DNA from: Leisingera thetidis | GTDB lineage: Bacteria; Pseudomonadota; Alphaproteobacteria; Rhodobacterales; Rhodobacteraceae | Direction of reading: 5' to 3' | Length of the DNA stretch: 64,000 nt | Assembly (NCBI RefSeq): GCF_025857195.1 | Contig: NZ_CP109787.1 | Location: 2,793,501 to 2,857,500 of the forward strand | In this document: piece by piece, positions 1 through 64,000 of the stretch | Layout: each line of letters begins with the position of its first letter | How positions within the stretch are numbered: position 1 is the stretch's first letter | Notes under the pieces: generated by a model | Database searches by the model: none | What the model saw: only the letters and a program-made list of their open reading frames with translations | What the model was told of the DNA's origin: nothing | Made by a program: the position numbers and the translations under genes

Positions 1-567
1 ATGGCCCAGCCCGCCAATCCCCAAAAGCAGGACATAACCGCCGGGATTGAGCAGTTTCGCGGCCTTCTTGGCGGCGCGGTAGGCGGTGATCCCGGCATCG
101 GCCATCGGCGCGACGCTCAGCGGTGTGATGCCGGTGTTCAGCTTGATGACCGAACGTTCGTTGGTCTTGAAATACTCAGCAAAGCCGCCATCCAGCCCGA
201 GACCCGGGAACTTGCCGTGGTCGCAGTACATGTCATGGCCATAGCGGCATTCCAGGCAGATGCCGCAGGCGTTGAACGGGTGGCAGATCACCGCGTCGCC
301 GGGTTTGACCGAGGTGACATTGCTGCCCACGTCCTCGACCCAGCCGGCGTTTTCATGGCCCATCACGTAGGGCAGCAGGTTGCCCTCGGTGTCCATGATG
401 TCCTTCCAGACGCCTTCGATGATGTGCAGGTCGGTGCGGCAGAGGCCCGCGGCGCCGACCTTGACGATCACCTCGTCCGCGGCCGTGATCGTGGGCGCGG
501 CGACGTCCTCGATCTTCAACTCGACATTCATGCCGGGGTCGTATTCGTAGAGTCTCGCTGCTTTCAT
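1..567 (-). CDS. adh: Zn-dependent alcohol dehydrogenase of the propane monooxygenase operon (partial, 3' end outside window)
   Basis: The first 189 codons of a medium-chain Zn-dependent alcohol dehydrogenase are present; the C-terminal half lies beyond the window start. Catalytic-zinc ligands are visible as Cys43 and the GHE motif (His71-Glu72). The structural-zinc cysteines are Cys101, Cys104, Cys107 and Cys115. The nucleotide-binding glycine motif GIGGLG sits at about residues 183-188, right at the edge. It is the last gene seen in the monooxygenase operon, 61 bp after the chaperonin stop. In homologous prm/mim operons this enzyme is thought to oxidise the alcohol made by the monooxygenase (for example propanol) with NAD(P). 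The substrate is inferred from context only. ATG at 567 gives the full family N-terminus. Confidence 0.9.
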   Translation of the reverse strand, partial: MKAARLYEYDPGMNVELKIEDVAAPTITAADEVIVKVGAAGLCRTDLHIIEGVWKDIMDTEGNLLPYVMGHENAGWVEDVGSNVTSVKPGDAVICHPFNACGICLECRYGHDMYCDHGKFPGLGLDGGFAEYFKTNERSVIKLNTGITPLSVAPMADAGITAYRAAKKAAKLLNPGGYVLLLGIGGLGH

Positions 568-628
568 GGTCTATGTCCTTTGCTCGGGAGAGGCCGGAAC
601 GCCCGGCCCCTCGGGTGTGGAACCGCGC

Positions 629-2260
629 TCAGGCGCGGCCCAGAAGCTCGGCACCGCCACCGCGGGCGGGGCCTTCGGTCGGGTCGGCCTCGCCTTCTTC
701 GAGGTCGCCGACCAGGGTTTCCGTGGTCAGGATCAGCGTCGCGACCGAGGCTGCGTTGACCAGCGCGCTGGCAGGCACACGGGCGGGATCGACGATGCCG
801 GACTCGAACATGTTGCCGTAGGTGCCGGTGGCGGCGTTGTAGCCGTGGCCCGGCGGGCCCTCGGCCACGGCGTGCGCCACGGCGGCCACGTCGGCCCCGG
901 CATTGCGGGCAATGCGGCGGACCGGTTCGGTCAGGATCGAACGCACTAGCTGGATGCCCTTGGCCACGTCGCCGAGCGCGTCGAGCGTGTCGAGGCAGCC
1001 GGAGATCTGCGCCAGCGCCGTACCGCCGCCTGCGACCACGCCATCCTCGGCTGCCGCCTGGACCGCACAAAGCGCATCCTCGATCAGCTGGATCGTGCGC
1101 TTCTGCTCGACCGGGGTGAAACCGCCTGCATAGATGATCGCGCTGCCGCCCGTGAGTTTCGACAGCCGCTCGCGCAGCTTGTCCTTCTCGATGTTCGGCG
1201 GGGCCACGTCATGCTGGCGCTGGACCTGGTTGCGGCGGGCGGTAATCGCCTCCGGATCGCCCTCGCCGCGCAGCACCGAGGTGCCGGATGCGTGTGAGCG
1301 GACCATTTCCGCCCCGCCCAGCTGCGCCAGCGTGACGGTCTCGATCTTCTTGCCCAGATCGCGGGCCAGAACCTCGCCGCCTGTCAGGATCGCAAGGTCG
1401 TCCATCATGGCGGAGCGCCAATGGCCGTATTCCGGCGGATGCACGATCAGGTATCTCCCCGCGCCGCCGTTCTCCAGCAGCTTGACCACCACCTCTGGCG
1501 CGATCTCTTCCGCGACGATCAGAAGCGGGCGGTTCTTGGCATTGGCAATCGAGATGGCGGAGTCCAGCATCTCGGGCTTCAAGATCTTCTGGTCTGTCAG
1601 CAGGATCAGCGGGTTGCGCAGCACCGCCTCCATGTGCTCGCGGTCGGTGACCATGTGGTGCGAGATGTAGCCACGCTCGAAAGACATGCCTTCGACCACG
1701 TCCATCGTGGTTTCAATGGTGACGCCGAAGTCGGCCGAGATGACGCCATCGCGGCCCACCCGGCGAAAGGCTTCGGCCACCAGCCCGCCCAGCTTGGGAT
1801 CAGTCGACGACACGCGCGCCACCGCCTCAAGGTACTCCGGGTGGTCGTCGCAATCGAGCGAGGAGGCATCTATCGCGTCGACCACCCGCGCAACCGCCAG
1901 GTCGATCCCCTTGCAGAGATCGACTGGCTTGACACCCTTATCGGTCAAATCCACGCCACGCTGGATCAGTGCGTTGGCCAGCACGATGGCGGTAGTCGTA
2001 CCGTCCCCCGCCACGTCATTTGTTTGCATCGAAACCTCGCGCACCACTTGGGCGCCCATGTTCTCGAAGCGGTCGTTGAGTTCGATCTCCGAGGCAATGC
2101 TGACCCCGTCGCGGGTCACCAGCGGGGTGCCCACCGGGCGGTCCACCATTGCATTCAGCCCCTTGGGCCCGAGCGTCGGTTCTACCGCTGCCGCAAGCCG
2201 CGCGACACCGCGGGCCAGACAGTTGCGGGCGGTCTTGCCGTGTACCATGAGTTTAGCCAT
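629..2260 (-). CDS. prmG: GroEL-like chaperonin dedicated to the monooxygenase operon
   Basis: A 543-residue Hsp60/GroEL-family protein. Visible family motifs are TLGPKG near the N-terminus, the ATP-site motif GDGTTTA and the VVAGGGTAL equatorial motif. The C-terminus lacks the Gly-Met repeat tail of housekeeping GroEL, and no groES precedes it. I chose ATG 2260 because GGAGG lies 5 nt upstream; an in-frame upstream ATG at 2284 has no comparable site. Established knowledge: in actinobacterial mim/prm operons a GroEL-like protein in this same position is needed to fold the hydroxylase large subunit. The same role is inferred here from identical gene order. It is almost certainly not the housekeeping chaperonin. 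Confidence 0.93.
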   Translation of the reverse strand: MAKLMVHGKTARNCLARGVARLAAAVEPTLGPKGLNAMVDRPVGTPLVTRDGVSIASEIELNDRFENMGAQVVREVSMQTNDVAGDGTTTAIVLANALIQRGVDLTDKGVKPVDLCKGIDLAVARVVDAIDASSLDCDDHPEYLEAVARVSSTDPKLGGLVAEAFRRVGRDGVISADFGVTIETTMDVVEGMSFERGYISHHMVTDREHMEAVLRNPLILLTDQKILKPEMLDSAISIANAKNRPLLIVAEEIAPEVVVKLLENGGAGRYLIVHPPEYGHWRSAMMDDLAILTGGEVLARDLGKKIETVTLAQLGGAEMVRSHASGTSVLRGEGDPEAITARRNQVQRQHDVAPPNIEKDKLRERLSKLTGGSAIIYAGGFTPVEQKRTIQLIEDALCAVQAAAEDGVVAGGGTALAQISGCLDTLDALGDVAKGIQLVRSILTEPVRRIARNAGADVAAVAHAVAEGPPGHGYNAATGTYGNMFESGIVDPARVPASALVNAASVATLILTTETLVGDLEEGEADPTEGPARGGGAELLGRA

Positions 2261-2326
2261 ATCTTCCTCCATCGGCCCAGACAAAAACCTGGGCGCTGTC
2301 CTAATTTCATATGATTTTTCAGTGAA

Positions 2327-3136
2327 TTACCCTCGCGCGGCGAGTTCTTCCCGAGGCGGCACGCGACCTTCGATGAAGTCGATCAGCGTCGGACCATCGG
2401 GCCCGATCTCGACTTCCTTGTAGCGCGTCTTGGCGAGCCCCCGGCATAGCGCCCCGTTGAACTCCATATTGATCCGCGTGCTGCGCAGACGGGTCAGATG
2501 CGCACCCAGATCCGCGGCCTCGATCGGCTGGCCGTCCCAGGTGGGAAAGGCCGGATCATCCGCCGCATAGGCCAGGCCCTGCGCCGCGAGAATGTCGAGG
2601 TAGCGCGGTTTCTGGCGCAGCTCTTCCTCGCCCTCGAAGCCGATCCGGCGCAGGTCGCCCAGCGTCATCGACACGATCTCGCCGGCGCTGTATCCGAGCC
2701 CCTGAAGGCCCAGCATCACGGTTTCCTGCCGCCGGTCGAAGGCCTTGGCGAGGAACTTCCCGGCCACGTCGTCAAGCCGCGCGCCATCGCAATACTCGGC
2801 GAAGACCTCGTGATAGGGCCGCCCGCTGTTGACGCCCTGGTTGACCTTGTCGCCGAAGCAGTGATCGTTCAGCTGCACCTCGGCCTCGTCGACCCAGGGC
2901 AGCATCATGACTTCCCTGCGGATGCCGAAGGCCATCAGGAAGGCGAAGTTGGGTGAGCACCAGTAGGTGGGGAGCCGAAACTCGACCCTCACCCTTATCT
3001 TTCTGGCTTGCGTCACCTCGATGCGCTCGACGAAGCCCATGTCGGTAATGGGCTCGTCAAGCTCCGGGTCCGTCACGGATTCGAGACGGTCCCAGACTTC
3101 CAGCTCGTGCACAGCGCTCAGGTTTTCGACACGCAT
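2327..3136 (-). CDS. MIP18/DUF59-domain protein of the monooxygenase operon, possible metallocluster-assembly factor
   Basis: A 269-residue protein. Residues about 10-100 look like the MIP18/DUF59 iron-sulfur assembly fold: DPEL near residue 23, ITDMGFV near 30, and a conserved-looking YWCSPNF with Cys60. The remaining ~170 residues are a longer C-terminal region that I do not recognise. ATG 3136 lies 4 nt after the amidohydrolase stop, so the genes are translationally close; an upstream extension to 3223 reads through the neighbour and was discarded. The gene always-next-to-GroEL position matches a conserved unknown gene of prm/mim operons. A role in maturing the diiron or 2Fe-2S centres is inference. 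Confidence 0.8.
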   Translation of the reverse strand: MRVENLSAVHELEVWDRLESVTDPELDEPITDMGFVERIEVTQARKIRVRVEFRLPTYWCSPNFAFLMAFGIRREVMMLPWVDEAEVQLNDHCFGDKVNQGVNSGRPYHEVFAEYCDGARLDDVAGKFLAKAFDRRQETVMLGLQGLGYSAGEIVSMTLGDLRRIGFEGEEELRQKPRYLDILAAQGLAYAADDPAFPTWDGQPIEAADLGAHLTRLRSTRINMEFNGALCRGLAKTRYKEVEIGPDGPTLIDFIEGRVPPREELAARG

Positions 3137-3140
3137 CGGA

Positions 3141-4166
3141 TCACTCCGCCGCGATCTGGACCGGAGCGCCGGCCAGTTGTGCCTTCTTCGCCTCGACATC
3201 GATGTCGTAGAGCCTGGCGGCATTGAGGCCGAGGATCTTCTCCTTGATCTCGTCGGTCAGCTGCACGCCGCCGCGTTCTGCCGAGATGTCCTCGGGGATC
3301 TGGTAGTCCCAGAACTTCTCGACCAGCCACCCAGGCGTCCAGATCGCATAGTCCGAGCCGAACAACAGCTTGTCTTCGCCGACCCACCACAGCAGTTCCG
3401 CAATCACCTCGCCGAAGTAGCGCGGGCGCGAATGGATGAAGGGCATCGCCACCGCCAGGCCGCCATAGACGTTGGTTTCCTGGGTCGCGATCCAGCAGAA
3501 ATCGTCGAGCCGCGGCAGGCCGCAATGTTCGATGATCCAGTTGAGGCCCTGGAAATCGGTGGCAGCGTGGTCGACGTCATGGACGTCGAAAGCATCCTTC
3601 GACAGCGGGATGATCGTCGGACCCTTGTGGACATGAATGTTCCTGATGCCCAGCTTCTCGCACAGCTCGAAGCACTTGTAGGCCGCCGGATCGTTCAGCG
3701 CCCAGCCCTTGCTGTCGCCGTTCCACTCGGCCGTGTACATCTTCACGCCCTTGATATCAAAGGTTTCCTTCATGTAGTGGATGTAATCCAGCGCCTTCTC
3801 GCCATCGCGGGGATCGAAGCTGCCGTTGACGATGAAGCGCTCCGGGTGGCGTTTGGCCATCGACGACGAGCGTTCGATCGAAGAAAACCCGTTCTTGTAG
3901 AAGTCGTTCAGATAGGTCGACTGGATGATCGCCATGTCGTCGGGCCCGTCGACAAACAGGTCGCGGTAGATGTCGTCCTCGGAATACTTCTCGAACCTGG
4001 CCTTCTCCCAGAGCTGGTCCTCGGGGCTCAGGTTGGTGTGATAGGCATAGAAGCAGTCGATGAACTGCTTGCCGTGCACGTTCGCCTGGTTCTCGGGGCT
4101 GCCGTCCCAGAAATGGGTGTGCCCGTCGAGAACGAAAATCTCTTTTCCGTCCGGTGTCTTGAACAT
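3141..4166 (-). CDS. Amidohydrolase-2 (ACMSD-like) family protein of the monooxygenase operon
   Basis: A 341-residue TIM-barrel metal-dependent hydrolase. Metal ligands expected for the family are visible: HTH at residues 16-18, VHKG with His178/His180, HCG with His214 and a C-terminal FGSDY with Asp272. The gene follows prmD after a 12-bp hairpin and is 4 nt upstream of the DUF59 gene. Homologues occupy the same slot in actinobacterial propane monooxygenase operons, but to my knowledge their reaction is not established. They may process an oxidation product or act as an accessory factor. Operon membership is strong; substrate is unknown. Confidence 0.85.
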   Translation of the reverse strand: MFKTPDGKEIFVLDGHTHFWDGSPENQANVHGKQFIDCFYAYHTNLSPEDQLWEKARFEKYSEDDIYRDLFVDGPDDMAIIQSTYLNDFYKNGFSSIERSSSMAKRHPERFIVNGSFDPRDGEKALDYIHYMKETFDIKGVKMYTAEWNGDSKGWALNDPAAYKCFELCEKLGIRNIHVHKGPTIIPLSKDAFDVHDVDHAATDFQGLNWIIEHCGLPRLDDFCWIATQETNVYGGLAVAMPFIHSRPRYFGEVIAELLWWVGEDKLLFGSDYAIWTPGWLVEKFWDYQIPEDISAERGGVQLTDEIKEKILGLNAARLYDIDVEAKKAQLAGAPVQIAAE

Positions 4167-4199
4167 GGTGTCCTCCCTTGCGTTGGCTGAGATATTGGG

Positions 4200-4236
4200 G
4201 GCTCCGGGGCCTAGCGGGTGCAGCGGCCCCGGAGCC
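4200..4236 (-). terminator. Perfect 12-bp intercistronic hairpin after prmD
   Basis: GGCTCCGGGGCC (4200-4211) and its exact complement (4225-4236) enclose a 13-nt loop between prmD and the amidohydrolase gene. No U-run follows on the minus strand. It is more likely an RNA-stability/processing or attenuating element than a full terminator. Confidence 0.6.
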
Positions 4237-4248
4237 GTCAGAGGTCGA

Positions 4249-4623
4249 TCAGATGTATTCCATGACCTCGTTCATATCGCCGAACAGGATCACGGTATCG
4301 TCGTCGACCCGGACCATCCGCCCGTAGTGGGTCGAGGTGTTGACCTCGAAGGTCTCGGCGGTCATCTCGCGGCCCAGGTATTCGGTGATCTCGCTCATCT
4401 GGAAGATCAGCTTGCCCTCGCCATCGATCCGGATGGTCGCCGGGTTGTAGGTGATCGTGACATTGGGGTCGTTTTCCTCCATGAACTCGGCGATGGCGCG
4501 GGCCTCGACGCTGTCGTTCATGGTGACGCCGCACTGGTGCGAGACCTCGCGTGAGGTCAGGTCGATGTCCTTCATCGATTTGAAGATGTTCTGGTTGGAC
4601 GCATTGCGCGCTGTGCTAGACAT
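4249..4623 (-). CDS. prmD: Propane monooxygenase coupling (regulatory) protein
   Basis: A 124-residue protein of the MmoB/DmpM coupling-protein family. It has no cofactor motif and shows the typical VGVTMNDSVEARAIAEFM-like core (here CGVTMNDSVEAR near residue 31), ITYNPATIRIDGEGKL and a conserved acidic C-terminus. Coupling proteins bind the hydroxylase to gate substrate, electron and oxygen access to the diiron centre. It lies 23 bp after prmC and before a strong hairpin, closing the prmABCD core. Confidence 0.92.
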   Translation of the reverse strand: MSSTARNASNQNIFKSMKDIDLTSREVSHQCGVTMNDSVEARAIAEFMEENDPNVTITYNPATIRIDGEGKLIFQMSEITEYLGREMTAETFEVNTSTHYGRMVRVDDDTVILFGDMNEVMEYI

Positions 4624-4646
4624 GGTTCCAGTTCCTTTTCAGAGAG

Positions 4647-5708
4647 TTACGACAGGCCCAGCTCGGCGATGATTCTGCCAAGGCGCTCTTGCGAGACGGC
4701 TTTGACATCTTCGAAGGAGACCGGCTTGGAATGCGGCTGCGACCAGATCGGCTGAAGCGCGGCAGTGGCCTTTTCAGCCAGGCCGCCGTGCTTGGCGAGC
4801 CAGCCCTTGAAGAGCGCGCGGTTGTGTTCGCCATGCTCTTCGTCGTGCGCCAGCAGGTAGATCAGGTCGACGGTGTTCGCGAGGTTGCGCTCATAGTCAG
4901 CTTCGGCGGCGGAAATCACCGGCGGTGTGATGAAGTCGTTGTTGGCCGCGGCCGCCTGCATGAAGAAGCCCGAGCGGATCAGCTCGCCCACCATCGGCTC
5001 AAAGACGATGTTGATGGCGAAATACTGCTCGAGGTAGTCTTCCGAGCCCATAATCGTTTCGATCGCCTCGCGGCAGGGCTGCCAGATCGGATCTTCCAGC
5101 CACATCTTCTTGCCCAGGGTGTCATCCCAGCCGTCGATGTCCATGCCGATCTCGGCCAGGTAGAGCGTGATGTCCTGGGTCAGGCGCATCTTGTAGGAGG
5201 AATTGGTCAGCGTGGCGTTGTTGATCATCTGGGTATAGCCGTAGCGCTGCGCCTGCATGAGCGAGGTGCCGAGGCCGAATTCCGCGTGTTTCCATGCGCC
5301 CAGATGTTTCTGGAGGATGGTTTGCCAGTTCTTGTCGAAGACCTTGTGCGCGCCGGCCTTGCGGGCGTTCGAGATCACGTTCTGCACCATGGTCTCGATC
5401 TTCGACTGGCGCTGGTAGTGGGTCCGCTCCCATTCCTGGTCGGGCGCGCGGAAGGCGTGCCAGTTTGACGACAGCGCTGCGGTGTTGTCCTTCCGGTAGG
5501 CGCCGCCGCCCTTGCCGCCCTCGAACTCGATGATCCAGTTCTGGATCAGGTAGCGTTCGGGATCGGGCTGGACGTCGACGGTGACGTCCTCGTAGTGGGT
5601 CGCCCGCTTGCCGCGCGGTTCGAAGTAATTGTACTTGCGGCTCTTGGAGCCGATGAATTCCGCGGCACCGGCGGCACCGGATCCGACTGAGCTGGATGTT
5701 GCTGGCAT
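4647..5708 (-). CDS. prmC: Propane monooxygenase hydroxylase small (beta) subunit
   Basis: A 353-residue ferritin-like hydroxylase beta subunit. The N-terminal KYNYFEPRG and the segment with LGAWKHAEFGL are typical of soluble diiron monooxygenase beta subunits, which have the fold but not the metal ligands. It pairs with PrmA in an alpha-beta hydroxylase dimer. It sits between the reductase (45 bp upstream) and coupling protein (23 bp downstream). ATG 5708 is preceded by a GGGAGG-like site. Confidence 0.93.
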   Translation of the reverse strand: MPATSSSVGSGAAGAAEFIGSKSRKYNYFEPRGKRATHYEDVTVDVQPDPERYLIQNWIIEFEGGKGGGAYRKDNTAALSSNWHAFRAPDQEWERTHYQRQSKIETMVQNVISNARKAGAHKVFDKNWQTILQKHLGAWKHAEFGLGTSLMQAQRYGYTQMINNATLTNSSYKMRLTQDITLYLAEIGMDIDGWDDTLGKKMWLEDPIWQPCREAIETIMGSEDYLEQYFAINIVFEPMVGELIRSGFFMQAAAANNDFITPPVISAAEADYERNLANTVDLIYLLAHDEEHGEHNRALFKGWLAKHGGLAEKATAALQPIWSQPHSKPVSFEDVKAVSQERLGRIIAELGLS

Positions 5709-5744
5709 GATTGCCTCCCTTGGGTTTCGTTCACGTCACGAGCG

Positions 5745-5766
5745 TTCGGGCCGTCAGTGGCCCGAA
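5745..5766 (-). other. Hairpin spanning the prmB stop codon
   Basis: TTCGGGCC (5745-5752) and GGCCCGAA (5759-5766) form a perfect 8-bp stem. The 6-nt loop contains the prmB stop codon. Its position between prmB and prmC suggests an mRNA-processing or stability element. Confidence 0.5.
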
Positions 5767-6812
5767 GAACCGGACGTGGGCGTGAACTTGTCGTAGAAGA
5801 TGCGGTCGGTATCGAAGTCGTGCATGAAGAGCACCGGCGTCAGCGCGTCGATCATCGGCGGCGGGCCGCAGGCATAGACATCGCCGTCGCCGTCGATCCC
5901 CAGCTCGCGCAGGTGCGTGTCGACGTATTCATGCACGAAGCCGCGCGCGCCGGTCCAACCGTTGCCCTCTTCCTCGTGGCTGAGCACGGGGATGAATTCG
6001 ACATTGGGATGGGCGCCGGTGATGGCGCTGATCTCGTCCAGCTTGAACAGATCGTCCTGCGACCGTGCACCGTAGTAGAAGTAGATCGGGCGATCCTCGC
6101 CGCTGGCCACCTGGTCATTCAGGATTGACCAGACCGGCGACATGCCCGAGCCGGCGCCGACGAGGATCACGGGTCCTTGCCGCTCTTCGCGTCGGAAGCA
6201 CATGCCGTAGGGGCCTTCGATGCTGACTTCTGCTCCGGCCTTGATGCCGCCGTCGTCGAGTTCGTTGCTGAACCGTCCGTCGGGGTATTTCTTGATGATG
6301 AAGCCGAGTTTTTGGGTTTCGCTCGGCGGATTTGCCATGGAGAACGAGCGTGTAATCTCCTCCCCTTCTTCGGTTTTGACCGTGATGTCGACATATTGAC
6401 CCGCCCAGAATTTCAAAGGCGCATCCAGCTCGATCTGGACTCCGCGAATGTCATGGGTGAGCTTCTGAAAATCGGTGATCCGGCCGGTGTACTGCTTGAC
6501 CGGGATGCTCTTGGACAGCACCTCTTCGTCGTAATTCAGCAGTTCGATCTCGATATCGCTGAGCGCCAGAGTGCGGCACATCAGAATATGACCGCCGTCC
6601 TTTTCCATGTCGTTGAGCGCGAAGGTCGAATAGTTCTCCATCTCGGACTCGCCGTCGAGCTGGACGCACTTGCAGGCCGAGCATTGGCCCTCCTTGCAGC
6701 CATGCGGCAGCGCGATGCCCTGACGAAAGGCGGCGTCAAGGATGTATTCACCGTCCTCGACCTCGAACTCCACGCCGACCGGCTCAAGGCGCACGTTGTA
6801 GATGTCCGTCAT
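5754..6812 (-). CDS. prmB: Propane monooxygenase reductase
   Basis: A 352-residue reductase with three recognisable modules. There is an N-terminal plant-type 2Fe-2S ferredoxin domain with Cys39, Cys44, Cys47 and Cys79. An FAD-binding barrel follows with RSFSMANPP. The NAD(P)-binding domain has GAGSGMSP and a C-terminal YACGPPPMI. It moves electrons from NAD(P)H through FAD and 2Fe-2S to the PrmAC diiron site. It lies 72 bp after prmA, across a GC hairpin. Second position after the large subunit is typical of group 5 monooxygenases. Confidence 0.95.
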   Translation of the reverse strand: MTDIYNVRLEPVGVEFEVEDGEYILDAAFRQGIALPHGCKEGQCSACKCVQLDGESEMENYSTFALNDMEKDGGHILMCRTLALSDIEIELLNYDEEVLSKSIPVKQYTGRITDFQKLTHDIRGVQIELDAPLKFWAGQYVDITVKTEEGEEITRSFSMANPPSETQKLGFIIKKYPDGRFSNELDDGGIKAGAEVSIEGPYGMCFRREERQGPVILVGAGSGMSPVWSILNDQVASGEDRPIYFYYGARSQDDLFKLDEISAITGAHPNVEFIPVLSHEEEGNGWTGARGFVHEYVDTHLRELGIDGDGDVYACGPPPMIDALTPVLFMHDFDTDRIFYDKFTPTSGSSGH

Positions 6813-6848
6813 TGTTGTTTCCTCCCTCTCCCGTGCTTGCGGGGGGTG

Positions 6849-6872
6849 CCGGGGCCGCTCTCGCGGCCCCGG
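6849..6872 (-). other. Perfect 10-bp prmA-prmB intercistronic hairpin with GAGA tetraloop
   Basis: CCGGGGCCGC (6849-6858) and its exact complement (6863-6872) form a stem whose loop reads GAGA on the transcribed strand, a GNRA-type tetraloop. There is no U-tract. It probably protects the prmA 3' end, favouring more large-subunit mRNA. Confidence 0.6.
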
Positions 6873-6884
6873 CGATGGTCGTGA

Positions 6885-8549
6885 TCAGTTGCAGGGATTG
6901 ATGGTGAAGCCTGCGCGATACTCGGCGATGTGCGCCTCGCGATCGCTGGGCGACATGGCGCGCAGCGCTTTCAGCGGCGAGGCCAGGGTGTGGCCGCGGA
7001 CATGCTCCAGCTTCCACATGTCCTTGTTGTCGAACCGCAGGTGCGGCTGCGGCACCAGGGTTTCGCCGTCTTCGCGGACAAAGTTGAGATCCTTGATGGC
7101 ATCCGCCAGGTCCCAGCCGTCATAGACGGTTTCCCATTCACGCTTGCCCGAGAACTTGCCCATCGCCGGGGTCGGCCGGCCCTGGTATTCGTCCGAGAAA
7201 GCCTCGACCGCGGTCCAGCGATCCAGCTCATGGGCGAAGGTGTGCAGCTCGCCGTCAATCTCGTCGACCACCATGTCTTCGCGGATCAGGCAGGGCACGA
7301 GGCAGGACCAGCAGCGGTGCGGATAGACGTATCCGGTGTCCTCGTTGAAGGTGACGACCTTCTCGCCCGGCTTCGACAGTTTCGCGTACCACTTCCAGAA
7401 CTCGCCGAACTCGGCGTACCAGCCCGGGTACTTGTGCTCGAACCACTCGAAGTCCTTCTCGGTCTGGGCTTCGATGCGCCAGAAGTTGACGGGCCAGCCG
7501 ACGGCAAAGAACTGGGCGACCTTGTGGACGTAGTTCTTTTCGGTGATCCGTTTCCAGGCTTCCTGGACGTCGTCGTGGTGCACCTTCACGCCGTACTTTT
7601 CGAGCGGCAGCATGTAGGTCCGGTAATAGTCCTCGAAGATCCACCGGTGCCACATCTCCGCATAGGATTCCTTTTCCTTGTCGCGGTTGGTGGTGCCGTA
7701 TTCGATGAACGTGCCGATGGCGGCGTCAACGATGGCGTGGTTCTGCCAGAAGGCGTAGCGCAGGTCGCGTTCCAGCAGAAGGTGGTTCTCCGGCTCCTTC
7801 AGCGCGGCCATCAGAAGCGAATGGCCGTTGCCGATGTGGCGGCTTTCGTCCGACTGGACCGAGAGGAACACCGTGGGCAGCGCATAGTCGCCATTGCGCG
7901 CCGCTTCCGAGGGCATGGCCACGAAGAGCGTGTTGGTGAAGGCGGTTTCCGCCACCACGGTCAGGTACATGCAGGCGGCGGTCATGGTGTCGCCGGTGAT
8001 GAACCCTTCGCCGAACTGGCGGCCGATGGTGGTGGCATAGCACTTGCCGAAGGCCTCTTCGGTGATGTCGAAGCCCGCCGGGTCGATGTAGTTTTCCATG
8101 TACCACTTCTTCAGGTTCATCTGGATCGTGGAGTGACGGAATTCATCGACCATCTGCATGGTGAAGCCGGTGCGCAGGTCCTCGCCCGGTGACAGGCGCG
8201 CCACCATGGCCATCGACCGCGCGGCCGAGATTTCGGGGAACGGGATGATTGCCAGAAACAGCTTCATCCATTCGATCCAGCGGGGCTCCACGTTGCGGAA
8301 CATGTCGCCGCGCAGCGCCGCGTCGAGCGCGCCGTAAACACGGTTGTCCTTTTCCTCTTCCATCGGGAAGTAGGAGCGCAGGACCTGTTTCATCGGGTCG
8401 CGCGGGGCCTTGGTGATCTTGTAGTCAGTCGGGAAGGTGGCGGCTTCCTGGACGTAGGACGGATTCCATCCGAGATCGGAGATCTTCTTGGTGGCCTCCC
8501 CTACCGAGATACCACGTTGGGACGTGATCTTGTTGAGCGTCAAAGTCAT
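6885..8549 (-). CDS. prmA: Propane monooxygenase hydroxylase large (alpha) subunit
   Basis: A 554-residue soluble diiron monooxygenase alpha subunit. All six diiron ligands are visible with the exact spacing of methane monooxygenase MmoX (each numbered 8 lower): Glu106, Glu136, His139 (DEFRH), Glu201, Glu235 and His238 (DESRH). ATG 8549 was chosen because AGGAGG lies 8 nt upstream; the open frame runs up to 8807 but that part is unlike the family. It is first gene of the operon, with a 590-bp upstream region carrying a sigma-54 promoter. Order A-reductase-small subunit-coupling protein points to the propane/group 5 class. The true alkane or ether substrate cannot be read from sequence. Confidence 0.95.
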   Translation of the reverse strand: MTLTLNKITSQRGISVGEATKKISDLGWNPSYVQEAATFPTDYKITKAPRDPMKQVLRSYFPMEEEKDNRVYGALDAALRGDMFRNVEPRWIEWMKLFLAIIPFPEISAARSMAMVARLSPGEDLRTGFTMQMVDEFRHSTIQMNLKKWYMENYIDPAGFDITEEAFGKCYATTIGRQFGEGFITGDTMTAACMYLTVVAETAFTNTLFVAMPSEAARNGDYALPTVFLSVQSDESRHIGNGHSLLMAALKEPENHLLLERDLRYAFWQNHAIVDAAIGTFIEYGTTNRDKEKESYAEMWHRWIFEDYYRTYMLPLEKYGVKVHHDDVQEAWKRITEKNYVHKVAQFFAVGWPVNFWRIEAQTEKDFEWFEHKYPGWYAEFGEFWKWYAKLSKPGEKVVTFNEDTGYVYPHRCWSCLVPCLIREDMVVDEIDGELHTFAHELDRWTAVEAFSDEYQGRPTPAMGKFSGKREWETVYDGWDLADAIKDLNFVREDGETLVPQPHLRFDNKDMWKLEHVRGHTLASPLKALRAMSPSDREAHIAEYRAGFTINPCN

Positions 8550-8763
8550 GCCATGAGCCTCCTTAAAGCTCTGGGGCCAGTCGCCCGGCGCCCGGTTGGC
8601 GGCTTTTGCCGTTTCGGTTTGGCGCCCGCTTGAGGCACCGGTTCTCGGCAAAGGTTGAGAAGGTCGACGCGCCCGCTGCATTGCGGCGGCTGCTGGTCTC
8701 TCTCCCTGTCCTTCGTTCTTTGAGCGTCCTGTCCGGGCGCTGGCGTCTTGTGGTTCTCTTCTG

Positions 8764-8778
8764 GCAAGGCCGGTTCCA
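8764..8778 (-). promoter_or_regulatory. Sigma-54 (-24/-12) promoter for the prm operon
   Basis: On the minus strand the sequence reads TGGAACCGGCCTTGC. It matches the consensus TGGCAC-N5-TTGC with the invariant GG and GC elements at exactly the right spacing and one change in the first element. It lies about 215 nt upstream of prmA, and an rpoN gene lies immediately upstream on the same strand. Confidence 0.75.
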
Positions 8779-8917
8779 GAATTCGGCAGACGCTCAAAGC
8801 ATCGCAAAAAAGTCTATTATCTGACTGATTTTGCGTAATATTTTTCGATGAATTTTTCGCGGGACGCTTTGCTTAAGAACGAGGCCGGGCGAAGCATACG
8901 GACAGGTTGTCGCATAA

Positions 8918-8957
8918 CGTTACAATCGCCGTTCCAGGGATTTTACGCTTCGTTACA
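8918..8957 (-). promoter_or_regulatory. Two CGTTACA boxes, candidate activator (enhancer) sites
   Basis: CGTTACA occurs at 8918-8924 and 8951-8957, TGTAACG on the transcribed strand. The copies are offset by exactly 33 bp (about three helical turns). They lie about 145-185 bp upstream of the sigma-54 promoter, the usual place for enhancer-binding protein sites. The first copy is also half of an imperfect inverted repeat, TGTCGC-N5-GTTACA. Confidence 0.5.
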
Positions 8958-9140
8958 CCTGCTGAAACACCCGCGGTATACATCCCGGATCGCGCCCCCC
9001 GAAAGCACGGCCCCGGTCAGCGCAAATCTCTGAAAGATATCGGACTTTCTGCACTGCGGCATCGCCGGAACCATGCGGGTCGGCGACTGCATCCGGATGT
9101 CCGCTTCTGTGGCGTCATACCGCGCCGAGGGGTTGCGGCG

Positions 9141-10385
9141 TCAGGCCCGCAGCCGGCGCTTCGCGGCGGCGTGGATACCGATGTCCTGCCGGTAATTCGA
9201 CACGACACGGCGCGACACCGCGATCCCTTCGGCCTGCAGAATGGCCGTCAGCCGCCGGTCGGACAGCGGCTTCTTCGGGTCTTCGCCGGCCAGCAGCGCC
9301 CGGATGCGCGCCTGGACCTGCGGCTTGGATTGGGTCGTCCGGGCTGACGCCGTGCCGGTGAACAGGGTGCGCGCAAGAACAATGCCGTTCGGCCCTTCGA
9401 TCAGCAAACCGTTCAGCACCCGGCTGACGGTGCTGAGGTGAAATCCGGTTTCCAGTGCAATTTCGGACAGCGTCATCGGAGCCAGAGCGCGGTCGCCAAG
9501 GCGGAAATAGGCGCCCTGGCGCTTCACGATTTCCCCGACCACCTGTTTCAGGGCGGACGCGCGCGCATGGAGCGCATGTTTCAGCGCCCGCGCCTTGGCC
9601 AGCGCTTCTGAGGCCTCGCTTGCCCTGCCGCCGCGCGGAAGATTGATGACCTCGATATCCCCTTGCCACGACGACAGGAATTCGATTTCCCAGCCCTCGC
9701 CCGACGGCGTGATCCGGACATCGGGTTCACGTGTGAGCGTCGGATCCGAGACAAAGGCGCTGCCTGGTTTCGGGTCGAGCCGGCGGAGCAGCGCGAGGCA
9801 GTCCTGTACCCTATCCCGCGGCAGTCCGGTCGCCCGGACCAGTGCTGCCGGGCCGCCGCTTTCCAGCGCAGGAAGATGATCCAGCACCAGCTCCATGTCC
9901 TCGGTCATCGCGTCCCGATCCTCCAGCTGCAACCGCAGGCAGTCCTTGAGATCGCGCGCGAACAACCCCACCGGATCGACCCGTTTCTGAACCACCCGCA
10001 ATGCGGTTTCCACCAACTCCCCACTCAGTTCCAAGCTTTCGGCAATCGCCGCAGGCGCGCGTCCCAGCCAGCCCGACGGCTCAAGTTCCGCAATCAGCGC
10101 GGTGATGAGTTTTTCCATCAACCCGCCCTGGCCGATCAGCCCGGCCAGTTCGCGGAACACATGGTCATAAAGGCTGTTTGCCTGTTCCACCGCGGTCAAT
10201 TCCAGAACATCCGTGGCGCTCATCCCGGCGGCCCGCCGCTGGCGCAAAACCAGCATCGGGTTCTCCTGCGCCTCTGCGGCCAGATGCTCATCGAGTTCGG
10301 CCGCGGACATCTGCAAAAGGGTAACGATCTGACCCAGCCGGAACACCTGGCTGTGTTTCGCACGCAGCTGAGTCTTCAAAGGCAT
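9141..10385 (-). CDS. rpoN: RNA polymerase sigma-54 factor (paralogue linked to prm operon)
   Basis: A 414-residue sigma-54. The Gln/Leu-rich activator-interacting region I is at the N-terminus (VFRLGQIVTLLQMS, then AEAQENPML). The core-binding region and DNA-binding HTH (SEIALETGFHLSTVSRVLNG) follow, and the C-terminal RpoN box is SRRVVSNYRQDIGI (ARRTVAKYRE-like). ATG 10385 has AGGAGG 7 nt upstream; the longer open frame reads into the divergent neighbour. It lies on the same strand as prm. It is not in the usual rpoN-hpf-ptsN neighbourhood, so it is probably an extra, operon-dedicated copy. No cognate enhancer-binding protein is seen inside the window. Confidence 0.93.
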   Translation of the reverse strand: MPLKTQLRAKHSQVFRLGQIVTLLQMSAAELDEHLAAEAQENPMLVLRQRRAAGMSATDVLELTAVEQANSLYDHVFRELAGLIGQGGLMEKLITALIAELEPSGWLGRAPAAIAESLELSGELVETALRVVQKRVDPVGLFARDLKDCLRLQLEDRDAMTEDMELVLDHLPALESGGPAALVRATGLPRDRVQDCLALLRRLDPKPGSAFVSDPTLTREPDVRITPSGEGWEIEFLSSWQGDIEVINLPRGGRASEASEALAKARALKHALHARASALKQVVGEIVKRQGAYFRLGDRALAPMTLSEIALETGFHLSTVSRVLNGLLIEGPNGIVLARTLFTGTASARTTQSKPQVQARIRALLAGEDPKKPLSDRRLTAILQAEGIAVSRRVVSNYRQDIGIHAAAKRRLRA

Positions 10386-10480
10386 GGTGCCGCCTCCTGT
10401 CCGGACAGCCGACAAAAAGCTGGCCCCGAGGCCAGGCGCCGCGCTATCCTGAGATAAAGAAACCATTGAAAAGCAGTAAG

Positions 10481-11434
10481 ATGAGCCCGCATCTCCCCAT
10501 CGGTGGTATTGTCCCGCTCGACGGAACCGCGCCGGAACTGTCCTATCCGGGCCATTCGCCCCAGCTTCTGGCGCGAGTGCGGCAACTCTGGTCCGCCGCC
10601 GGTCTGGATTTCGACCATGGCTGGCGCGCGGGCGTGCGCAGCCTGCCGGGGTTCCGCGCTCTGCCCCGGGTCGAAACGGCTCCGGCCAGCACCGATGTCG
10701 ACCTGGTGTTTGTCTATGATCAGGCGGTGCTCTGGGTTCGGGCCCTGCACGAGGCCGCGGCCATCGGACGTCAGCACCAGACCGGCGGGCTGACCGCGGC
10801 GCAATGGCACGGGCTGGCGGCGCTCTCTGCCCGGTTGACCGAACAGCTGGCAGCCTTGCGGCTTCTGGCGCTGACTGACCTGCCGATGCCCGCGATGCAG
10901 ATCGCCCGGTCGCTGTCGGAAGACGTGGACATGGCGCTGGTGATCCTGATCCGCCGCAAGCTGGCGGAGCGTTTCGCCGCCTGCCGCAGCGCCGAGGAGG
11001 CCAGCGATTTCTGGCGCCGCCACATCGCCGGGGGCCGCGCCTTCCGCGCGATTTCCGAAAAGCTTTATGCGGTGGGCATCGACCATTCCGACGACACCGA
11101 TTACGCCAAGTGGCGAAAGTCGGTGCTGACCACGCTGGGCGCGGCGGTCCACAGCAATGCGCTGAACACTCAATTGCCGAAACGCCCCCATGGCGAGATC
11201 CTGCTGAATGGCGACAGTCTGCATTTCGCGACCTTCCGCATTCATGAGCTTTGCGCCTATGCACAGCTCGTTGAGCCTGAGTTGACGGATGCGCTTTGGG
11301 CGGCCGCCAATGCTACAAGGCCGACCAGCCCGCTTGCCGAGCTGGCCGCGCCGCTAAGCGGTGTACTCGTAAACCAGATTCAGTGCCTATCGTCACCGGC
11401 AACCGCGCCACGCGAGAGGGCCAAACATCACTAG
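10481..11434 (+). CDS. Hypothetical protein divergent from rpoN
   Basis: A 317-residue mostly helical protein that I do not recognise. ATG 10481 lies 95 bp from the divergent rpoN start, so the two could share a control region. Visible are a Trp/Arg-rich middle (DFWRRHIAGGRAFRAISEKL) and Leu/Ala-rich helices. There is no signal peptide or membrane segment. The stop overlaps the stop of the convergent 59-residue gene in the tetranucleotide CTAG. The reading frame is clean and GC-rich, so it is likely real. Confidence 0.7.
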   Translation: MSPHLPIGGIVPLDGTAPELSYPGHSPQLLARVRQLWSAAGLDFDHGWRAGVRSLPGFRALPRVETAPASTDVDLVFVYDQAVLWVRALHEAAAIGRQHQTGGLTAAQWHGLAALSARLTEQLAALRLLALTDLPMPAMQIARSLSEDVDMALVILIRRKLAERFAACRSAEEASDFWRRHIAGGRAFRAISEKLYAVGIDHSDDTDYAKWRKSVLTTLGAAVHSNALNTQLPKRPHGEILLNGDSLHFATFRIHELCAYAQLVEPELTDALWAAANATRPTSPLAELAAPLSGVLVNQIQCLSSPATAPRERAKHH

Positions 11435-11610
11435 TGCTTGACATCCTCTGTCTTACTGAGACGGTTTTCCGAGACCCAACGCGCGGCCAGAACCAGCGCT
11501 CCAGCGGCAAAGTCCTTGCCGTGCTCCTCGACCATCTCGCCGGCAACCTTAGCCAGTTTTTGAAAATAACGGTCCTTGCTTTGCTCTTCAGCGGACAGTG
11601 CTTGTGACAT
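11431..11610 (-). CDS. Small conserved-looking hypothetical protein (59 aa)
   Basis: A short frame beginning MSQALSAEEQSKDRYF and ending TEDVKH. It is charged and helical, with a central segment AGALVLAARWV. ATG 11610 lies 17 bp after the propeller-gene stop, preceded by GAAGGAAG. It therefore looks like the third gene of the operon with the coiled-coil and WD40-like genes. Function unknown. Confidence 0.6.
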   Translation of the reverse strand: MSQALSAEEQSKDRYFQKLAKVAGEMVEEHGKDFAAGALVLAARWVSENRLSKTEDVKH

Positions 11611-11627
11611 GTGTCTTCTTCCTTCAA

Positions 11628-12764
11628 TTATTTGAACATGTTGCTGGGGAAGGTGGCGATCGACAGGCTGCCGTCCTCCCCGCCAATGGCAAGATGCGCG
11701 CCGTCGTCAGACCAGGCCAGCGCAGTAACCGACGCGCCAGTGCCTTCGCGCACCAGCATTTCATCCGGGTGCCCGATGCGGCACAGCATGACGAGGCCGG
11801 TGCCATAGCTCACCGCACAGAGATCCCGCTTGGGATGCAACGCCACCCGGTCGACAATCGTCAGCCCCGGCTTTCCGGTCTCGATCGGCGCGCCGGCGTT
11901 GCCGCCGAACGGCAGGTCCGGCAAGGACCACCCCACAACCCGAAACGCGCCCGAGGCGATGACCGCCTTGGCCTTGCCGCTGAACTGCGCAGACAGAACC
12001 GGCGCCGGGAAATCGACGATCCGGTCCGATGCCCCCGCGGTCACATCGGCCAGCAGCACCGCCTTGTCTTCGCAGCCCGCCACCAGCCAGCGCTGGCAGG
12101 GCGACCATTCGAGGCACAGCACCTTGCCGTCGCAGGCGATCTGCGCCTGGCAGGTCATGTCTTCGACACGGACGATGCTCACCTGCCCCGCGCCCCAGCA
12201 GGCCAACAGGGATTCATCGCCAGAAACTGCAATCCGGGCAACGCTGTGATCCAGCTTGATACCTGCCACCTCAGCCCCGCCGGTTTCGGCCACCAAGGCC
12301 AGGCGTGTCCCATGCGCGACGGCCACCTGACCAGAGCGCGAAAGGGCCGCCAGCGCAGTGACCGCGTCCTGGCGCGCTGCTTTCATTGCCAGGGTCTGGC
12401 CTCGCGCGGTTGCGCGCCACAGGACACCCGTCCCGGCATGGGGAAAGGCAAAGCCCTGATCGCCAAGCCGGCACAGTGGCACATCGGCGCGCGCCACGGG
12501 CGCTTCGCTGAACACCGGTGGCGGGAGCGGCTTGGACCGGGGCCGGATGCTCGACCGCCCGGTATCGGCCTCGACCCGTACCCGGCTGTCCGGGCTCTCG
12601 GCGTCCTGGACCGGGACAAAGGCCATTTGGCCATCGGCCAGTTGCGCGGCCAATGACGTCCCCTTGGCATTGAACTGAAGCGCGCGCACCTCGGTTTTCA
12701 CGTCCCATGTGCGGGCAATCAGGTCGAAAAGCGTCATCGCTTGCGGCGGCTGGTGCTGTGTCAT
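11628..12764 (-). CDS. WD40-like beta-propeller protein
   Basis: A 378-residue protein built of repeated beta-strand units ending in hydrophobic-Asp/Gly patterns, for example VTALAWSDDGAHLAIGG near the C-terminus and VLCLEWSPCQRWLVAG in the middle. These are typical of WD40/quinoprotein propellers. No signal peptide is seen, so it is probably a cytoplasmic interaction scaffold. Its ATG directly abuts the stop of the coiled-coil gene (TGA-ATG), showing an operon. A second possible start is Met10. Partner and role unknown. Confidence 0.7.
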   Translation of the reverse strand: MTQHQPPQAMTLFDLIARTWDVKTEVRALQFNAKGTSLAAQLADGQMAFVPVQDAESPDSRVRVEADTGRSSIRPRSKPLPPPVFSEAPVARADVPLCRLGDQGFAFPHAGTGVLWRATARGQTLAMKAARQDAVTALAALSRSGQVAVAHGTRLALVAETGGAEVAGIKLDHSVARIAVSGDESLLACWGAGQVSIVRVEDMTCQAQIACDGKVLCLEWSPCQRWLVAGCEDKAVLLADVTAGASDRIVDFPAPVLSAQFSGKAKAVIASGAFRVVGWSLPDLPFGGNAGAPIETGKPGLTIVDRVALHPKRDLCAVSYGTGLVMLCRIGHPDEMLVREGTGASVTALAWSDDGAHLAIGGEDGSLSIATFPSNMFK

Positions 12765-13055
12765 TCAGCTTTGCTCCTTCATCGCGGCTTCCAGTTCCTC
12801 GTCCAGAGCGGATAGCCTGGCCTCTAGCCGGTTGATCGTTTCAGTGTTTTCTTCGAGCGCCGCGTCGTTCTGCGCCTGCGCGTCCTCGTGGGCGTGGTCT
12901 TCGACCCCGTCCCGCGCATCCTTCATGTCGAGTACCATCAGGCCGCTGGCTTTCTGGTTCAGCCGCAGCTGTTCGGTATTGGCCTGGGCGATCGCCTGGA
13001 TGGTCTTCACCCGGTCCATAAGGATATCGCCGGTTTTGCGTGATTGACCTGTCAT
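12765..13055 (-). CDS. Small coiled-coil hypothetical protein (96 aa)
   Basis: The protein starts MTGQSRKTGD. The C-terminal half is a clear heptad coiled coil (NTETINRLEARLSALDEELEAAMKE-like). ATG 13055 is preceded by AGGGGG; a longer frame to 13100 lacks a better site. It is first in a three-gene operon with the propeller and the 59-residue protein. It diverges, 50 bp apart, from another small gene. Function unknown. Confidence 0.65.
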   Translation of the reverse strand: MTGQSRKTGDILMDRVKTIQAIAQANTEQLRLNQKASGLMVLDMKDARDGVEDHAHEDAQAQNDAALEENTETINRLEARLSALDEELEAAMKEQS

Positions 13056-13105
13056 GAACACCCCCTGTAAACCGGCGCCGGTTTTTGCAGCGAAAGGCAA
13101 ACCCG

Positions 13106-13378
13106 ATGACCGACCCCGCCGATCTGCGCTTTTTCCGGGCGCTGAAGGATGTTTGCAGCGCCGCCGAAGGTGTCGATCGAAGCTGCCGCGACGCCATCAA
13201 CCGCGCGCTGGAAACCGGCGATCCTCTGGACATGCAGGCGGCGCGCAAGGCCGTTGAACTGCTGGACGGTCCTCTCAAGAGCGACCTTCTCCGGCAGGTC
13301 CATCTGCGCATGGTCAGCGATCTTTCCGCGATCTGGGACTCCCTGCCCGGGGCGCCGGGCGCCGGTCGGCCGAACTGA
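13106..13378 (+). CDS. Small helical hypothetical protein (90 aa)
   Basis: MTDPADLRFF start with an AAAGG site about 7 nt upstream. It is predicted almost all-helical, without membrane segments. It is divergent from the coiled-coil gene. I do not recognise the family, but the codon use fits the neighbours. Confidence 0.5.
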   Translation: MTDPADLRFFRALKDVCSAAEGVDRSCRDAINRALETGDPLDMQAARKAVELLDGPLKSDLLRQVHLRMVSDLSAIWDSLPGAPGAGRPN

Positions 13379-13719
13379 AGCCCCCAGTGATCTGTTGCGC
13401 TGCCTGCTTGAGATTTTCTGCATTGGCCACCCTCCCACGGGCCCCGTTTTTCCGGGTGGCACACAGGGTATCCGAGCGGCACGTTGACGCAATCAGAAAG
13501 GACCGGAAGCCGCGTTTTTCTGCGGTTTCCGCGGGCCGTTCCGAAAATGTGTAAAATTGCGTTACGTTTTGCGAGCGGCTTTGTAACGGCCTGTTTCAAA
13601 GCCGGTTTCGCCGCGCCGCAGAAGATTTTTCCGAACATGATAAGCATCCGAATCACCGGCTTGATTCGAGCACCGGATCTGCGCTCATCTGGCAGGGAAC
13701 GGCAGCCGGAAAACGGGGC
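13379..13719. other. Intergenic region with one hairpin
   Basis: No gene is supported in these 341 bases. A 10-bp hairpin with one G-T wobble lies at 13504-13513/13522-13531 around a T-rich loop. The part from 13530 to 13640 is locally more AT-rich and may hold the promoter of the acetyltransferase gene. Confidence 0.4.
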
Positions 13720-14556
13720 ATGATGGATAGATTTCCTGACATTCTGACCGAGGGCGACCTGCGTCTGCGCCCGTTGACCGCGGCGGACCTGACCGTGGTC
13801 ACAGGACATTTCAACGATATCCGCATTGCCCGCTGGCTGGCCGCGGTCGCCCGGCCTTTCGGATCCGAGGCAGCGCACCAGCTTCTGGCCCACGGCGCGC
13901 ATCCCGGAGAAAACCTGCGGATCATCGAATACCAGGACAGGGTGGCGGGCGGGCTCTGCATCGGCGCATCGCTGTGGTACTGGCTGGCACCGGAGTTTTG
14001 GCGCCAGGGTCTGATGCGGCGGGCGCTGAAACTGGCCGTTGCGGCCCGCTTTGCCAGCGCTGGTCCGCCGCTGACCGCCACCTGTCATGCAGATAATACC
14101 GCGTCGCGCGCGCTTCTGACCGGACTTGGATTTTCACTTTGCCCCGCCGCAAGGCGCATGTTTTTTCACGGCACGCAAACCTCCGAGCCTTGCCGTGACT
14201 ACGTCATGGCGCCCGAACAATGGCACCTGCTGCATCCCCCGGCATTCAGGGCAGGCAACCTGTCGCTCCGCCCGGCCCGGCAACAGGACGCTCCGGCGCT
14301 GGCGCGCATGTTGCCGGCGACCGGATCCGCCCCCTGGCCCGGAAGCGAAGCCCTGCCCGGCTTCATCGAAGAGCATCGTTACCGCGGCTCTGGCCAGGGG
14401 TTGTTCGTGATTTCCGACGACAATCGCCGCAGTGTCGGGATGGTTCTTCTCACCATCACCGGCCCGCGCCTGTGCTTTCTGTCAGAGGCGGAGGATATCC
14501 GTTATCGTGCGCAGGTCATGAATGGCCTGGCCAGCGCCTTTGCCACGGGATCTTGA
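13720..14556 (+). CDS. Tandem GNAT (RimJ/RimL-like) acetyltransferase
   Basis: A 278-residue protein. The first ~165 residues look like a complete GNAT domain: LRLRPLTAADL at the N-terminus, an acetyl-CoA-region strand/loop near WRQGLMRRALKLAV, and HADNTASRALLTGLGF, typical of RimJ-type enzymes. A second, shorter region begins again with NLSLRPARQQDAPAL and seems to be a degenerate second GNAT domain. Substrate unknown. Two adjacent ATGs (13720, 13723) are possible starts. Confidence 0.75.
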   Translation: MMDRFPDILTEGDLRLRPLTAADLTVVTGHFNDIRIARWLAAVARPFGSEAAHQLLAHGAHPGENLRIIEYQDRVAGGLCIGASLWYWLAPEFWRQGLMRRALKLAVAARFASAGPPLTATCHADNTASRALLTGLGFSLCPAARRMFFHGTQTSEPCRDYVMAPEQWHLLHPPAFRAGNLSLRPARQQDAPALARMLPATGSAPWPGSEALPGFIEEHRYRGSGQGLFVISDDNRRSVGMVLLTITGPRLCFLSEAEDIRYRAQVMNGLASAFATGS

Positions 14557-14915
14557 GTTGCTCCGGGGCTGAATAGTGTTTCAACTCCGGCAAGTCAGAC
14601 TGTAATTCCCGAAACGTATCGCAACAGATCCGCGGCGGCTTGGCGCTGAAATTCTGCCACGCGCCCGCGCTTCTGGAAATTATTTCGCATAAAAAATCAA
14701 TTAAAATCAGACTGTTTTTCCCCTCCAGAATCTGAACCGCCCAAGCCGCCGCAATCTGGAACCGTGATTGCATGACGTTTTCCGTAATCACGCGCGTTTC
14801 ACGGGTTCGGGGCAAGACTTGGTCACGCATTGGAACGCAGGGATATGGGTGCCCCGGCCATGTTTTACCGCTTCCGCATCAGGAGACGCCGCGTGCGGTA
14901 TCGGAGGATCGAAGA
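14557..14915. other. Intergenic region, partly AT-rich
   Basis: No convincing gene in 359 bases. The stretch 14675-14720 is strongly AT-rich. I see no clear regulatory motif. Confidence 0.4.
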
Positions 14916-15269
14916 ATGATGTATCAACCTGACCTAGTCGCGGAAACCGGTCCCTTGCAGACCCGGTGGCGCGGACCCGAAGACAGCAATCGTCTCGATT
15001 GCGAAACCGGGGTTCTGCTGCGCAGGGTTCTGGAACCGGTATTTCGGCAATCCACCAGTTGGGCCGGCCTGCGCCGCCGGCTTGCGGGCAAAGGGTTCGA
15101 CTTAGGATTCAACATGGGCCGGCTGGTTCTGAACAACCGTGAGAGCGGCGCCCGTATCTGTTCCTGCAAGTTCCTGGGGTATCCGTTGGCAACGCTTAGC
15201 GAGCGGCTGGGCCGGGCCAAGGTCGCCGCGATCCGCGACGGCAGTGGCCTTGGCCTGCTGCTGGACTGA
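14916..15269 (+). CDS. Hypothetical protein (117 aa)
   Basis: ATG 14916 is preceded by GGAGG at 8 nt. The protein has an Arg-rich middle and a segment with LRRRLAGKGFDLGFNMGRLVL followed by SCKFLGYPLATLSERLGRAKV. That layout recalls small domains found at the end of relaxase-type proteins, but this is only a resemblance. No signal peptide or membrane span. It stands alone, convergent with pgi. Confidence 0.6.
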   Translation: MMYQPDLVAETGPLQTRWRGPEDSNRLDCETGVLLRRVLEPVFRQSTSWAGLRRRLAGKGFDLGFNMGRLVLNNRESGARICSCKFLGYPLATLSERLGRAKVAAIRDGSGLGLLLD

Positions 15270-15447
15270 GATCCAAACACCATGCGGCCGGTTTATCCCA
15301 GCCCGACGGTTTAGCTTTGCCTTGCCATACTGCGGCGCAGAACAATCACCGATGTGAAAACCGCCTGAATGTCGGCAATCAGCTTCAGTGGATGCAGCCT
15401 CCATACGAAACACTCGTTTGCGATTTTCTCAGAAGCGTTAAAATAGC

Positions 15448-15481
15448 GGCCTTTGCCGGCAACGGGGAAATCCGAAAGGCC
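15448..15481 (-). terminator. Possible pgi-end hairpin
   Basis: GGCCTTT (15448-15454) and AAAGGCC (15475-15481) can pair across a 20-nt loop just after the pgi stop, followed by an AT-rich stretch. A weak terminator candidate for the zwf-edd-eda-pgi operon. Confidence 0.35.
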
Positions 15482-15483
15482 TT

Positions 15484-17091
15484 TCACACAGACAGTTTCC
15501 GGATCAGGGCTTGAGTTGACAGGTCTTTGTCCTCGGCCGGGGCGCCCTTGATCATAGGCACCAAGGCGCTGGCCAGTTCCTTGCCCAGCTCCACACCCCA
15601 TTGATCAAAGGAATTGATCCCCCAGATGGCGCCTTCCACAAATACCCTGTGTTCGTAAAGCGCGATGATCTGGCCTAGTGAGAACGGCGTCAGCAGTGGA
15701 TAGGCCAGCGTCATCGAAGGGCGGTTGCCTGGGAAGGTCCGGTATGCCGCCTGAACGCGCTGTTCTTCACCGGTATAGCCGAGCGCTGCGGCCATTTCCA
15801 AGGCCTGTTCCGGCGAGCGGCCAAGCATCAGGGCTTCGGATTGGGCCAGGCAATTCGCCTTCAGCAGATCGTGGTGATCCCTCAGGCTGGGTTCATGGCT
15901 GCCGGCCGCCACCAGAAGCTCGGCAGGGATGATTTCGGTTCCCTGGTGCAGCAGCTGATAGAATGCATGCTGCCCGTTCGTTCCCGCTTCGCCCCAGACA
16001 ACTGGACCGGAACTGCGCTCCAACGGTGTTCCGCGGTTCGAAACGCGCTTGCCGTTGCTCTCCATGTCGAGCTGCTGCAGGTAGGCGGGCAATTTGGCCA
16101 AACGCTGATCGTAGGGCAGGATTGCGCGGGTCGGATAGCGGCAGATGTTGCGGTGCCAGATCCCAACCAGTCCCATCAGCAGCGGCATGTTCCGGTCTGC
16201 CGGGGCAGTCAGGAAATGGGTGTCCATGGCCCGCGCCCCGGCCAGGAAATTGCGGAACTCCGCCGGGCCGATGGCCAGCATGATCGGCAGGCCCACCGGC
16301 CCCCAGAGGGAATACCGTCCGCCCACCCAGTCGGCAAAGCCAAAGACCCGCTCAGGGCTGATCCCCATGCCGGCGGTCTTGTCCAGCGCTGTCGAGACTG
16401 CGGCCAGATGTGACACGGCCTTGCTGCCCAATGCGTTTTTCAGCCAGCTGATGGCCGTTTCCGCATTGGTCATCGTCTCGATCGTGGTGAAGGTCTTGGA
16501 CGCGATGATGACCAGCGTCGAACGGGGGTCGAGTTTCTGCAGCGTGTCCGAGATCTGGGCGCCGTCGACATTGGAAACGAAATGGCAGCGCGGTCCGTTG
16601 TGATACGGGCTCAGGGCCCGGACCGCCATGACCGGCCCCAGGTCGGAGCCGCCGATGCCGATGTTCACCACATCGGTGAACGCCCCGCCCTTTGCCGCGG
16701 GGATACGGCCGGAGCGGATACCGTCGGCGAAATTTTCCATTGCCCGCAGGGTTTCTCTGATCCCAGGGCGCACGTCTTCGCCGTCCACGATCAGCGGTTC
16801 GCTGCCGCTCGCGCGCAAAGCCGTATGAAGGACAGCCCGGTCTTCGGAGCGGTTGATCCTCTCGCCGCGGAACATGGCGTCGCGTTTCCCGGCGACGCCC
16901 CGGTCATCGGCGAGGTCCTGCAGCAGATCCAGCGCCGCGCGGTCGATGCCGGTCTTGGAGAAATCCAGCAGCAGCCCGTCGGTCTCGACGGAGAACCTGT
17001 CAAAGCGCTCCGGGTCGTCGAACAGGGAAATGATCGTCCGGCCGTCTGCCGCGCTATGGTTTTCCTGCAGTTTGTTCCAGATATCGCTCAT
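15484..17091 (-). CDS. pgi: Glucose-6-phosphate isomerase
   Basis: A 535-residue Pgi of normal length. The family signature DWVGGRYSLWGPVGL is visible, along with GIGGSDLGP in the sugar-phosphate site and the SKTFTT phosphate loop. It interconverts fructose-6-P and glucose-6-P. Here it links the fructokinase product to Zwf. Its ATG overlaps the eda stop by 4 nt (ATGA), so translation is coupled. Last gene of the Entner-Doudoroff operon. Confidence 0.97.
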   Translation of the reverse strand: MSDIWNKLQENHSAADGRTIISLFDDPERFDRFSVETDGLLLDFSKTGIDRAALDLLQDLADDRGVAGKRDAMFRGERINRSEDRAVLHTALRASGSEPLIVDGEDVRPGIRETLRAMENFADGIRSGRIPAAKGGAFTDVVNIGIGGSDLGPVMAVRALSPYHNGPRCHFVSNVDGAQISDTLQKLDPRSTLVIIASKTFTTIETMTNAETAISWLKNALGSKAVSHLAAVSTALDKTAGMGISPERVFGFADWVGGRYSLWGPVGLPIMLAIGPAEFRNFLAGARAMDTHFLTAPADRNMPLLMGLVGIWHRNICRYPTRAILPYDQRLAKLPAYLQQLDMESNGKRVSNRGTPLERSSGPVVWGEAGTNGQHAFYQLLHQGTEIIPAELLVAAGSHEPSLRDHHDLLKANCLAQSEALMLGRSPEQALEMAAALGYTGEEQRVQAAYRTFPGNRPSMTLAYPLLTPFSLGQIIALYEHRVFVEGAIWGINSFDQWGVELGKELASALVPMIKGAPAEDKDLSTQALIRKLSV

Positions 17092-17741
17092 CTGACGTCC
17101 CCCAATTGCACGGCCTGTCTGGCCAGGGTTTCAATCCCGCCCCAGTCCCCGGCGGCGATCAGGTCCGGCGGCGCGATCCAGCTGCCCCCCGCGCAAAGCA
17201 CATTGCTGAGGGCAAGGTAGCTGCCGGCGTTTGCGGGGCTGATGCCGCCGGTGGGGCAAAAGGCGATCTGCGGCAGCGGTGCGCCGATTGCCTTCAAGGC
17301 CGGTGCGCCGCCAGAGGCCTCCGCGGGGAAAAATTTCAGCATGTCGTAGCCGCGCGCGAGGAGCCGCATGGCCTCGGTTGCGGTTGCCGCCCCCGGCAGC
17401 AGCGGCAGCTGTTCCGCCTCGCAGGCGGCCAGAAGCTCATCCGTGGCGCCGGGGGAAACCCCGAAGGCAGCCCCGGCTGCTTTGGCAGCGCGCACATCCT
17501 CAGGGGTGATCAGCGTGCCGGCGCCGACGCGGCCGCCCGGCACCTCGGACATGGCGCGGATTGCTTCCAGCGCAGCCGGGGTGCGCAGGGTGACTTCCAG
17601 TGCCGGAAGACCCCCGGAAACCAGAGCTTCGGCCAGCGGGCGCGCGGCGGCGGCATCGTCGATGACCAGCACCGGCACGATTGGGGCGAGGCTGCAAAGC
17701 TCGCGGGTCAGCCGGCTGGCGTCTTTGGGGGAAAGCGTCAT
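17088..17741 (-). CDS. eda: KDPG (2-keto-3-deoxy-6-phosphogluconate) aldolase
   Basis: A 217-residue class I aldolase. It shows the family strand LEVTLRTP with the catalytic Glu, and the Schiff-base lysine in MLKFFPAE. It cleaves KDPG to pyruvate and glyceraldehyde-3-P. It is 3 bp after edd and overlaps pgi by 4 nt, a tight Entner-Doudoroff operon. Confidence 0.97.
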   Translation of the reverse strand: MTLSPKDASRLTRELCSLAPIVPVLVIDDAAAARPLAEALVSGGLPALEVTLRTPAALEAIRAMSEVPGGRVGAGTLITPEDVRAAKAAGAAFGVSPGATDELLAACEAEQLPLLPGAATATEAMRLLARGYDMLKFFPAEASGGAPALKAIGAPLPQIAFCPTGGISPANAGSYLALSNVLCAGGSWIAPPDLIAAGDWGGIETLARQAVQLGDVR

Positions 17742-17744
17742 GTG

Positions 17745-19556
17745 TCAGGCTCCGAAGATTGTGGCGCCGTCCGTGGCGGCGCTGACGGTGTTGCGGAAGG
17801 CTGCGAACAGCTCGCGGCCGGTTCCGGCTTGGCCGGCGGTCAGGTCTGCGGTTGCGGCAGGGCGCACGCACACCCCTTTGGTCAGGATCTCAAGCGTTCC
17901 GGCGACTGCATCCACCCGCAGGATATCTCCGTCCTGCAGGCGGGCGATGGCGCCGCCGTCCACCGCTTCGGGACTGACATGGATCGCGGCAGGCACCTTG
18001 CCGGAGGCACCGGACATGCGGCCGTCGGTGACCAGTGCAACCTTCTGACCGCGGCCCTGAAGAATCCCCAGCAGCGGCGTCAGGCTGTGCAATTCAGGCA
18101 TGCCGTTGGCCTTTGGCCCCTGAAAGCGCACAACCACGATCACATCGCCGGTGAGTTCTCCTGCCTTGAAGGCGGTTTTGACCGCGTTCTGATCGGCAAA
18201 GACGCGCACCGGCGCCTCGACCTGCTGATGTTCGGGCGCCACCGCTGAAACCTTCATCACCGCGGTGCCAAGGCTGCCGGTCAGACGTTTGAGGCCGCCG
18301 GTCGGCTGGAACGGATCATAGGGCGGGCGCAGGATGGCTTCGTTGAGGCTGCCTCCGGCGCCATCGCGCCATGCCAGGACGCCTTCGTTCAGGACGGGCT
18401 CCTGGGTGTAGGTCTCCAATCCTTGGCCCGCCACGGTCACGGTGTCCGGATGCAGAAGACCGGCCTCCAGCAGCCCGCCGATCATGCAGCCAAGCCCGCC
18501 TGCGGCGTGGAAATGGTTCACATCCGCCAGCCCGTTTGGATAAACCCGCGCCAGCAGCGGGGTGATTTCGGAGAGATCCGAGAAATCCTGCCAGTCCAGC
18601 ACGATGCCGCCCGCCCGCGCCATCGCCACCAGATGGATCAGCAGATTGGTGGAGCCACCGGTGGCGTTCAGCCCGACAATGCCGTTCACAAAGGCCTTTT
18701 CATCGAGAATGCTGCAGACAGGCGTATAGTGGTTGCCAAGCGCGCTGAGCGACAAGGCCCGTTTCGCACCCTCGACAGTCAACGCCTCGCGTAAGGGCGT
18801 ACCAGGGGTGACAAAGGAAGAGCCGGGCAGGTGCAGCCCCATGAACTCCATCAGCATCTGGTTGGTGTTGGCGGTGCCGTAAAAGGTGCAGGTGCCCGGC
18901 CCGTGATAGGCGGCCATCTCGGCAGCCAGCAGCGTGTCCCGGTCCACTTCGCCTGCGGCGAACTGCTGGCGGACCTTGGCCTTTTCATCATTGGCCAGGC
19001 CGCTGGTCATCGGGCCGGCGGGAAGAAACACCGCCGGCAGATGCCCAAACGCCTGCGCCGCAATCACCAGCCCGGGCACGATCTTGTCGCAGACGCCCAG
19101 AAAGACCGCGGCGTCGAACGTGGCATGGCTCAGGGCGACCGAGGCGGCGAGCGCGATCACGTCGCGGGAAAACAGGCTCAATTCCATGCCCGCCTCTCCC
19201 TGCGTGACGCCGTCGCACATGGCAGGCACACCGCCGGCCACCTGTGCGGTGCCGCCGGCCTCGCGGGCGGCCTGCTTGATCAGGGCCGGGTAATGTTCAA
19301 ACGGCTGATGCGCCGACAGCATGTCGTTGTAGGCGGTGACAATGCCGAGATTGCCGGCGCTGCCGCCAGCCAATTGCGTCTTGTCACCGCCGCTGGCGGC
19401 AAAGGCATGCGCCTGGCCGCTGCAGGACAAATGCGCCCTGGCCGGGCCCTTTGCCGCGGACTGCTCCATGCGTTCAAGGTAGGCGGCCCGGGTTGGTTCG
19501 CTGCGGGCTATGATGCGCTCAGTCACGCGCAGCAGGGTGTCATTGAGCTTGCTCAT
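17745..19556 (-). CDS. edd: 6-phosphogluconate dehydratase
   Basis: A 603-residue IlvD/Edd-family dehydratase with the expected length for Edd. The conserved CDKIVPG cysteine motif and the GGSTN motif ([13 protein letters not shown]) are present. It uses an iron-sulfur cluster to turn 6-phosphogluconate into KDPG. ATG 19556 is preceded by GGGAG. It is 92 bp downstream of zwf and 3 bp upstream of eda. Confidence 0.97.
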
Positions 19557-19648
19557 TGGCGTGCTCCCTTGGGAAAATTATTGGCCGGGACGCCACATAG
19601 GGGGTGCGGCTTGGCCGGTGGCCGCGACTTGCAATCCTGGGGCATGGC

Positions 19649-21100
19649 TCAGCCCCCGATCTCGCGCCACCGCCGTCCTTCGCGGTGCAGCAGCATCAGG
19701 GCATCCTCCGGTCCGGAACCGCCGGGATCATAAGGCGACGGGGCCGGCCCGGTGTCTTCCCAGCGGGCAATGATCGGATCCGCCCAGGCCCAGGCGGCCT
19801 CAACCTCGTCGCCGCGCATGAACAGAGTTTGGTCTCCGCGGATCACGTCCATGATCAGACGCTCATAGGCATCCTGCGGCTCGGCCCTCTCCCCCAGCGC
19901 TTCGGCAAAGGTCATGTCCAGCGACACCTCGGCCAGGCGGAAGCCCCCCGGCCCCGGTTCCTTGATCGTGTTGCGCAGGGTGATGCCTTCATCCGGCTGC
20001 AGGCGGATGATCATTGCGTTGCTGCGCCGCCCGGCCATGTCCGGAAAAATCATGTGCGGCGGGTCGCGGAACACCACCGCAATTTCGGAACAGCGCGCCC
20101 GCAGCTTCTTACCCGTGCGCAGGTAGAATGGCGTGCCCGCCCACCGCCAGTTGCCGATATTCACCTTCATGGCGATGAAGCTTTCGGTGCTGCTGTGCAG
20201 GTTGCCGGCATGGTCGCAGTAGCTGCCTGCGCTGCCTTGGGCGCGGTACTGGCCGCGCACGATGTCCGATGGTGCCACCGGTTCCAGTGCCTCGATCACC
20301 TTGACCTTCTCGTCGCGCACCGCGTCGGAGGTAAAGCGGGACGGCGGCTCCATCGCGGTCAGACACAATAGCTGCATCAGGTGGTTCTGCACCATGTCCC
20401 GCATCGCACCGGAGCGGTCGTAATACTCGCCACGCCCCTCAACGCCAAGGCTTTCGGCCACGGTGATCTGAACGTGGTCCACATGGGTGGAGTTCCACAA
20501 AGGCTCCCACAGGGCGTTGGCAAAGCGCAGCGCCATCAGGTTCTGCACGGTTTCCTTGCCCAGATAGTGGTCGATCCGGTAGATCTGATGCTCGTCGAAG
20601 TTCCGGCGCAGGTCTGCGTTCAGTTTCCGGGCCGATGCCAGATCATGGCCAAAGGGTTTCTCCACCACGATCCGGCTGTCGGCCGAGGCGATGTCCCTGT
20701 CTCTCAGATTGGCGGCGATGGTGCCGAACAGCGCGGGCGAGACGGACAGGTAGAACGCCTGTACGACCTCCGGCCGCAGCGCCTGCGCCAGGGCATCCCA
20801 GCCCTCGCCGCCGTCGGCATCGACACGCACGTAATCCAGGCCGGCCAGGAATTTTTCCAGCATCCCGGCCTGCTGCACGGCTTGCGGCGCGAATTCCAGC
20901 AGGCAGGCATGCACCGCTTCGGTGAATTCCGCGCGGTTCATTGCGGTGCGGGCGCTGCCGATGATCCGCGCGCCTTCCGGCATCTGCCCGACCGCAAACC
21001 GGTGAAACAATCCGGGCAGGATCTTGCGGCGGGCAAGATCGCCGGTAGCGCCGAACAGGACCAGATCGAAGGGGTCGACGGGAATGACGCGGGACACCAT
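19649..21100 (-). CDS. zwf: Glucose-6-phosphate 1-dehydrogenase
   Basis: A 483-residue G6PDH. It has the NADP-binding GATGDLARRK near the N-terminus and the active-site RIDHYLGKE motif. It makes 6-phosphogluconolactone and feeds Edd-Eda. ATG 21100 begins the family fold, but its own ribosome site is weak. A 27-codon reading frame with a strong AGGAGG ends 4 nt before this ATG, so zwf may be translated by reinitiation. An in-frame GTG at 21175 would add an Arg/Pro-rich tail and is less likely. Confidence 0.95.
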   Translation of the reverse strand: MVSRVIPVDPFDLVLFGATGDLARRKILPGLFHRFAVGQMPEGARIIGSARTAMNRAEFTEAVHACLLEFAPQAVQQAGMLEKFLAGLDYVRVDADGGEGWDALAQALRPEVVQAFYLSVSPALFGTIAANLRDRDIASADSRIVVEKPFGHDLASARKLNADLRRNFDEHQIYRIDHYLGKETVQNLMALRFANALWEPLWNSTHVDHVQITVAESLGVEGRGEYYDRSGAMRDMVQNHLMQLLCLTAMEPPSRFTSDAVRDEKVKVIEALEPVAPSDIVRGQYRAQGSAGSYCDHAGNLHSSTESFIAMKVNIGNWRWAGTPFYLRTGKKLRARCSEIAVVFRDPPHMIFPDMAGRRSNAMIIRLQPDEGITLRNTIKEPGPGGFRLAEVSLDMTFAEALGERAEPQDAYERLIMDVIRGDQTLFMRGDEVEAAWAWADPIIARWEDTGPAPSPYDPGGSGPEDALMLLHREGRRWREIGG

Positions 21101-21104
21101 CGGC

Positions 21105-21188
21105 TCAGCCCGTCCCTTTCGGCCCCGCGGCCGGACGCGGCGTCCTGCCGCCGCGGGCCAGGCCAAATATGGCACACTTGATGGTCAT
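21105..21188 (-). CDS. Possible 27-codon leader peptide upstream of zwf
   Basis: ATG 21188 follows AGGAGG at 8 nt. The frame codes a peptide starting MTIKCAIFGLARGG and rich in Arg, Pro and Gly later. Its stop is separated from the zwf ATG by only GCCG. It is too short to identify. The better ribosome site and the near-contact with zwf suggest translational coupling. Confidence 0.45.
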   Translation of the reverse strand: MTIKCAIFGLARGGRTPRPAAGPKGTG

Positions 21189-21240
21189 GGGGCTTTCCTC
21201 CTTTGGACCGCATCACGGACACCGCGATGCGGAGCACTTT

Positions 21241-21254
21241 TGGTAGCGCTAACA
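21241..21254. promoter_or_regulatory. LacI/GntR-type operator candidate upstream of zwf operon
   Basis: TGGTAGCGCTAACA is a 14-bp palindrome with a single mismatch and an AGCGCT centre, the usual form for LacI-family operators of alphaproteobacterial sugar operons. It lies 53 bp upstream of the leader ATG and downstream of the fructokinase stop. Confidence 0.5.
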
Positions 21255-21289
21255 TTTGTGCGCGGAAAAGGGGAGGGAAAAGTTCGCAT

Positions 21290-22216
21290 TTACAGCTCCC
21301 CGGCCCAAGGCGGGTTGGCACCGGCGCGGGACACCGTAACCGCCGCCACTTTTGCACCATGCTCCATTGCCTGTTGCAGAACGTCAGGCGGCAGGGCGGC
21401 CAGCTCGGGTTTCGTCAGCCGCCCAAGCTCAGACAGTTTGGCAAGAACGCCTGCGTTGAATGTGTCGCCAGCCCCGACGGTGTCGGAGATTTTGGCCCTG
21501 ACCGCAGGCACGCGCACTTCACCGCCGTTCGCAAGATAGCCGGTTGCACCTTCGCCGCCGCGTGTCAGGATCAGTACGGATGGCCCACGTTCCAGAAGGA
21601 AGGACACTTTCTCGCTCAGCGACAGCGGTTCCGGCTGCAGCCAGTTCAGATCTTCGTCGGAGACCTTCACGATATCCGCTTGCGACACCATCCTGTCCAG
21701 CCGGGCGCGGTAGCGTTCGATGTCCTGAATGAACCGCGGCCGGATGTTCGGATCGATCATCACTGCACGCCCCTCGGCCTCGCGCTCCAGCAGCGCGGCA
21801 TAGGCACCGGCGCAAGGCTCAGAGGCCAGGCTGATCCCGCCGAAAAACAGCGCCGAGACCTCCTGAGGGAGCTTGGGCATGTCGCCAGGCGCAAGCATGC
21901 GCCCGGCTGAGTTCTCGTCGAAGAAGCAATAGGTGGCATGGCCATCCGCCAGGCGCACGAAGGCCAGCGTGGTGGGGCGGCCGGACTGGATCACCAGCGA
22001 GGTGTCAACGTGACTGGCCTTCAGCGCCTCGGCCAGCTGTCGCCCGAACATGTCGGCGGACAGGCCGGTCAGCATGCCGACCCGCACCCCGAGCCGTCCC
22101 AGCGCAATGGCCGTGTTGAACACCGCCCCGCCGGGATGGGGCACGAATCCTTCCGCCCCGTCCACAGTTGGCGCGGGGATCATGTCGATCAGGGCTTCTC
22201 CGCAGCACAGGATCAT
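21290..22216 (-). CDS. frk: Fructokinase (PfkB family)
   Basis: A 308-residue PfkB/ribokinase-type sugar kinase. The N-terminal GEALIDMIP and GGAVFNTAIALGRLG bind the sugar. The C-terminal DTVGAGDTFNAG is the anion hole and catalytic Asp signature. Context makes fructose the likely substrate: SmoS and MtlK both release fructose, and Pgi follows. ATG 22216 overlaps the mtlK stop by 4 nt. Confidence 0.9.
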   Translation of the reverse strand: MILCCGEALIDMIPAPTVDGAEGFVPHPGGAVFNTAIALGRLGVRVGMLTGLSADMFGRQLAEALKASHVDTSLVIQSGRPTTLAFVRLADGHATYCFFDENSAGRMLAPGDMPKLPQEVSALFFGGISLASEPCAGAYAALLEREAEGRAVMIDPNIRPRFIQDIERYRARLDRMVSQADIVKVSDEDLNWLQPEPLSLSEKVSFLLERGPSVLILTRGGEGATGYLANGGEVRVPAVRAKISDTVGAGDTFNAGVLAKLSELGRLTKPELAALPPDVLQQAMEHGAKVAAVTVSRAGANPPWAGEL

Positions 22217-23748
22217 GTTTCCAAGCCCCCCTTGGCCTGCTCTTGCCCGGTATAGGTGCACAATGCAGCTTCGCATCCTTCCGACCAGATCAGGCTGAGC
22301 CAGCGCGAAAACTCCACAGCGAACCATTGGTTGCCGGCCAGATCACCGTAGATATCATGCTGTTCGAGCCAGGCTTGCGGGCGCAGCCTTGCGGCCATTG
22401 CAGCCTCAGCCAGCGCTTCCCAGTTGGGGTCGTTGGCCTCAATCCCGGTGCTGTCCTCCCGGGTCCCTGCACACATGCGCGCCCAAAGCGCCTCGACCAG
22501 GCTCAGTCCTGCGATCGGTCCGCCTGCTGCCAGCGCGTCACGCAGGATGGGATGGACAAATCCCGGGTGCCGGGAGGAGCCGTCAAAGGCGACCCGCCGG
22601 ACCGTGTCGCGGATGGCGGGGTTGGAAAACCGCCGCTCGATCAGTTCGGCATAGTCTTGCGGGTTCATTCCCGGAACTGCTGCAACGTAAGGGGCAATCT
22701 CCTCTTGCTGGACCTTGCGGAACAGCGCGGCAATCAGCGGATGCTCCATGCAGTCGGCGATGGTCTCCAACGAAAACATCTCTCCGGCATTGGCCAAAAC
22801 CTGGTGGCCCGCATTCAAAATGCGGATTTTCATCACCTCGTAGTCATGCACGGCGGGTGTGAACACCGCCCCTGCCTTATCCCAGTCGGGCCGGCCCGCA
22901 CAGAAGTCATCCTCGATCACCCACTGGCGGTAGTTTTCATGGGTGACGGGGGCGGCATCCTCAATGCCCAGCTTGCGGGCAAGGGCGATCTCATTGGGGC
23001 CGGTCGCGGGCACAATGCAGTCGACCATCGAATTCGGGAAACTGCAGGTCTGATCGATCCAATCCGCCAGCTTCGGGTCGGTGAGCCGTGCCAGCGAGAC
23101 CACCGCCTGCCGGGTGGCGTTGCCATTGCCGCGCAGGTTGTCGCAGCTTTGAACGGTAAATGGGCCGGCTCCGGCATCGCGCCTGGTTTTCAGCGCAGCT
23201 GCAATGGCTCCGAAAACAGTGCAGGGACGGGTTGGATTCTCCACGTCATGACGAATGTCGGGGTGCCGCGCATCCAACCCGCCGGTGCCCGGGTCCACGA
23301 AATAGCCGCCCTCGGTCACGGTCAGCGACACAATGCGGATCGCCGGATCCGACATGGCGCGGATCAGCGCGCCGTTTCCGTCTTCTATCGGCAGGTAATC
23401 GATCATCGCGCCGGTGATCTCGGCCGAGACGCTGCCGGGCGCCAGTTCAATCAGGGTGGTCAGGCAGTCCTGCGCCAGCAGCTTTTCCCGCATCGCGGCA
23501 TCATAGGGGCGCACCCCCGCGCCGATGATGGCCCAGTCCCGTGCCAATCCCTGCTGCATCAGCCGGTGCAGGTACCAGGCCTGATGGGCGCGGTGGAAAT
23601 TGCCAAGGCCAATGTGGATGATCCCCGGCTTCAGCGCGGCGCGGTCGTATCCGGGGCCTGCAACACCTTCGGGCAGGTCCTTCAGCGCCTCCTGGCTCAG
23701 TTTCACCGGGGCGCGTTGTGCTGTTTCCCGTTCCATCAGCTCATCCAT
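22213..23748 (-). CDS. mtlK: Mannitol 2-dehydrogenase (polyol dehydrogenase)
   Basis: A 511-residue long-chain mannitol dehydrogenase. It has the N-terminal IHIGLGNFHRAHQA nucleotide-binding motif and the central KIRILNAGHQ catalytic lysine region. It oxidises D-mannitol to fructose with NAD. The start ATG 23748 overlaps smoS by 13 nt; a second ATG at 23736 in a TGATG overlap is equally plausible. The position after smoS is as in the Rhodobacter smo-mtl operon. Confidence 0.93.
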   Translation of the reverse strand: MDELMERETAQRAPVKLSQEALKDLPEGVAGPGYDRAALKPGIIHIGLGNFHRAHQAWYLHRLMQQGLARDWAIIGAGVRPYDAAMREKLLAQDCLTTLIELAPGSVSAEITGAMIDYLPIEDGNGALIRAMSDPAIRIVSLTVTEGGYFVDPGTGGLDARHPDIRHDVENPTRPCTVFGAIAAALKTRRDAGAGPFTVQSCDNLRGNGNATRQAVVSLARLTDPKLADWIDQTCSFPNSMVDCIVPATGPNEIALARKLGIEDAAPVTHENYRQWVIEDDFCAGRPDWDKAGAVFTPAVHDYEVMKIRILNAGHQVLANAGEMFSLETIADCMEHPLIAALFRKVQQEEIAPYVAAVPGMNPQDYAELIERRFSNPAIRDTVRRVAFDGSSRHPGFVHPILRDALAAGGPIAGLSLVEALWARMCAGTREDSTGIEANDPNWEALAEAAMAARLRPQAWLEQHDIYGDLAGNQWFAVEFSRWLSLIWSEGCEAALCTYTGQEQAKGGLET

Positions 23749-24505
23749 TGTCCGCCATCCACGTTGTAGGTTTGGGCGACGACATAGCCGGCCTCGTCCG
23801 AGGCCAGAAAAACTGCCATGCCGGTCAGGTCCTCCGCCCGTCCCATGCGCCCGTAAGAAACCGCCTGTGCGACCTCTTGTTTCTTCTGGCCGGGCGCCTT
23901 GCGCTCATGCTTTGCAAAGAGCGCATCAACGCCGTCCCAATGCTCACCTTCGACCACACCGGGGGAGATGGCGTTCACGTTGATGCCGTGCCGGATCAGG
24001 TTCAGGCCCGCCGATTGGGTCAGGCTGATGACAGCGGCCTTGGTGGCGCAATAGACCGCCACCAGCGGTTCCCCCCGCCGGCCTGCCTGGCTGGCCATGT
24101 TGATGATTTTGCCGCCTTCACCGCGGTCTATCATGTGCTTTGCCACCGCCTGCAGAGTAAACAGCGTGCCGGCGACATTGACGGGAAAGGCGCGGTCATA
24201 GTCGTTGCGGGTAATCTCCGTCACCGGTGCTGCGGTAAAGACGGCCGCGTTGTTGATCAGGATGTCGATCCGGCCCAGCTCAGCGGCCGTTTCGGCCACG
24301 GCCTGACCAATGCTGGTCTGATCGGTGATATCCAGCCGGACGGCGATGGCAGCGCCGCCCAGTTCTTCCGCTGCTGTCTGCGCGCCTTCGAAATCAATGT
24401 CGGCGATGGCCACACGGGCGCCTTCGCGCACGTAGGCCCCGGCGAAGGCACGCCCGATGCCCCGGGCGCCGCCGGTTATCAGCGCCGTTTTACCTGCCAG
24501 CCGCT

Positions 24506-24509
<4 letters not shown>
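23736..24509 (-). CDS. smoS: Sorbitol dehydrogenase (SDR family)
   Basis: A 257-residue short-chain dehydrogenase. The coenzyme motif TGGARGIG is near residue 13, NNAA follows, and the catalytic YCATK (Tyr-x3-Lys) is present. Expected product is fructose from sorbitol. It is coupled to smoK (4-nt overlap) and mtlK. Confidence 0.92.
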
Positions 24510-25510
<1,001 letters not shown>

Positions 25511-25522
25511 GTCGATGTCTCC

Positions 25523-26353
25523 TTATTTCACAGCGCCGAAGGTCAGGCCGCTGACAAGTTGTTTCTGGCTGAACCAGCCGAGGATCAGGATCGGGGCAAT
25601 GGCCATGGTGGAAGCCGCGCTCAGTTTGGCGTAGAACAGGCCCTCGGGGCTGGAGTAGCTGGCGATGAAGGCCGTCAGCGGGGCCGCCTTGGCCGCAGTC
25701 AGGTTGAGCGTCCAGAAGGCTTCGTTCCAAGCCAGGATCACGTTCAGCAGCAGGGTGGAGGCGATGCCGGGAATGGCCATCGGCGTGAGGATATACAGAA
25801 CCTCTTCCCGCAAGCTGGCGCCATCCATCCGGGCCGCTTCCAGGATCTCGCCGGGGATCTCCTTGAAGTAGGTGTAGAGCATCCAGACGATGATCGGCAG
25901 GTTGATGAGCATCAGCACGATCACCAGGCCGATCTTGGTGTCCAGCAGACCCAGTTTGATGAAGATCAGGTAGATCGGGTACAGCACGCCGACGGCAGGC
26001 AGCATCTTGGTGGACAGCATCCACAGGAGGATGTCCTTGGTTCGTTTGGAAGGCACAAAGGCCATCGACCAGGCGGCGGGCACTGCGATGAGGATGCCGA
26101 GGATGGTGGAGCCGCCGGCGATGATGATGGAGTTCCACAGGAAGCGGCCGTAGTTGGAACGCTCCTGCACCACCGAATAGTTCTCCAGCGTCCAGTCGAA
26201 GAACAGGAAGACCGGCGGATCGGCGATGGCCTGGGCTTCGGTCTTGAAGCTGGTCAGGATCGTCCAGAGGATCGGGAAGAAGATCAAGAGGCCCACACCC
26301 CATGCCAGGGCAGTATTCAGGGCTTTGCGTTGCGATGTGATTGCACGTGCCAT
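25523..26353 (-). CDS. smoG: Sorbitol/mannitol ABC transporter permease 2
   Basis: A 276-residue inner-membrane permease (MalG type) with six likely spans. The EAA loop reads EAARMDGASLREEVLYILTP and couples to SmoK. GGAGG precedes ATG 26353. It is 10 bp after smoF. Confidence 0.93.
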   Translation of the reverse strand: MARAITSQRKALNTALAWGVGLLIFFPILWTILTSFKTEAQAIADPPVFLFFDWTLENYSVVQERSNYGRFLWNSIIIAGGSTILGILIAVPAAWSMAFVPSKRTKDILLWMLSTKMLPAVGVLYPIYLIFIKLGLLDTKIGLVIVLMLINLPIIVWMLYTYFKEIPGEILEAARMDGASLREEVLYILTPMAIPGIASTLLLNVILAWNEAFWTLNLTAAKAAPLTAFIASYSSPEGLFYAKLSAASTMAIAPILILGWFSQKQLVSGLTFGAVK

Positions 26354-26363
26354 GAGGGCCTCC

Positions 26364-27317
26364 TTAGGCGTCCAGGTTCTTGCCGACGATGCGCATCAGG
26401 AAGACGGCAACGATGTTGGCGAGGATGATGGCGTAGACACCGCCAGCGGATCCCAGCCCGATGTTCTGGCTCTCCAGCACCCGCTGGAAGATCAGATAGG
26501 TCAGGGTCTTGGTGCCAAAGGCGCCCTGGGTGGTGACGAAGATCTCGGCAAAGATCGACAGCAGAAAAATAGTCTGGATCAGAACCACCACCGTGATGGC
26601 GCGCGACAGATGCGGCAGGGTGATATAGGCAAAGCGCTTCACCGGCGGCGCGCCGTCCATTTCCGCCGCTTCAAGCTGTTCGCTGTCCAGCGACTGGATG
26701 GCGGTCAGCAGGATCAGCGTCGCGAACGGCAGCCACTGCCAGCTGACAATCAGGATGATCGACTGAGTCGAAGCCTCGGTCAGCCAGACCAAAGGCTCGG
26801 CGCCGAAGGCGCGCCAGACATGGGCGAGCAGGCCGTTGACCGGATCCATGAACATGTTCTTCCAGACCAGCGCCGACACGGTGGGCATCACGAAAAAGGG
26901 CGCGATCACCAGAATGCGGACGATGCCGCGGCCCCACATCGGCTGATTGAGCAGGATCGCCAGCAGCACGCCCAGGACCACGGTGATGGCCAGAACGCCG
27001 CCGACGATCACCAGCGTCGCCTGAACGCTGGGCCAGAAGGCGCTGGAGGAGACAAACCGGACATAGTTGTCGAAACCGACCCAGCCCAGGTCGCCGCCGC
27101 GCAGCGGCAGGAATTTCTTGAACGAGAAGTAGAGCGTCATCGTCAGCGGCACCAGCATCCAGCCCAGAAGCAGGATCACGGCCGGCGCCATCATCAGCCG
27201 GGCTGCGGTGCGGGCGTGTTTCGTGCCGCCTTTGTGATCCGCCGCGGCGGGCTGGCTTGCCGCCTTGGGCGGGGCCATCGTCAGCCGGTCCGCGGGTTGG
27301 GAGTGTTGCGTTGCCAT
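26364..27317 (-). CDS. smoF: Sorbitol/mannitol ABC transporter permease 1
   Basis: A 317-residue MalF-type permease. A ~35-residue soluble N-terminus precedes the first membrane span, and the EAA loop reads EAAEMDGAPPVKRFAYITLP. GGAGGAGG 8 nt upstream fixes ATG 27317 over an upstream in-frame start at 27344. It lies downstream of smoE after a stem-loop. Confidence 0.93.
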   Translation of the reverse strand: MATQHSQPADRLTMAPPKAASQPAAADHKGGTKHARTAARLMMAPAVILLLGWMLVPLTMTLYFSFKKFLPLRGGDLGWVGFDNYVRFVSSSAFWPSVQATLVIVGGVLAITVVLGVLLAILLNQPMWGRGIVRILVIAPFFVMPTVSALVWKNMFMDPVNGLLAHVWRAFGAEPLVWLTEASTQSIILIVSWQWLPFATLILLTAIQSLDSEQLEAAEMDGAPPVKRFAYITLPHLSRAITVVVLIQTIFLLSIFAEIFVTTQGAFGTKTLTYLIFQRVLESQNIGLGSAGGVYAIILANIVAVFLMRIVGKNLDA

Positions 27318-27386
27318 TTGGTGTACCTCCTCCGTTGACGGCACGCGGGCCGCCTTGGACGATTATGCGCTCTGGGGGATCGCTGG

Positions 27387-27409
27387 GGCCAGAGGGCGGC
27401 GCTCTGGCC
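27387..27409 (-). other. smoE-smoF intercistronic stem-loop
   Basis: GGCCAGAG (27387-27394) and CTCTGGCC (27402-27409) make a perfect 8-bp stem with a 7-nt loop. Such hairpins after binding-protein genes commonly stabilise the upstream mRNA so the binding protein is made in excess. Confidence 0.65.
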
Positions 27410-27433
27410 GCCCCCGGGTGTCCGTGCGGGAGA

Positions 27434-28735
27434 TCAGTAGCCCGCGGCTTCCATTTCATCAGTTGTCAGCGCCTGGGCCTTTTCCAGGGCTTCGTCGACG
27501 CTCTGCTGGCCGGCCAGTGCCGCGGCGAATTCCTGCCCGACCTGGCCTGCGATGCCGGCAAATTCGGGGATCGCGGCAAACTGCACGCCGACATAGGGCA
27601 CCGGATCCACCGTCGGATTGGTCGGATCGGCCGACTGGATGCTCTCCAGCGTCATCCGGGCAAAGGGTATATCCTTGTAGTTGGGGTTCTCATAGAGCGA
27701 GCTGCGCGCGCCCGGCGGCACGTTTGCCCAGCCGTCCTTCTCAGCAACCAGCTCGATGTATTCCTTCGAGGTGGCCCACTGGATGAACTCCTTGGCGGCA
27801 TCGGCCTTCTGGGTGCCGGCCGGTATTCCCAGCGCCCAGGCCCACAGCCAGTTGCCGCGCTTGCCCTTGCCGGTGTCCGGCGCCAGCGCAAAGCCGACCT
27901 TGTCGGCCACGGTGGAATCCTCGGGGTCGGTCACAAAGGACGCCGCCACGGTGGCGTCGATCCACATGCCGCATTTGCCCTGCTGGAACAGCGACAGGTT
28001 CTCGTTGAAACCGTTGTTCGACGCGCCCGGAGGGCCGGCGTCGTTCATCAGGTTGACGTAGAACTCCAGCGTTTCCTTCCACTCCGGCTGGTCGAACTGG
28101 GCTTGCCAGTTCTCATCGAACCAGCGTGCGCCAAAGGCGTTCGCGGTGGCGGTGAGAAAGGCCATGTTCTCGCCCCAGCCGGCCTTGCCGCGCAGGCAGA
28201 TGCCATAAATGCCGTTGTCCTTATCGGTCATGGCGCGGGCAGCCTCGGCGACAAAATCCCATGTCGGCGCCTCGGGCATCTCAAGCCCCGCCTGCTCCAT
28301 CAGGTCGGCGCGGTACATGATCATCGAGCTTTCGCCGTAGAAGGGTGCCGCATAAAGCGTGCCGTCGACGCTGAGACCGCCGCGCATCGCAGGGAGGATG
28401 TCCCCGGCATCATATTCGGCCGGCAGGTCATCCAGCGGCAGCAGCCAGCCGTTCCTGCCCCAAATCGGGGTTTCATACATGCCGATGGTCATGATGTCGA
28501 ACTGGCCGCCTTTGGTGGTGATGTCGGTGGTCACACGCTGGCGCAGCACGTTTTCCTCCAGCGTCACCCATTCCACTTCATGGCCGGTCTTGGCGGTGAA
28601 GTCCCCGGTCATGCCCTGCATGCGGATCATGTCGCCGTTATTCACCGTTGCGATGGTGATGGTCTCGGCAGAAGCGCTGCCTGCTGCGATCAGCGACATG
28701 GCAGTTGCCGCACCCAATGCGTAGTTAGCAAACAT
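27434..28735 (-). CDS. smoE: Sorbitol/mannitol ABC transporter periplasmic binding protein
   Basis: A 433-residue extracellular solute-binding protein (family 1). A signal peptide is clear: the hydrophobic stretch ends in GSASA before ETITIATVNN, with cleavage near residue 23. It captures polyols in the periplasm for SmoFG. First gene of the operon, starting 69 bp downstream of a perfect palindrome. Confidence 0.95.
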   Translation of the reverse strand: MFANYALGAATAMSLIAAGSASAETITIATVNNGDMIRMQGMTGDFTAKTGHEVEWVTLEENVLRQRVTTDITTKGGQFDIMTIGMYETPIWGRNGWLLPLDDLPAEYDAGDILPAMRGGLSVDGTLYAAPFYGESSMIMYRADLMEQAGLEMPEAPTWDFVAEAARAMTDKDNGIYGICLRGKAGWGENMAFLTATANAFGARWFDENWQAQFDQPEWKETLEFYVNLMNDAGPPGASNNGFNENLSLFQQGKCGMWIDATVAASFVTDPEDSTVADKVGFALAPDTGKGKRGNWLWAWALGIPAGTQKADAAKEFIQWATSKEYIELVAEKDGWANVPPGARSSLYENPNYKDIPFARMTLESIQSADPTNPTVDPVPYVGVQFAAIPEFAGIAGQVGQEFAAALAGQQSVDEALEKAQALTTDEMEAAGY

Positions 28736-28803
28736 CCTCTACCTCCCTGTTGAGATGCCATCCCAAGAATAGCGATGCAGCTGTGCCTGCGTCAATTTAA
28801 TTT

Positions 28804-28817
28804 TTTACGCGCGTAAA
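28804..28817. promoter_or_regulatory. Palindromic operator upstream of smoE
   Basis: TTTACGCGCGTAAA is a perfect 14-bp palindrome with a CG centre, typical of LacI-family operators. It sits between the LacI-type regulator gene and smoE. A near-copy precedes the regulator itself. Confidence 0.65.
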
Positions 28818-28846
28818 GTTTTGAGCGTACCCGGAAAATCAGCGGC

Positions 28847-29878
28847 TTAGGCGGACCCCCGCATGACCAGCCGGCCGTCAAAGAGGGATTCCTGCCGCGA
28901 ATCAGGCGGGTTTTCCGCCTCGATCAGTTCCATCAGGGTCTCGGCGCTTTTCCTGGCGATGGCCCCGTAATCCTGCGACACCGTCGTCAATGTCGGGCAG
29001 GTGTAGCGGGAGAAGGGGTGATCATCATGCCCGGCAACACGCATGGTGCAGTCAGCCCCGAGCCCAACCCGTATCCCTGCCTCATAGGCGGCCGACAGAA
29101 AGCCGATCGCCAGGCGGTCGTTGCTGCAAAGGATCGTATTGGTCGGCAGATTCCTGTCGCGCACAACCCGGGTTCCTTCCCGAAAACCGATTTCTTCAAA
29201 CTCCCAGCCTTCTCCGGCAGCCTGGATCAGGTGCGGCTTGTGGTTCAGCCGTTCCATAGCCGAGAGATAAGCATTGCGCCTCTTGTAGGCGTTCGGGTTC
29301 GTTGGGTCTCTCATCTCGAAAAATGCCGGCGGCTCACCTGTCCGGCACAGATAATCCACAATAAGGCCAATGCTTTGGTCATTGTTGGAGCCAACAAACG
29401 CCTCACCTGCAGAACCGGCGCTGGCGTCGAACAGCACCGTCGGCACCTCTTCGCAGAAGGCAGCAATGCGCGCCTGGTCAGACGCCCGCCCCAACGGCGC
29501 CAGCAGAACACCGGCCGGTTTGAGCAGCCGCAGGTTTTCCAGGTTTTCGATCTCCTGTTCGGGGCTGCCATGGGACCCCAGCAGGACCGGGCGGTACCCT
29601 GTGCCCAGAATGTGCTCCTCGACGTTGCGCGCAATTTCAGCAAAGAAGGGATCGGCAAGATAGGGCACAACGATGCCGATATTTTTTGTCAGCCTGCGGT
29701 TCTGATTGATCGCATAGAGATTGGGCCGGTAGTCGTAGCGGTCAAGCGCGGCCTCGATGCGCTTTCTGGTCGAAGCCCTCACGCTGGATGGATCGTTGAA
29801 GAATTTCGACAGCGTCGGACGTGAAATGCCGCTAACCGCGGCGAATTCCTCCATGTTCCTTATCTTTTTGCCATCCAT
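28847..29878 (-). CDS. LacI-family regulator of the polyol operon
   Basis: A 343-residue LacI-type repressor. The N-terminal helix-turn-helix has FAAVSGISRPTLSKFFNDP and the hinge region YDYRPNLYA. A periplasmic-binding-like sensor domain follows. It lies immediately upstream of smoE on the same strand. Candidate operators are at 28804 and 29954, suggesting control of smo and itself. Effector is presumably a polyol or fructose derivative. Confidence 0.9.
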   Translation of the reverse strand: MDGKKIRNMEEFAAVSGISRPTLSKFFNDPSSVRASTRKRIEAALDRYDYRPNLYAINQNRRLTKNIGIVVPYLADPFFAEIARNVEEHILGTGYRPVLLGSHGSPEQEIENLENLRLLKPAGVLLAPLGRASDQARIAAFCEEVPTVLFDASAGSAGEAFVGSNNDQSIGLIVDYLCRTGEPPAFFEMRDPTNPNAYKRRNAYLSAMERLNHKPHLIQAAGEGWEFEEIGFREGTRVVRDRNLPTNTILCSNDRLAIGFLSAAYEAGIRVGLGADCTMRVAGHDDHPFSRYTCPTLTTVSQDYGAIARKSAETLMELIEAENPPDSRQESLFDGRLVMRGSA

Positions 29879-29953
29879 GAAGGTGCTCGCTTTGTTTGCA
29901 CGGGGTATGGCAAGGCCAATATGGACATGCCTGAAATGTATTTACTATCATAA

Positions 29954-29967
29954 TTGACGCGCGGAAA
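29954..29967. promoter_or_regulatory. Second, imperfect copy of the smo operator
   Basis: TTGACGCGCGGAAA matches the smoE-proximal palindrome at 12 of 14 positions. It lies about 75 bp upstream of the LacI-type gene start, suggesting autoregulation. Confidence 0.45.
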
Positions 29968-31275
29968 ATATACACCCTGTTTCGCAGGTAGCACCACAAC
30001 TTCCGGAAAGCATGTGCTGCAACGCCGTGAGTTCGCGTAGCACGAAAGCCGGGTGCCGCGCATTCATTGATGCAAAGAAGACGGCCTTGACGGAGGTTAT
30101 TGGCTTGGCGGGTCCAGGGGGATTCGGAATTGATCACGATGCCAGCGTCCGGCACAGCCATCACCAGCAGGAAAGCCAAAGAAAGGCGCCTGAACAGCAG
30201 CGCGGCGCACGCGCCGCTCCGAGCCAGGGCGATGTCCAAAGCAGACCTCTTTGCCAGCGACACCGGCGGCGGCTTTGCCGAAGGTTTCTCGATGCGGGCC
30301 GCGGTGCTTCGGTAGCGTTCGTGTGCAGCCCGGCTCTTGACTGGAAATCTGACAAGGAAGAAGCCGCGGGGGGCTGAGCGGCGGCTATGGGGCAAGTGTG
30401 CAGCTGGCTGCGGCCGTACGCTCCAGGTTCCGCCGGAGCGGAAATTGAAACCGGCGCAGTCTTCGATGCAAGGACGGTCGTTTCGTCATGAAACTGACTC
30501 CCAGGGAGGGCGTACGGCACATCAGCTTGTGGCCGTGCCGGTGGATTTCGACGATGCGCATTGGCTGCCGCGGCAGGGGCACGGCCAGCACAGGGTGAGC
30601 GGGGACGGTCTCAGCGGTCTCCTGCGTTTCTGTCCGGGCGGTCTCTGCGCGAGCAAGCCGCGGATGACCGGCATGAATCAGCATCCCGACATTGCCCCCG
30701 GCCAGGCCAGGCGCCCATGCGGCGGCATACAGGGAGACCCGGCGAGTGTACCGGCGCAGGCGCTCCTCTGCTTCATGGCGCCCCGCAAAACGCCGGCGTT
30801 CCCGTCGCGCGAGCGGCCAATCCGCCTCGCCTTCGTTTTTGTGCCAGAACCCGGCTGACACCAACCACCCGGTTAAGGAAACTGCGCCGTCCTCGTTTCT
30901 CAAGGCAAGCATCGGCCGGCCGGAAACGCTTCGCAGCAAACCAAAAGTCCGGTTTGAACCGCTGCACTGCCGAGGACACTAAGCGTTGGATGATTGCTAT
31001 GGCAAAGGTTTTCCATGCATCTCTCTGGGACGCGGCAGATGATTGAGGATTTTCCGCAATTCATGTCACTAGAGGAAATCGCCATCCGAGGGTTGATGCG
31101 CACCTGATCGCCGATCATGCCGCCCACCTCGGTCATCGGGCTGCGGATCTAGGTCAGATCTGCCGAAGTGCAGAGCACCACGCCATTGTCGCGCACTTCG
31201 CCCTAGGTGTCCGGCGTCAGAAACCGGCAACATCGCCAAAACACCTCCCGAAGTCCTGAGGGAACGGCTTCCGTC
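29968..31275. pseudogene. About 1.3 kb without a recognisable intact gene
   Basis: No open frame here resembles a known family. Several frames of 100-190 codons exist on both strands but read as low-complexity GC-rich shadows. On the minus strand between about 31200 and 31070 a protein-like stretch (GEVRDNGVVLCTSADLT, then IRSPMTEVGGMIGDQVRINP) is interrupted by TAG codons. This suggests a decayed gene whose family I cannot name. Confidence 0.35.
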
Positions 31276-32355
31276 TCAGCCGGAAAAGGTCTTGGACAGC
31301 ACGTCAGCCGAGGTCCGGGCAGCCGCTGCCGGCATTCTCGGAACCAGTGCTTTCACGAGATCAAGCATGGCCAATGTTCCGACAGGCTTGCCCTTATCCA
31401 GAACCCGGAAAATTTTGGACGCATCCCCTCCGGACAGGGTGATAAGCGTTTCCAGGGTATCTTCAGCACTTACATCTGCCTCGAATCCCAATTCCGGCGG
31501 GGTTTCGTTCATTACCGAACGGACCCGCAACACCCGGGCTCGGTTGATGTCGCTGACGAAGTCTTCGATATAGGGGGCAGCGGGATTGAGAAGTATGCTC
31601 TGCGGCTCGCCCTGCTGGACCACACCGCCGTCTTTCAGGATCACCAGGTGATCGGCCAGTTTCAACGCCTCATCCAAATCATGCGTGATGAAAATAATGG
31701 TTTTGTGCAGTTCCTCCTGCAACTCCAGCAGGAGGTTCTGCATGTCTGTGCGGATCATGGGGTCAAGCGCCGAAAACGCTTCGTCCATCAGCATGATGTC
31801 GGAATTCGAAGTCAATGCGCGGGCGATTCCGACACGTTGCTGCATCCCGCCAGAGAGCTGCGCCGGGTAGCGGCTCTCATAGCCTTCCAGACCAACCCGC
31901 GCCAACCATTGCCGTGCTTCGCTTTCGCGTGCATCCTGATCAACCCCTTGCGCCTGAAGCGCCAAGGCAGCGTTCTGAAGAACCGTGCGATGCGGGAAAA
32001 GCGCAAACTTTTGAAAGACCATCGACATGCGTTTCTGCCGCAGCTCTCGAAGGTCGGTCTGCGACAGCCCCATGACGTCTTTCCCGTCAATCAGAATTTC
32101 ACCGGCGGTGGGCTCGATCAGCCGGTTCAGGTGGCGGATCAGCGTGGATTTGCCCGATCCTGACAGGCCCATGACGACAGTGGTTTTACCTGCCGGCATA
32201 TCGATATTGATGTCCTGAAGGCCCAGCACGTGTTTGTGGCTGGCCAGCAGTTGGGATTTTCCCACCCCTGCCCTGACATGCTGCATCATCGCAACAGGGG
32301 TTGCACCGAAAATCTTGTAAAGGCCGCGCAGCTGGACTTTTGAAGTGCTGATCAT
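31276..32355 (-). CDS. Glycine betaine/proline-type ABC transporter ATPase
   Basis: A 359-residue ProV/OpuAA-type ATPase: Walker A GLSGSGKST, signature LSGGMQQRV, Walker B LMDEAFSALDP, and the C-terminal extension expected for CBS-like domains in this family. ATG 32355 is chosen because GAGG lies at 8 nt; it starts 10 bp after the permease stop. Substrate is probably a quaternary ammonium or similar compound. Confidence 0.92.
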   Translation of the reverse strand: MISTSKVQLRGLYKIFGATPVAMMQHVRAGVGKSQLLASHKHVLGLQDINIDMPAGKTTVVMGLSGSGKSTLIRHLNRLIEPTAGEILIDGKDVMGLSQTDLRELRQKRMSMVFQKFALFPHRTVLQNAALALQAQGVDQDARESEARQWLARVGLEGYESRYPAQLSGGMQQRVGIARALTSNSDIMLMDEAFSALDPMIRTDMQNLLLELQEELHKTIIFITHDLDEALKLADHLVILKDGGVVQQGEPQSILLNPAAPYIEDFVSDINRARVLRVRSVMNETPPELGFEADVSAEDTLETLITLSGGDASKIFRVLDKGKPVGTLAMLDLVKALVPRMPAAAARTSADVLSKTFSG

Positions 32356-32365
32356 GGGCGTGTCC

Positions 32366-33403
32366 TCAATGCGTATCATGGGTGGCGTTGAGCCGCGAAA
32401 GCGCGGCCTTTGAAGTCCGGTCAAGAATGATTGCAAGCAGCACGATGCCGAGTCCGGCGACGATGCCAACACCAAGTTCAAGATTGCGGATGCCGCGCAG
32501 CACCAGGACACCAAGCCCGGGCGCCGACACCAAGGAGGCGATCACAACCATCGCCAGGCTCATCATGATCGTCTGGTTCACACCCGCCATGATGTTGGGA
32601 AGCGCAAGCGGCAGCTCGACTCCCAGTAGCTTTTGGCGCCGGTTCATTCCAAAGGCATCCGCTGCCTCGATCAGGTCCTGGTCGACCAGCCGGATGCCCA
32701 GATCGGTCAAGCGGATCACGGGAACAATGGCGTAAAGGATTATGGCAATGCCATAGAGCTTCGACTCGGTCACCGAGAACAGGAAGATGAGCGGGATCAG
32801 ATAGACAAAACTGGGTAGTGTCTGAAGCAGGTCCAGAACAGGCAAAACGACACTTTGCAGCCTGTTCGACTTGGATATCAAAATCCCGATTGGAACTCCC
32901 AGGACCACGCAGATTCCGGTGCATACGAAAATGATCGACAGGGTTTGCATGGCCACATCGAGATGATCGATAAATCCCAGGAAGACGAAAGCGCCCAACA
33001 CGAAACCGGTGACAGCGGAGGAGCGCGACAAGACCCAGACCAGCAGCACAAGCAAAGGGACAAGGATCCACCAGGGAGCCGCCGAGAAAACAAAAAGAGC
33101 GGAATCCAGCGCCCAGGATAATGGCTGGGTCAACGGGTCGAGGACCAGCTTCAATCCGTCTTTGGCGGCTAGAAACATACGTTCTATCGCCGCAGTCATC
33201 TCGCGGGTCTGAGCAATTTGCAAACAGCTTTCATGCAGGGTGTCGAGCGACGGAAACGGGAAGGTTATGGAAGCCGGGTCTTCGGTTTTTCCGTTCACTT
33301 GCCCCAAAAGCTGCGTCATGGACATCGGCCCGCCACCCGCGCCCTGATCACACCATTCGCGCAGGCCAAGCGCATCAAACAGCCCGTCGTAAAATGCCAT
33401 CAT
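32366..33403 (-). CDS. Glycine betaine/proline-type ABC transporter permease
   Basis: A 345-residue ProW-type permease. A soluble N-terminal region of about 100 residues precedes several membrane spans. The coupling loop reads EAADAFGMNRRQKLLGVELPLA. It works with the ATPase downstream and binding protein upstream. Confidence 0.92.
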   Translation of the reverse strand: MMAFYDGLFDALGLREWCDQGAGGGPMSMTQLLGQVNGKTEDPASITFPFPSLDTLHESCLQIAQTREMTAAIERMFLAAKDGLKLVLDPLTQPLSWALDSALFVFSAAPWWILVPLLVLLVWVLSRSSAVTGFVLGAFVFLGFIDHLDVAMQTLSIIFVCTGICVVLGVPIGILISKSNRLQSVVLPVLDLLQTLPSFVYLIPLIFLFSVTESKLYGIAIILYAIVPVIRLTDLGIRLVDQDLIEAADAFGMNRRQKLLGVELPLALPNIMAGVNQTIMMSLAMVVIASLVSAPGLGVLVLRGIRNLELGVGIVAGLGIVLLAIILDRTSKAALSRLNATHDTH

Positions 33404-33426
33404 TCTCTCATTCTGATGCCTAGGGA

Positions 33427-33454
33427 GCTTCCGCCGGGCGGAACCGGCGGGAGC
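33427..33454 (-). other. Hairpin after the binding-protein gene
   Basis: GCTTCCGCCGG (33427-33437) and CCGGCGGGAGC (33444-33454) pair with one wobble around a 6-nt loop. It lies between the binding-protein stop and the permease start. Likely mRNA-stabilising, as after smoE. Confidence 0.6.
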
Positions 33455-33473
33455 ATGCCGCGGGTTCTATGGA

Positions 33474-34442
33474 TTACTGGAGCAAAGCGCTCAGATTGCC
33501 GCGCGCGGTGTCATCAAGCCAGCCGCTCCAGGTGTCCTTATAGGTTGTCAGGAAATGCACGGCGGCTTCTTCATATGAGGCGCCTTTCTCTTCTTGCCAG
33601 GCCAGCACGGCGCCCATCTGATCGTTGGTGAAGGACATCCGTTTCAGAAACTCGACAACCTCGGGTTCGCGCTCCAGAAGGCTGGGGGCCACGGCGGTTA
33701 CAACTTTGGATGTCGGATACGGAGACAGGCGCGGTGCGGAGCAGGTCGCATCGGTATTGCACGCGTGCGCCTCGGCATCGAAGGGCCCGGTATCGACCAG
33801 TACCATGGGATACTTGCCCAGAACTGCCGTTGGAGCCCAATAGTATCCGAACCAAGGCTTTTCATCAGCATAAGCCGCCGCAATGGAGGTCGCGAGGGTC
33901 TCGCCGGAACCAGGCTGGAACCTGGCGATATCCGCCCCTGCCATGTTTACGGCCAAAGCGTTGTTAGTGTTCACTATTTCGCAGGCCCAGCCCGAGGGGC
34001 AATCGTGGAAACGGCCGCCGACCAGATCCGGGTTTTTCAGAATGCCATCCAGCGTTGCCAACTCGGGATGCCGTTCAACGAGATAGGCCGGCAGCCACCA
34101 CCCCTCAACCCCGCCATCAGACAGCACCGGGCTCAGCTCGACGAGCTTGCCTTCGCCGCGCAGCTCTTCGTAGACGGGCGAGGTGTTTGTCCATAACTCT
34201 GTCAGGATATCGGGTTCGCCGGTTTCCGAAATCGAGGCCATCGCGGTAAGTGTCGAAGACGGCACGGTGGTGACTGAGCAGCCGTAGCCGTTTTCCATCA
34301 AGAACCCGGCAACAGCCGTAACGACAGCAGATGATGCCCAGTCCATTTCAGTGATCGAAACCTCCCCGCAGCCGGCCCATGCCGAATTCGCGCCGAAGCC
34401 AGTGGTTGCCGCGGCAATGGCGGCGATGAGTTTGATATTCAC
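33474..34442 (-). CDS. Quaternary-amine ABC transporter binding protein (OpuAC/ProX type)
   Basis: A 322-residue protein starting at GTG 34442. The site AGGGAGG lies about 5 nt upstream and decides the start over an upstream TTG at 34469. A signal peptide ends in NSAWA before GCGEVSITEMDW, the usual OpuAC N-terminus. Trp residues needed for a cation-pi box are plentiful. Four cysteines beyond the first may form disulfides. Betaine, choline or a related compound is the likely ligand. Confidence 0.9.
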   Translation of the reverse strand: MNIKLIAAIAAATTGFGANSAWAGCGEVSITEMDWASSAVVTAVAGFLMENGYGCSVTTVPSSTLTAMASISETGEPDILTELWTNTSPVYEELRGEGKLVELSPVLSDGGVEGWWLPAYLVERHPELATLDGILKNPDLVGGRFHDCPSGWACEIVNTNNALAVNMAGADIARFQPGSGETLATSIAAAYADEKPWFGYYWAPTAVLGKYPMVLVDTGPFDAEAHACNTDATCSAPRLSPYPTSKVVTAVAPSLLEREPEVVEFLKRMSFTNDQMGAVLAWQEEKGASYEEAAVHFLTTYKDTWSGWLDDTARGNLSALLQ

Positions 34443-34512
34443 AGTTTCCTCCCTGGTGATTGGTGGCAATCAGGTCAGGCGCTGTTTCACGAGCCCCTGC
34501 CCAAGGTCTTGC

Positions 34513-35235
34513 TCAGGACGCGTAGTCAGGCTCGGTCTTGTCCAAGAGCCGGCGCATCGCCCGGAAGTGGAAATCAACCTGCGCCTCGTCGAACATTTCT
34601 GCCGCCATCCTGGCGGCTTTGCCGTCCGGCAGCAGCTTCAGCGGCAGCCCGGACGACATCGCTGTAATCTGGTATTCGCAGGCGGCTTCGAAAAAGTAGA
34701 AATCGTCATAGGTCTTAGCCACGGTGGGGCCGATCACTGTTACTCCGTGATGCGCCATGACAACGACTTTTCCGTCGCCAATCATCCGCGCTATGCGGCT
34801 GCCCTCACTGTCGTCAAAGGCGGATCCATTGAAGTCTGAATCGTAGCTCACTTGCCCATAGAACCGCAGCGCGTCCTGATGAAAGTTCTGCAAACGGCCG
34901 CCCTCGATGCAGGACAGCGCCGTCGAATAGGTCGGGTGGGCATGCAGAACACACCGTGCGCGCGGCACTTCGCGGTGAATGTGCGAGTGGATGTAGAAGG
35001 CAGACGCTTCGATCTCGCCATCGCCTTCGATGACCTCACCTTGCTGATTGACCAGCAACAGGGACGAAGCGGTCACTTCTGACCAGTGGAGCCCACGGGG
35101 ATTCACGAGGAACAAGCCGTCGTCGGCCGCCAGGGAAAAATGGTTATCGACAGCACGCTGCCAGCCATTGCGTGATGCAAGCCGAAATGCAGCTGCCAGC
35201 GCGACGCGATCCTGCAAATATTTTGGGTTTGGCAT
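34513..35235 (-). CDS. Class II aldolase/adducin family protein
   Basis: A 240-residue class II aldolase-like protein. Metal ligands are visible: HSHIH and HAHPTYSTAL in the middle and AHHGVTVIG later. The family includes sugar-phosphate aldolases and decarboxylases. ATG 35235 has GGAGA at 5 nt; it begins the operon with the quaternary-amine transporter, an unusual pairing. It diverges from a LysR regulator 97 bp away. Substrate unknown. Confidence 0.85.
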   Translation of the reverse strand: MPNPKYLQDRVALAAAFRLASRNGWQRAVDNHFSLAADDGLFLVNPRGLHWSEVTASSLLLVNQQGEVIEGDGEIEASAFYIHSHIHREVPRARCVLHAHPTYSTALSCIEGGRLQNFHQDALRFYGQVSYDSDFNGSAFDDSEGSRIARMIGDGKVVVMAHHGVTVIGPTVAKTYDDFYFFEAACEYQITAMSSGLPLKLLPDGKAARMAAEMFDEAQVDFHFRAMRRLLDKTEPDYAS

Positions 35236-35301
35236 GATTTCTCCGGAAACTAGCTGTTTACGGTGTGAACCTGCCATGGGGAAATGAGTGAGTCGCCTTG
35301 C

Positions 35302-35315
35302 AAAATATGTATTTT
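35302..35315. promoter_or_regulatory. AT-rich inverted repeat between aldolase and lysR
   Basis: AAAATA-TG-TATTTT has perfect 6-bp arms in the 97-bp divergent region. It is a candidate LysR-type binding site or promoter element. Confidence 0.4.
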
Positions 35316-35332
35316 TCCATAATGTTTTTGTT

Positions 35333-36253
35333 ATGCATGGATATCGCAGGAATATTCCGTCTCTTGGCTTGATGGTTGCTTTCGATGCGGCGGCCCGCCA
35401 TCTGAGCTTCACGGCGGCCGCGGCTGAACTTCGGGTGACGCAGGCGGCAATCAGCCGCCAGATCAAGTCTCTGGAAGAGTTTTTGGGATTTTCTCTGTTT
35501 GAGCGGCGCAACCGCTCGGTTGTTTTGACCCGGGAGGGAATTCAGTACCACCTTGCTGTTGGCAGCAGCCTGAAAAATCTGGCCGAAACGGCGTTGAACC
35601 TTGCCAAGTCTTCCGCGGGAAGCCCGCTGGTCATTGGCTGCACCGCAGCATTCTCAACCTATTGGCTGATGCCACGGATCGCGCTGTTCCGGCAGCAGCA
35701 CCCCGATATCGAATTGCGCTTTGCCATTGAGGACCGGCTTGTTGACCTGCGCCTGACGGGCATTGATCTTTCGGTCCGGTATGGCGGCGGAGACTGGCCC
35801 TATCTGCGGCAAAAGCACTTGTTCGGCTCGGAAATCGAGCCACTGTGCAGCCCGAATTACTGGCGGAACCGTCCAAAGATTTCCAACCCTTCGGAACTTC
35901 TGAAGGAATCCCTGCTCGACCTAGAGATCCCTGTCGACATGACATGGCAAACCTGGTTGCGGACCCATGCAGCGGAATTCCCGGCCGGAATTAAGCGTCT
36001 TGTCATGGATCAATACCCGGCATTGGTTCAAGCCGCTCTAAGCGGGCAAGGCATAGCCCTCCTGGGTTCACCACTGGTCGACGATCTGAAGGCATCCGGC
36101 GCCTTGATAAATCCGACAAATTTTGTGAGCGAACCTTTTCCAGGCGGCTACTACTTGGTGAGCCCATCTGGCGTTCCGGTTTCAAGCCGACAAAGGCAAT
36201 TCGAAGACTGGCTGCTGGGTGAGGTGCGCGTGAGCGGCTCGGCGTCCCCTTGA
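35333..36253 (+). CDS. LysR-family transcriptional regulator
   Basis: A 306-residue LTTR of the GcvA-like group. The N-terminal winged HTH has FTAAAAELRVTQAAISRQIKSLEEFLG. The rest is a periplasmic-binding-like effector domain. ATG 35333 fits the family N-terminus better than GTG 35288. Divergent orientation suggests control of the aldolase-transporter operon. Confidence 0.92.
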   Translation: MHGYRRNIPSLGLMVAFDAAARHLSFTAAAAELRVTQAAISRQIKSLEEFLGFSLFERRNRSVVLTREGIQYHLAVGSSLKNLAETALNLAKSSAGSPLVIGCTAAFSTYWLMPRIALFRQQHPDIELRFAIEDRLVDLRLTGIDLSVRYGGGDWPYLRQKHLFGSEIEPLCSPNYWRNRPKISNPSELLKESLLDLEIPVDMTWQTWLRTHAAEFPAGIKRLVMDQYPALVQAALSGQGIALLGSPLVDDLKASGALINPTNFVSEPFPGGYYLVSPSGVPVSSRQRQFEDWLLGEVRVSGSASP

Positions 36254-36529
36254 CCTTCGCATTCGAACGATTGCTTCGCTTGACGCAATAGCAGGAATTC
36301 CAGGCCGGCGGAAGGACATCACCCCTGGCCTCGTCCTCGTCCCCCTTTGCGATCACGGGATCTCTGACGGTGCATTCAAGGAGTGCGAACGCATCGAAGA
36401 TACGGACACATTCATCATGGAAGTCCAAGCATGTAAGGTTGGGGACAGTCCGTCTGGGCGCCGTTCATGCCCGCTGCGCTCAGCGTTCCCTTGCACCCTG
36501 ATTGACCCGTTAACCGGCTGCCGAATGGT
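36254..36529. other. Intergenic region, nothing recognised
   Basis: No gene, repeat or hairpin stands out in these 276 bases. Confidence 0.4.
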
Positions 36530-37156
36530 CTAGCGCTCCATTGCCCCCTTGCCTGCTAGGATCTTGTCACGGAATTTTTCGATCCGGGCGTTGCGGGTTG
36601 CCGGTTTCTTGGCCTGGGCGATGCTGAACATGTAGCTTCTCTGCCGCCCCGGTGTCAGTGCATAATATGCCTCGGACAGTTCCGGATCTGCGCCCAGTGC
36701 CTCGCCCAATTCGTCAGGCATAGGGATCTCGCTTTGGATCTTTGGCGGCTTCGTGCCTGCCTTGGCGTGGTCCATCAGCTGTTGCAGATAGGCCTGGATT
36801 ACAGGTGTCATAACAGCAACCTGCCCGGCGCTGATGAAACGGAGCATACTCGGCGAACGGCTGTTCGGCCCTTGCGGCTCAAGAACGCGTTCGGTGTCCT
36901 CCAGGAGACCCGCGTTCATGAAGGTCAGGCGGAAGTCGTCCCGGAAGGCGCCCAAAAGCGCAATATTGCGGCCTGCGAACATGTAAACGGGGTGGGCCCA
37001 TTTCACCGTTTCCTGCAGATCCATGCCGAGACAGATACGGCGCAGTTGATCAAGGCCCTGGCTCCATTGTCTGGCAGAGCAATCGGGCGTGGCAAACCTG
37101 TCGCACCTGCCGCAACCCCTTGTGAAGAAATCATCGGAGTCAGTGATCATCGGCAT
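36530..37156 (-). CDS. YdeI/DUF1801-type protein
   Basis: A 208-residue protein. The N-terminal part reads as a DUF1801 (YdhG-like) domain with ETVKWAHPVYMFAGRNIALLG. The C-terminal part matches the YdeI/OmdA pattern, with PDELGEAL and YYALTPGRQRSYMFSIAQAKKPATRNARIEK. OmdA-type proteins are linked to bacteriocin or envelope-stress resistance in some bacteria; the role here is unknown. ATG 37156 has AGGGA upstream. Confidence 0.8.
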   Translation of the reverse strand: MPMITDSDDFFTRGCGRCDRFATPDCSARQWSQGLDQLRRICLGMDLQETVKWAHPVYMFAGRNIALLGAFRDDFRLTFMNAGLLEDTERVLEPQGPNSRSPSMLRFISAGQVAVMTPVIQAYLQQLMDHAKAGTKPPKIQSEIPMPDELGEALGADPELSEAYYALTPGRQRSYMFSIAQAKKPATRNARIEKFRDKILAGKGAMER

Positions 37157-37353
37157 TGGTTGATATCCCTCATGTTTCAATTCTTTCATTTGCAGGTTTG
37201 ACCGTTTTGCCCCCTGCTGCGTCTCTTGGCGCACAAAGCGCTTTGGGATCAGCTAACCGGCAAAAGTCTCTCAAGACCACAGCTTTGGTGCCTCTATTCG
37301 TTTGCGCTGCACTCCAGGCCGCCAGCAAACGCGGATTTGCCGCCCGCTGGTGT

Positions 37354-38010
37354 TCACGTTTGAAGGCCGAGCTTGAACAGGAGGAGAAAACCTTCGGCCG
37401 CTGCGAAGTCGCCCTCTGCGCGGACGGCACCCGTGGATGCAAGATCCGCCAGAGGGGTGCTGCCGTAGACGGCGGCCGCCAGCGTGTTGCCAGTGCCTGA
37501 TAGAACAAAGGGCGCCTCCGGGGAGGTGACCACAGTGGTTTGCAGCCGACCGCCGGACAACCGCATCTCAAAGGCCTCGCTGCCGAAATCGAAGCCGGCC
37601 AGCGCCTCGCGGCCTCCGGTCCTGTCCCGCATCAGGTTCACCCCCATCGAAATCATCAGCGCCGAGGGGCTGATGAAGCGGCTGGGGTCGTGTCCCGGCA
37701 CCGTCAGCGCCCAGCGGCACAACGCCTCAAGCACCGGCAGCAGACTGCGGCCCGCATCCGTCAGCGCGTAGATCCCCAGCCGTTCCGCATGGTCCACCAC
37801 GCCCACCGCCGCCAGCTGCTCCAGCCGCCCGGCAAGCACGCTGGCGGTGATGCCCGGCAGCCCATTGCGGATCATCTGGAACCGCTTTGGCGCAAACATC
37901 AGCTCGCGCACGACAAGCAGCGCCCAGCGGTCGCCGATCAGGTTCAACGCATGCGCTGCCAGGCAGCCTTCATCATAACGGATACGCGGGGATTTGCCTT
38001 GCTTGGTCAT
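37354..38010 (-). CDS. HxlR-family transcriptional regulator with C-terminal extension
   Basis: A 218-residue protein. Residues about 10-100 form the HxlR winged helix (CLAAHALNLIGDRWALLVVRELMFAPKRF). An extra ~100-residue C-terminal domain is present, where most HxlR proteins end near 120. It diverges, 96 bp apart, from the tandem DUF1428 gene and may regulate it. Single-cysteine N-terminus fits a redox or electrophile sensor, but this is inference. Confidence 0.85.
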   Translation of the reverse strand: MTKQGKSPRIRYDEGCLAAHALNLIGDRWALLVVRELMFAPKRFQMIRNGLPGITASVLAGRLEQLAAVGVVDHAERLGIYALTDAGRSLLPVLEALCRWALTVPGHDPSRFISPSALMISMGVNLMRDRTGGREALAGFDFGSEAFEMRLSGGRLQTTVVTSPEAPFVLSGTGNTLAAAVYGSTPLADLASTGAVRAEGDFAAAEGFLLLFKLGLQT

Positions 38011-38106
38011 TTTAAAGTACTATCAGTTGTTTTTTACTACTGCAACTGGCACGTTGGATCTGCAGGCGGGATTCGCCTGCATGTGTTTGAGTGAAAGGAT
38101 GTCAAA

Positions 38107-38829
38107 GTGACTTATTACACCGGCTTCACCGCGGCTGTTCCGGCTGCAAACAAGCAGAAATACCTTGATCACGTGAAGGCCGCCTGGCCGCTGTTCAAAT
38201 CCTACGGCGCTGCCCGCATGGTAGAGACCTGGGGCGCAGATGTGCCGAAAGGAAAGGTCACTGATTTCTTCGGCGCCGTGAATGCCAAGGCGGATGAAGC
38301 CATTGTGTTCTCCTGGATCGCCTGGCCGGATAAGGCAACGGCGGATGCGGCGTGGGCAAAGATGGAAAGCGATCCTGCGATGAAGGCCCTGGCGGAGATG
38401 CCCTTTGACGGCAGCCGCATGATTTACGGCGGCTTCTCGCCTGTCTTCGAGCGGGGCAATCACACCGGCGCGGGGTATTATCAGGGTTTCCTGCTGGCAG
38501 TGCCGGAAAAGAACAAGGCGGCCTATGCCAAGATGGCGGAGGAAGGCTGGAAGATGTTCGAAAAGGGCGGCGCGCTTGGCCTGATCGAGAACTGGGGCGA
38601 GGATGTGCCGCACGGCAAGAAGACTGATTTTTACCGCGCCACCAAAGCTGCAGAGGGCGAGGTGCCGGTGTTCAGCTGGTCTGCCTGGCCTGACCGTGCC
38701 ACCTGTGACGCCGCCGCCAAGGCGATGGAGGCGGAGATGAGCGATTTCGACGCATCTCAGCTGCCGTTCGACGGCATGCGGATGATGTGGGCTGGGTTCG
38801 AGCCGATTTTCGATTCCGGAGAAAACTGA
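38107..38829 (+). CDS. Tandem DUF1428 (YbaA-like) protein
   Basis: A 240-residue protein made of two copies of a ~118-residue domain. YYTGFTAAVPAANKQKY and GYYQGFLLAVPEKNKAAY start each half. Each half has an ETWG/ENWGEDVP motif, then FSWSAWPD, then LPFDGMRM. Family members are usually single-domain, so this is an internal duplication. Start is GTG 38107 with AAAGG upstream. Function of the family is unknown. Confidence 0.85.
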   Translation: MTYYTGFTAAVPAANKQKYLDHVKAAWPLFKSYGAARMVETWGADVPKGKVTDFFGAVNAKADEAIVFSWIAWPDKATADAAWAKMESDPAMKALAEMPFDGSRMIYGGFSPVFERGNHTGAGYYQGFLLAVPEKNKAAYAKMAEEGWKMFEKGGALGLIENWGEDVPHGKKTDFYRATKAAEGEVPVFSWSAWPDRATCDAAAKAMEAEMSDFDASQLPFDGMRMMWAGFEPIFDSGEN

Positions 38830-38833
38830 AATC

Positions 38834-39156
38834 ATGACGCTCACGCTCATCACCTGAGACTGGCTGCCCGGGTTTCCCCGCGGGTTCGTGAGCGGCAGCG
38901 CAAGCGGCAGGCGACGGCATAGCGCAGCCGCATTTACCAGATTGAGAGCTTGCCGCTCATCCCAGGCGCGGCACACCGGAAGATGCCGCCGATTGAGCAG
39001 GTGCCGCAGTGGCTGTTCGCCGCACGGAACACGGTCGGGGCTGGCGTCATCCACAGGGAGACAAGGGTGCTTGCAGAACGGATGCCGGAGTTTCCGGTCC
39101 TGCACCGGCAACTGGTGCCGCCCGTGCCGCCGCTGGTGAAGTCTGGCCGGCCCTGA
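38834..39156 (+). pseudogene. Glutathione S-transferase remnant
   Basis: The frame begins MTLTLIT then hits TGA, then continues DWLPGFPRGFVR as in GST N-termini (MTLTLIT-W-DWVPGFPRGFVR-like). After disrupted bases it continues QIESLPL-then-HRKMPPIEQVPQW, the GST substrate-binding loop pattern. The thiol-transferase C-domain is absent. It was probably the third gene of the upstream unit. Confidence 0.55.
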
Positions 39157-39182
39157 ACCAGTTTGTGTGAGGAGGAATGCAA

Positions 39183-39662
39183 ATGAACGTTGCGAAGAAT
39201 ACGGTGTGCCTCTGGTATGATGGCGCCGCCGAGGCTGCGGCCCGTTTTTATGCCGAAACCTTCCCCGGCAGCGGGATAAAGGCAGTGCGTAATGCGCCCA
39301 GCGATTTTCCATCCGGCAAGGCCGGCGATGTTCTGATGGTTGAGTTCACCGTTCTTGGCATCCCCTGCCTGGGCCTGAACGGCGGGCCGACGCTCAAACA
39401 CAGCGAAGCCTTCTCCTTCCAGGTCTCCACCGAGTATCAGGAAGAGACCGACCGCTACAGGAACGCCATCCTCGGCAGTGGCGGCGAGGAAAGTGCCTGC
39501 GGGTGGTGCAGGGATAAATGGGGGGTCTCCTGGCAGATCACGCCGCAGGTCCTGATGGAAGCGATGGCTGCGGGCGGAGGCGAAGCGGAGCGTGTGTTTA
39601 AGGCGATGATCGGGATGAAGAAGATCGACGTTGCTGCAATCGAAGAGGCACGGCGGGGCTGA
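39183..39662 (+). CDS. PhnB-like VOC-family protein
   Basis: A 159-residue protein of the PhnB/3-demethylubiquinone-type VOC group. LWYDGAAEAAARFYAETFPGSGI at the start and GWCRDKWGVSWQITP near the end are characteristic. ATG 39183 is preferred because AGGAGG lies 7 nt upstream; ATG 39177 abuts the site. Enzymatic function unknown. Confidence 0.85.
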   Translation: MNVAKNTVCLWYDGAAEAAARFYAETFPGSGIKAVRNAPSDFPSGKAGDVLMVEFTVLGIPCLGLNGGPTLKHSEAFSFQVSTEYQEETDRYRNAILGSGGEESACGWCRDKWGVSWQITPQVLMEAMAAGGGEAERVFKAMIGMKKIDVAAIEEARRG

Positions 39663-40033
39663 CCTGCCGAAGGCCCCCGCGAAGGCCGTGCGTTTCCGGA
39701 GATATCAAGGTTGAGGAACATGACTTTGGGCGCGGCCGCTTCGATGCTGCCTTTGGCGTAATGATCCCTGAGCTGGCACGGGGCCAGCCGGCGATTGGCG
39801 CTGAACAGCAGGGGCATGGCCACCCGCCGCTGCATGGCGCGCCGGTCACGCTGGAAACCATGCGCCGCGACGCCCTTAGGGTGCTGGGCGCATTGCCGGT
39901 CGCGAAGGCCCATGCGGCTGGCTTCTCGGCAAGCTGCATGCCGGGCTGGAGCCGGCTATGAATATGGTGCAGCAGTGTGAGAGCCTGCCCCATGTAAGGC
40001 AGATCGTGCGTCATTGCATTGATGTGCCGATCC
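39663..40033. other. Gene-free stretch, nothing recognised
   Basis: The 371 bases contain only GC-rich shadow frames on both strands. No known domain was recognised; a decayed gene is possible. Confidence 0.35.
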
Positions 40034-40386
40034 TCAGGTTGAGTGAGAAAGCACGTTGAGGAGCTTTCCCATGGGGTCGAAAAGATAAAACCGGCGAACA
40101 CCCCAGGGTTCGTTCTTCAGTTTATATTCGATAGCGTGCCCAAGGTTCTTGGCACGCTGATAGACAGCATCAACGTCTTCGACCTCGATCGAGAGATCGG
40201 GAACCGGAGTTCCCGCCCCCCCTCCGAAGCGATGCTTATCTGAGTTTGGGCGGTTTCGCCCGACGCCAGCGTCACGATCCAGCCATGATCCATGACAACG
40301 CTCAATCCGAACAGGTCAGAATAGAATTCTCTGACCTGCCCGACAGAACTCGCGGCAATGTTCGGAACGATACGTTTGACAGTCAT
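40034..40386 (-). pseudogene. VOC/glyoxalase-like gene with a single-base frameshift
   Basis: ATG 40386 starts MTVKRIVPNIAASSVGQVREFYSDLFGLSV, a clear VOC N-terminus. At the C-run 40216-40222 (7 C) the frame is lost. If one base is restored the protein continues VPDLSIEVEDVDAVY and ends FDPMGKLLNVLSHST before a stop at 40034. The full length would be ~117 residues, normal for a VOC protein. Either a recent pseudogene, a sequencing error or a phase-variable tract. Confidence 0.75.
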
Positions 40387-40801
40387 GTTCGCACTCCCTG
40401 TTTGGCAACGGCATATCACCAAGCTGCCATCATGGCGGTACCGCTGCGCCTTGCCAGAGCTCGCGAACGGCGCAGCGAAAGGTGGCGCGCGCCGGAGCGG
40501 CCTTCCGCGCTGATTGCGGCGGGAATGCCGCATCTGAGGTGATCCACCCTTAGAGTCAGGAAACCGGGGGGCTGAGGCCGGCGGACAAGCAACACCAGCC
40601 AGAGGAAATAGTTCAGAAGCTGCGGCTGCGGGACCTCCCGATCAGAAGACCCGGCGAGCTTCCAAACCCCGGGGGCCGCGGCTTATCTTCAGCGCCCGAT
40701 CGGGACGGCTGATCGATGGAGGGGCATCGGGACAGTGCCACCCAATCCGCCTGAAGCAGCGGAAATGCTGCCCGATGCCAGCCTGCGAGGCTTGAGGCAT
40801 G
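40387..40801. other. Mostly non-coding region with transposase scrap
   Basis: No intact gene in 415 bases. A ~50-bp transposase remnant lies at 40583-40633 (listed separately). The rest shows nothing recognisable. Confidence 0.4.
40583..40633 (+). mobile_element. IS3-family OrfA remnant
   Basis: One frame reads DKQHQPEEIVQKLRLRD, close to the highly conserved N-terminal K-PEEIVxKLR of IS3-family OrfA proteins. Nothing else of the element or its inverted repeats is visible. Confidence 0.45.
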
Positions 40802-41509
40802 TCAGCCCGCGATCAGGTAAAGGCCGCTGACGATGGCAAACAGCAGCACCGCGATCCGCAGACCTGGTCCACCGATCCTGCTGTGCGTCATCCGTGACAG
40901 CGCGCTGCCCAGCATGACAGCCGGGAACAGGTATACGGCCGCCTGCAGCTGCACGGCTTCCATGCGTCCGGCGAGCGCAAGAATAATCAGGGAAATCACC
41001 TCGCCCGCAAGAAAGCAGATCGCCACCGTCGAGCGCAGTACGGGAGCTGCGGCGTGCTGGTAGAGCAGCGCCAGCGGCGGGCCGCCGATCCCGGTGGAAG
41101 TCTCTGTGACTCCGGTAAAGAGACCAACGCCCAAGGCGGCGGGGCGGGTTGGGTCGAAGCGCGGCGCAAGCAGCGCGACCCCGGCGGCGATGATGGTGAA
41201 CCAGCCGACCGCCAGGTCAAGCTGCCGGCCGCTGAGCATAACCAGCAGCCACAGCCCCGCGAACGTGCCCGCAAAACGGCCCAGCGTGATCCACCCTGCC
41301 CCGTTCCAGTCGACCTCTTCGCGCTCACGCCAGGCTACGTGGCTGTTGAGCGGCAGCATCAGGATCAGCAGCGTGACTGGCAACAGCGACGGCTCCACCA
41401 GCCCCAGCACCGGGGCCACGATCAGCGCAAAGCCGATACCCAGCGCGCCTTGGATGAAGGCCGCGGCAAAAACCACGGCCGACAGGATCAGCATAACGTC
41501 GAAAGTCAC
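40802..41509 (-). CDS. TauE/SafE-family permease
   Basis: A 235-residue membrane protein with seven to eight spans. It has the family N-terminal motif QGALGIGFALIVAPVL and the repeat TGVTETSTGIGGPPLALL. These proteins export or import small sulfonates and related anions. It overlaps the amidohydrolase by 4 nt. Substrate here may relate to the amidohydrolase product. Confidence 0.9.
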   Translation of the reverse strand: MTFDVMLILSAVVFAAAFIQGALGIGFALIVAPVLGLVEPSLLPVTLLILMLPLNSHVAWREREEVDWNGAGWITLGRFAGTFAGLWLLVMLSGRQLDLAVGWFTIIAAGVALLAPRFDPTRPAALGVGLFTGVTETSTGIGGPPLALLYQHAAAPVLRSTVAICFLAGEVISLIILALAGRMEAVQLQAAVYLFPAVMLGSALSRMTHSRIGGPGLRIAVLLFAIVSGLYLIAG

Positions 41510-42921
41510 TTGTTCCCCGCCTGTTTCTGCAGCATCTGAGCCCGGTGTTCCGTAGAGACCGGATGGATGCGCTGGATGCCTGCCCCGGCGATTGCAGCAT
41601 CAGACAGTTCGCGCACCTCAGCCATCAGCGTCTTGGCATCCCAGTCCAGCGGCCAGCCCTGCCAGAGGCGCAGCACGCCTTGCGTGAAGACCGCATCGAT
41701 CTGGTCCCGGCTGCCATAGCGTACCAGCTCCCAGATCAGGTCATGCGAGGGGGTGAACTCGGGCCGGTCCAGATCGACCAGCAGGAAGTCCGCCGCCAGC
41801 CCGGTTGCTATGTCGCCTGTGACCGCGCCAAGCCCTGCCGCATCGGCAGCACGGACAGTAGCGGCCTCCAGCCACAGCCAGCCGCCGCCGCAGGAGCTGT
41901 CGCCGGTGGCAAGGCCGAAGCCCGCCCGCTGCAGGCTTTCGCCTGCATCCATCAGGCGGAAGCCGTCGGCGCGGGTGCCGTCGGTCCCCAGGCCAAACCG
42001 GATGCCCAGCGCCTCCATCTGCAATGCGGGCGCAATTGCGTTGCCTTTCCAGACACTGGCGACGGGGTTGTAGGCCACCGCGGTGCCGCTGTCGCGCAGG
42101 AGGTTCAGCTCCTGCGGCGTCACAAGCGTGGAATGAGCAATCAGCACATGCGGCCCCAAGGCCCCAAGGGCTGCAAGATGCTCCAGCGGGCGGCGGCCGC
42201 GTGCCACCAGGGAACGCTCCACCGCCGCCAGATGCTCGTTCACATGGGACTGGAACACCACGCCCGCTTCCGCAGACAGGCTTGAAACACTGGCGAGCAT
42301 GGCGTCGGTCGCCACTTCCGGAATGGAAACCGCCAGGGAGGGGTGGACCAGCGGATCACCTTCCCAGGCGGCCAGGTGCTGCTCCGCCCGCGCCAGGATC
42401 GTGGCCCGATCCGCCACTTTGGCGGTGCCGCCCAGGTCGTTGCAGATGTACCCCACCACGCTGCGCAGGCCGGTTTCCCGCGCCGCGGACGCCAGCGCGC
42501 CGATGCAGCCGTCGGATCGGGTGCCCGCATCCACCGCAGCCGTGAAACCGCCGCGCAAGCACTCCAGCGCCGCCAGCTTGGCCGACAGGTAGACCAGATG
42601 CTCATTCAGGCTGGCTTCCAGCGGCACCCAGATGCGGCGGAAGATTTCCGAAGGCTCGCCGAACACCAGCGACTTGCCCAGCGACTGGGTCAGATGGGTG
42701 TGGCTGTCGATGAATCCCGGCATCATCAGATGGTCCGGCAGGCGCACCGGGTCCAGCTCGGGATGCCGGGCGCAAAGCGCCCCGGCAGTATCGATGTCAT
42801 GGAACCGGCCCGCGCGGACCAGAACGCCCAGGCCGCTCCGGCACTCCCCCTGATGGAGGAGCTTTCCGGGCAGGAGGAGAAGGTCGCCGCTGGTGGCAAG
42901 GCGATTCTTGAGGGCGGTCAT
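41506..42921 (-). CDS. Amidohydrolase (deaminase/chlorohydrolase-like)
   Basis: A 471-residue metal-dependent hydrolase of the cytosine/guanine deaminase-TrzN class. Ligands are visible: DSHTHL, QSHVNEH, LIAHSTLV and GLGTDGTRAD. It probably deaminates or hydrolyses a heterocyclic ring compound brought in by the adjacent NCS2 permease. It has 4-nt overlaps on both sides, giving a tight three-gene operon. Confidence 0.88.
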   Translation of the reverse strand: MTALKNRLATSGDLLLLPGKLLHQGECRSGLGVLVRAGRFHDIDTAGALCARHPELDPVRLPDHLMMPGFIDSHTHLTQSLGKSLVFGEPSEIFRRIWVPLEASLNEHLVYLSAKLAALECLRGGFTAAVDAGTRSDGCIGALASAARETGLRSVVGYICNDLGGTAKVADRATILARAEQHLAAWEGDPLVHPSLAVSIPEVATDAMLASVSSLSAEAGVVFQSHVNEHLAAVERSLVARGRRPLEHLAALGALGPHVLIAHSTLVTPQELNLLRDSGTAVAYNPVASVWKGNAIAPALQMEALGIRFGLGTDGTRADGFRLMDAGESLQRAGFGLATGDSSCGGGWLWLEAATVRAADAAGLGAVTGDIATGLAADFLLVDLDRPEFTPSHDLIWELVRYGSRDQIDAVFTQGVLRLWQGWPLDWDAKTLMAEVRELSDAAIAGAGIQRIHPVSTEHRAQMLQKQAGNK

Positions 42922-44282
42922 TTGCTTGCCTCCGCTTCGACGGTGATGGCTTCGGGTTCACCGGGGCGGCTTGCGCGCCCCACGTGTATGAAAAGCGCAT
43001 TCACCACCGCGGCCGTGATCGTGCCCATGGCCAGGCCGTTGCCGAGGATCATCTGCGACCACTTCGGGAACTGGCTGTAGAGATCCGGGATCAGGGTCGG
43101 CAGCAGCCCCATGGTGAGCGCGGCAGCCAGCGTATACATGTTGCCGTGGTCGCGCAGATCGACGCGGCGCAGCATGTCGATGCCAATCACGCCGATGATG
43201 GCAAAGACGATGACGGCGGTGCCGCCCACGACAGGGCCGGGCAAGGCGGACGCCAGGCGGCTGACCGGGGCCAGGATGGCGATCAGGATCAGGATCACGC
43301 CGGCAGCTGCGGTCACATAGCGCGATTTCACGTTGGTGGCGCGCACGATACCGATGTTCTCGCCCGAGGTGATGATCAGCGAGGTGCCGAACAGCCCGCC
43401 AATGAGCGAGGTGATGGCATCGCCGCGGATGGTCGAGGGCACGATATCCTGCGCATTGCCGCTGCGGCCCGCGATTTCAGCGGTCGCCAGGGTCTGGCCG
43501 GTGGCTTCGGCCATCGAGATGATCGAGAAGATGATCAGCGGCAGCGAGGCAAAGATATCGAATTTGGGCATCCCGTAGGGCAGCAGCTGCGGCACCGCGA
43601 TCACCGGACCGGTGAACAGGCCGGTGATTTCCGCCTCGCCAATGGTAAGCGCGATCAGCGTGCCGCCGACCAGGCCCAGCATCACCGCCAGCCGCTGCAG
43701 CGTGCCGGACAGGAAACGGGCGCAGAGAATGGTCAGCAGGATGGTCGCCCCTGCCAGCGCAATCTTGATCGGATCGGCATAGCCCTCGGTGCCCGGCTTG
43801 CCGGTGATGGTGCCGCCGAAGATCTTGACCAGCTTGACCGACACCAGCAGCAGCATGGTGCCCACAACAATCGGCGGGAAGAACACGATCAGCCGCCTGA
43901 ACACCGGCAGCGCCGCGAAGTAGAACAGCGCCGTCATGATCACCGCCCCCACAGCGGTTTGCACATCGGTCTGCACGGCAATCGCCATGAAAATGAAGAT
44001 CGGCGCCCCGCCCGGCACCATGATGAACGGCAGCCGGGCGCCAAAGCCGCGCGGGCCGAAGCTTTGCAGCAGGGTGCCGAAACCGCAGACCAGAAAGGTG
44101 GCGCTGATCAGCGCAACGGTCAGGCTTTCATCGAAATTGAGCGCGCGGGACACCAGGAACACCGCCGTGATCGGCGAGGCCGCCATCACCAGAACGTGTT
44201 GCAGCCCGTAAATGGCAAGGCTGCGCGGCGGCAGCATCTCGTCCGCGGGGTCGCGGGTATGCGTTTGCGAGTGTGTTGACAT
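42918..44282 (-). CDS. NCS2-family nucleobase permease
   Basis: A 454-residue xanthine/uracil-type permease. The N-terminus YGLQHVLVMAASPI is typical, as is the conserved SMAEATGQTLATAEI segment. About 12-14 spans are expected. GGGAGG lies upstream of ATG 44282, which excludes the longer frame to 44399 (it runs into the operators). It probably brings in a purine, pyrimidine or analogue for the amidohydrolase. Confidence 0.92.
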   Translation of the reverse strand: MSTHSQTHTRDPADEMLPPRSLAIYGLQHVLVMAASPITAVFLVSRALNFDESLTVALISATFLVCGFGTLLQSFGPRGFGARLPFIMVPGGAPIFIFMAIAVQTDVQTAVGAVIMTALFYFAALPVFRRLIVFFPPIVVGTMLLLVSVKLVKIFGGTITGKPGTEGYADPIKIALAGATILLTILCARFLSGTLQRLAVMLGLVGGTLIALTIGEAEITGLFTGPVIAVPQLLPYGMPKFDIFASLPLIIFSIISMAEATGQTLATAEIAGRSGNAQDIVPSTIRGDAITSLIGGLFGTSLIITSGENIGIVRATNVKSRYVTAAAGVILILIAILAPVSRLASALPGPVVGGTAVIVFAIIGVIGIDMLRRVDLRDHGNMYTLAAALTMGLLPTLIPDLYSQFPKWSQMILGNGLAMGTITAAVVNALFIHVGRASRPGEPEAITVEAEASK

Positions 44283-44345
44283 CTTTTCCTCCCTTTGGAG
44301 CCCGCCATCCCACGGGCAGAACCGGAACAAACCGTGCAAAATTAC

Positions 44346-44363
44346 ATGCAAACCGATTTGCAT
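44346..44363. promoter_or_regulatory. LacI-type operator 1
   Basis: ATGCAAACCGATTTGCAT has perfect 7-bp arms around CCGA. It lies 64 bp upstream of the permease start. The core GCAAACCGATTTGC recurs 48 bp away. Confidence 0.75.
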
Positions 44364-44395
44364 GATGATTTGGCTTAGCACGGAAATTGATTCGC

Positions 44396-44409
44396 GCAAA
44401 CCGATTTGC
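44396..44409. promoter_or_regulatory. LacI-type operator 2
   Basis: GCAAACCGATTTGC is an exact copy of the core of operator 1, centred 48 bp away and 47 bp upstream of the divergent LacI gene start. The pair probably permits joint control of both directions. Confidence 0.75.
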
Positions 44410-44455
44410 TAAACAGCATGCACTGGCCATGGCCGGGCAGCGGGATGAGGCAGCG

Positions 44456-45466
44456 ATGAAGAAACCGACAATCAGCGATCTAGCGCAGGCGGCGGGGGTT
44501 TCGAAAACCACGGTCTCCCACGCCTTCAGCGGGCGGCGGCACGTGGACCCGGAAACCCGCCAGCGCATCGAGAAAATCGCGCAGGAGATCGGCTACAGGC
44601 CGAACCGGGCCGCGCAGCATCTGCGCACCGGGCGGACCGGGATGATTGCACTGGCATCGTCGATGCCCTTCTCGGTGGCGGCCGGCCCCTCCCGGCTTGG
44701 TTTCCTGATGGAGATCGCGGCCACTGCAGCGGTGGCATCATTAACGCGGAACATGGCGCTGTGCCTGATCCCGCCGTTTCAGTCCGGGGCGCAACTGGAC
44801 GCCATCACACCGGACGGGGTAATCCTGGTCGAACCGTTCCAGGATGATCCGCTGGTGCAGCATTTCACGAGTCTGGGAGTGCCGGTTGTTTCGGTTGGCC
44901 GCGTTCCCGGACGCGGCGACATCCCCCATGTAGATCTGAATTCCCACGGCACCGCCCGGCTGGTGCTGGAGCATCTGCGCGCCTCCGGTGCCTCCCGCAT
45001 CGGGCTGGTCACCGGCGCGCAGCGGCGCAATTCCTATCTCGAGACAGAGGCCGCCTACCGGTCATTTTGTGATGAGACCGGCACCGAGCCTGCATTCCTG
45101 CAGTTGGATGAGACCGGCGGCGAAGTCCTCGCCGCAGAAGCGGTGGCTGGTTTGCTGTCCAGCATTCCGGACCTTGACGCGATGTTTGTACCGGTTGATG
45201 CCTTCGCCTCGGGCGCGGTCACGGCAGTAACGGCCAAGGGATTGAAAATTCCGCAGGATATCAAGATCGCAACGCGCTACGACGGGCTGCGTGCCAAGCT
45301 CTCCCAGCCGCCGCTGACAGCCGTGGAACTGCACCTGGAGGCCATCGCAGACCAAGCTGTCGGGCTATTGATGGCTGCGATCGGCGGCGGGATAGCCGAG
45401 GCTGTCAGCGCCCCGCTTCCGGACCTGGTGCTGCGCGAGTCCACTGCGTGCGGGCCACAGCCTTAG
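44456..45466 (+). CDS. LacI-family regulator of the NCS2/amidohydrolase operon
   Basis: A 336-residue LacI-type regulator. The HTH LAQAAGVSKTTVSHAFSGRRHVDP and hinge IGYRPNRAAQHLRTG are typical. ATG 44456 has GAGG 6 nt upstream. The divergent arrangement and two operators make it the likely controller of the permease-amidohydrolase-TauE operon. Confidence 0.9.
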   Translation: MKKPTISDLAQAAGVSKTTVSHAFSGRRHVDPETRQRIEKIAQEIGYRPNRAAQHLRTGRTGMIALASSMPFSVAAGPSRLGFLMEIAATAAVASLTRNMALCLIPPFQSGAQLDAITPDGVILVEPFQDDPLVQHFTSLGVPVVSVGRVPGRGDIPHVDLNSHGTARLVLEHLRASGASRIGLVTGAQRRNSYLETEAAYRSFCDETGTEPAFLQLDETGGEVLAAEAVAGLLSSIPDLDAMFVPVDAFASGAVTAVTAKGLKIPQDIKIATRYDGLRAKLSQPPLTAVELHLEAIADQAVGLLMAAIGGGIAEAVSAPLPDLVLRESTACGPQP

Positions 45467-45823
45467 CGGGTAGAACCAGGAGATGCGCTGACCACCGCTA
45501 ATACGATCGACATATAAGGGTTTGACGAACGGCTTGCCCGTCCATGGGTTCCTCGTCTCGATCAAGTTGCCGGGCATGACCATTGTGAAGGTACAGCCTT
45601 TGCAACGCGGCTTCATCAGATGCCGCATGTCGGACTTTCCCTCTAGGGCGAGGTGGCTGAATTGTTCATGTGGTCCATCATGCTCTTCAGGGGTCAATGG
45701 ACCACGGCCATTTTTCACCTGAAAATTTAACACTTAGATGTGATGGCGGAGGGAACGGGCCTGAAATCCAATTTTCTCTGACTTTTCTGTTCGAGATCAG
45801 AGGCAGGAAACCCATACTCCAGA
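45467..45823. other. Decayed region after lacI
   Basis: No intact gene is supported. On the minus strand around 45626-45500 a protein-like stretch includes CKGCTFTMVMPGN and NPWTGKPFVKPLYVD. It runs into the 3' end of the LacI gene, so it looks truncated. I do not recognise it. Confidence 0.3.
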
Positions 45824-46006
45824 GCCTCGGCTTTACCGGCACCGGTGTGGGACGAACTTTTCCCCGCCAAGCAGGCGCGGATCGTGGCGCTGCTGGTGGA
45901 GCGCGTGGACGTCAGCTTGGACGGCTTGAGCGTTTGGCTCCGGGTCGACGGCGTCAGCGGCATCGCTCGCGAGATGCTGGCTGGCAAAATGGACGCAGCA
46001 GCATGA
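45824..46006 (+). pseudogene. C-terminal remnant of a large serine recombinase
   Basis: The frame reads PAPVWDELFPAKQARIVALL, then VERVDVSLDGLSVWLRVDGV, then AREMLAGK and a stop at 46004. This matches the conserved end of large serine (resolvase-type) recombinases, where VWDELFPAEQARIV-LLVERV is characteristic. The catalytic domain and the rest are missing. It marks a lost integrative element. Confidence 0.7.
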
Positions 46007-46166
46007 CACGCGGAACGCAGATAGGGGGCGTGTGTGAATAATGTCCGCTCCAGCTAATATAAACGCTTCCAATGTTAGCCGGAGATTACAAAAGGATGCC
46101 CCCCCATCCGGGAGGCAGGCCCGCTGCCTATACAACAGGGGCTGAAGGAGGCCTCGTCAATCGCGC

Positions 46167-46790
46167 TTATTCCGGCACCACATAGGCAGCCGGCCCGAGG
46201 TTGGAGTTCAAAAACCAGTCGCGGTGCTTCAGGTCGCCGTCGGCAATGTAGAGCTTGCGGATCAGGTACCGCTTTTCTTCACCCCCGGAGCCCACAACCA
46301 TCATTGGACCATCCGGCGTTTCGGCAATGGAGATGGCCGGGTCCTGGGCGGCGATGCTCTTAATGATTTCCATGATGTGGAAAGGATCGGTCACCCGCTC
46401 GATCTTGAAGTAGCAGACACCTTCAAAGCCGCCGATTACTACGGCCGCAGTGGCGCCGATGACAATCGTCGCTGGCGCCATAGCAAGCCCTGCGGCCGTT
46501 GCGCCGGCACCGGCCGAACCCGCCACAATACCGGTCGTCCCGGCTGCGGAGGCGCCCGCGGCCGTCGATCCCAGCATCGTCAGGCCTGATGTGGAGTGGA
46601 CCAGCGTGTAATAGCCAGCGGCCTGCAGCCCGGCTCCGGTGGCCGCGGCACCACCTCCCAAGGCGGCCGCGGCGGCACTCACCGTTTTCCCCGCAAGCTT
46701 CGAAGGCCGGTAGTCGCAGGCGTCTGCAAAGGCGGGAGAGGCGGCCAAAAAGAAGGCGGAGAGGTAAGCCAGGGTGCGCAGCAAGGACAT
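46167..46790 (-). CDS. Exported or membrane hypothetical protein
   Basis: A 207-residue protein. A signal peptide (AYLSAFFLAASPAFA) precedes DACDYRPSKLAG. A long Ala/Gly-rich hydrophobic middle (about residues 45-125) looks like one or two membrane or helical segments. The C-terminal part has IERVTDPFHIMEIIKSI and a Lys/Arg-rich tail. ATG 46790 is chosen because it starts the signal peptide. Function unknown. Confidence 0.7.
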   Translation of the reverse strand: MSLLRTLAYLSAFFLAASPAFADACDYRPSKLAGKTVSAAAAALGGGAAATGAGLQAAGYYTLVHSTSGLTMLGSTAAGASAAGTTGIVAGSAGAGATAAGLAMAPATIVIGATAAVVIGGFEGVCYFKIERVTDPFHIMEIIKSIAAQDPAISIAETPDGPMMVVGSGGEEKRYLIRKLYIADGDLKHRDWFLNSNLGPAAYVVPE

Positions 46791-47548
46791 CAATCGAGTT
46801 CCAGGAAAATAGGCAGCGCCTTCTTGTTGCACGCGATGGTGGTGGCGTGCCGAGGCCGCCGACCTGCGCACCCTGCCCCATCAGGGGGCTGTTCCCCGCG
46901 GCCCGGACCTATTTCGGGATCTGATCGACCTGATTGCGGATGTTGCCTGTGAGCATGTGATGCGCCTCTAGTTTTGTTGTGCGGACACTACCGGTCGAAG
47001 CTCTGAACCGGCAAGCTTCTCAGCCCGGAGAATTCGAGGGGTCTAACCCGCAGGAACCCCGCGCCCTCCTCTCCTGGTGCGGAACTGAATCCCTGTTCAA
47101 TCGCACTGCGACCTGCCACGATAGGATGCAACCGGTCGTTTCAAAGGTGTTCCCCTTGCAGCTATCCAATGCGTTCTGGTGGGTTATGTCGCTCTTCTTC
47201 CGCAAGTCAGACACCCTTCTGTGCGCCAACCCTCTCATTACAAAGTACAAGATGGAGCCCCCTGAAGACCCCAAGACGCGGATCCACAATGGCTATCTTC
47301 AGATTGAATTGCTGCGGGGAGAAGGGGGCAGATCAATCTGGAGAGATGCGCCGGGACAGCTGGATGAAATTACGCAGTCTTATCTGCCGCCTGAAAAATA
47401 GCAGAACGCTCGATCCAGAACTTTAGTGAAGAAGCAAATCTCAACGCCGTCGCTTCGCGTCGCACCCAAGCGCAAATCGTTTGGCGGGTGTTTTGGCGGG
47501 TAGTTTGGCAAAAGCGCCAATTTCCCCAATGTTATCAATGGTGAATGG
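46791..47548. other. Gene-poor stretch before tRNA-Ser
   Basis: About 760 bases with no confident gene. A plus-strand frame ending at 47401 includes a protein-like end (PPEDPKTRIHNGYLQIELL), but its start is unclear and no family was recognised. Near 47475-47520 short TTGGCGGG-like repeats occur. Confidence 0.35.
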
Positions 47549-47635
47549 CGGAGACGATGGGATTCGAACCCACGAGACGGTTTCCCGCCTACTCCCTTAG
47601 CAGGGGAGCGCCTTCGACCACTCGGCCACGTCTCC
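47549..47635 (-). tRNA. tRNA-Ser (anticodon GCU)
   Basis: On the minus strand the acceptor GGAGACG pairs with CGTCTCC at the other end. The anticodon stem-loop is CTCCC-CTGCTAA-GGGAG with anticodon GCT. A long variable arm and a GGGTTCGAATCCC T-arm are present. The discriminator is G, as for tRNA-Ser. CCA is not encoded. Confidence 0.95.
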
Positions 47636-48382
47636 GCTGACCCGTCTATCAGCGCAAGCATACGGGATGCAAGGCGAAATTTCTCTTTTTCTCACAAAAG
47701 ACACCGGCGGCCCCGACCCCTTGAAGTGGCGCTAAAAGGCCAGCAATTACGAGGGTTATGGGCAAGATTTGATCATAGCGCCAAGCGTGTGTTTCCTGAT
47801 CGCTCACCCACCTTCAGATCAACTCATGGCGCGAACCGCGGCATTCAAGATTCTGAACGACCTCTCGCTCCGCTCCGCATGGCGATGTGTTTCCGCTGTT
47901 CCCACAGCGAACCAACCTCCTCCGGAGATCGGAGGTCTGGCCAGGAGCGCTAACTATCGAACGTCACAACCGGCCACTGGCAGACGACCACTCGGCCAGC
48001 GTCAGACTTGGGCCACCGCCATGAAGCCTGTCCGGGGAAACTCTCCGCTGACGTGGGGCGGGGCACGATCGATGCGGCTCAAGAAATCAACGCGGACCTC
48101 TGATGGAGTTACTGCTGGACGGAGTACCCCACCGTGCTCCGGGCACAACGCGGCTGAACTGCACGGCTGGGGCACCGGTATTGGCCCGGCAGATATTATC
48201 ACTCCAGGTTTCGGCATCGTTCCCCCCTGCCCCGAGTGAACTGCGCCGCCATGAATTCAGGCTATCTCTCAGGTTTCTGCCCGCGACCGGTCGTTGAACC
48301 TGAAGACGCCTGAGCTCAACTGCCACGTCTTACCCGGTCCGAAATTCGGACCGGGCCTGGCGTTTCACATCCCCGGACAGGA
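47636..48382. other. Intergenic region between tRNA-Ser and phyR
   Basis: No gene is supported in about 750 bases. It contains a partial duplicate of the tRNA-Ser 5' end (see repeat) and otherwise only shadow frames. Confidence 0.4.
47985..48052. repeat. Split partial duplicate of the tRNA-Ser 5' region
   Basis: CGACCACTCGGCCA (47985-47998) equals tRNA bases 47615-47628, and TCTCCGCTGAC (48042-48052) equals 47631-47641. In the tRNA the blocks are 2 nt apart; here 43 nt separate them. Order and orientation are kept. Possibly a scar of integration at this tRNA. Confidence 0.45.
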
Positions 48383-49198
48383 TCAGGCTTTCAGCGTTTC
48401 GGTCGAGGAAAAGAACATCGCCTGGCTCACCGCCGAACGCACCTGATCCTCGGTGTAGGGTTTTGAGATCAGGAATGCCGGCTCCGGCCCTTCACCGGTC
48501 AGCAGGCGTTCGGGATAGGCCGTAATGAATATTACCGGGCGCTCGCCGTGCTTGGCCAGTATGCTGTTGACGGCGTCGATGCCGCTTGAGTTATCCGCCA
48601 GCTGGATGTCCGACAGGATCAGTTCAGCCGCGGCCTTGGCGGCCAGATCAAGCGCACCGGTCTCAGTGCGGGCAATACCTGTGACGCTGTGGCCCATTCC
48701 CGTCACGATAGCTTCGAGATCCATCGCGATAACTGCCTCGTCTTCAATAATCATAATTTGGCCTGCTGTAGCGCGCGACATTTCCTCGTAAGCGATCGTA
48801 ATCAGCTCGGAGGCTTCGCGTTTGCTCACCCCCATGATGGCGCCGGTATCGGCTGCACTGAACTCTTCAATTGTGTGCAGCAGCAGCGCTTCACGGGTGT
48901 TCGGCGTCAGCCGTCGCATGTGTTTCTGTGCCTTGGCCGCCAGGTTCGACTCGTCTTCATATTCGCCGGCCGGGGCGCCGGAAGAGGACCAGATCGCGTG
49001 GAAGACGCGGAACAGTGCGGCTTTGGGAGCAAGCTCGCGGTCATAGTGGCCCTCGCCGGCCAGGATGGCCTCGAGCGTAGCCAGTGCATACTTGTCACCG
49101 CTGCTCTGGCTGCCGGTCAGCGCCCGGGCATAACGGCGCAGATAGGGCAGGTTTGCACCAATCTGGCTGGCGATCAGTTCTCCCGATTGAGCGGTCAT
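48383..49198 (-). CDS. phyR: General stress response regulator PhyR
   Basis: A 271-residue response regulator with the PhyR layout. An N-terminal sigma-factor-like domain (residues ~10-145) resembles EcfG and lures NepR. A C-terminal receiver follows, with acidic pocket Glu152-Asp153, phosphoacceptor Asp197 (ILSDIQLAD) and the SKPY lysine. When phosphorylated it binds NepR and frees EcfG. ATG 49198 has AGGGA upstream. It is divergent from nepR1-ecfG1 and shares a 92-bp region with overlapping EcfG-type promoters. Confidence 0.95.
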   Translation of the reverse strand: MTAQSGELIASQIGANLPYLRRYARALTGSQSSGDKYALATLEAILAGEGHYDRELAPKAALFRVFHAIWSSSGAPAGEYEDESNLAAKAQKHMRRLTPNTREALLLHTIEEFSAADTGAIMGVSKREASELITIAYEEMSRATAGQIMIIEDEAVIAMDLEAIVTGMGHSVTGIARTETGALDLAAKAAAELILSDIQLADNSSGIDAVNSILAKHGERPVIFITAYPERLLTGEGPEPAFLISKPYTEDQVRSAVSQAMFFSSTETLKA

Positions 49199-49229
49199 TT
49201 TGCGTAGTCCCTTTTTTTGCAATATACAT

Positions 49230-49261
49230 GGAACTATACGCGCTGCCGTGCGTTTGGTTCC
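49230..49261. promoter_or_regulatory. Overlapping divergent EcfG promoters, nepR1 (+) and phyR (-)
   Basis: Plus strand: GGAAC (49230-49234), 16-nt spacer, CGTT (49251-49254), an exact EcfG consensus towards nepR1. Minus strand: GGAAC (complement of 49257-49261), 16-nt spacer, CGTA, one mismatch, towards phyR. The two promoters interleave. Confidence 0.8.
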
Positions 49262-49290
49262 AGAAACTGCGCAAAAACCCGATGGATTGA

Positions 49291-49491
49291 ATGACACAGC
49301 CACGACGCGCCCGGCCGCGCAATGAACAGGCCGACCGCGAAATAGACGAAAATCTCAAGCGGGCCTTCGATCAGATCGCGAGCGAGCCTGTGCCCGACAG
49401 GTTCACTGATCTGCTGAAGCAGCTCAAGGAAAAGGAAACGCGCGCGCCCCGCGCCCCGGACCAGCCGGAGGAGAACCGCTCCGATGACTGA
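49291..49491 (+). CDS. nepR: Anti-sigma factor NepR (copy 1)
   Basis: A 66-residue NepR-type anti-sigma factor. The core helix region NLKRAFDQIASEPVPDRFTDLLKQLKE matches the family. It sequesters EcfG and is removed by phospho-PhyR. Its 3' end overlaps ecfG1 by 8 nt. Confidence 0.93.
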   Translation: MTQPRRARPRNEQADREIDENLKRAFDQIASEPVPDRFTDLLKQLKEKETRAPRAPDQPEENRSDD

Positions 49492-50041
49492 TGCCTTGCC
49501 CGATCCGAGAGACGAGCTGGTCAATCACTTGGGCGCCCTGCGCGCCTTTGCCATCAGCCTCGCCCGCAACAGTGCCACCGCCGACGACCTGGTGCAGGAC
49601 ACGCTGGTCAAGGCTTGGACCAATATCGATAAGTTCAATCCCGGCTCGAACATGCGGGCCTGGCTGTTCACCATTCTGCGCAACACCTATTACTCGCTGC
49701 GCCGCAAGCGCAGACGCGAGGTCGAAGACACTGATGGGGCGCTGTCCGGCGCCTTGGCGCAAAAGCCGGACCACGACGGCCGGCTCCACATGCGCGATTT
49801 CAACACCGCCTTTGCGCAGCTGAACGACGAACAGCGCGAAGCACTTGTCCTGGTCGGCGCAAGCGGTTTTTCCTACGAGGAAGCGGCAGAGATGTGCGGC
49901 GTGAAAACCGGCACCATCAAAAGCCGGGTGAACCGGGCCCGGACCCGTCTGGCCGAGCTGATGGAGTTGGGCGACGACAGCCGGATGGAGCTGACCGACA
50001 GCGTCACCGCTGGGATTGTCGCCCAGCAGAGCGCCGCATGA
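49484..50041 (+). CDS. ecfG: ECF sigma factor EcfG (copy 1)
   Basis: A 185-residue ECF15 sigma. Region 2 (ADDLVQDTLVKAWTNIDKFNPGSNMRAWLFTILRN) and region 4 (GFSYEEAAEMCGVKTGTIKSRVNRAR) are clear. It directs the general stress regulon from GGAAC-N16/17-CGTT promoters. About three-quarters of the residues appear the same as in copy 2 by eye. Confidence 0.95.
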   Translation: MTDALPDPRDELVNHLGALRAFAISLARNSATADDLVQDTLVKAWTNIDKFNPGSNMRAWLFTILRNTYYSLRRKRRREVEDTDGALSGALAQKPDHDGRLHMRDFNTAFAQLNDEQREALVLVGASGFSYEEAAEMCGVKTGTIKSRVNRARTRLAELMELGDDSRMELTDSVTAGIVAQQSAA

Positions 50042-51260
50042 TCGCATTTCCTCGGCTGCAGGCCGGCAGTCTGCTAATACGCGCTTGGAAGCGCTGATGA
50101 CCATCGCGCTGCTGCCGCAGGGCCTGATCGCGCTGTAGCAGACCAACGCGGTGGTGGCTGAAGCCAAACCGGCTGTCGCACGCATCGCTGCTGGCCCATA
50201 TCCGGTTTGTCACCCTGGACGCGCAAGGAGAGATCCTATCCGCCAGCGCGCCAAAGCTGCAAGCCGCACAAGCACTGCCGGTTTCGCTACCGCGCCGGGA
50301 ACTGCTGCAGCGCGCCGGCGGCACATTCTTTGAGGACGCGCGTTCTTGCCAGGAACGTTTCTTTGCGGTGAGTGAAATCCTCCCAGGCCAGGTTGCTGTT
50401 GTTGGCAGCTGGCCGGTGGAAAATGCCATGCCGGTGAGTGCCAGCCCGACCTCGTGGATGGCTCTGGCTTTTCCGGTGCTGATGTGGATTGCCGGGAATT
50501 CCGTCGCGGTCCTCGGCCTGCAGCAAATGGTGATGCACCACCTCAGCAAAGCGGAACAGCGGCGCGAACGGGATCTTGAGGAAAAGACCATGCTGCTGCG
50601 TGAGGTGCGTCACTGCGTGAAGAACAACTTGCAGCTGGTGGCATCGATCATGAACATGCAGGGCCGGACCGCACAGACGCCCGAAGCCCGGCGGATGCTG
50701 TCGCAACTGCAGCGGCGGGTGCGCGGCCTGGCGACCGTCCACCGCGGCCTGAACACCAACCCCGGCGTCGCTACCGTGGACAGCCGCGAGCTGATCCAGG
50801 AACTGATCGCGGAAATCGGGACTATGAACGCCGGCACCGGACAGGATGTGGTGATCGAAACGGATCTTGTCCAAATGCCGCTCAGCCAGGATCAGGGGGT
50901 CACCCTGTCGATGCTGGTCTCCGAGGCGATGACCAACGCGGTCAAATACATCGGCCGGCCCGAAGGCGGGCGGCCGGAAATCCGGGTCAGCCTGCGCGAA
51001 ACAGCTGAAAACTGGCTGGAGCTTGAATTGTCGAACACCAAGGGTCAGTCGCTGCTGCACCCTGAAGAGGAAGTTGCCGGAACCGGCATCGGTGCCCGGC
51101 TGATGGCGGTCCTTGCCACCCAGGTTGGACGCGCAGCCAGGCAAGCCGGCATCGCCCCGCCAACTGCTATCTGCAGCGGGTGGAGTGCTCATCCGACCTG
51201 CTCCGGTTTTTGCTGCCCCGGCGGGAACCATCTTCATCTTGGCGCGTTGGCTTCCGGTGA
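50038..51260 (+). pseudogene. PhyK-type sensor histidine kinase, decayed
   Basis: Starts with ATG 50038 overlapping the ecfG1 stop (MIAFPRLQAGS). The frame then shifts. NTRLEALMTIALLPQGLIAL is followed by a TAG at 50138 and QTNAVVAEA. A second shift at an A-run leads to RLSHASLLAHIRFVTLD, with a middle section apparently lost. The HisKA_2/HWE core EVRHCVKNNLQLVASIMN and ATP-domain segments then read cleanly. A last shift near 51150 affects the C-terminus (TGIGARLMAVLATQVG). At least four defects make a working kinase unlikely. It would have been the cognate kinase of PhyR. Confidence 0.75.
51224..51248 (+). promoter_or_regulatory. EcfG promoter for nepR2-ecfG2
   Basis: GGAAC (51224-51228), 16-nt spacer, CGTT (51245-51248): exact consensus, 32 nt upstream of the nepR2 ATG. 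It lies inside the 3' end of the decayed kinase. Confidence 0.8.
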
Positions 51261-51279
51261 GCGGCGAGCAGAGAGTAGA

Positions 51280-51447
51280 ATGACAAGTCTAGTATATCCC
51301 CACTATGTGCCCCGTGTTGCGGACCATATCGACCGCAACTTGAAAAAGGCCTTTGACGACCTGGCAACAGACCCGCTGCCGGAACGGTTTACCGATCTGC
51401 TTGGTCAGCTGCGCGAAGCTGAACGTCATAAGAAGGACATCCAATGA
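51280..51447 (+). CDS. Anti-sigma factor NepR (copy 2)
   Basis: A 55-residue NepR homologue with core DRNLKKAFDDLATDPLPERF. ATG 51280 has a weak AGAG site. The frame is open upstream into kinase sequence, so a single long frame exists by chance from 50368; I treat it as separate. The stop overlaps ecfG2 by 4 nt (ATGA). Confidence 0.88.
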   Translation: MTSLVYPHYVPRVADHIDRNLKKAFDDLATDPLPERFTDLLGQLREAERHKKDIQ

Positions 51448-51992
51448 CCGCTGATCCGCGCGACGAGTTGACCGAGCACCTCGGTGCGCTGCGCGCCTTC
51501 GCGCTCAGTCTCACCCGGAATTCCGCAACCGCCGATGATCTGGTGCAGGACACGCTGATCAAGGCCTGGACCAACATCGGCAAGTTCCAACCCGGCTCCA
51601 ACATGCGGGCTTGGCTGTTCACCATCCTGCGCAACACTTTCTATTCGCTGCGCCGCAAGCGCAAGCGCGAGATTGACGATGCCGACGGATCACTGGCCTT
51701 GGCGCTGGCCTCCAAGCCCGATCACGACGGCCGCCTGAACATGCGCGATTTCATGCAGGCCTTCGACCAGCTGCCGGACACCCAACGCGAGGCGCTGATT
51801 CTGGTGGGCGCTGGCGGGTTTTCCTATGAAGAAGCTGCAGAAACCTGCGGAGTTGCCATCGGCACGATCAAGAGCCGCGTCGGGCGTGCCCGTGCTGCGC
51901 TTGTGGACCTGCTGCACCTCGAGGATGATGAGGCACTGGAGCTGACCGACAGCGTGACTGCCGGCATTCTGTCCAGCAAGCCAGCGATCTGA
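51444..51992 (+). CDS. ECF sigma factor EcfG (copy 2)
   Basis: A 182-residue ECF15 sigma very similar to copy 1: region 2 with ADDLVQDTLIKAWTNIGKFQ and region 4 with GFSYEEAAETCGVAIGTIKSRVGRAR. Most differences lie in the linker and last 40 residues. It has its own NepR and EcfG-type promoter, so it can work as a second, self-amplifying sigma. Confidence 0.94.
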   Translation: MTADPRDELTEHLGALRAFALSLTRNSATADDLVQDTLIKAWTNIGKFQPGSNMRAWLFTILRNTFYSLRRKRKREIDDADGSLALALASKPDHDGRLNMRDFMQAFDQLPDTQREALILVGAGGFSYEEAAETCGVAIGTIKSRVGRARAALVDLLHLEDDEALELTDSVTAGILSSKPAI

Positions 51993-52161
51993 GTGTTCGA
52001 TCTGTTTCAAAGTATTGCGCAAACCCAAACAAGCCGCGCTATTCTTCATGTGCCTCCGCTCTTCCCAGCAGCCGGGCCGGGTGGCAATAATAGCTCAGGC
52101 GCATCCGCCCGGGCATCTGAACGGGCAGAACGGAACTGCGCGTCAGCCCGCGAGGCCGGAT

Positions 52162-52887
52162 ATGGCAACCAAATGCGAAAACTGCCCGTTGCGCGGGCAA
52201 TCCCTCTTCCTGGAGTTCTCGCAGGAAGAAGCTGACTTCATGCAGCGATTCAAGACTGGCGAAATGCAGGCGGAACCCGGAACCCACCTTCTGACCCAGG
52301 GTGAAAAATCACCACAGCTGTTCACCGCCCTGTCCGGCATGGGGCTGAAGTACAAGATGCTCAGCGATGGCAGCCGCCAGGTGGTCGGCTTTGTGATGCC
52401 CGGAGATTTCCTGGGCCTCCAGGCCGGGGTGATGGGGGAAATGGGCCACTCGGTTGAAGCGGTAACGGATATGACGCTGTGCGTGTTCAACCGGGCCGGC
52501 ATCTGGGATCTGTTTACCTCCCATCCCGAACGCGCCTTTGCTGTTGCCCATCTGGCCGCGGTGGAAGAGCATTTCCTGGGCGATGCGCTGGCCGCTGTCG
52601 GGCAGCGCCCGGCTTATGAGAAGATTGCCTGGGCAATCGCCCGCTTCTACCGCCGTGCCGAAGGTACTGGTCTGGGTCGTAAGAACGCGGCCCCCCTTCC
52701 CTTTACCCAGCAGGATTTTGCAGACGCTTTGGGCCTTTCTCTTGTCCACACCAACAAGCAGCTCGCCAAATTGCGCAAGAACGGCGTTCTGAGCTGGCAG
52801 CAAGGTTCGCTGACTATCCATGATCTGGAAAAGCTGGAAGAGCTTGCAGGTGAGGAAAGCCACGTCCGTGAGCGCCCGCTGGTCTGA
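52162..52887 (+). CDS. Crp/Fnr-family regulator (copy 1)
   Basis: A 241-residue Crp/Fnr regulator. The N-terminus MATKCENCPLRGQSLF contains CxxC. The cyclic-nucleotide-binding-like barrel spans about residues 25-140. The C-terminal HTH is FTQQDFADALGLSLVHTNKQLAKLRKNG. It has only two N-terminal cysteines, so a full 4Fe-4S Fnr cluster is unlikely. ATG 52162 lies near GAGG. A close paralogue starts at 63462. Confidence 0.92.
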   Translation: MATKCENCPLRGQSLFLEFSQEEADFMQRFKTGEMQAEPGTHLLTQGEKSPQLFTALSGMGLKYKMLSDGSRQVVGFVMPGDFLGLQAGVMGEMGHSVEAVTDMTLCVFNRAGIWDLFTSHPERAFAVAHLAAVEEHFLGDALAAVGQRPAYEKIAWAIARFYRRAEGTGLGRKNAAPLPFTQQDFADALGLSLVHTNKQLAKLRKNGVLSWQQGSLTIHDLEKLEELAGEESHVRERPLV

Positions 52888-53207
52888 TCCGTCACATTGC
52901 CTGGCTGGCGGCCCGCACCGCCTTTGCGCCGGCGGGGGTCATTTTCTTTGGCACTCAGCGCGTTGAGCCTTGCAAGGACATGCCGCATTTTGCTGCATCC
53001 GGCAGCTTTTCACGGAAGCTTTCCGGCCGCGGGCACGTTGGCTGGATGAAACACCCCGCAAGTACAGTATCATGAAACCTCCTATTGTTCTTGCCGCCGT
53101 CGCTGGCATCGAAACCGGCATTGAACAAGTGGCCGTCCCCGCCATCGGCATTCAGAGCCCAGAAGAAGATGCCCGCGACGGCGGCTGATCAAGCCGACCG
53201 GATTCGC
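52888..53207. other. Gene-poor stretch, possible small RNA or 38-aa ORF
   Basis: About 320 bases. The only candidate is a 38-codon frame 53072-53188 ([20 protein letters not shown] start) without a good ribosome site. It is followed closely by a strong terminator, so a small transcript may end here. Confidence 0.35.
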
Positions 53208-53236
53208 AAAGCGCAGCGCCGGCCGCTGCGCTTTTT
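53208..53236 (+). terminator. Rho-independent terminator
   Basis: AAAGCGCAGCG (53208-53218), 5-nt loop, CGCTGCGCTTT (53224-53234) and a run of five T. Textbook form. It ends either the crp transcript or a small RNA in the preceding stretch and insulates the following stress promoter. Confidence 0.85.
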
Positions 53237-53280
53237 CATACGCAGCATCCGCTGCGCTTCAGTCTTGGCAAAGGAAGTCC

Positions 53281-53305
53281 GGAACCATTCGCCCGTTCAG
53301 CCGTT
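53281..53305 (+). promoter_or_regulatory. EcfG promoter for the DUF1328 gene
   Basis: GGAAC (53281-53285), 16-nt spacer, CGTT (53302-53305). Exact consensus, about 53 nt upstream of the ATG. Confidence 0.8.
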
Positions 53306-53357
53306 GACTAGCCAGATGGCGCTCATCGCAGGGCGCGAACCATGGAGGAAAAGAGCC

Positions 53358-53519
53358 ATGCTTGGTTGGGCAATCACGTTTCTTATTGTTGCACTCGTCG
53401 CCGCAGTTCTTGGGTTCAGCGGCATCGCAGGCGCGTCCGCAGGGATCGCACAGATCCTCTTTGTGATTTTCCTCGCGCTTTTCGTTTTCTCGATCATTGC
53501 CCGCCTTTTCAAAGGCTGA
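53358..53519 (+). CDS. DUF1328 small membrane protein
   Basis: A 53-residue protein with two membrane spans: [20 protein letters not shown] and a second ending [10 protein letters not shown]. This is the YtjA/DUF1328 family, common in stress regulons. GGAGG precedes ATG 53358. Confidence 0.9.
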
Positions 53520-53573
53520 CCTGATCCGCCTCCCGCGCCCAGCAGAATGGCATCGAACACAAGGAAAAAGCAC

Positions 53574-53837
53574 ATGACCAACACAGCCGAAGCACAGCAG
53601 AAAACCAAAGGCAGCACCGGGTCCGGCAACCTTACCGGGCGGGTTAAGGAGCAGGCGGCACAGACGGTTCAGCAGGCGCAAGAGCAAATTGACGCCGGGC
53701 TGCAGTACAGTTCTGGTGAAATGCAGCGCCTTGCCCAAGAGGGGCGGGAATTTGTTCAGAAAAATCCGAGCCTCGCCATTGCCGGGGCCCTCGGTGCCGG
53801 GGTCCTGCTCGGCCTCGCAATGCGCAGCCGTTTCTGA
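53574..53837 (+). CDS. DUF883/ElaB-YqjD-like protein
   Basis: An 87-residue protein. A polar, coiled-coil N-terminal half (VKEQAAQTVQQAQEQID) is followed by NPSLAIAGALGAGVLLGLAM, the C-terminal membrane anchor of ElaB/YqjD proteins. It is 54 bp after DUF1328 and probably on the same transcript. Confidence 0.8.
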   Translation: MTNTAEAQQKTKGSTGSGNLTGRVKEQAAQTVQQAQEQIDAGLQYSSGEMQRLAQEGREFVQKNPSLAIAGALGAGVLLGLAMRSRF

Positions 53838-53877
53838 CCTTTCTGGCCTCGAACCTGTCTGGCCTCGAACTCAACCA

Positions 53878-53909
53878 GCCGAAGCCGCGCCTGTCAGCGC
53901 GGCTTCGGC
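53878..53909 (+). terminator. Strong hairpin terminator candidate
   Basis: GCCGAAGCCGCGC (53878-53890) and its exact complement (53897-53909) around a 6-nt loop. The T-run is short (ATTT). It ends the DUF1328-DUF883 unit. Confidence 0.7.
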
Positions 53910-53972
53910 ATTTCGGCGAACCGCCTGCAGCGGCCTGCGCTGGTGCCGAAAAACGTAATTCTCCCTGAACCG

Positions 53973-53998
53973 GGAACTTTCTTCCTGCACCATGCGTT
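53973..53998 (+). promoter_or_regulatory. EcfG promoter for the PLDc_N gene
   Basis: GGAAC (53973-53977), 17-nt spacer, CGTT (53995-53998), about 35 nt upstream of the ATG. Confidence 0.75.
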
Positions 53999-54033
53999 CC
54001 TTTCCCGGAACAACAGAGTGAAGGGAGCGAATT

Positions 54034-54219
54034 ATGGAATATGGACTTATTGGGCTGCTGGTGCTGGCTGCTGACATCTACGCAATCATTCAGATCCTAT
54101 CCTCGGGCGCCTCCACCGCGGCCAAGATCCTGTGGACGCTGCTCATTCTCATTCTGCCAGTGCTGGGTTTCATCATCTGGCTGATCGCAGGTCCGAAGTC
54201 TTCTGCCGCAAACATCTGA
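54034..54219 (+). CDS. PLDc_N-domain small membrane protein
   Basis: A 61-residue protein with two spans. LWTLLILILPVLGFIIWLI(AGP) matches the phospholipase-D N-terminal (PLDc_N) anchor domain. A free-standing copy without the nuclease domain. AAGGGAG precedes ATG 54034. Monocistronic between an EcfG promoter and a terminator. Confidence 0.85.
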   Translation: MEYGLIGLLVLAADIYAIIQILSSGASTAAKILWTLLILILPVLGFIIWLIAGPKSSAANI

Positions 54220-54240
54220 CAGGGCTGCAAGTGACATGAC

Positions 54241-54276
54241 GCGGCCCGGCCTTCTGACGCCGGGCTGCTTTCTTTC
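54241..54276 (+). terminator. Rho-independent terminator after PLDc_N gene
   Basis: GCGGCCCGGC (54241-54250) and GCCGGGCTGC (54259-54268) pair with one mismatch around an 8-nt loop, followed by TTTCTTTC. Confidence 0.75.
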
Positions 54277-54283
54277 AACCCAG

Positions 54284-54308
54284 GGAACAAAGAGCGCCAG
54301 CGCGCGTT
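54284..54308 (+). promoter_or_regulatory. EcfG promoter for the 54345-56961 operon
   Basis: GGAAC (54284-54288), 16-nt spacer, CGTT (54305-54308), about 36 nt upstream of the first ATG. Exact consensus. Confidence 0.8.
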
Positions 54309-54344
54309 TCCCATTTGAACCCTGATAGCAAAGAGGCCGATGAT

Positions 54345-54782
54345 ATGACCGTTTCGTCTGATCTGGAAACGCAGGCCCGTGCCCAAGCTGCCGATCTGGG
54401 CCGCAAGGCCAAAGCCGCGGTTGCGGACAAAGTCCGCGATACCGCTGATGCAGTGCAGTCGCAGGCCGCCCGCGAAGTGCAGGCAACAGCCGACGCTGCC
54501 GGGGCCGCGGCAGATACATTTGACCCCGGCACCATGCAAGCGCAGGCCGCGCAGGTGGTTGCAGGGTACCTTGAGGATGCCGCCCACCGGGTGCGCACCG
54601 TGGATGTCGAGCGAACCGTGCGGGATGTCAGTGCCTTTGCGCGCCGCAATCCGCTGCTGTTCCTCGGCGGCGCCGCGCTGGCCGGGTTTGCCGCCACTCG
54701 CTTCCTTAAGGCAAGCGAACCGGACAGCCGCAATGCCGGCCACACACAGATGACCCAGGAGGCCGGGCATGGCACGCCATAA
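54345..54782 (+). CDS. Ala-rich helical membrane-anchored stress protein
   Basis: A 145-residue protein. A long polar Ala/Gln/Asp-rich helical region (QARAQAADLGRKAKAAVADKV) is followed by RRNPLLFLGGAALAGFAATRFL, a typical C-terminal anchor seen in YqjD-type and similar proteins. Overlaps the next gene by 14 nt. Probably acts at the inner membrane; exact role unknown. Confidence 0.75.
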   Translation: MTVSSDLETQARAQAADLGRKAKAAVADKVRDTADAVQSQAAREVQATADAAGAAADTFDPGTMQAQAAQVVAGYLEDAAHRVRTVDVERTVRDVSAFARRNPLLFLGGAALAGFAATRFLKASEPDSRNAGHTQMTQEAGHGTP

Positions 54783-55170
54783 TCTGCGCCAGGCGCCGGA
54801 ATTGTTCCTGGAAACTCTGCAGCATTTTGCGGCGTTGCTGCGCAGCGAGGCAGAGCTTGCCAAGAGCGAGCTGAAGGAGAACGCCGCCCGTGCCGGAACC
54901 GGGCTGGCCTGTTTCGCCTTCGCTGCGCTGGCGGCGCTGGCAGGCATGCATGTTCTCGCGGCGGCACTGGTCGCTTGGATAGCGTCCGCGGGCCTGTCCG
55001 CCGGGTGGGCCGCGCTGATCGTCGGAGGCGGGCTGATCGCCATTGCACTGGGTCTGGTGCTGGCCGGCAAATCGCGGCTCAGCAGCGAAGCGCTCATGCC
55101 AAACCGCACCATCCGCAACGTCAAACAGGATGCTGCCAGCATCAAGGAGGCCGCAAATGCCCGATCCTGA
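54769..55170 (+). CDS. Holin-X/phage_holin_3_6-type membrane protein
   Basis: A 133-residue protein. The amphipathic N-terminal helix region ALLRSEAELAKSELKENA is followed by two membrane spans (GLACFAFAALAALAGM; WAALIVGGGLIAIALGLVLAG). This is the Holin-X family, named from phages but mostly found in bacterial stress loci. It overlaps neighbours on both sides. It is not evidence for a prophage. Confidence 0.8.
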   Translation: MARHNLRQAPELFLETLQHFAALLRSEAELAKSELKENAARAGTGLACFAFAALAALAGMHVLAAALVAWIASAGLSAGWAALIVGGGLIAIALGLVLAGKSRLSSEALMPNRTIRNVKQDAASIKEAANARS

Positions 55171-55924
55171 AGACATCGAACAGCGCGTGCATGCAAACCG
55201 CCGCCGCCTGGCGGAAACGCTGTCCGGCCTGTCGGAGACCGTTGCACCGCAGTCAGTCACCGAACAGCTCTCGGCTGCGGCAAACGGCTATGGCGGCGAA
55301 CTCGGGCGCCAGGCCATCGCCGCAGCCAAGCGAAATCCCGCTGGCCTGGCGCTGGCCGGAGCCGGGTTGGCCCTTCTGTTCACCGGAACCGGCAGCAGCA
55401 GCCGTCCCCGCACTGCCGTGCCGCCGCCCGCTGCGGTTCCCCCCGAAGCCGCTTTCGCCGGTTTCGATGAGCGAGTCGCCGCGGCGGATGCCGCCATGAA
55501 ACAGGAGATGACCGGTATGACTGAAGAAAACCTCCGCGCTGGCAAGATGCGCGAGACACTGAACGCAGGCCTGGACGCGCTGCCTGACGCCGCCCGCAAG
55601 CGGGTGCTGAAGGCGCGCACCGCTGCCCTGCACGCGCAGGAGAAGGTCGAAACCCATGCCGCCAGGGCCGCGGCCCGCTCGCGGACCTTTTTTGATCAGA
55701 ACCCGCTGGCCGCCGGTGCCATAGCCCTCGGCCTGGGCGCATTGATCGGGGCCCTGCTGCCCTCTACCCGCCAGGAAGACGAACTGCTTGGCGCACACCG
55801 CGATGCGCTGGCCGCCAAAGCCGAGGCAGCCCTGCGCGAGGAATTGGACAAATTGCACCGCACCGCCAGCGCCAGTCTGGAACCGCAAACTCCCCGCCCG
55901 GCACCGCACACGGCCGCCGGCTGA
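55157..55924 (+). CDS. DUF3618-type protein
   Basis: A 255-residue protein. The N-terminus DIEQRVHANRRRLAETLSGL matches DUF3618. Two short hydrophobic segments (AGLALAGAGLALLFTG and LAAGAIALGLGALIGALL) lie between long helical polar parts. AAGGAGG is 6 nt before ATG 55157. It overlaps the holin-like gene and is 5 bp before the transporter. Role unknown, probably envelope stress. Confidence 0.8.
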   Translation: MPDPEDIEQRVHANRRRLAETLSGLSETVAPQSVTEQLSAAANGYGGELGRQAIAAAKRNPAGLALAGAGLALLFTGTGSSSRPRTAVPPPAAVPPEAAFAGFDERVAAADAAMKQEMTGMTEENLRAGKMRETLNAGLDALPDAARKRVLKARTAALHAQEKVETHAARAAARSRTFFDQNPLAAGAIALGLGALIGALLPSTRQEDELLGAHRDALAAKAEAALREELDKLHRTASASLEPQTPRPAPHTAAG

Positions 55925-55929
55925 CGGCA

Positions 55930-56961
55930 ATGCCAGGAATCCTGAAAACCACGCTCAGCGGCCGGGGGGTGCGGGTGATGCTGATGATTCTCACGATCAT
56001 CAGCATCACTGCTGCGCTGCAGCTGGCACAGCAGATCCTTGCGCCGATGAGCTTTGCGCTGGTGCTGGGCATCGTCGTCTCGCCACTTGCAGACAAGCTG
56101 GCGCATTTTGGCGTGCCGCGGCTGGTGATTGCGCTGTCCCTGCTGCTGATCTGCACCCTGTTTGTAGCCACGGTCATGCTGCTGATCGAGCCGGTGGTGA
56201 ACGTGCTGATCGAGGAGCTGCCGCGCATCAAGGCCGTCATGTCCTCACTGATCGGCAAGGCTTCCTCCCTGCTGCGCGGGATAGAGACGATCAGCGAGGA
56301 AATCGAGAACACCGTCGGTGCTGAAGCAGTCGAGCCGCAGACGGCGATACCATCGGTGGGGGATGCCCTGTGGCTGGCGCCCAGCTTTGTTTCCCAAGTG
56401 TTCATCTTTATGGGCACGCTGTTTTTCTACACGCTGACCAGAGATGATCTCTACCGCCTCACCGGCCCGCTCTATGACCGGCTCAAGCATGCCGACAAGG
56501 CCGTGGCCCGCTACTTCGCCGCCATCACCGTGGTGAATACCGGCCTAGGCGCCGTGACGGCAGTGGTTCTGATGGCTGCGGGGGTGGAATATGCCATTCT
56601 CTGGGGGCTTGCGGCGGCTCTGCTGAACTATGTTTTGTACCTTGGCCCGCTGTTGATAATGGTCGGACTGGCGATTGCCGGAGCACTGCAGTTTCACGGC
56701 CTGTATGCGGTTCTGCCTCCGATACTGTTCCTGATCATCAACCTGGCTGAGGCAAATATCGTTACTCCGATGATGGTCGGCAACCGCCTGGCAGTGAACC
56801 CGCTGCTGATCTTCCTGGCAATCGTGTTCGGTCTGTGGCTGTGGGGGCCGATCGGTGCCTTCGTGGCGCTGCCGCTGCTGCTGTGGCTGGGTGTCATGCT
56901 GGACACGCGCGACAACCGGCCGGCACAGCAGTTGGACGATCCCCTGCACAAGGTCATCTGA
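55930..56961 (+). CDS. AI-2E/PerM-family transporter
   Basis: A 343-residue AI-2E (PerM/UPF0118) membrane protein with about seven to eight spans. The C-terminal motif LAVNPLLIFLAIVFGLWLWGPIGAFVALPLL is diagnostic. Family members export small molecules, such as a Na+/H+ antiport role in some. It ends the EcfG-driven operon. Confidence 0.9.
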   Translation: MPGILKTTLSGRGVRVMLMILTIISITAALQLAQQILAPMSFALVLGIVVSPLADKLAHFGVPRLVIALSLLLICTLFVATVMLLIEPVVNVLIEELPRIKAVMSSLIGKASSLLRGIETISEEIENTVGAEAVEPQTAIPSVGDALWLAPSFVSQVFIFMGTLFFYTLTRDDLYRLTGPLYDRLKHADKAVARYFAAITVVNTGLGAVTAVVLMAAGVEYAILWGLAAALLNYVLYLGPLLIMVGLAIAGALQFHGLYAVLPPILFLIINLAEANIVTPMMVGNRLAVNPLLIFLAIVFGLWLWGPIGAFVALPLLLWLGVMLDTRDNRPAQQLDDPLHKVI

Positions 56962-57003
56962 CAGGCTGCCGCCCGGAGCGCTGGCAAAGGGCGGCAATGC
57001 CCC

Positions 57004-58416
57004 TTATTCGCCCCGCTGCTGGGCATCCAGCAGGTTTTCGCCGCCATCCAGCCCTTCGCGCTCCCGCTCTGCTGCGCCTTCGGAGGGCAGCTCGGCACGT
57101 GCCGGATCAGCGGCCTTGGGCAGATCCGCGCTGCTGGCCTCCGCTGCAGCCTGCCGGGGCCCGGCGTCCTCTGGCGGTGCGGCAGCAGACTGGCCCTGCG
57201 CCCCGTCCAACCGAACCCGGTAGATCGGCTCGGGCAGGCCGAAACCCGCGCCTTCCAGCGCCATTTTGGCGGCCCGGATCGCCTCGCCGCGCGCCTTGGC
57301 AAAATCCACCTGGGTCTGGTCCACCCAACCGGTGAAAGTCAGGATCACGTTGGAATCCCCGACCTCGCTGATCCAGGCGCCGACCTCAGGATCCTCCAGC
57401 ACAAACGGCTGCGCCTCAAGCGCCGCCACGGCGGTGGACAGCGCCGCTGCCAGATCGGCATCGGCATCCACCCCCAGATCGAATCCGAAGCGGCGCCGGG
57501 GATCGCGGGTGAAATTCACGATACGCCCTTTGAACACGGTGGCATTGGGTATGCGGATGTGGTTGCCCTCCGGCGAGATCAGGATGGTCGCGCGCGAGGT
57601 CAGCCGCGCCACCGTTCCCTGATCGCCCTGGATATCCACATAATCATTTGGCCGGAACGGCTGGCGCAGGCTGAGCAGGATGGAGGCAATGAAATTCTCC
57701 ACCGTGTCACGCACCGCAAAGCCCAGCGCGAGGCCAACCACACCTGCCGCCCCAAGCACCGCACCGATCAAGGCTGTTGCGTTCATGATATCCAGCGCCA
57801 GAACCAATCCGGTCAGAATGAACAGGATACGCGCCACCGCCCGGTAGACATCCGCGATGAAAGGGTTAGGCGCCAGCCGGGTCCAGATGCCGATCCGTGT
57901 CGTGAGCAGCCAGCCTCCTGCCGCCACCAGGAAGAAGGCCGTCACCGCAACCAGGAAAATGGGTCCGTTCGCGAGCAGGTTTCGCGTGCGTGCGGCAATC
58001 CGGTCCACCGCAGGTGCCAGCCGCTCTTCGAGAGTGCCGCTGATTTCGGTTTCATTCTCAATTGCCACGACACCGGTGACACGGTTGACGATCTGCGTCA
58101 GCCGGTCCTGCGCTGCATTGTCGATCACCTGGCCGGTGACACGGACGACCCCCTCGGAAACCGACACCGTCACGGCACTGTATCCATCGATTTGAGCGAG
58201 CAGTTTCTCGATCCTGCTCAGAATCGCGCTATCGCGCACTGCCGCATCGCCGACTTCGATCAAGCCGTCGGTCTGAACCGGATCCGCCGCGGACTGTGCC
58301 TGGCTGCCGCCCGCGTCCAGGCAGAGTGCAGCCGACACAACGACGCAAAGCAAAAGCGCCTTCAGTCCCGGCCCTGGCGCTGGGATGCTTCCCGGGTGCG
58401 GCCCGGTATGATTCAC
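57004..58416 (-). CDS. BON-domain MscS-type mechanosensitive channel
   Basis: About 470 residues if starting at GTG 58416. A signal-like hydrophobic segment (LKALLLCVVVSAALC) ends near GGSQAQS. A BON-like periplasmic domain follows (ILSRIEKLLAQIDGYSAVTVSVSEGVVRVTG). Three to four membrane spans and an MscS pore/upper domain (RDTVENFIASILLSLRQPFRPNDYV) come next. A long acidic Ala/Glu tail lacks a known fold. The start is uncertain: the frame is open to 58662 and no ribosome site is clear. It releases solutes at osmotic downshock. Confidence 0.85.
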   Translation of the reverse strand: MNHTGPHPGSIPAPGPGLKALLLCVVVSAALCLDAGGSQAQSAADPVQTDGLIEVGDAAVRDSAILSRIEKLLAQIDGYSAVTVSVSEGVVRVTGQVIDNAAQDRLTQIVNRVTGVVAIENETEISGTLEERLAPAVDRIAARTRNLLANGPIFLVAVTAFFLVAAGGWLLTTRIGIWTRLAPNPFIADVYRAVARILFILTGLVLALDIMNATALIGAVLGAAGVVGLALGFAVRDTVENFIASILLSLRQPFRPNDYVDIQGDQGTVARLTSRATILISPEGNHIRIPNATVFKGRIVNFTRDPRRRFGFDLGVDADADLAAALSTAVAALEAQPFVLEDPEVGAWISEVGDSNVILTFTGWVDQTQVDFAKARGEAIRAAKMALEGAGFGLPEPIYRVRLDGAQGQSAAAPPEDAGPRQAAAEASSADLPKAADPARAELPSEGAAEREREGLDGGENLLDAQQRGE

Positions 58417-58924
58417 TCTACGGTACAATTCCGCATCCTCACATTCAAATCCAAGGCCGTTGCACGCGACTGCCCCCGCAGGCGGACTGGCCCTCATCCT
58501 AAATTCATAAAGCAGTCCCCCCGCCTTGAACACGCCTGGCGGCACCCGTGCCGTGCAGCCCGGGACACGTTGCATATCCGCCATATAACGTTCCAAAACC
58601 CGCGCAGATCCGGGGAGCAAAGCCCCTCGCGTGCCTCTCTGGAGCGAAGTGTCCTGTGACAAATGGCATTGGCCGCAGCTGCGTCCGGAATTCCTGCAGA
58701 TGACCTCCCTCTTCCGAGCGGATTATTCCACGGCACTGCACTGCAACCCTTGTTAATCAATGCATTGACTGGCACTCGTCATTGCCGCACTCGGGTCCGG
58801 CACCTCGCGGCAGAGTCCGGGCAAAAAACGCTCTGACAGCATTTTTTGAAACGTTATATGTCATAGTTTAATGCGAGCCGCCCGGTGCGGTGCCATGGCT
58901 CCTCCACAAGTTAATGGAGGCCCT
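58417..58924. other. Intergenic region between mscS and the receiver gene
   Basis: About 500 bases with no gene other than possible N-terminal extensions of the channel. I searched for, and did not find, an EcfG element in either direction. Confidence 0.4.
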
Positions 58925-59290
58925 ATGGGTACTGGAACTCGCGGCGCGGAAGCGCCGGTACTGATCCTCACCAAGAATGCGTTTGAGGCGGTTGATATAA
59001 GCGATTATCTGATGCGCCGCGGTCTGGATGCCGTTTTGAGCGAAACCAAAATCGAGCAATGTGCCGCTTTCCTGAATGACGGCCTGCCGCCGCCGCGGCT
59101 GGTGTTCTTTGCCTTCCCGCTCAGCGATCCGGCGGCACGCGATTGGCTGTTCACCGCGCTGTCCAAGAACTGGCGCATCATCCTGGTAAACGGGGATACC
59201 GCCGAACCGGAACTGCAGTCCCTGCCCATGCTCACCCGCCCGTTCAAGACATCCCATCTGGATGCTGTGATGCAGATGGTCGGCGAATAG
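58925..59290 (+). CDS. Receiver-like (CheY-type) protein without clear phosphosite
   Basis: A 121-residue protein. VLILTKNAFEAVDISDYLMRRG, LVFFAFPLSDPAARDWLFTAL and IILVNGDTAEP follow the beta/alpha layout of receiver domains. The expected aspartate after strand 3 is not obvious (FFAFPL), so it may be a pseudo-receiver. ATG 58925 has GGAGG at 4 nt. It resembles, distantly, the product at 62957. Confidence 0.65.
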   Translation: MGTGTRGAEAPVLILTKNAFEAVDISDYLMRRGLDAVLSETKIEQCAAFLNDGLPPPRLVFFAFPLSDPAARDWLFTALSKNWRIILVNGDTAEPELQSLPMLTRPFKTSHLDAVMQMVGE

Positions 59291-59459
59291 AGCTGCCGGG
59301 CGCCATGAATGAAGGTCATCCCCGGCTCTGAAGGGAGGCGCACTTGCGCTCCGGAAACCGGCTTCTTGCTGCTGTCCTCTTCCCTCAAAGCAGCTGCCTG
59401 TGCCGGGGGATTCCCGTATTGACCGCAAAATCCTCCTGTGCGGCGGAGGCGCAAAAGCT

Positions 59460-59485
59460 GGAACCACTTCCCCTGCCCGCGCGTT
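59460..59485 (+). promoter_or_regulatory. EcfG promoter for yihY gene
   Basis: GGAAC (59460-59464), 17-nt spacer, CGTT (59482-59485), 39 nt upstream of the ATG. Confidence 0.75.
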
Positions 59486-59524
59486 GGGCTTGTGAGCCCG
59501 CAGCGCAGGAGGATGCCAGTTGCC

Positions 59525-60364
59525 ATGCAGGACACACGCGGCCCGGCACCCGGGATCATCAGTCTCATGCGCCGGATCTGGGCGCGGCAAAACGATGCCA
59601 ACGCAGGCCTTCTGGCGGCGGGCATCGCCTTTTACGCACTTCTGTCCCTGTTCCCCGCCATCACCGCCGGGGCGGCTCTGGCCGGCATGGCGCTGTCCCC
59701 CAGCGTGCTCGCAGAGAACTCCCAAACCCTGACAAAAGTACTGCCGGAAGAAGTCGGCTCCATCCTTCTCGGGGAGCTGAGCGAGGTTCTGGCGGCGGAC
59801 AGCACAACCCTAGGCATCGCCGCCTTCGCCACCCTTGGCTTGGCGCTCTACTCCGCGTCCAAGGCGACCGGCCAGGCCATGACCGGGTTGAACGCGGTGC
59901 TCGGCCTGGAAGAAAGCCGCGGCTTCGCAGTTGTGACCGCGCTGAAGCTGGGGCTGACCCTGTTTGCAATCATCCTGCTGATTGTGGCTGTCACGGTGAC
60001 GGGCGCTCTGCCGGCCATTGCCCGCTGGAGCGGCAGCAGCCTGTTTGAACAGGTGACCGAACTGGCCCGCTGGCCGGTGCTGCTGGTGACCGGCGCTTTC
60101 GGGATCTCGGTTTTGTACCGCTACGGCCCCGACCGCCCGGCGGTCGGCCGCCCTTGGATCACCAAAGGCGCCATTGCTGCCTGCGCCCTGTGGTTTTCTG
60201 CCAGCGTAGGTTTCACGATCTACGCTGAATCCTTCGGTTCTTACAATCAGGTCTTCGGCGCGCTTGGCGGCGTCATCATCTTGCTCACCTGGCTGTGGCT
60301 CTCGGCCTTTTCTATGCTGCTGGGCGCCGCTGCCGACGCGGAATTAGCAAAAAGCCGTGCCTGA
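59525..60364 (+). CDS. YihY/UPF0761 family membrane protein
   Basis: A 279-residue membrane protein with about six spans. The N-terminal NDANAGLLAAGIAFYALLSLFPAI and C-terminal LGGVIILLTWLWLSAF are typical of YihY/BrkB. ATG 59525 is the second of two in-frame ATGs; the first (59513) abuts the AGGAGG. Sometimes annotated as ribonuclease BN, which is incorrect for this family. Confidence 0.88.
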   Translation: MQDTRGPAPGIISLMRRIWARQNDANAGLLAAGIAFYALLSLFPAITAGAALAGMALSPSVLAENSQTLTKVLPEEVGSILLGELSEVLAADSTTLGIAAFATLGLALYSASKATGQAMTGLNAVLGLEESRGFAVVTALKLGLTLFAIILLIVAVTVTGALPAIARWSGSSLFEQVTELARWPVLLVTGAFGISVLYRYGPDRPAVGRPWITKGAIAACALWFSASVGFTIYAESFGSYNQVFGALGGVIILLTWLWLSAFSMLLGAAADAELAKSRA

Positions 60365-60400
60365 CGGCTCCTTTTTCTTGCGCTCTCACCGCCACTTTGG

Positions 60401-60704
60401 ATGAACGGAAAATATTACAGCTGAACGGCACAAATCCAAAGACGGACGCAAGGAAACCGAGGAATTCCCCGGCAAAAAGGGCGGCGTTGCCCACCAGGGC
60501 CGCACCGGCGGCCGCCTCGCCCGCGGTATCGGCACCGAGGACGAGCTGACGCGCGCCCAGGAGAAACCGGCCGGAGCAACCCGGGTGACGAAATCCAGGG
60601 ACCAGGAGGGCAGCAGCGATGACGGCTCAGGGCATTCTGTACGGGGTCTGGGTGGTCATCGCCGACGGCGAGAAGGCTTTGTACTTGGTCAATCAGGGCG
60701 ATGA
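60401..60704 (+). pseudogene. Small hydrophilic stress protein with a one-base start-region frameshift
   Basis: A protein-like frame runs from 60405: RHKSKDGRKETEEFPGKKGG, then HQGRTGGRLARGIGTEDELT, then RAQEKPAGATRVTK. It has no start codon. Removing one A from ATGAACGG at 60401 would give MTENITAERHKSK in frame. The real protein probably ends before or overlaps the next gene start at 60619. Frameshift by mutation or sequencing error. Confidence 0.45.
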
Positions 60705-61102
60705 ATACAAAATCAACCTGGCCGTGCGGCGCAAGAAAGAACTGGAGAACCCCAAGCCGCCCCGGCCGCTTCCATGACGGCCCAGGGGCGCAATGCTCCG
60801 CGGTCGACGACACCGGCTGGCACCAACTGGACAAGATCCGCTTTGCCAAATCGCTGGCGGAAGATCTGTTTATAGCAGCCCGCGCGGGCAAGTCCGGCAC
60901 GCTGCTGATCGCGGCCAGCCGCCCGGTGCTCGGCGCGCGGCGCGATGAAATGCACCCCGAAGTGGCGGACAAGCTGATACTGGACATGCCCATGGTACTG
61001 ACCAGCCACCCGCTGGACGAGATAGAGCCAGCAAGTCTGCGCGAGCCGGAAAACGCCGACGGATCATGGAACCACCGGGCTGCTGCGGCGTTTCCCTATT
61101 GA
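60619..61102 (+). pseudogene. Host-attachment-family gene with a one-base frameshift
   Basis: ATG 60619, with AGGAGG at 10 nt, starts MTAQGILYGVWVVIADGEKALYLVNQG, the usual VVADGxKA N-terminus of the host attachment (archaeal eRF1-like) family. It hits a stop at 60777. One base off, from about 60765, the rest of the family follows: DDTGWHQLDKIRFAKSLAEDL, LLIAASRPVLGARRDEMHPEV and LTSHPLDEIE. One extra base in the C-rich tract near 60755-60770 would explain it. Confidence 0.7.
61068..61092 (+). promoter_or_regulatory. EcfG promoter for csbD
   Basis: GGAAC (61068-61072), 16-nt spacer, CGTT (61089-61092), inside the 3' end of the preceding gene and about 68 nt upstream of csbD. Confidence 0.7.
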
Positions 61103-61159
61103 GGGCGCCGCGCCGCGGCACACCCTGGTTTCCATCCCTATTTCACAGGAGAACACGAC

Positions 61160-61357
61160 ATGGACAACGACCGTTTCACCGGCAAATGGACCGAGCTCAA
61201 GGGCCGCCTGCGCGAGGCCTATGGCGACCTGACCGACGACGAACTGGAGCAGGCCAAAGGCGAGCGCGAGCAGCTGGAAGGGCTGCTGCAGCAGAAACTG
61301 GGCAAGACCAAGGATGAAGTCCGCCAGACCGTCGACCGCTTGCTGGATAACATCTGA
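61160..61357 (+). CDS. CsbD-family stress protein
   Basis: A 65-residue CsbD-like protein: FTGKWTELKGRLREAYGDLTDDEL and a helical Gln/Lys-rich rest. The family is a common general stress response target. An AGGAG site precedes ATG 61160. Confidence 0.92.
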   Translation: MDNDRFTGKWTELKGRLREAYGDLTDDELEQAKGEREQLEGLLQQKLGKTKDEVRQTVDRLLDNI

Positions 61358-61614
61358 CATGTGCCCCAGACCGGGCGGCCAAGCAGCTGCCACAGACCAG
61401 CTGTGGAAATGAGCCCCCCAACTGAACCGATCCACCGTTAGGATTGGGAGACGGAGGAATAATTGTCGCCTCAAGCAACCGAAGCCCGATAAGATGGACT
61501 GGAAGTTCCGGCAGGTTGAAGTTCTGATCAGGCTAGGCCGAACGCTCTTCTGCACTCTAAAAGCCGGCCCGCCGTGCTGACCAAGGCGGGTCTGGCGACG
61601 CATAACACTGCTCA

Positions 61615-62862
61615 ATGGCGCTCATGGACCATACTGACTTCTTCGGCCTAGCCTCCTATCACCTCATGCTTGCGGCCATGGGCGTTGTGATCATTCTTGC
61701 TCATTGGTCGCCGCGGTTGTTCTCAGCGCGCGAGCCTGCCGCCGCACCGCTTCTCATCCTGCTGGGCATGGCGGCTTACTGGCTGGTTCCGGGCCTGCCT
61801 GACATTCCTGACCCGCGCGTTCATCCGAAGCCATGGGAAGTCGTCAGCGAGGTGACCGTGATTGTTGCGCTGTTTGCAGCCGGCCTCCGCCTCGACAGCC
61901 TGAAGCCATGGAAAAAATGGGCTCCGACAGCCCGGCTTCTCCTTTTCGGGATGCCGCTCACAATTCTGGCGGTTGCCCTGCTGGGCTGGGGACTAGGCGG
62001 CATGACAGCTGCCGGTGCGATACTCTTGGGGGCTGTGCTGGCCCCGACAGATCCGGTGCTTGCGGGCGACGTGCAGGTTGGTCCGCCAATGGAAGGCAAA
62101 GAGCACCCCGTACGCTTCACTCTGACAACTGAAGCGGCGCTCAATGACGGGCTCGCCTTCCCTTTCGTCTACCTTGGCCTCACTGTTGCCATGCAGGGGG
62201 TGAGCCCTCAGGCGTGGCTGGCTGACTGGCTGGCAATTGATGTCGCGTACCGCATCTCGGCAGGTGTTGTGATGGGTGTCTGCGGCGGCTGGGCGCTGGG
62301 GCAAGTGCTGTTTCGGTTTCCCCGTTCCGCAGTTCTGGCTGACACGGGTTCGGGCGTTGTGGCGGCCGCTGGGGTGCTGCTTTGCTACGGATCCACCGAA
62401 CTCGTTGAAGGCTACGGGTTCATCGCCGTTGCGGTTATGGGCCTGACACTGCGCCGGATCGAAAATGAACACCGCTTTCACCGCAGGCTGCATGATTTCT
62501 GCGAAACGATCGAACACGCTTTGACAGCGCTGCTGTTAGTTGCCCTTGGCTATATCCTGCCGGTTGTTCTCGAAGACCTGACCTGGACACATGTCCTGTT
62601 GGCGCTTCTGCTCATCATTGTGATCCGGCCTCTGGCAGGCTGGTTAGCGCTGGCTGGTTCGCAGCTCAACAAGCGCGACCGTCTGGTGGTATCCGTATTC
62701 GGGGTCCGGGGGATCGGCTCAATCTACTACCTCTGCTATGCCGGGGCACACTTGGAATTTGTGAATGAACTGGATTTATGGGCCCTTATTGGCCTGACCA
62801 TCCTGCTCTCTACCATGCTGCACGGCTTCACCGTCGGCCGCGCAATGGATGAGATTGCATAG
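61615..62862 (+). CDS. Cation/proton antiporter (CPA1/NhaP-type)
   Basis: A 415-residue membrane antiporter with about 11-12 spans. The conserved motifs GAVLAPTDPVLAGDVQV and FTLTTEAALNDGLAFPFVYL (with the ND pair) are diagnostic of CPA1 exchangers. VRGIGSIYYLCYA near the C-terminus is also typical. ATG 61615 and in-frame ATG 61624 are both possible; no clear ribosome site. Exports Na+ or K+ in exchange for H+. No EcfG element was found upstream. Confidence 0.92.
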   Translation: MALMDHTDFFGLASYHLMLAAMGVVIILAHWSPRLFSAREPAAAPLLILLGMAAYWLVPGLPDIPDPRVHPKPWEVVSEVTVIVALFAAGLRLDSLKPWKKWAPTARLLLFGMPLTILAVALLGWGLGGMTAAGAILLGAVLAPTDPVLAGDVQVGPPMEGKEHPVRFTLTTEAALNDGLAFPFVYLGLTVAMQGVSPQAWLADWLAIDVAYRISAGVVMGVCGGWALGQVLFRFPRSAVLADTGSGVVAAAGVLLCYGSTELVEGYGFIAVAVMGLTLRRIENEHRFHRRLHDFCETIEHALTALLLVALGYILPVVLEDLTWTHVLLALLLIIVIRPLAGWLALAGSQLNKRDRLVVSVFGVRGIGSIYYLCYAGAHLEFVNELDLWALIGLTILLSTMLHGFTVGRAMDEIA

Positions 62863-62956
62863 TAAGCAAGCCGGCTATTTCAGGCCCCGCAGACTTAACC
62901 CATGAGCGCAGAAGAAGCGGCGGCAAGTCTGAGCGGTGCAGCGATCAGTGCAAGCC

Positions 62957-63373
62957 CTATCTCAGTCCGGCAACACTGCAGTTGTTCCGCTTCCTGCACT
63001 GCTCCGGCACCAGCTGCGCCAGAATCATCCGGGTGGAAACCGGCCGGGCAAGCACCGGCCATCTAAGCCGCGGTGAATGCCCGTCCAGCTCGTCCTCGGC
63101 CGCATTGCCCAAAAGGACAAGCCGCCCGCCGCGGCCCTGAACGGCCTGATCGATCTTGAGCCTGGAAACTTGTTCGGATCCTGCCTCAACAAAGGCGACA
63201 GCAATCCGCCTGTATGGCTTGATCGACGTCAGCGCGTTTGAATGCCCCTTCTGAACGCTGATTTCGGCTGTCGGATCGAAGTCCGTGATGGCATCACAGA
63301 TATCGCAAGTGATCAGATAGTTCCTGGACACGATCAGATAGACATCTGCTCTGTCTTGATTGGGCATTTTCAT
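62957..63373 (-). CDS. Receiver-like hypothetical protein (copy 2 type)
   Basis: A 138-residue protein with alternating strands and helices like a response-regulator receiver (VYLIVSRNYLITCDICDAI; RIAVAFVEAGSEQVSRLKI; RLVLLGNAAEDE). A canonical phosphoacceptor aspartate is not evident. It is divergent from crp copy 2, 88 bp apart, and may regulate with it. ATG 63373 (or Met3 at 63367). Confidence 0.6.
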   Translation of the reverse strand: MKMPNQDRADVYLIVSRNYLITCDICDAITDFDPTAEISVQKGHSNALTSIKPYRRIAVAFVEAGSEQVSRLKIDQAVQGRGGRLVLLGNAAEDELDGHSPRLRWPVLARPVSTRMILAQLVPEQCRKRNNCSVAGLR

Positions 63374-63403
63374 TGCTTCTGCCCCCCTACACTCAAGCAT
63401 TTT

Positions 63404-63428
63404 GGAACCTTTCTGGTTCCGGCGCATT
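63404..63428 (+). promoter_or_regulatory. EcfG-like promoter upstream of crp copy 2
   Basis: GGAAC (63404-63408), 16-nt spacer, CATT (63425-63428): one mismatch to CGTT. It is 33 nt upstream of the ATG. Confidence 0.5.
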
Positions 63429-63461
63429 AAACTGTGACATAGCTGCAAAGGGAGAAAGGCC

Positions 63462-64000
63462 ATGCCGCCGACCGCCTGCCAGAACTGCCCGCTGCGCAAG
63501 CGGCCCGTTTTTGCACCGATGTCGCGTGAGGAAGTCATCTTCACCCAAGGGTTTAAATCCGGGGAGCTTACGGTGGATGCAGGCACGACAATCCTGCTGG
63601 AAGGATCCAACAGCCCGCAGCTCTATACAGTTCTAAACGGCATGGGCACACGCTACACGACATTGGAAAATGGCCGCCGCCAAGTGATAAACTTCCTTTT
63701 TCCGGGCGATTTTGCCGGGCTGCAGGCCAGCCTGATGGGTGAGATGAAGCATTCAGTGGAGGCAACCACCCCGATGACGCTGTGCGTGTTCCGCCGCGCT
63801 GCGCTGTATGAGCTTTTCCAGAAACAGCCAGAGCGCGCATACCACATGACGTGGATCGCCGCTGTCGAAGAGCACTTCCTGGGCGAAACCATTGCGTCTC
63901 TCGGGCAGCGGGATGCCTCGCAGCGCATTGCCTGGGCCCTGGTGCGGATTTACGAGCGGCTCAAATCTGTTGGCATGGAAGTGAAGGATACAGTGCCACT
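63462..64000 (+). CDS. Crp/Fnr-family regulator (copy 2, partial, runs off window)
   Basis: The first ~179 codons of a Crp/Fnr regulator. MPPTACQNCPLRKRPVF, PQLYTVLNGMGTRY and FPGDFAGLQASLMGEMKHSVEA closely parallel copy 1 at 52162. The HTH lies beyond the window end. GGGAGAAAGG precedes ATG 63462. Confidence 0.92.
   Translation, partial: MPPTACQNCPLRKRPVFAPMSREEVIFTQGFKSGELTVDAGTTILLEGSNSPQLYTVLNGMGTRYTTLENGRRQVINFLFPGDFAGLQASLMGEMKHSVEATTPMTLCVFRRAALYELFQKQPERAYHMTWIAAVEEHFLGETIASLGQRDASQRIAWALVRIYERLKSVGMEVKDTVP

Follow-up and report, generated by a model that had tools for sequence, protein, structure and literature searches.

A prm-linked sigma-54 and a candidate variant -24 promoter element at a propane-type monooxygenase cluster of Leisingera thetidis

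A sigma-54 gene (rpoN) adjoins a diiron monooxygenase operon (prm) in Leisingera thetidis, which raises the question of whether this sigma factor serves that operon in particular and whether the two have moved together. An earlier note on the window (the whole stretch of DNA analysed, 64,000 nucleotides, positions 2,793,501 to 2,857,500 of contig NZ_CP109787.1) had proposed that it does. On the evidence below we consider it probable that the prm genes, which encode a diiron monooxygenase of the propane type (group V-like), form a self-contained cluster and have a sigma-54 circuit to themselves, consisting of the linked RpoN, a variant promoter and an activator of its own.

Gene content of the prm cluster

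The eight prm genes share one strand with rpoN and follow the expected order, as the earlier note had described, with the eighth gene (adh) running past the window edge (Table 1). The alpha subunit, PrmA, carries two diiron ExxH motifs, EFRH (residue 136) and ESRH (residue 235), and the order alpha, reductase, beta, coupling is the layout of group V SDIMO (prmABCD) systems. PrmA is 76% identical to that of Methylocella tundrae and 64% identical to that of a Rhodococcus plasmid relative, while the MimD model scored 98.7 on the coupling protein, against a cut-off of 150; propane is presumably the substrate. The unit is larger than the eight genes and rpoN, with further genes both past the window start and upstream of rpoN. 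Those upstream, namely the 317-aa protein, the WD40 protein and the two small ORFs, reappear at the same position in related loci, and the WD40 gene adjoins prm in 82 of the 84 examined (in one as a fragment). Nothing conclusive was seen in the window in the way of island signs, one tRNA-Ser being found at 47.5 kb; the GC content is 62.8% for bases 1-14772 and 61.9% for the remainder.

Table 1. Features of the prm cluster and its surroundings (positions in the window).
Feature	Position	Strand	Remarks
adh, zinc alcohol dehydrogenase	1..567	-	extends past window start (locus L015:18025-19068)
groEL of prm cluster	629..2260	-	
Fe-S assembly (SufT-like) protein	2327..3136	-	
amidohydrolase (Amidohydro_2)	3141..4166	-	
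coupling/effector protein (MmoB/DmpM; MimD-like)	4249..4623	-	
hydroxylase beta subunit (MmoY-like)	4647..5708	-	
reductase (2Fe-2S/FAD, MmoC-like)	5754..6812	-	
prmA, diiron hydroxylase alpha subunit, 554 aa	6885..8549	-	start taken at ATG 8549
candidate -24/-12 promoter of prmA, CTGGAACCGGCCTTGCC	8763..8779	-	231 bp before prmA start
rpoN, 414 aa	9141..10385	-	sole sigma-54 gene found in genome
conserved 317-aa protein	10481..11434	+	no Pfam match; divergent neighbour of rpoN
WD40 beta-propeller protein, 378 aa	11628..12764	-	
small ORF, about 85 aa	12765..13019	-	immediately upstream of WD40 gene; matched in 35/84 loci
small ORF, 97 aa	13085..13378	+	divergent from WD40 gene pair; matched in 36/84 loci
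second candidate promoter, same variant type, CTGGAACCGTGATTGCA	14756..14772	+	conserved in L067, L070
ORF, 117 aa	14916..15269	+	downstream of second candidate promoter; present in L067, not seen in part of L070 examined
glyoxalase-like, gluconate-DH-like, GMC oxidoreductase, katG, 170-aa ORF, 704-aa GAF-type activator			past window start (locus L015)

The propane monooxygenase clusters of rhizobia, Methylocella, Azospirillum and Caballeronia share the prmABCD core order and have a sigma-54 activator nearby, although their accessory genes vary and, unlike in L. thetidis, no rpoN was seen in the stretches examined. A further likeness is to the soluble methane monooxygenase (sMMO), another diiron enzyme whose operon is transcribed with sigma-54 and comes with a sigma-54 activator, GAF-type in Methylocella and Methyloferula, and a GroEL-like protein (PMC5874634); in Methylosinus trichosporium OB3b its regulators are rpoN, mmoR and mmoG (Stafford 2003). 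It differs in being a methane enzyme and in its promoter, which reads YTGGCACGrNNNTTGCW.

The rpoN gene and the activator of the cluster

A profile search of the whole 5.47-Mb genome gave one match to PF04552 and one to PF00309. The lptB-rpoN-hpf-ptsN slot lacks rpoN, with ptsN and hpf at C1:4.25 Mb and lptB separated from the hpf frame downstream of it by 70 bp that hold no rpoN, and together the search and the inspection of the slot rule out a second rpoN beside hpf/ptsN. The prm-linked gene therefore does lie outside the usual rpoN-hpf-ptsN context, as the earlier note had it, but it is not the paralogue that the note took it for. That note had also held that dedication to prm would fall if this were the only rpoN; it is the only one found, yet dedication is not thereby refuted, because the only GAFTGA activator found belongs to the same cluster. 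This activator has an intact GAFTGA loop and lies 6.1 kb past the window edge. Of six strong Sigma54_activat proteins in the genome it alone has GAFTGA, one (on C5) having GAFPGA and four lacking the loop, among the loopless proteins of the genome being NtrC and NtrX; a codon-level scan of the genome for GAFTGA gave four matches, of which a single one falls within an AAA+ frame. In other genomes, too, we saw one GAFTGA activator per genome, among 30 of 72 matches inspected.

A sole sigma-54 might be an ordinary general one, adjoining prm by chance and also serving other promoters, and the C5 activator might still work with RpoN despite its GAFPGA; the single GAFTGA activator argues against this, as do the linkage, the phylogeny and the scarcity of variant promoters described below, and we regard such a general role as rather unlikely. 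From the one GAFTGA activator and the few variant sites, this RpoN would be predicted to serve prm alone, with no other promoters.

The protein itself is a divergent sigma-54. It passes the cut-offs of PF00309, PF04963 and PF04552 (AID, core-binding and DNA-binding domains) but narrowly misses that of the NCBIfam RpoN equivalog TIGR02395 (260.1 against 277.35 bits). The shortfall would suit a decaying leftover, with prm read by sigma-70 and an activator that has become independent of sigma-54, and a precedent exists in that Rhodobacterales NtrC lacks the loop and that of R. capsulatus is described as working with sigma-70 (PMC10274813). We nevertheless think decay highly improbable: all three Pfam domains are recognised, the 44 linked rpoN copies have frames of more than 400 aa, the activator has retained GAFTGA, and the candidate site before prmA recurs in related loci.

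Linkage and co-variation of rpoN and prm

That rpoN and prm form a general package was not upheld, since no rpoN was seen in 36 of the 80 named prm loci; in the other 44 it lies within the locus, and the titles of these are all Rhodobacterales or unclassed alphaproteobacterial MAGs. Recurrence on this scale is hard to reconcile with a chance neighbour. In a survey of the canonical slot covering 49 of the 80 named genomes, with L103 left out, rpoN occupied the slot in 1 of the 28 genomes where prm and rpoN are linked, against 18 of the 21 where no linkage was seen, these 21 including G411 (L086), whose contig ends 570 bp before prmA and hides any linkage. Because the unlinked prm genomes mostly keep the canonical gene (18/21), the linked gene has the appearance of an add-on serving those Rhodobacterales that have lost the housekeeping copy. 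Most prm-bearing Rhodobacterales tested have no housekeeping rpoN. Among 395 genomes of the family, rpoN exceeded the cut-off in all 14 with full-length prmA and in 121 of the 381 others; several of these genomes are apparently the same as named ones (e.g. equal coordinates in G292 and G399), and the counts are non-independent.

Individual genomes vary. G409 has kept the canonical rpoN alongside the linked one, G391 has prm and only another type of RpoN, with no linked rpoN in the stretch examined, and G219 has a broken prmA adjoining a truncated rpoN; one or two extra strong rpoN matches occur in 6 of the 16 same-strand genomes searched. Three Rhodobacterales plasmids carry both prm and rpoN, and on five prm plasmids outside the Rhodobacterales (plasmids only) no rpoN was found in the stretch opened. 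In the genomes sampled, the pattern suggests a rule for when a sigma factor travels with its operon: loss of the housekeeping rpoN mostly goes with a copy linked to prm, and its retention with prm alone.

The RpoN tree places 24 same-strand prm RpoNs on one side of a branch with an SH-aLRT support of 100, so that the same-strand copies form one group, the point that the earlier note had proposed to check. RpoN distance tracks prm given the host marker (partial r 0.72 and 0.89) and does not track the host marker given prm. The copy thus has both marks of a client-dedicated RpoN of the Cereibacter sphaeroides type, linkage to its client and a group of its own, the latter again at odds with a general sigma factor. 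The group, the co-variation with prm and the three plasmids support the proposal that an operon-dedicated sigma-54 moves with prm, with which prm would no longer depend on the sigma-54 of its host.

The candidate promoter and the RpoN box

The gap between rpoN and prmA is 591 bp if prmA begins at ATG 8549, and the prmA frame is open upstream to a TTG at 8807, an extension within which the candidate -24/-12 site lies. Similar sites at a similar distance occur in related loci, which makes this the likely prmA promoter; its -24 element reads TGGAAC, not TGGCAC, and its consensus score is weak, the 17 bases scoring 11.3 of 20.3 in L067 (shuffle P 0.05). A site at 8937-8921, the best of the first window scan (score 11.9), was dropped, the sites of relatives sitting at the 8779-8763 position; in L081 a site at 261 was taken over a higher-scoring one at 302. 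No strict variant pattern was seen in front of rpoN. The second variant-type site would suit a general sigma-54, but the pattern has just six matches genome-wide, two of them in the prm cluster, against four in a reversed control, which rules out a large variant-promoter regulon; outside the cluster, three matches sit inside mechanical reading frames.

The RpoN box, described in PMC7057263 as the part binding -24, is SRRVVSNYR here, against the standard ARRTVAKYR. Residue 4 is not Thr in any of 30 same-strand prm-linked rows, nor in any of the 119 closest listed among 260 homologues, and is Thr in all 72 other rows (L198 duplicates L110, and the two Labrys rows, in which no hpf was detected, were counted as canonical). 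In 41 of 45 linked rows (L091, L096, L103 and L105 being excluded, with no strict site) this residue could be compared with base -23, which is A in all 27 Val, Ile or Met rows with a clear site and C in 12 of 13 Thr rows. The exceptions are L084, with an Ala box and C; L086 and L088, with T; and two unlinked Roseibium loci (L094, L098), which have A (TGGAAT) despite a canonical Thr-box RpoN.

These changes could be neutral marks of one lineage, whose RpoN would still read canonical promoters with unaltered specificity. The joint change corresponds to two independent events on the tree, a number that does not allow a test, and the Roseibium loci carry A with a canonical RpoN; against this, both features are kept down to about 48% RpoN identity with the L. 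thetidis copy, A accompanies Val, Ile and Met alike, 22 of the 28 rhizobial-type loci, with TGGCAC-type rather than TGGAAC promoters, have the top consensus score, G117 and G076, genomes of the same family with a canonical RpoN, likewise have prm promoters that match the consensus, and the box is the part that contacts -24. Neutrality is a somewhat doubtful reading, though by no means a negligible one. By comparison of sequences, with two events and these exceptions, the promoter specificity of the sigma factor has probably changed, and the box residue may read base -23.

In the private circuit that we favour, the linked RpoN would bring RNA polymerase to the variant promoter CTGGAAC-N5-TTGC before prmA, and the GAF-domain activator encoded at the opposite end, whose signal is presumably the substrate or the product, would open the complex through its GAFTGA loop. 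In hosts without a housekeeping rpoN, prm would be readable only if it brought its own sigma-54, because most of the prm-bearing Rhodobacterales tested lack the housekeeping gene and NtrC and NtrX lack the loop in the L. thetidis genome. Freed from other clients, sigma factor and promoter might then have drifted jointly, from Thr to Val, Ile or Met in the box and from C to A at -23, an order of events that we infer.

Client-linked RpoNs are already known from Cereibacter sphaeroides; what is new within the literature searched is prm as the client and the change in the -24 element. There, those of RpoN1-RpoN4 that have been studied are each tied to one activator and one client set (nif, fla1, xrpA), and RpoN1 and RpoN2 differ in reading promoter position -11 (PMC11999139, PMC7277832); for RpoN4, PMC11999139 states that no information is available, and it lists deletions of rpoN4 and of RSWS8N_04525. 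The L. thetidis copy differs in being the only sigma-54 found, in having prm as its client and in that the co-variation concerns the RpoN box and the -24 element. In the tree, G046, a Cereibacter-like genome, has a prm-linked RpoN that groups with the L. thetidis copy (support 92), and by elimination RpoN4 of C. sphaeroides would be the prm-linked one. We are evenly divided on a broader reading, in which this is a naturally orthogonal sigma-54, belonging to a transferable catabolic cluster, with a box retuned to TGGAAC, its own activator and a host regulon of about one operon, and in which RpoN4, as a member of this RpoN family, has the function so far missing for it, namely to transcribe prm together with the GAF-type activator that closes the cluster. 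A retuned sigma-54 of this kind would allow the cluster to be switched on where a host no longer has the standard one. The role of the orphan RpoN4 becomes directly testable, and the pair of sigma-54 and altered -24 promoter offers a natural system in which to match residues of the RpoN box with the bases that they read.

A separate change was seen at the other promoter element: in divergent prm loci the -12 TTGC becomes CTGC, accompanied in several by a Ser to Gly replacement in the HTH.

The only sigma-54 found in the genome, and the prm cluster

The genome holding the window (5.47 Mb in eight contigs, rated 100% complete, with the window spanning bases 2,793,501-2,857,500 of the 4.36-Mb contig C1) gave one match each to PF04552 and PF00309 in a whole-genome search. 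No rpoN occupies the canonical slot of the housekeeping gene, lptB-rpoN-hpf-ptsN; ptsN and hpf are located at C1:4.25 Mb and are immediately preceded by lptB, with no intervening gene. The rpoN beside prm is thus not the paralogue that the earlier note had taken it for, and a single rpoN, as these matches indicate, is what that note had itself set against its idea of an operon-dedicated, transferable package.

Yet among the six strong bEBPs of this genome, the GAFTGA loop was found only in the cluster's own activator; a protein on contig C5 (C5:94387-94887) has GAFPGA in its place, and the loop is absent from NtrC and NtrX, as named from gene order and likeness, and from two others. A further two-piece match (C1:1385151-1385555), read in part, breaks at the loop region, the two that were read of six lower matches are other AAA+ proteins, and a codon-level scan for GAFTGA gave four matches, one of them within an AAA+ frame. 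In Rhodobacterales, NtrC reportedly has no such loop, and the R. capsulatus protein is described as working with sigma-70 (PMC10274813). This cluster thus houses both sigma-54 and, of the activators found, the single one expected to be able to use it. GAFPGA proteins occur also in three other genomes of the survey (G406, G421 and G423).

Gene order and domains in the window bear out the statement of the earlier note that all eight prm genes lie on one strand with rpoN, in the order prmA, reductase, beta subunit, coupling protein, amidohydrolase, Fe-S assembly protein, groEL and adh; the window start cuts through adh. The best match of PrmA among solved structures is to methane monooxygenase alpha chains (1.2e-61), and it is 64% identical to a relative on a Rhodococcus plasmid and 76% to one from Methylocella tundrae, likenesses that would place prm among the 'group V' SDIMOs. 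Of 84 loci examined, spanning rhizobia, Rhodobacterales and a Caballeronia plasmid, 82 have a WD40 beta-propeller protein beside prm (in one case a fragment), and this protein may belong to the monooxygenase system. A family of 317-aa proteins with no Pfam match adjoins the prm-linked rpoN and recurs in prm loci of Roseibium and Tepidamorphus where rpoN was not seen. The block made up of the 317-aa gene, the WD40 pair and rpoN has opposite orientations in the two locus arrangements.

Features of the prm cluster and of the four rpoN loci of the Cereibacter-like genome G046 (window coordinates unless prefixed)
Feature	Position	Strand	Remark
rpoN	10385-9141	minus	
Candidate -24/-12 site before prmA	8779-8763		
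317-aa protein	10481-11434	plus	
WD40 protein	11628-12764	minus	
Second candidate variant -24/-12 site	14756-14772	plus	conserved as island CAATCTGGAACCG..ATTGCA in loci L067 and L070
Second variant site with 117-aa ORF downstream	14756-15269	plus	
Glyoxalase-like gene	past window start		after adh
Gluconate-dehydrogenase-like small protein	past window start		named from like-placed gene in annotated relatives; no Pfam match
GMC oxidoreductase	past window start		
katG	past window start		
170-aa ORF	past window start		between katG and activator
704-aa activator	C1:2785299-2787413		past window start, far end of cluster; GAF, Sigma54_activat and HTH_8 domains
rpoN, L151	G046		beside nifU/nifS-like genes
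rpoN, L152	G046		beside flhB
rpoN, L153	G046		beside rhodanese/pyridine-nucleotide/hydantoinase group
rpoN, L154	G046		beside prm

Linkage and probable shared history of rpoN and prm

In a sample of 395 genomes of the family, PF04552 was matched at E<=0.001 in 145 and over the cut-off in 135, and full-length prmA (E<=1e-60) was present in 14. The co-occurrence within Rhodobacteraceae that the earlier note proposed to check was found: rpoN was over the cut-off in all 14 prmA genomes, compared with 121 of the 381 others (Fisher p 1.9e-7, uncorrected for kinship). It lies directly upstream of prm on the same strand in nine of the 14, nearby but divergent in two (G046 and G318) and unlinked in three; in two of the latter (G117 and G076) it stays at lptB-hpf-ptsN, and in the third (G391) the sole RpoN is of another type and the prm contig extends just 5 kb beyond prmA on the upstream side. 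In one more genome, G219, the fifteenth, prmA is broken and stands alongside a truncated sigma-54 frame with the core-binding domain only; this genome gave no PF04552 match.

Named prm loci, 80 in number and viewed to at most 10 kb on each side, had rpoN within the stretch in 44 cases: 28 on the same strand adjoining prmA, two on the same strand further off and 14 divergent. Their titles assign all 44 either to Rhodobacterales or to unclassed alphaproteobacterial MAGs. No rpoN was seen within the stretch in the other 36, comprising 28 rhizobial-type loci (including Mesorhizobium, Rhizobium and Labrys), four of Roseibium, those of Limibaculum and Granulosicoccus, and L086 and L108, both truncated where their contig ends. 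A genome-wide search covering 49 of the 80 genomes, 28 linked and 21 unlinked, found rpoN at the canonical slot in one linked genome (G409, Pararhodobacter aggregans), the remaining 27 having lptB and hpf side by side, whereas 18 of the 21 unlinked genomes had hpf or ptsN beside rpoN (Fisher p 2e-9), one of these being G411, in which linkage to prm lies beyond view. Two unlinked Labrys genomes have rpoN with no hpf detected beside it, and no rpoN was found in the unlinked MAG L122. Ten of 16 same-strand genomes gave no second strong rpoN match (one of them, G399, has a marginal match); a further strong rpoN is present in the other six (G397, G402, G403, G408, G409 and G410). The canonical-slot rpoN of a few Rhodobacteraceae (L168, L169, L170 and L217) is very divergent, scoring 309-353 bits with an RpoN profile of our own making, with which most of the other canonical copies reach about 430-490.

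In a tree of 86 RpoN sequences, built by a quick method, a single branch (SH-aLRT 100) separates the 24 same-strand prm RpoNs, that of the window among them, from all others, the clustering that the earlier note had asked about. All prm-linked rows form one set with L198, the same protein as L110 (support 92), and the canonical RpoNs one set with one other row (support 100). Given lptB-hpf-ptsN as host marker, RpoN distance followed prm distance, with partial Mantel r of 0.72 in 16 same-strand genomes and 0.89 in 12 others (p 0.0005), and it did not follow the marker given prm (-0.17 and -0.08); its uncorrected correlation with the marker was 0.23 (p 0.08) and 0.47 (p 0.004), all these p-values being lenient for related sequences. 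PrmA was matched in 71 plasmid records, eight of which were examined: prm and rpoN are together on three Rhodobacterales plasmids (Ponticoccus alexandrii p-SCP4, Gemmobacter fulvus p2 and Paracoccus aminophilus pAMI4), and no rpoN lies near prm in the stretch examined on the other five (Caballeronia, Methylocella, Bradyrhizobium, Azospirillum and Aminobacter).

The RpoN box, the candidate prmA promoter and the putative regulon

The RpoN box is described as the part that binds the -24 element (PMC7057263). Its fourth residue is V, M, I or A in all 30 same-strand rows and Thr in all 72 other rows; when the window's RpoN is taken together with the closest 119 database homologues listed, of 260, it is V in 111, I in four, M in four and A in one, one of the V rows having the box SHRVVSNYR. 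With the 28 same-strand loci and the window taken together, CTGGAAC-N5-TTGC or a close variant stands 190-290 bp before prmA in 27, the exceptions being L084, with TGGCAC, and L091, with no clean site. In rhizobial-type loci, the site has C at -23 in 28 of 28 and the top consensus score in 22.

A clear site is present in 41 of the 45 linked loci; in these, V, I or M in the box is paired with A at -23 in 27, Thr with C in 12, Thr with T in one and Ala with C in one. On the tree, the two traits change twice, jointly both times, which is too few for a test. Against the match stand two Roseibium loci (L094 and L098) with TGGAAT and a canonical Thr-box RpoN, and TGGTAC in Pseudovibrio L086 and Roseibium L088. 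At the -12 element, seven divergent prm loci (L107, L110-L112, L115, L118 and L126) have prmA promoters with CTGC, not TTGC, and in six of their RpoNs (not L110) STVGRV replaces an STVSRV-like sequence in the -12-binding HTH.

The window's genome has six occurrences of TGGAAC-N5-TTGC[AC], compared with four for the reversed control. Two of the six are within the cluster, one before prmA and the other the plus-strand site of the table, which together with its 117-aa ORF may be a further regulon member. The 30 of 72 activator matches that were read, from 15 prm genomes having a single rpoN over the cut-off, include one GAFTGA protein for each genome, in every case on the contig that carries rpoN.

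Relation to the RpoNs of Cereibacter sphaeroides

In C. sphaeroides, according to PMC11999139, RpoN1 serves nif, RpoN2 fla1 and RpoN3, with the REC-type activator AprX, xrpA; for RpoN4 it states that no information was available. The Cereibacter-like G046 carries four rpoN, and the activator beside its prm is of GAF type with GAFTGA, 47% identical to that of the window. A REC-type GSFTGA activator was found in all four genomes searched for having an RpoN of the L153 type, including G391, where that type is the sole RpoN (the REC domain was checked with Pfam for two of these genomes, and the RpoN of G375 was put in the type by score alone, without the tree). None was seen among the 30 matches read from 15 genomes with the prm-type RpoN only. 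Because this activator tracks the L153-type RpoN and not the prm type, L153 is likely to be RpoN3 and L154 RpoN4.

Client-dedicated RpoNs are already known, and the prm-linked RpoN is therefore a variation on a known theme; as far as our search of the open-licence literature reached, no report was found of it or of its altered -24 site, which would be what is new here, and Domenzain 2011 may already mention the gene context. The other Rhodobacteraceae RpoN type (L153, L159, L161 and L196) forms one branch in the tree and is probably the RpoN3 of Cereibacter. At L153 and L159, it adjoins rhodanese, SelD-like and hydantoinase-like genes, the rhodanese gene being one that we take to be MnmH-like and its neighbour presumably SelD-like.
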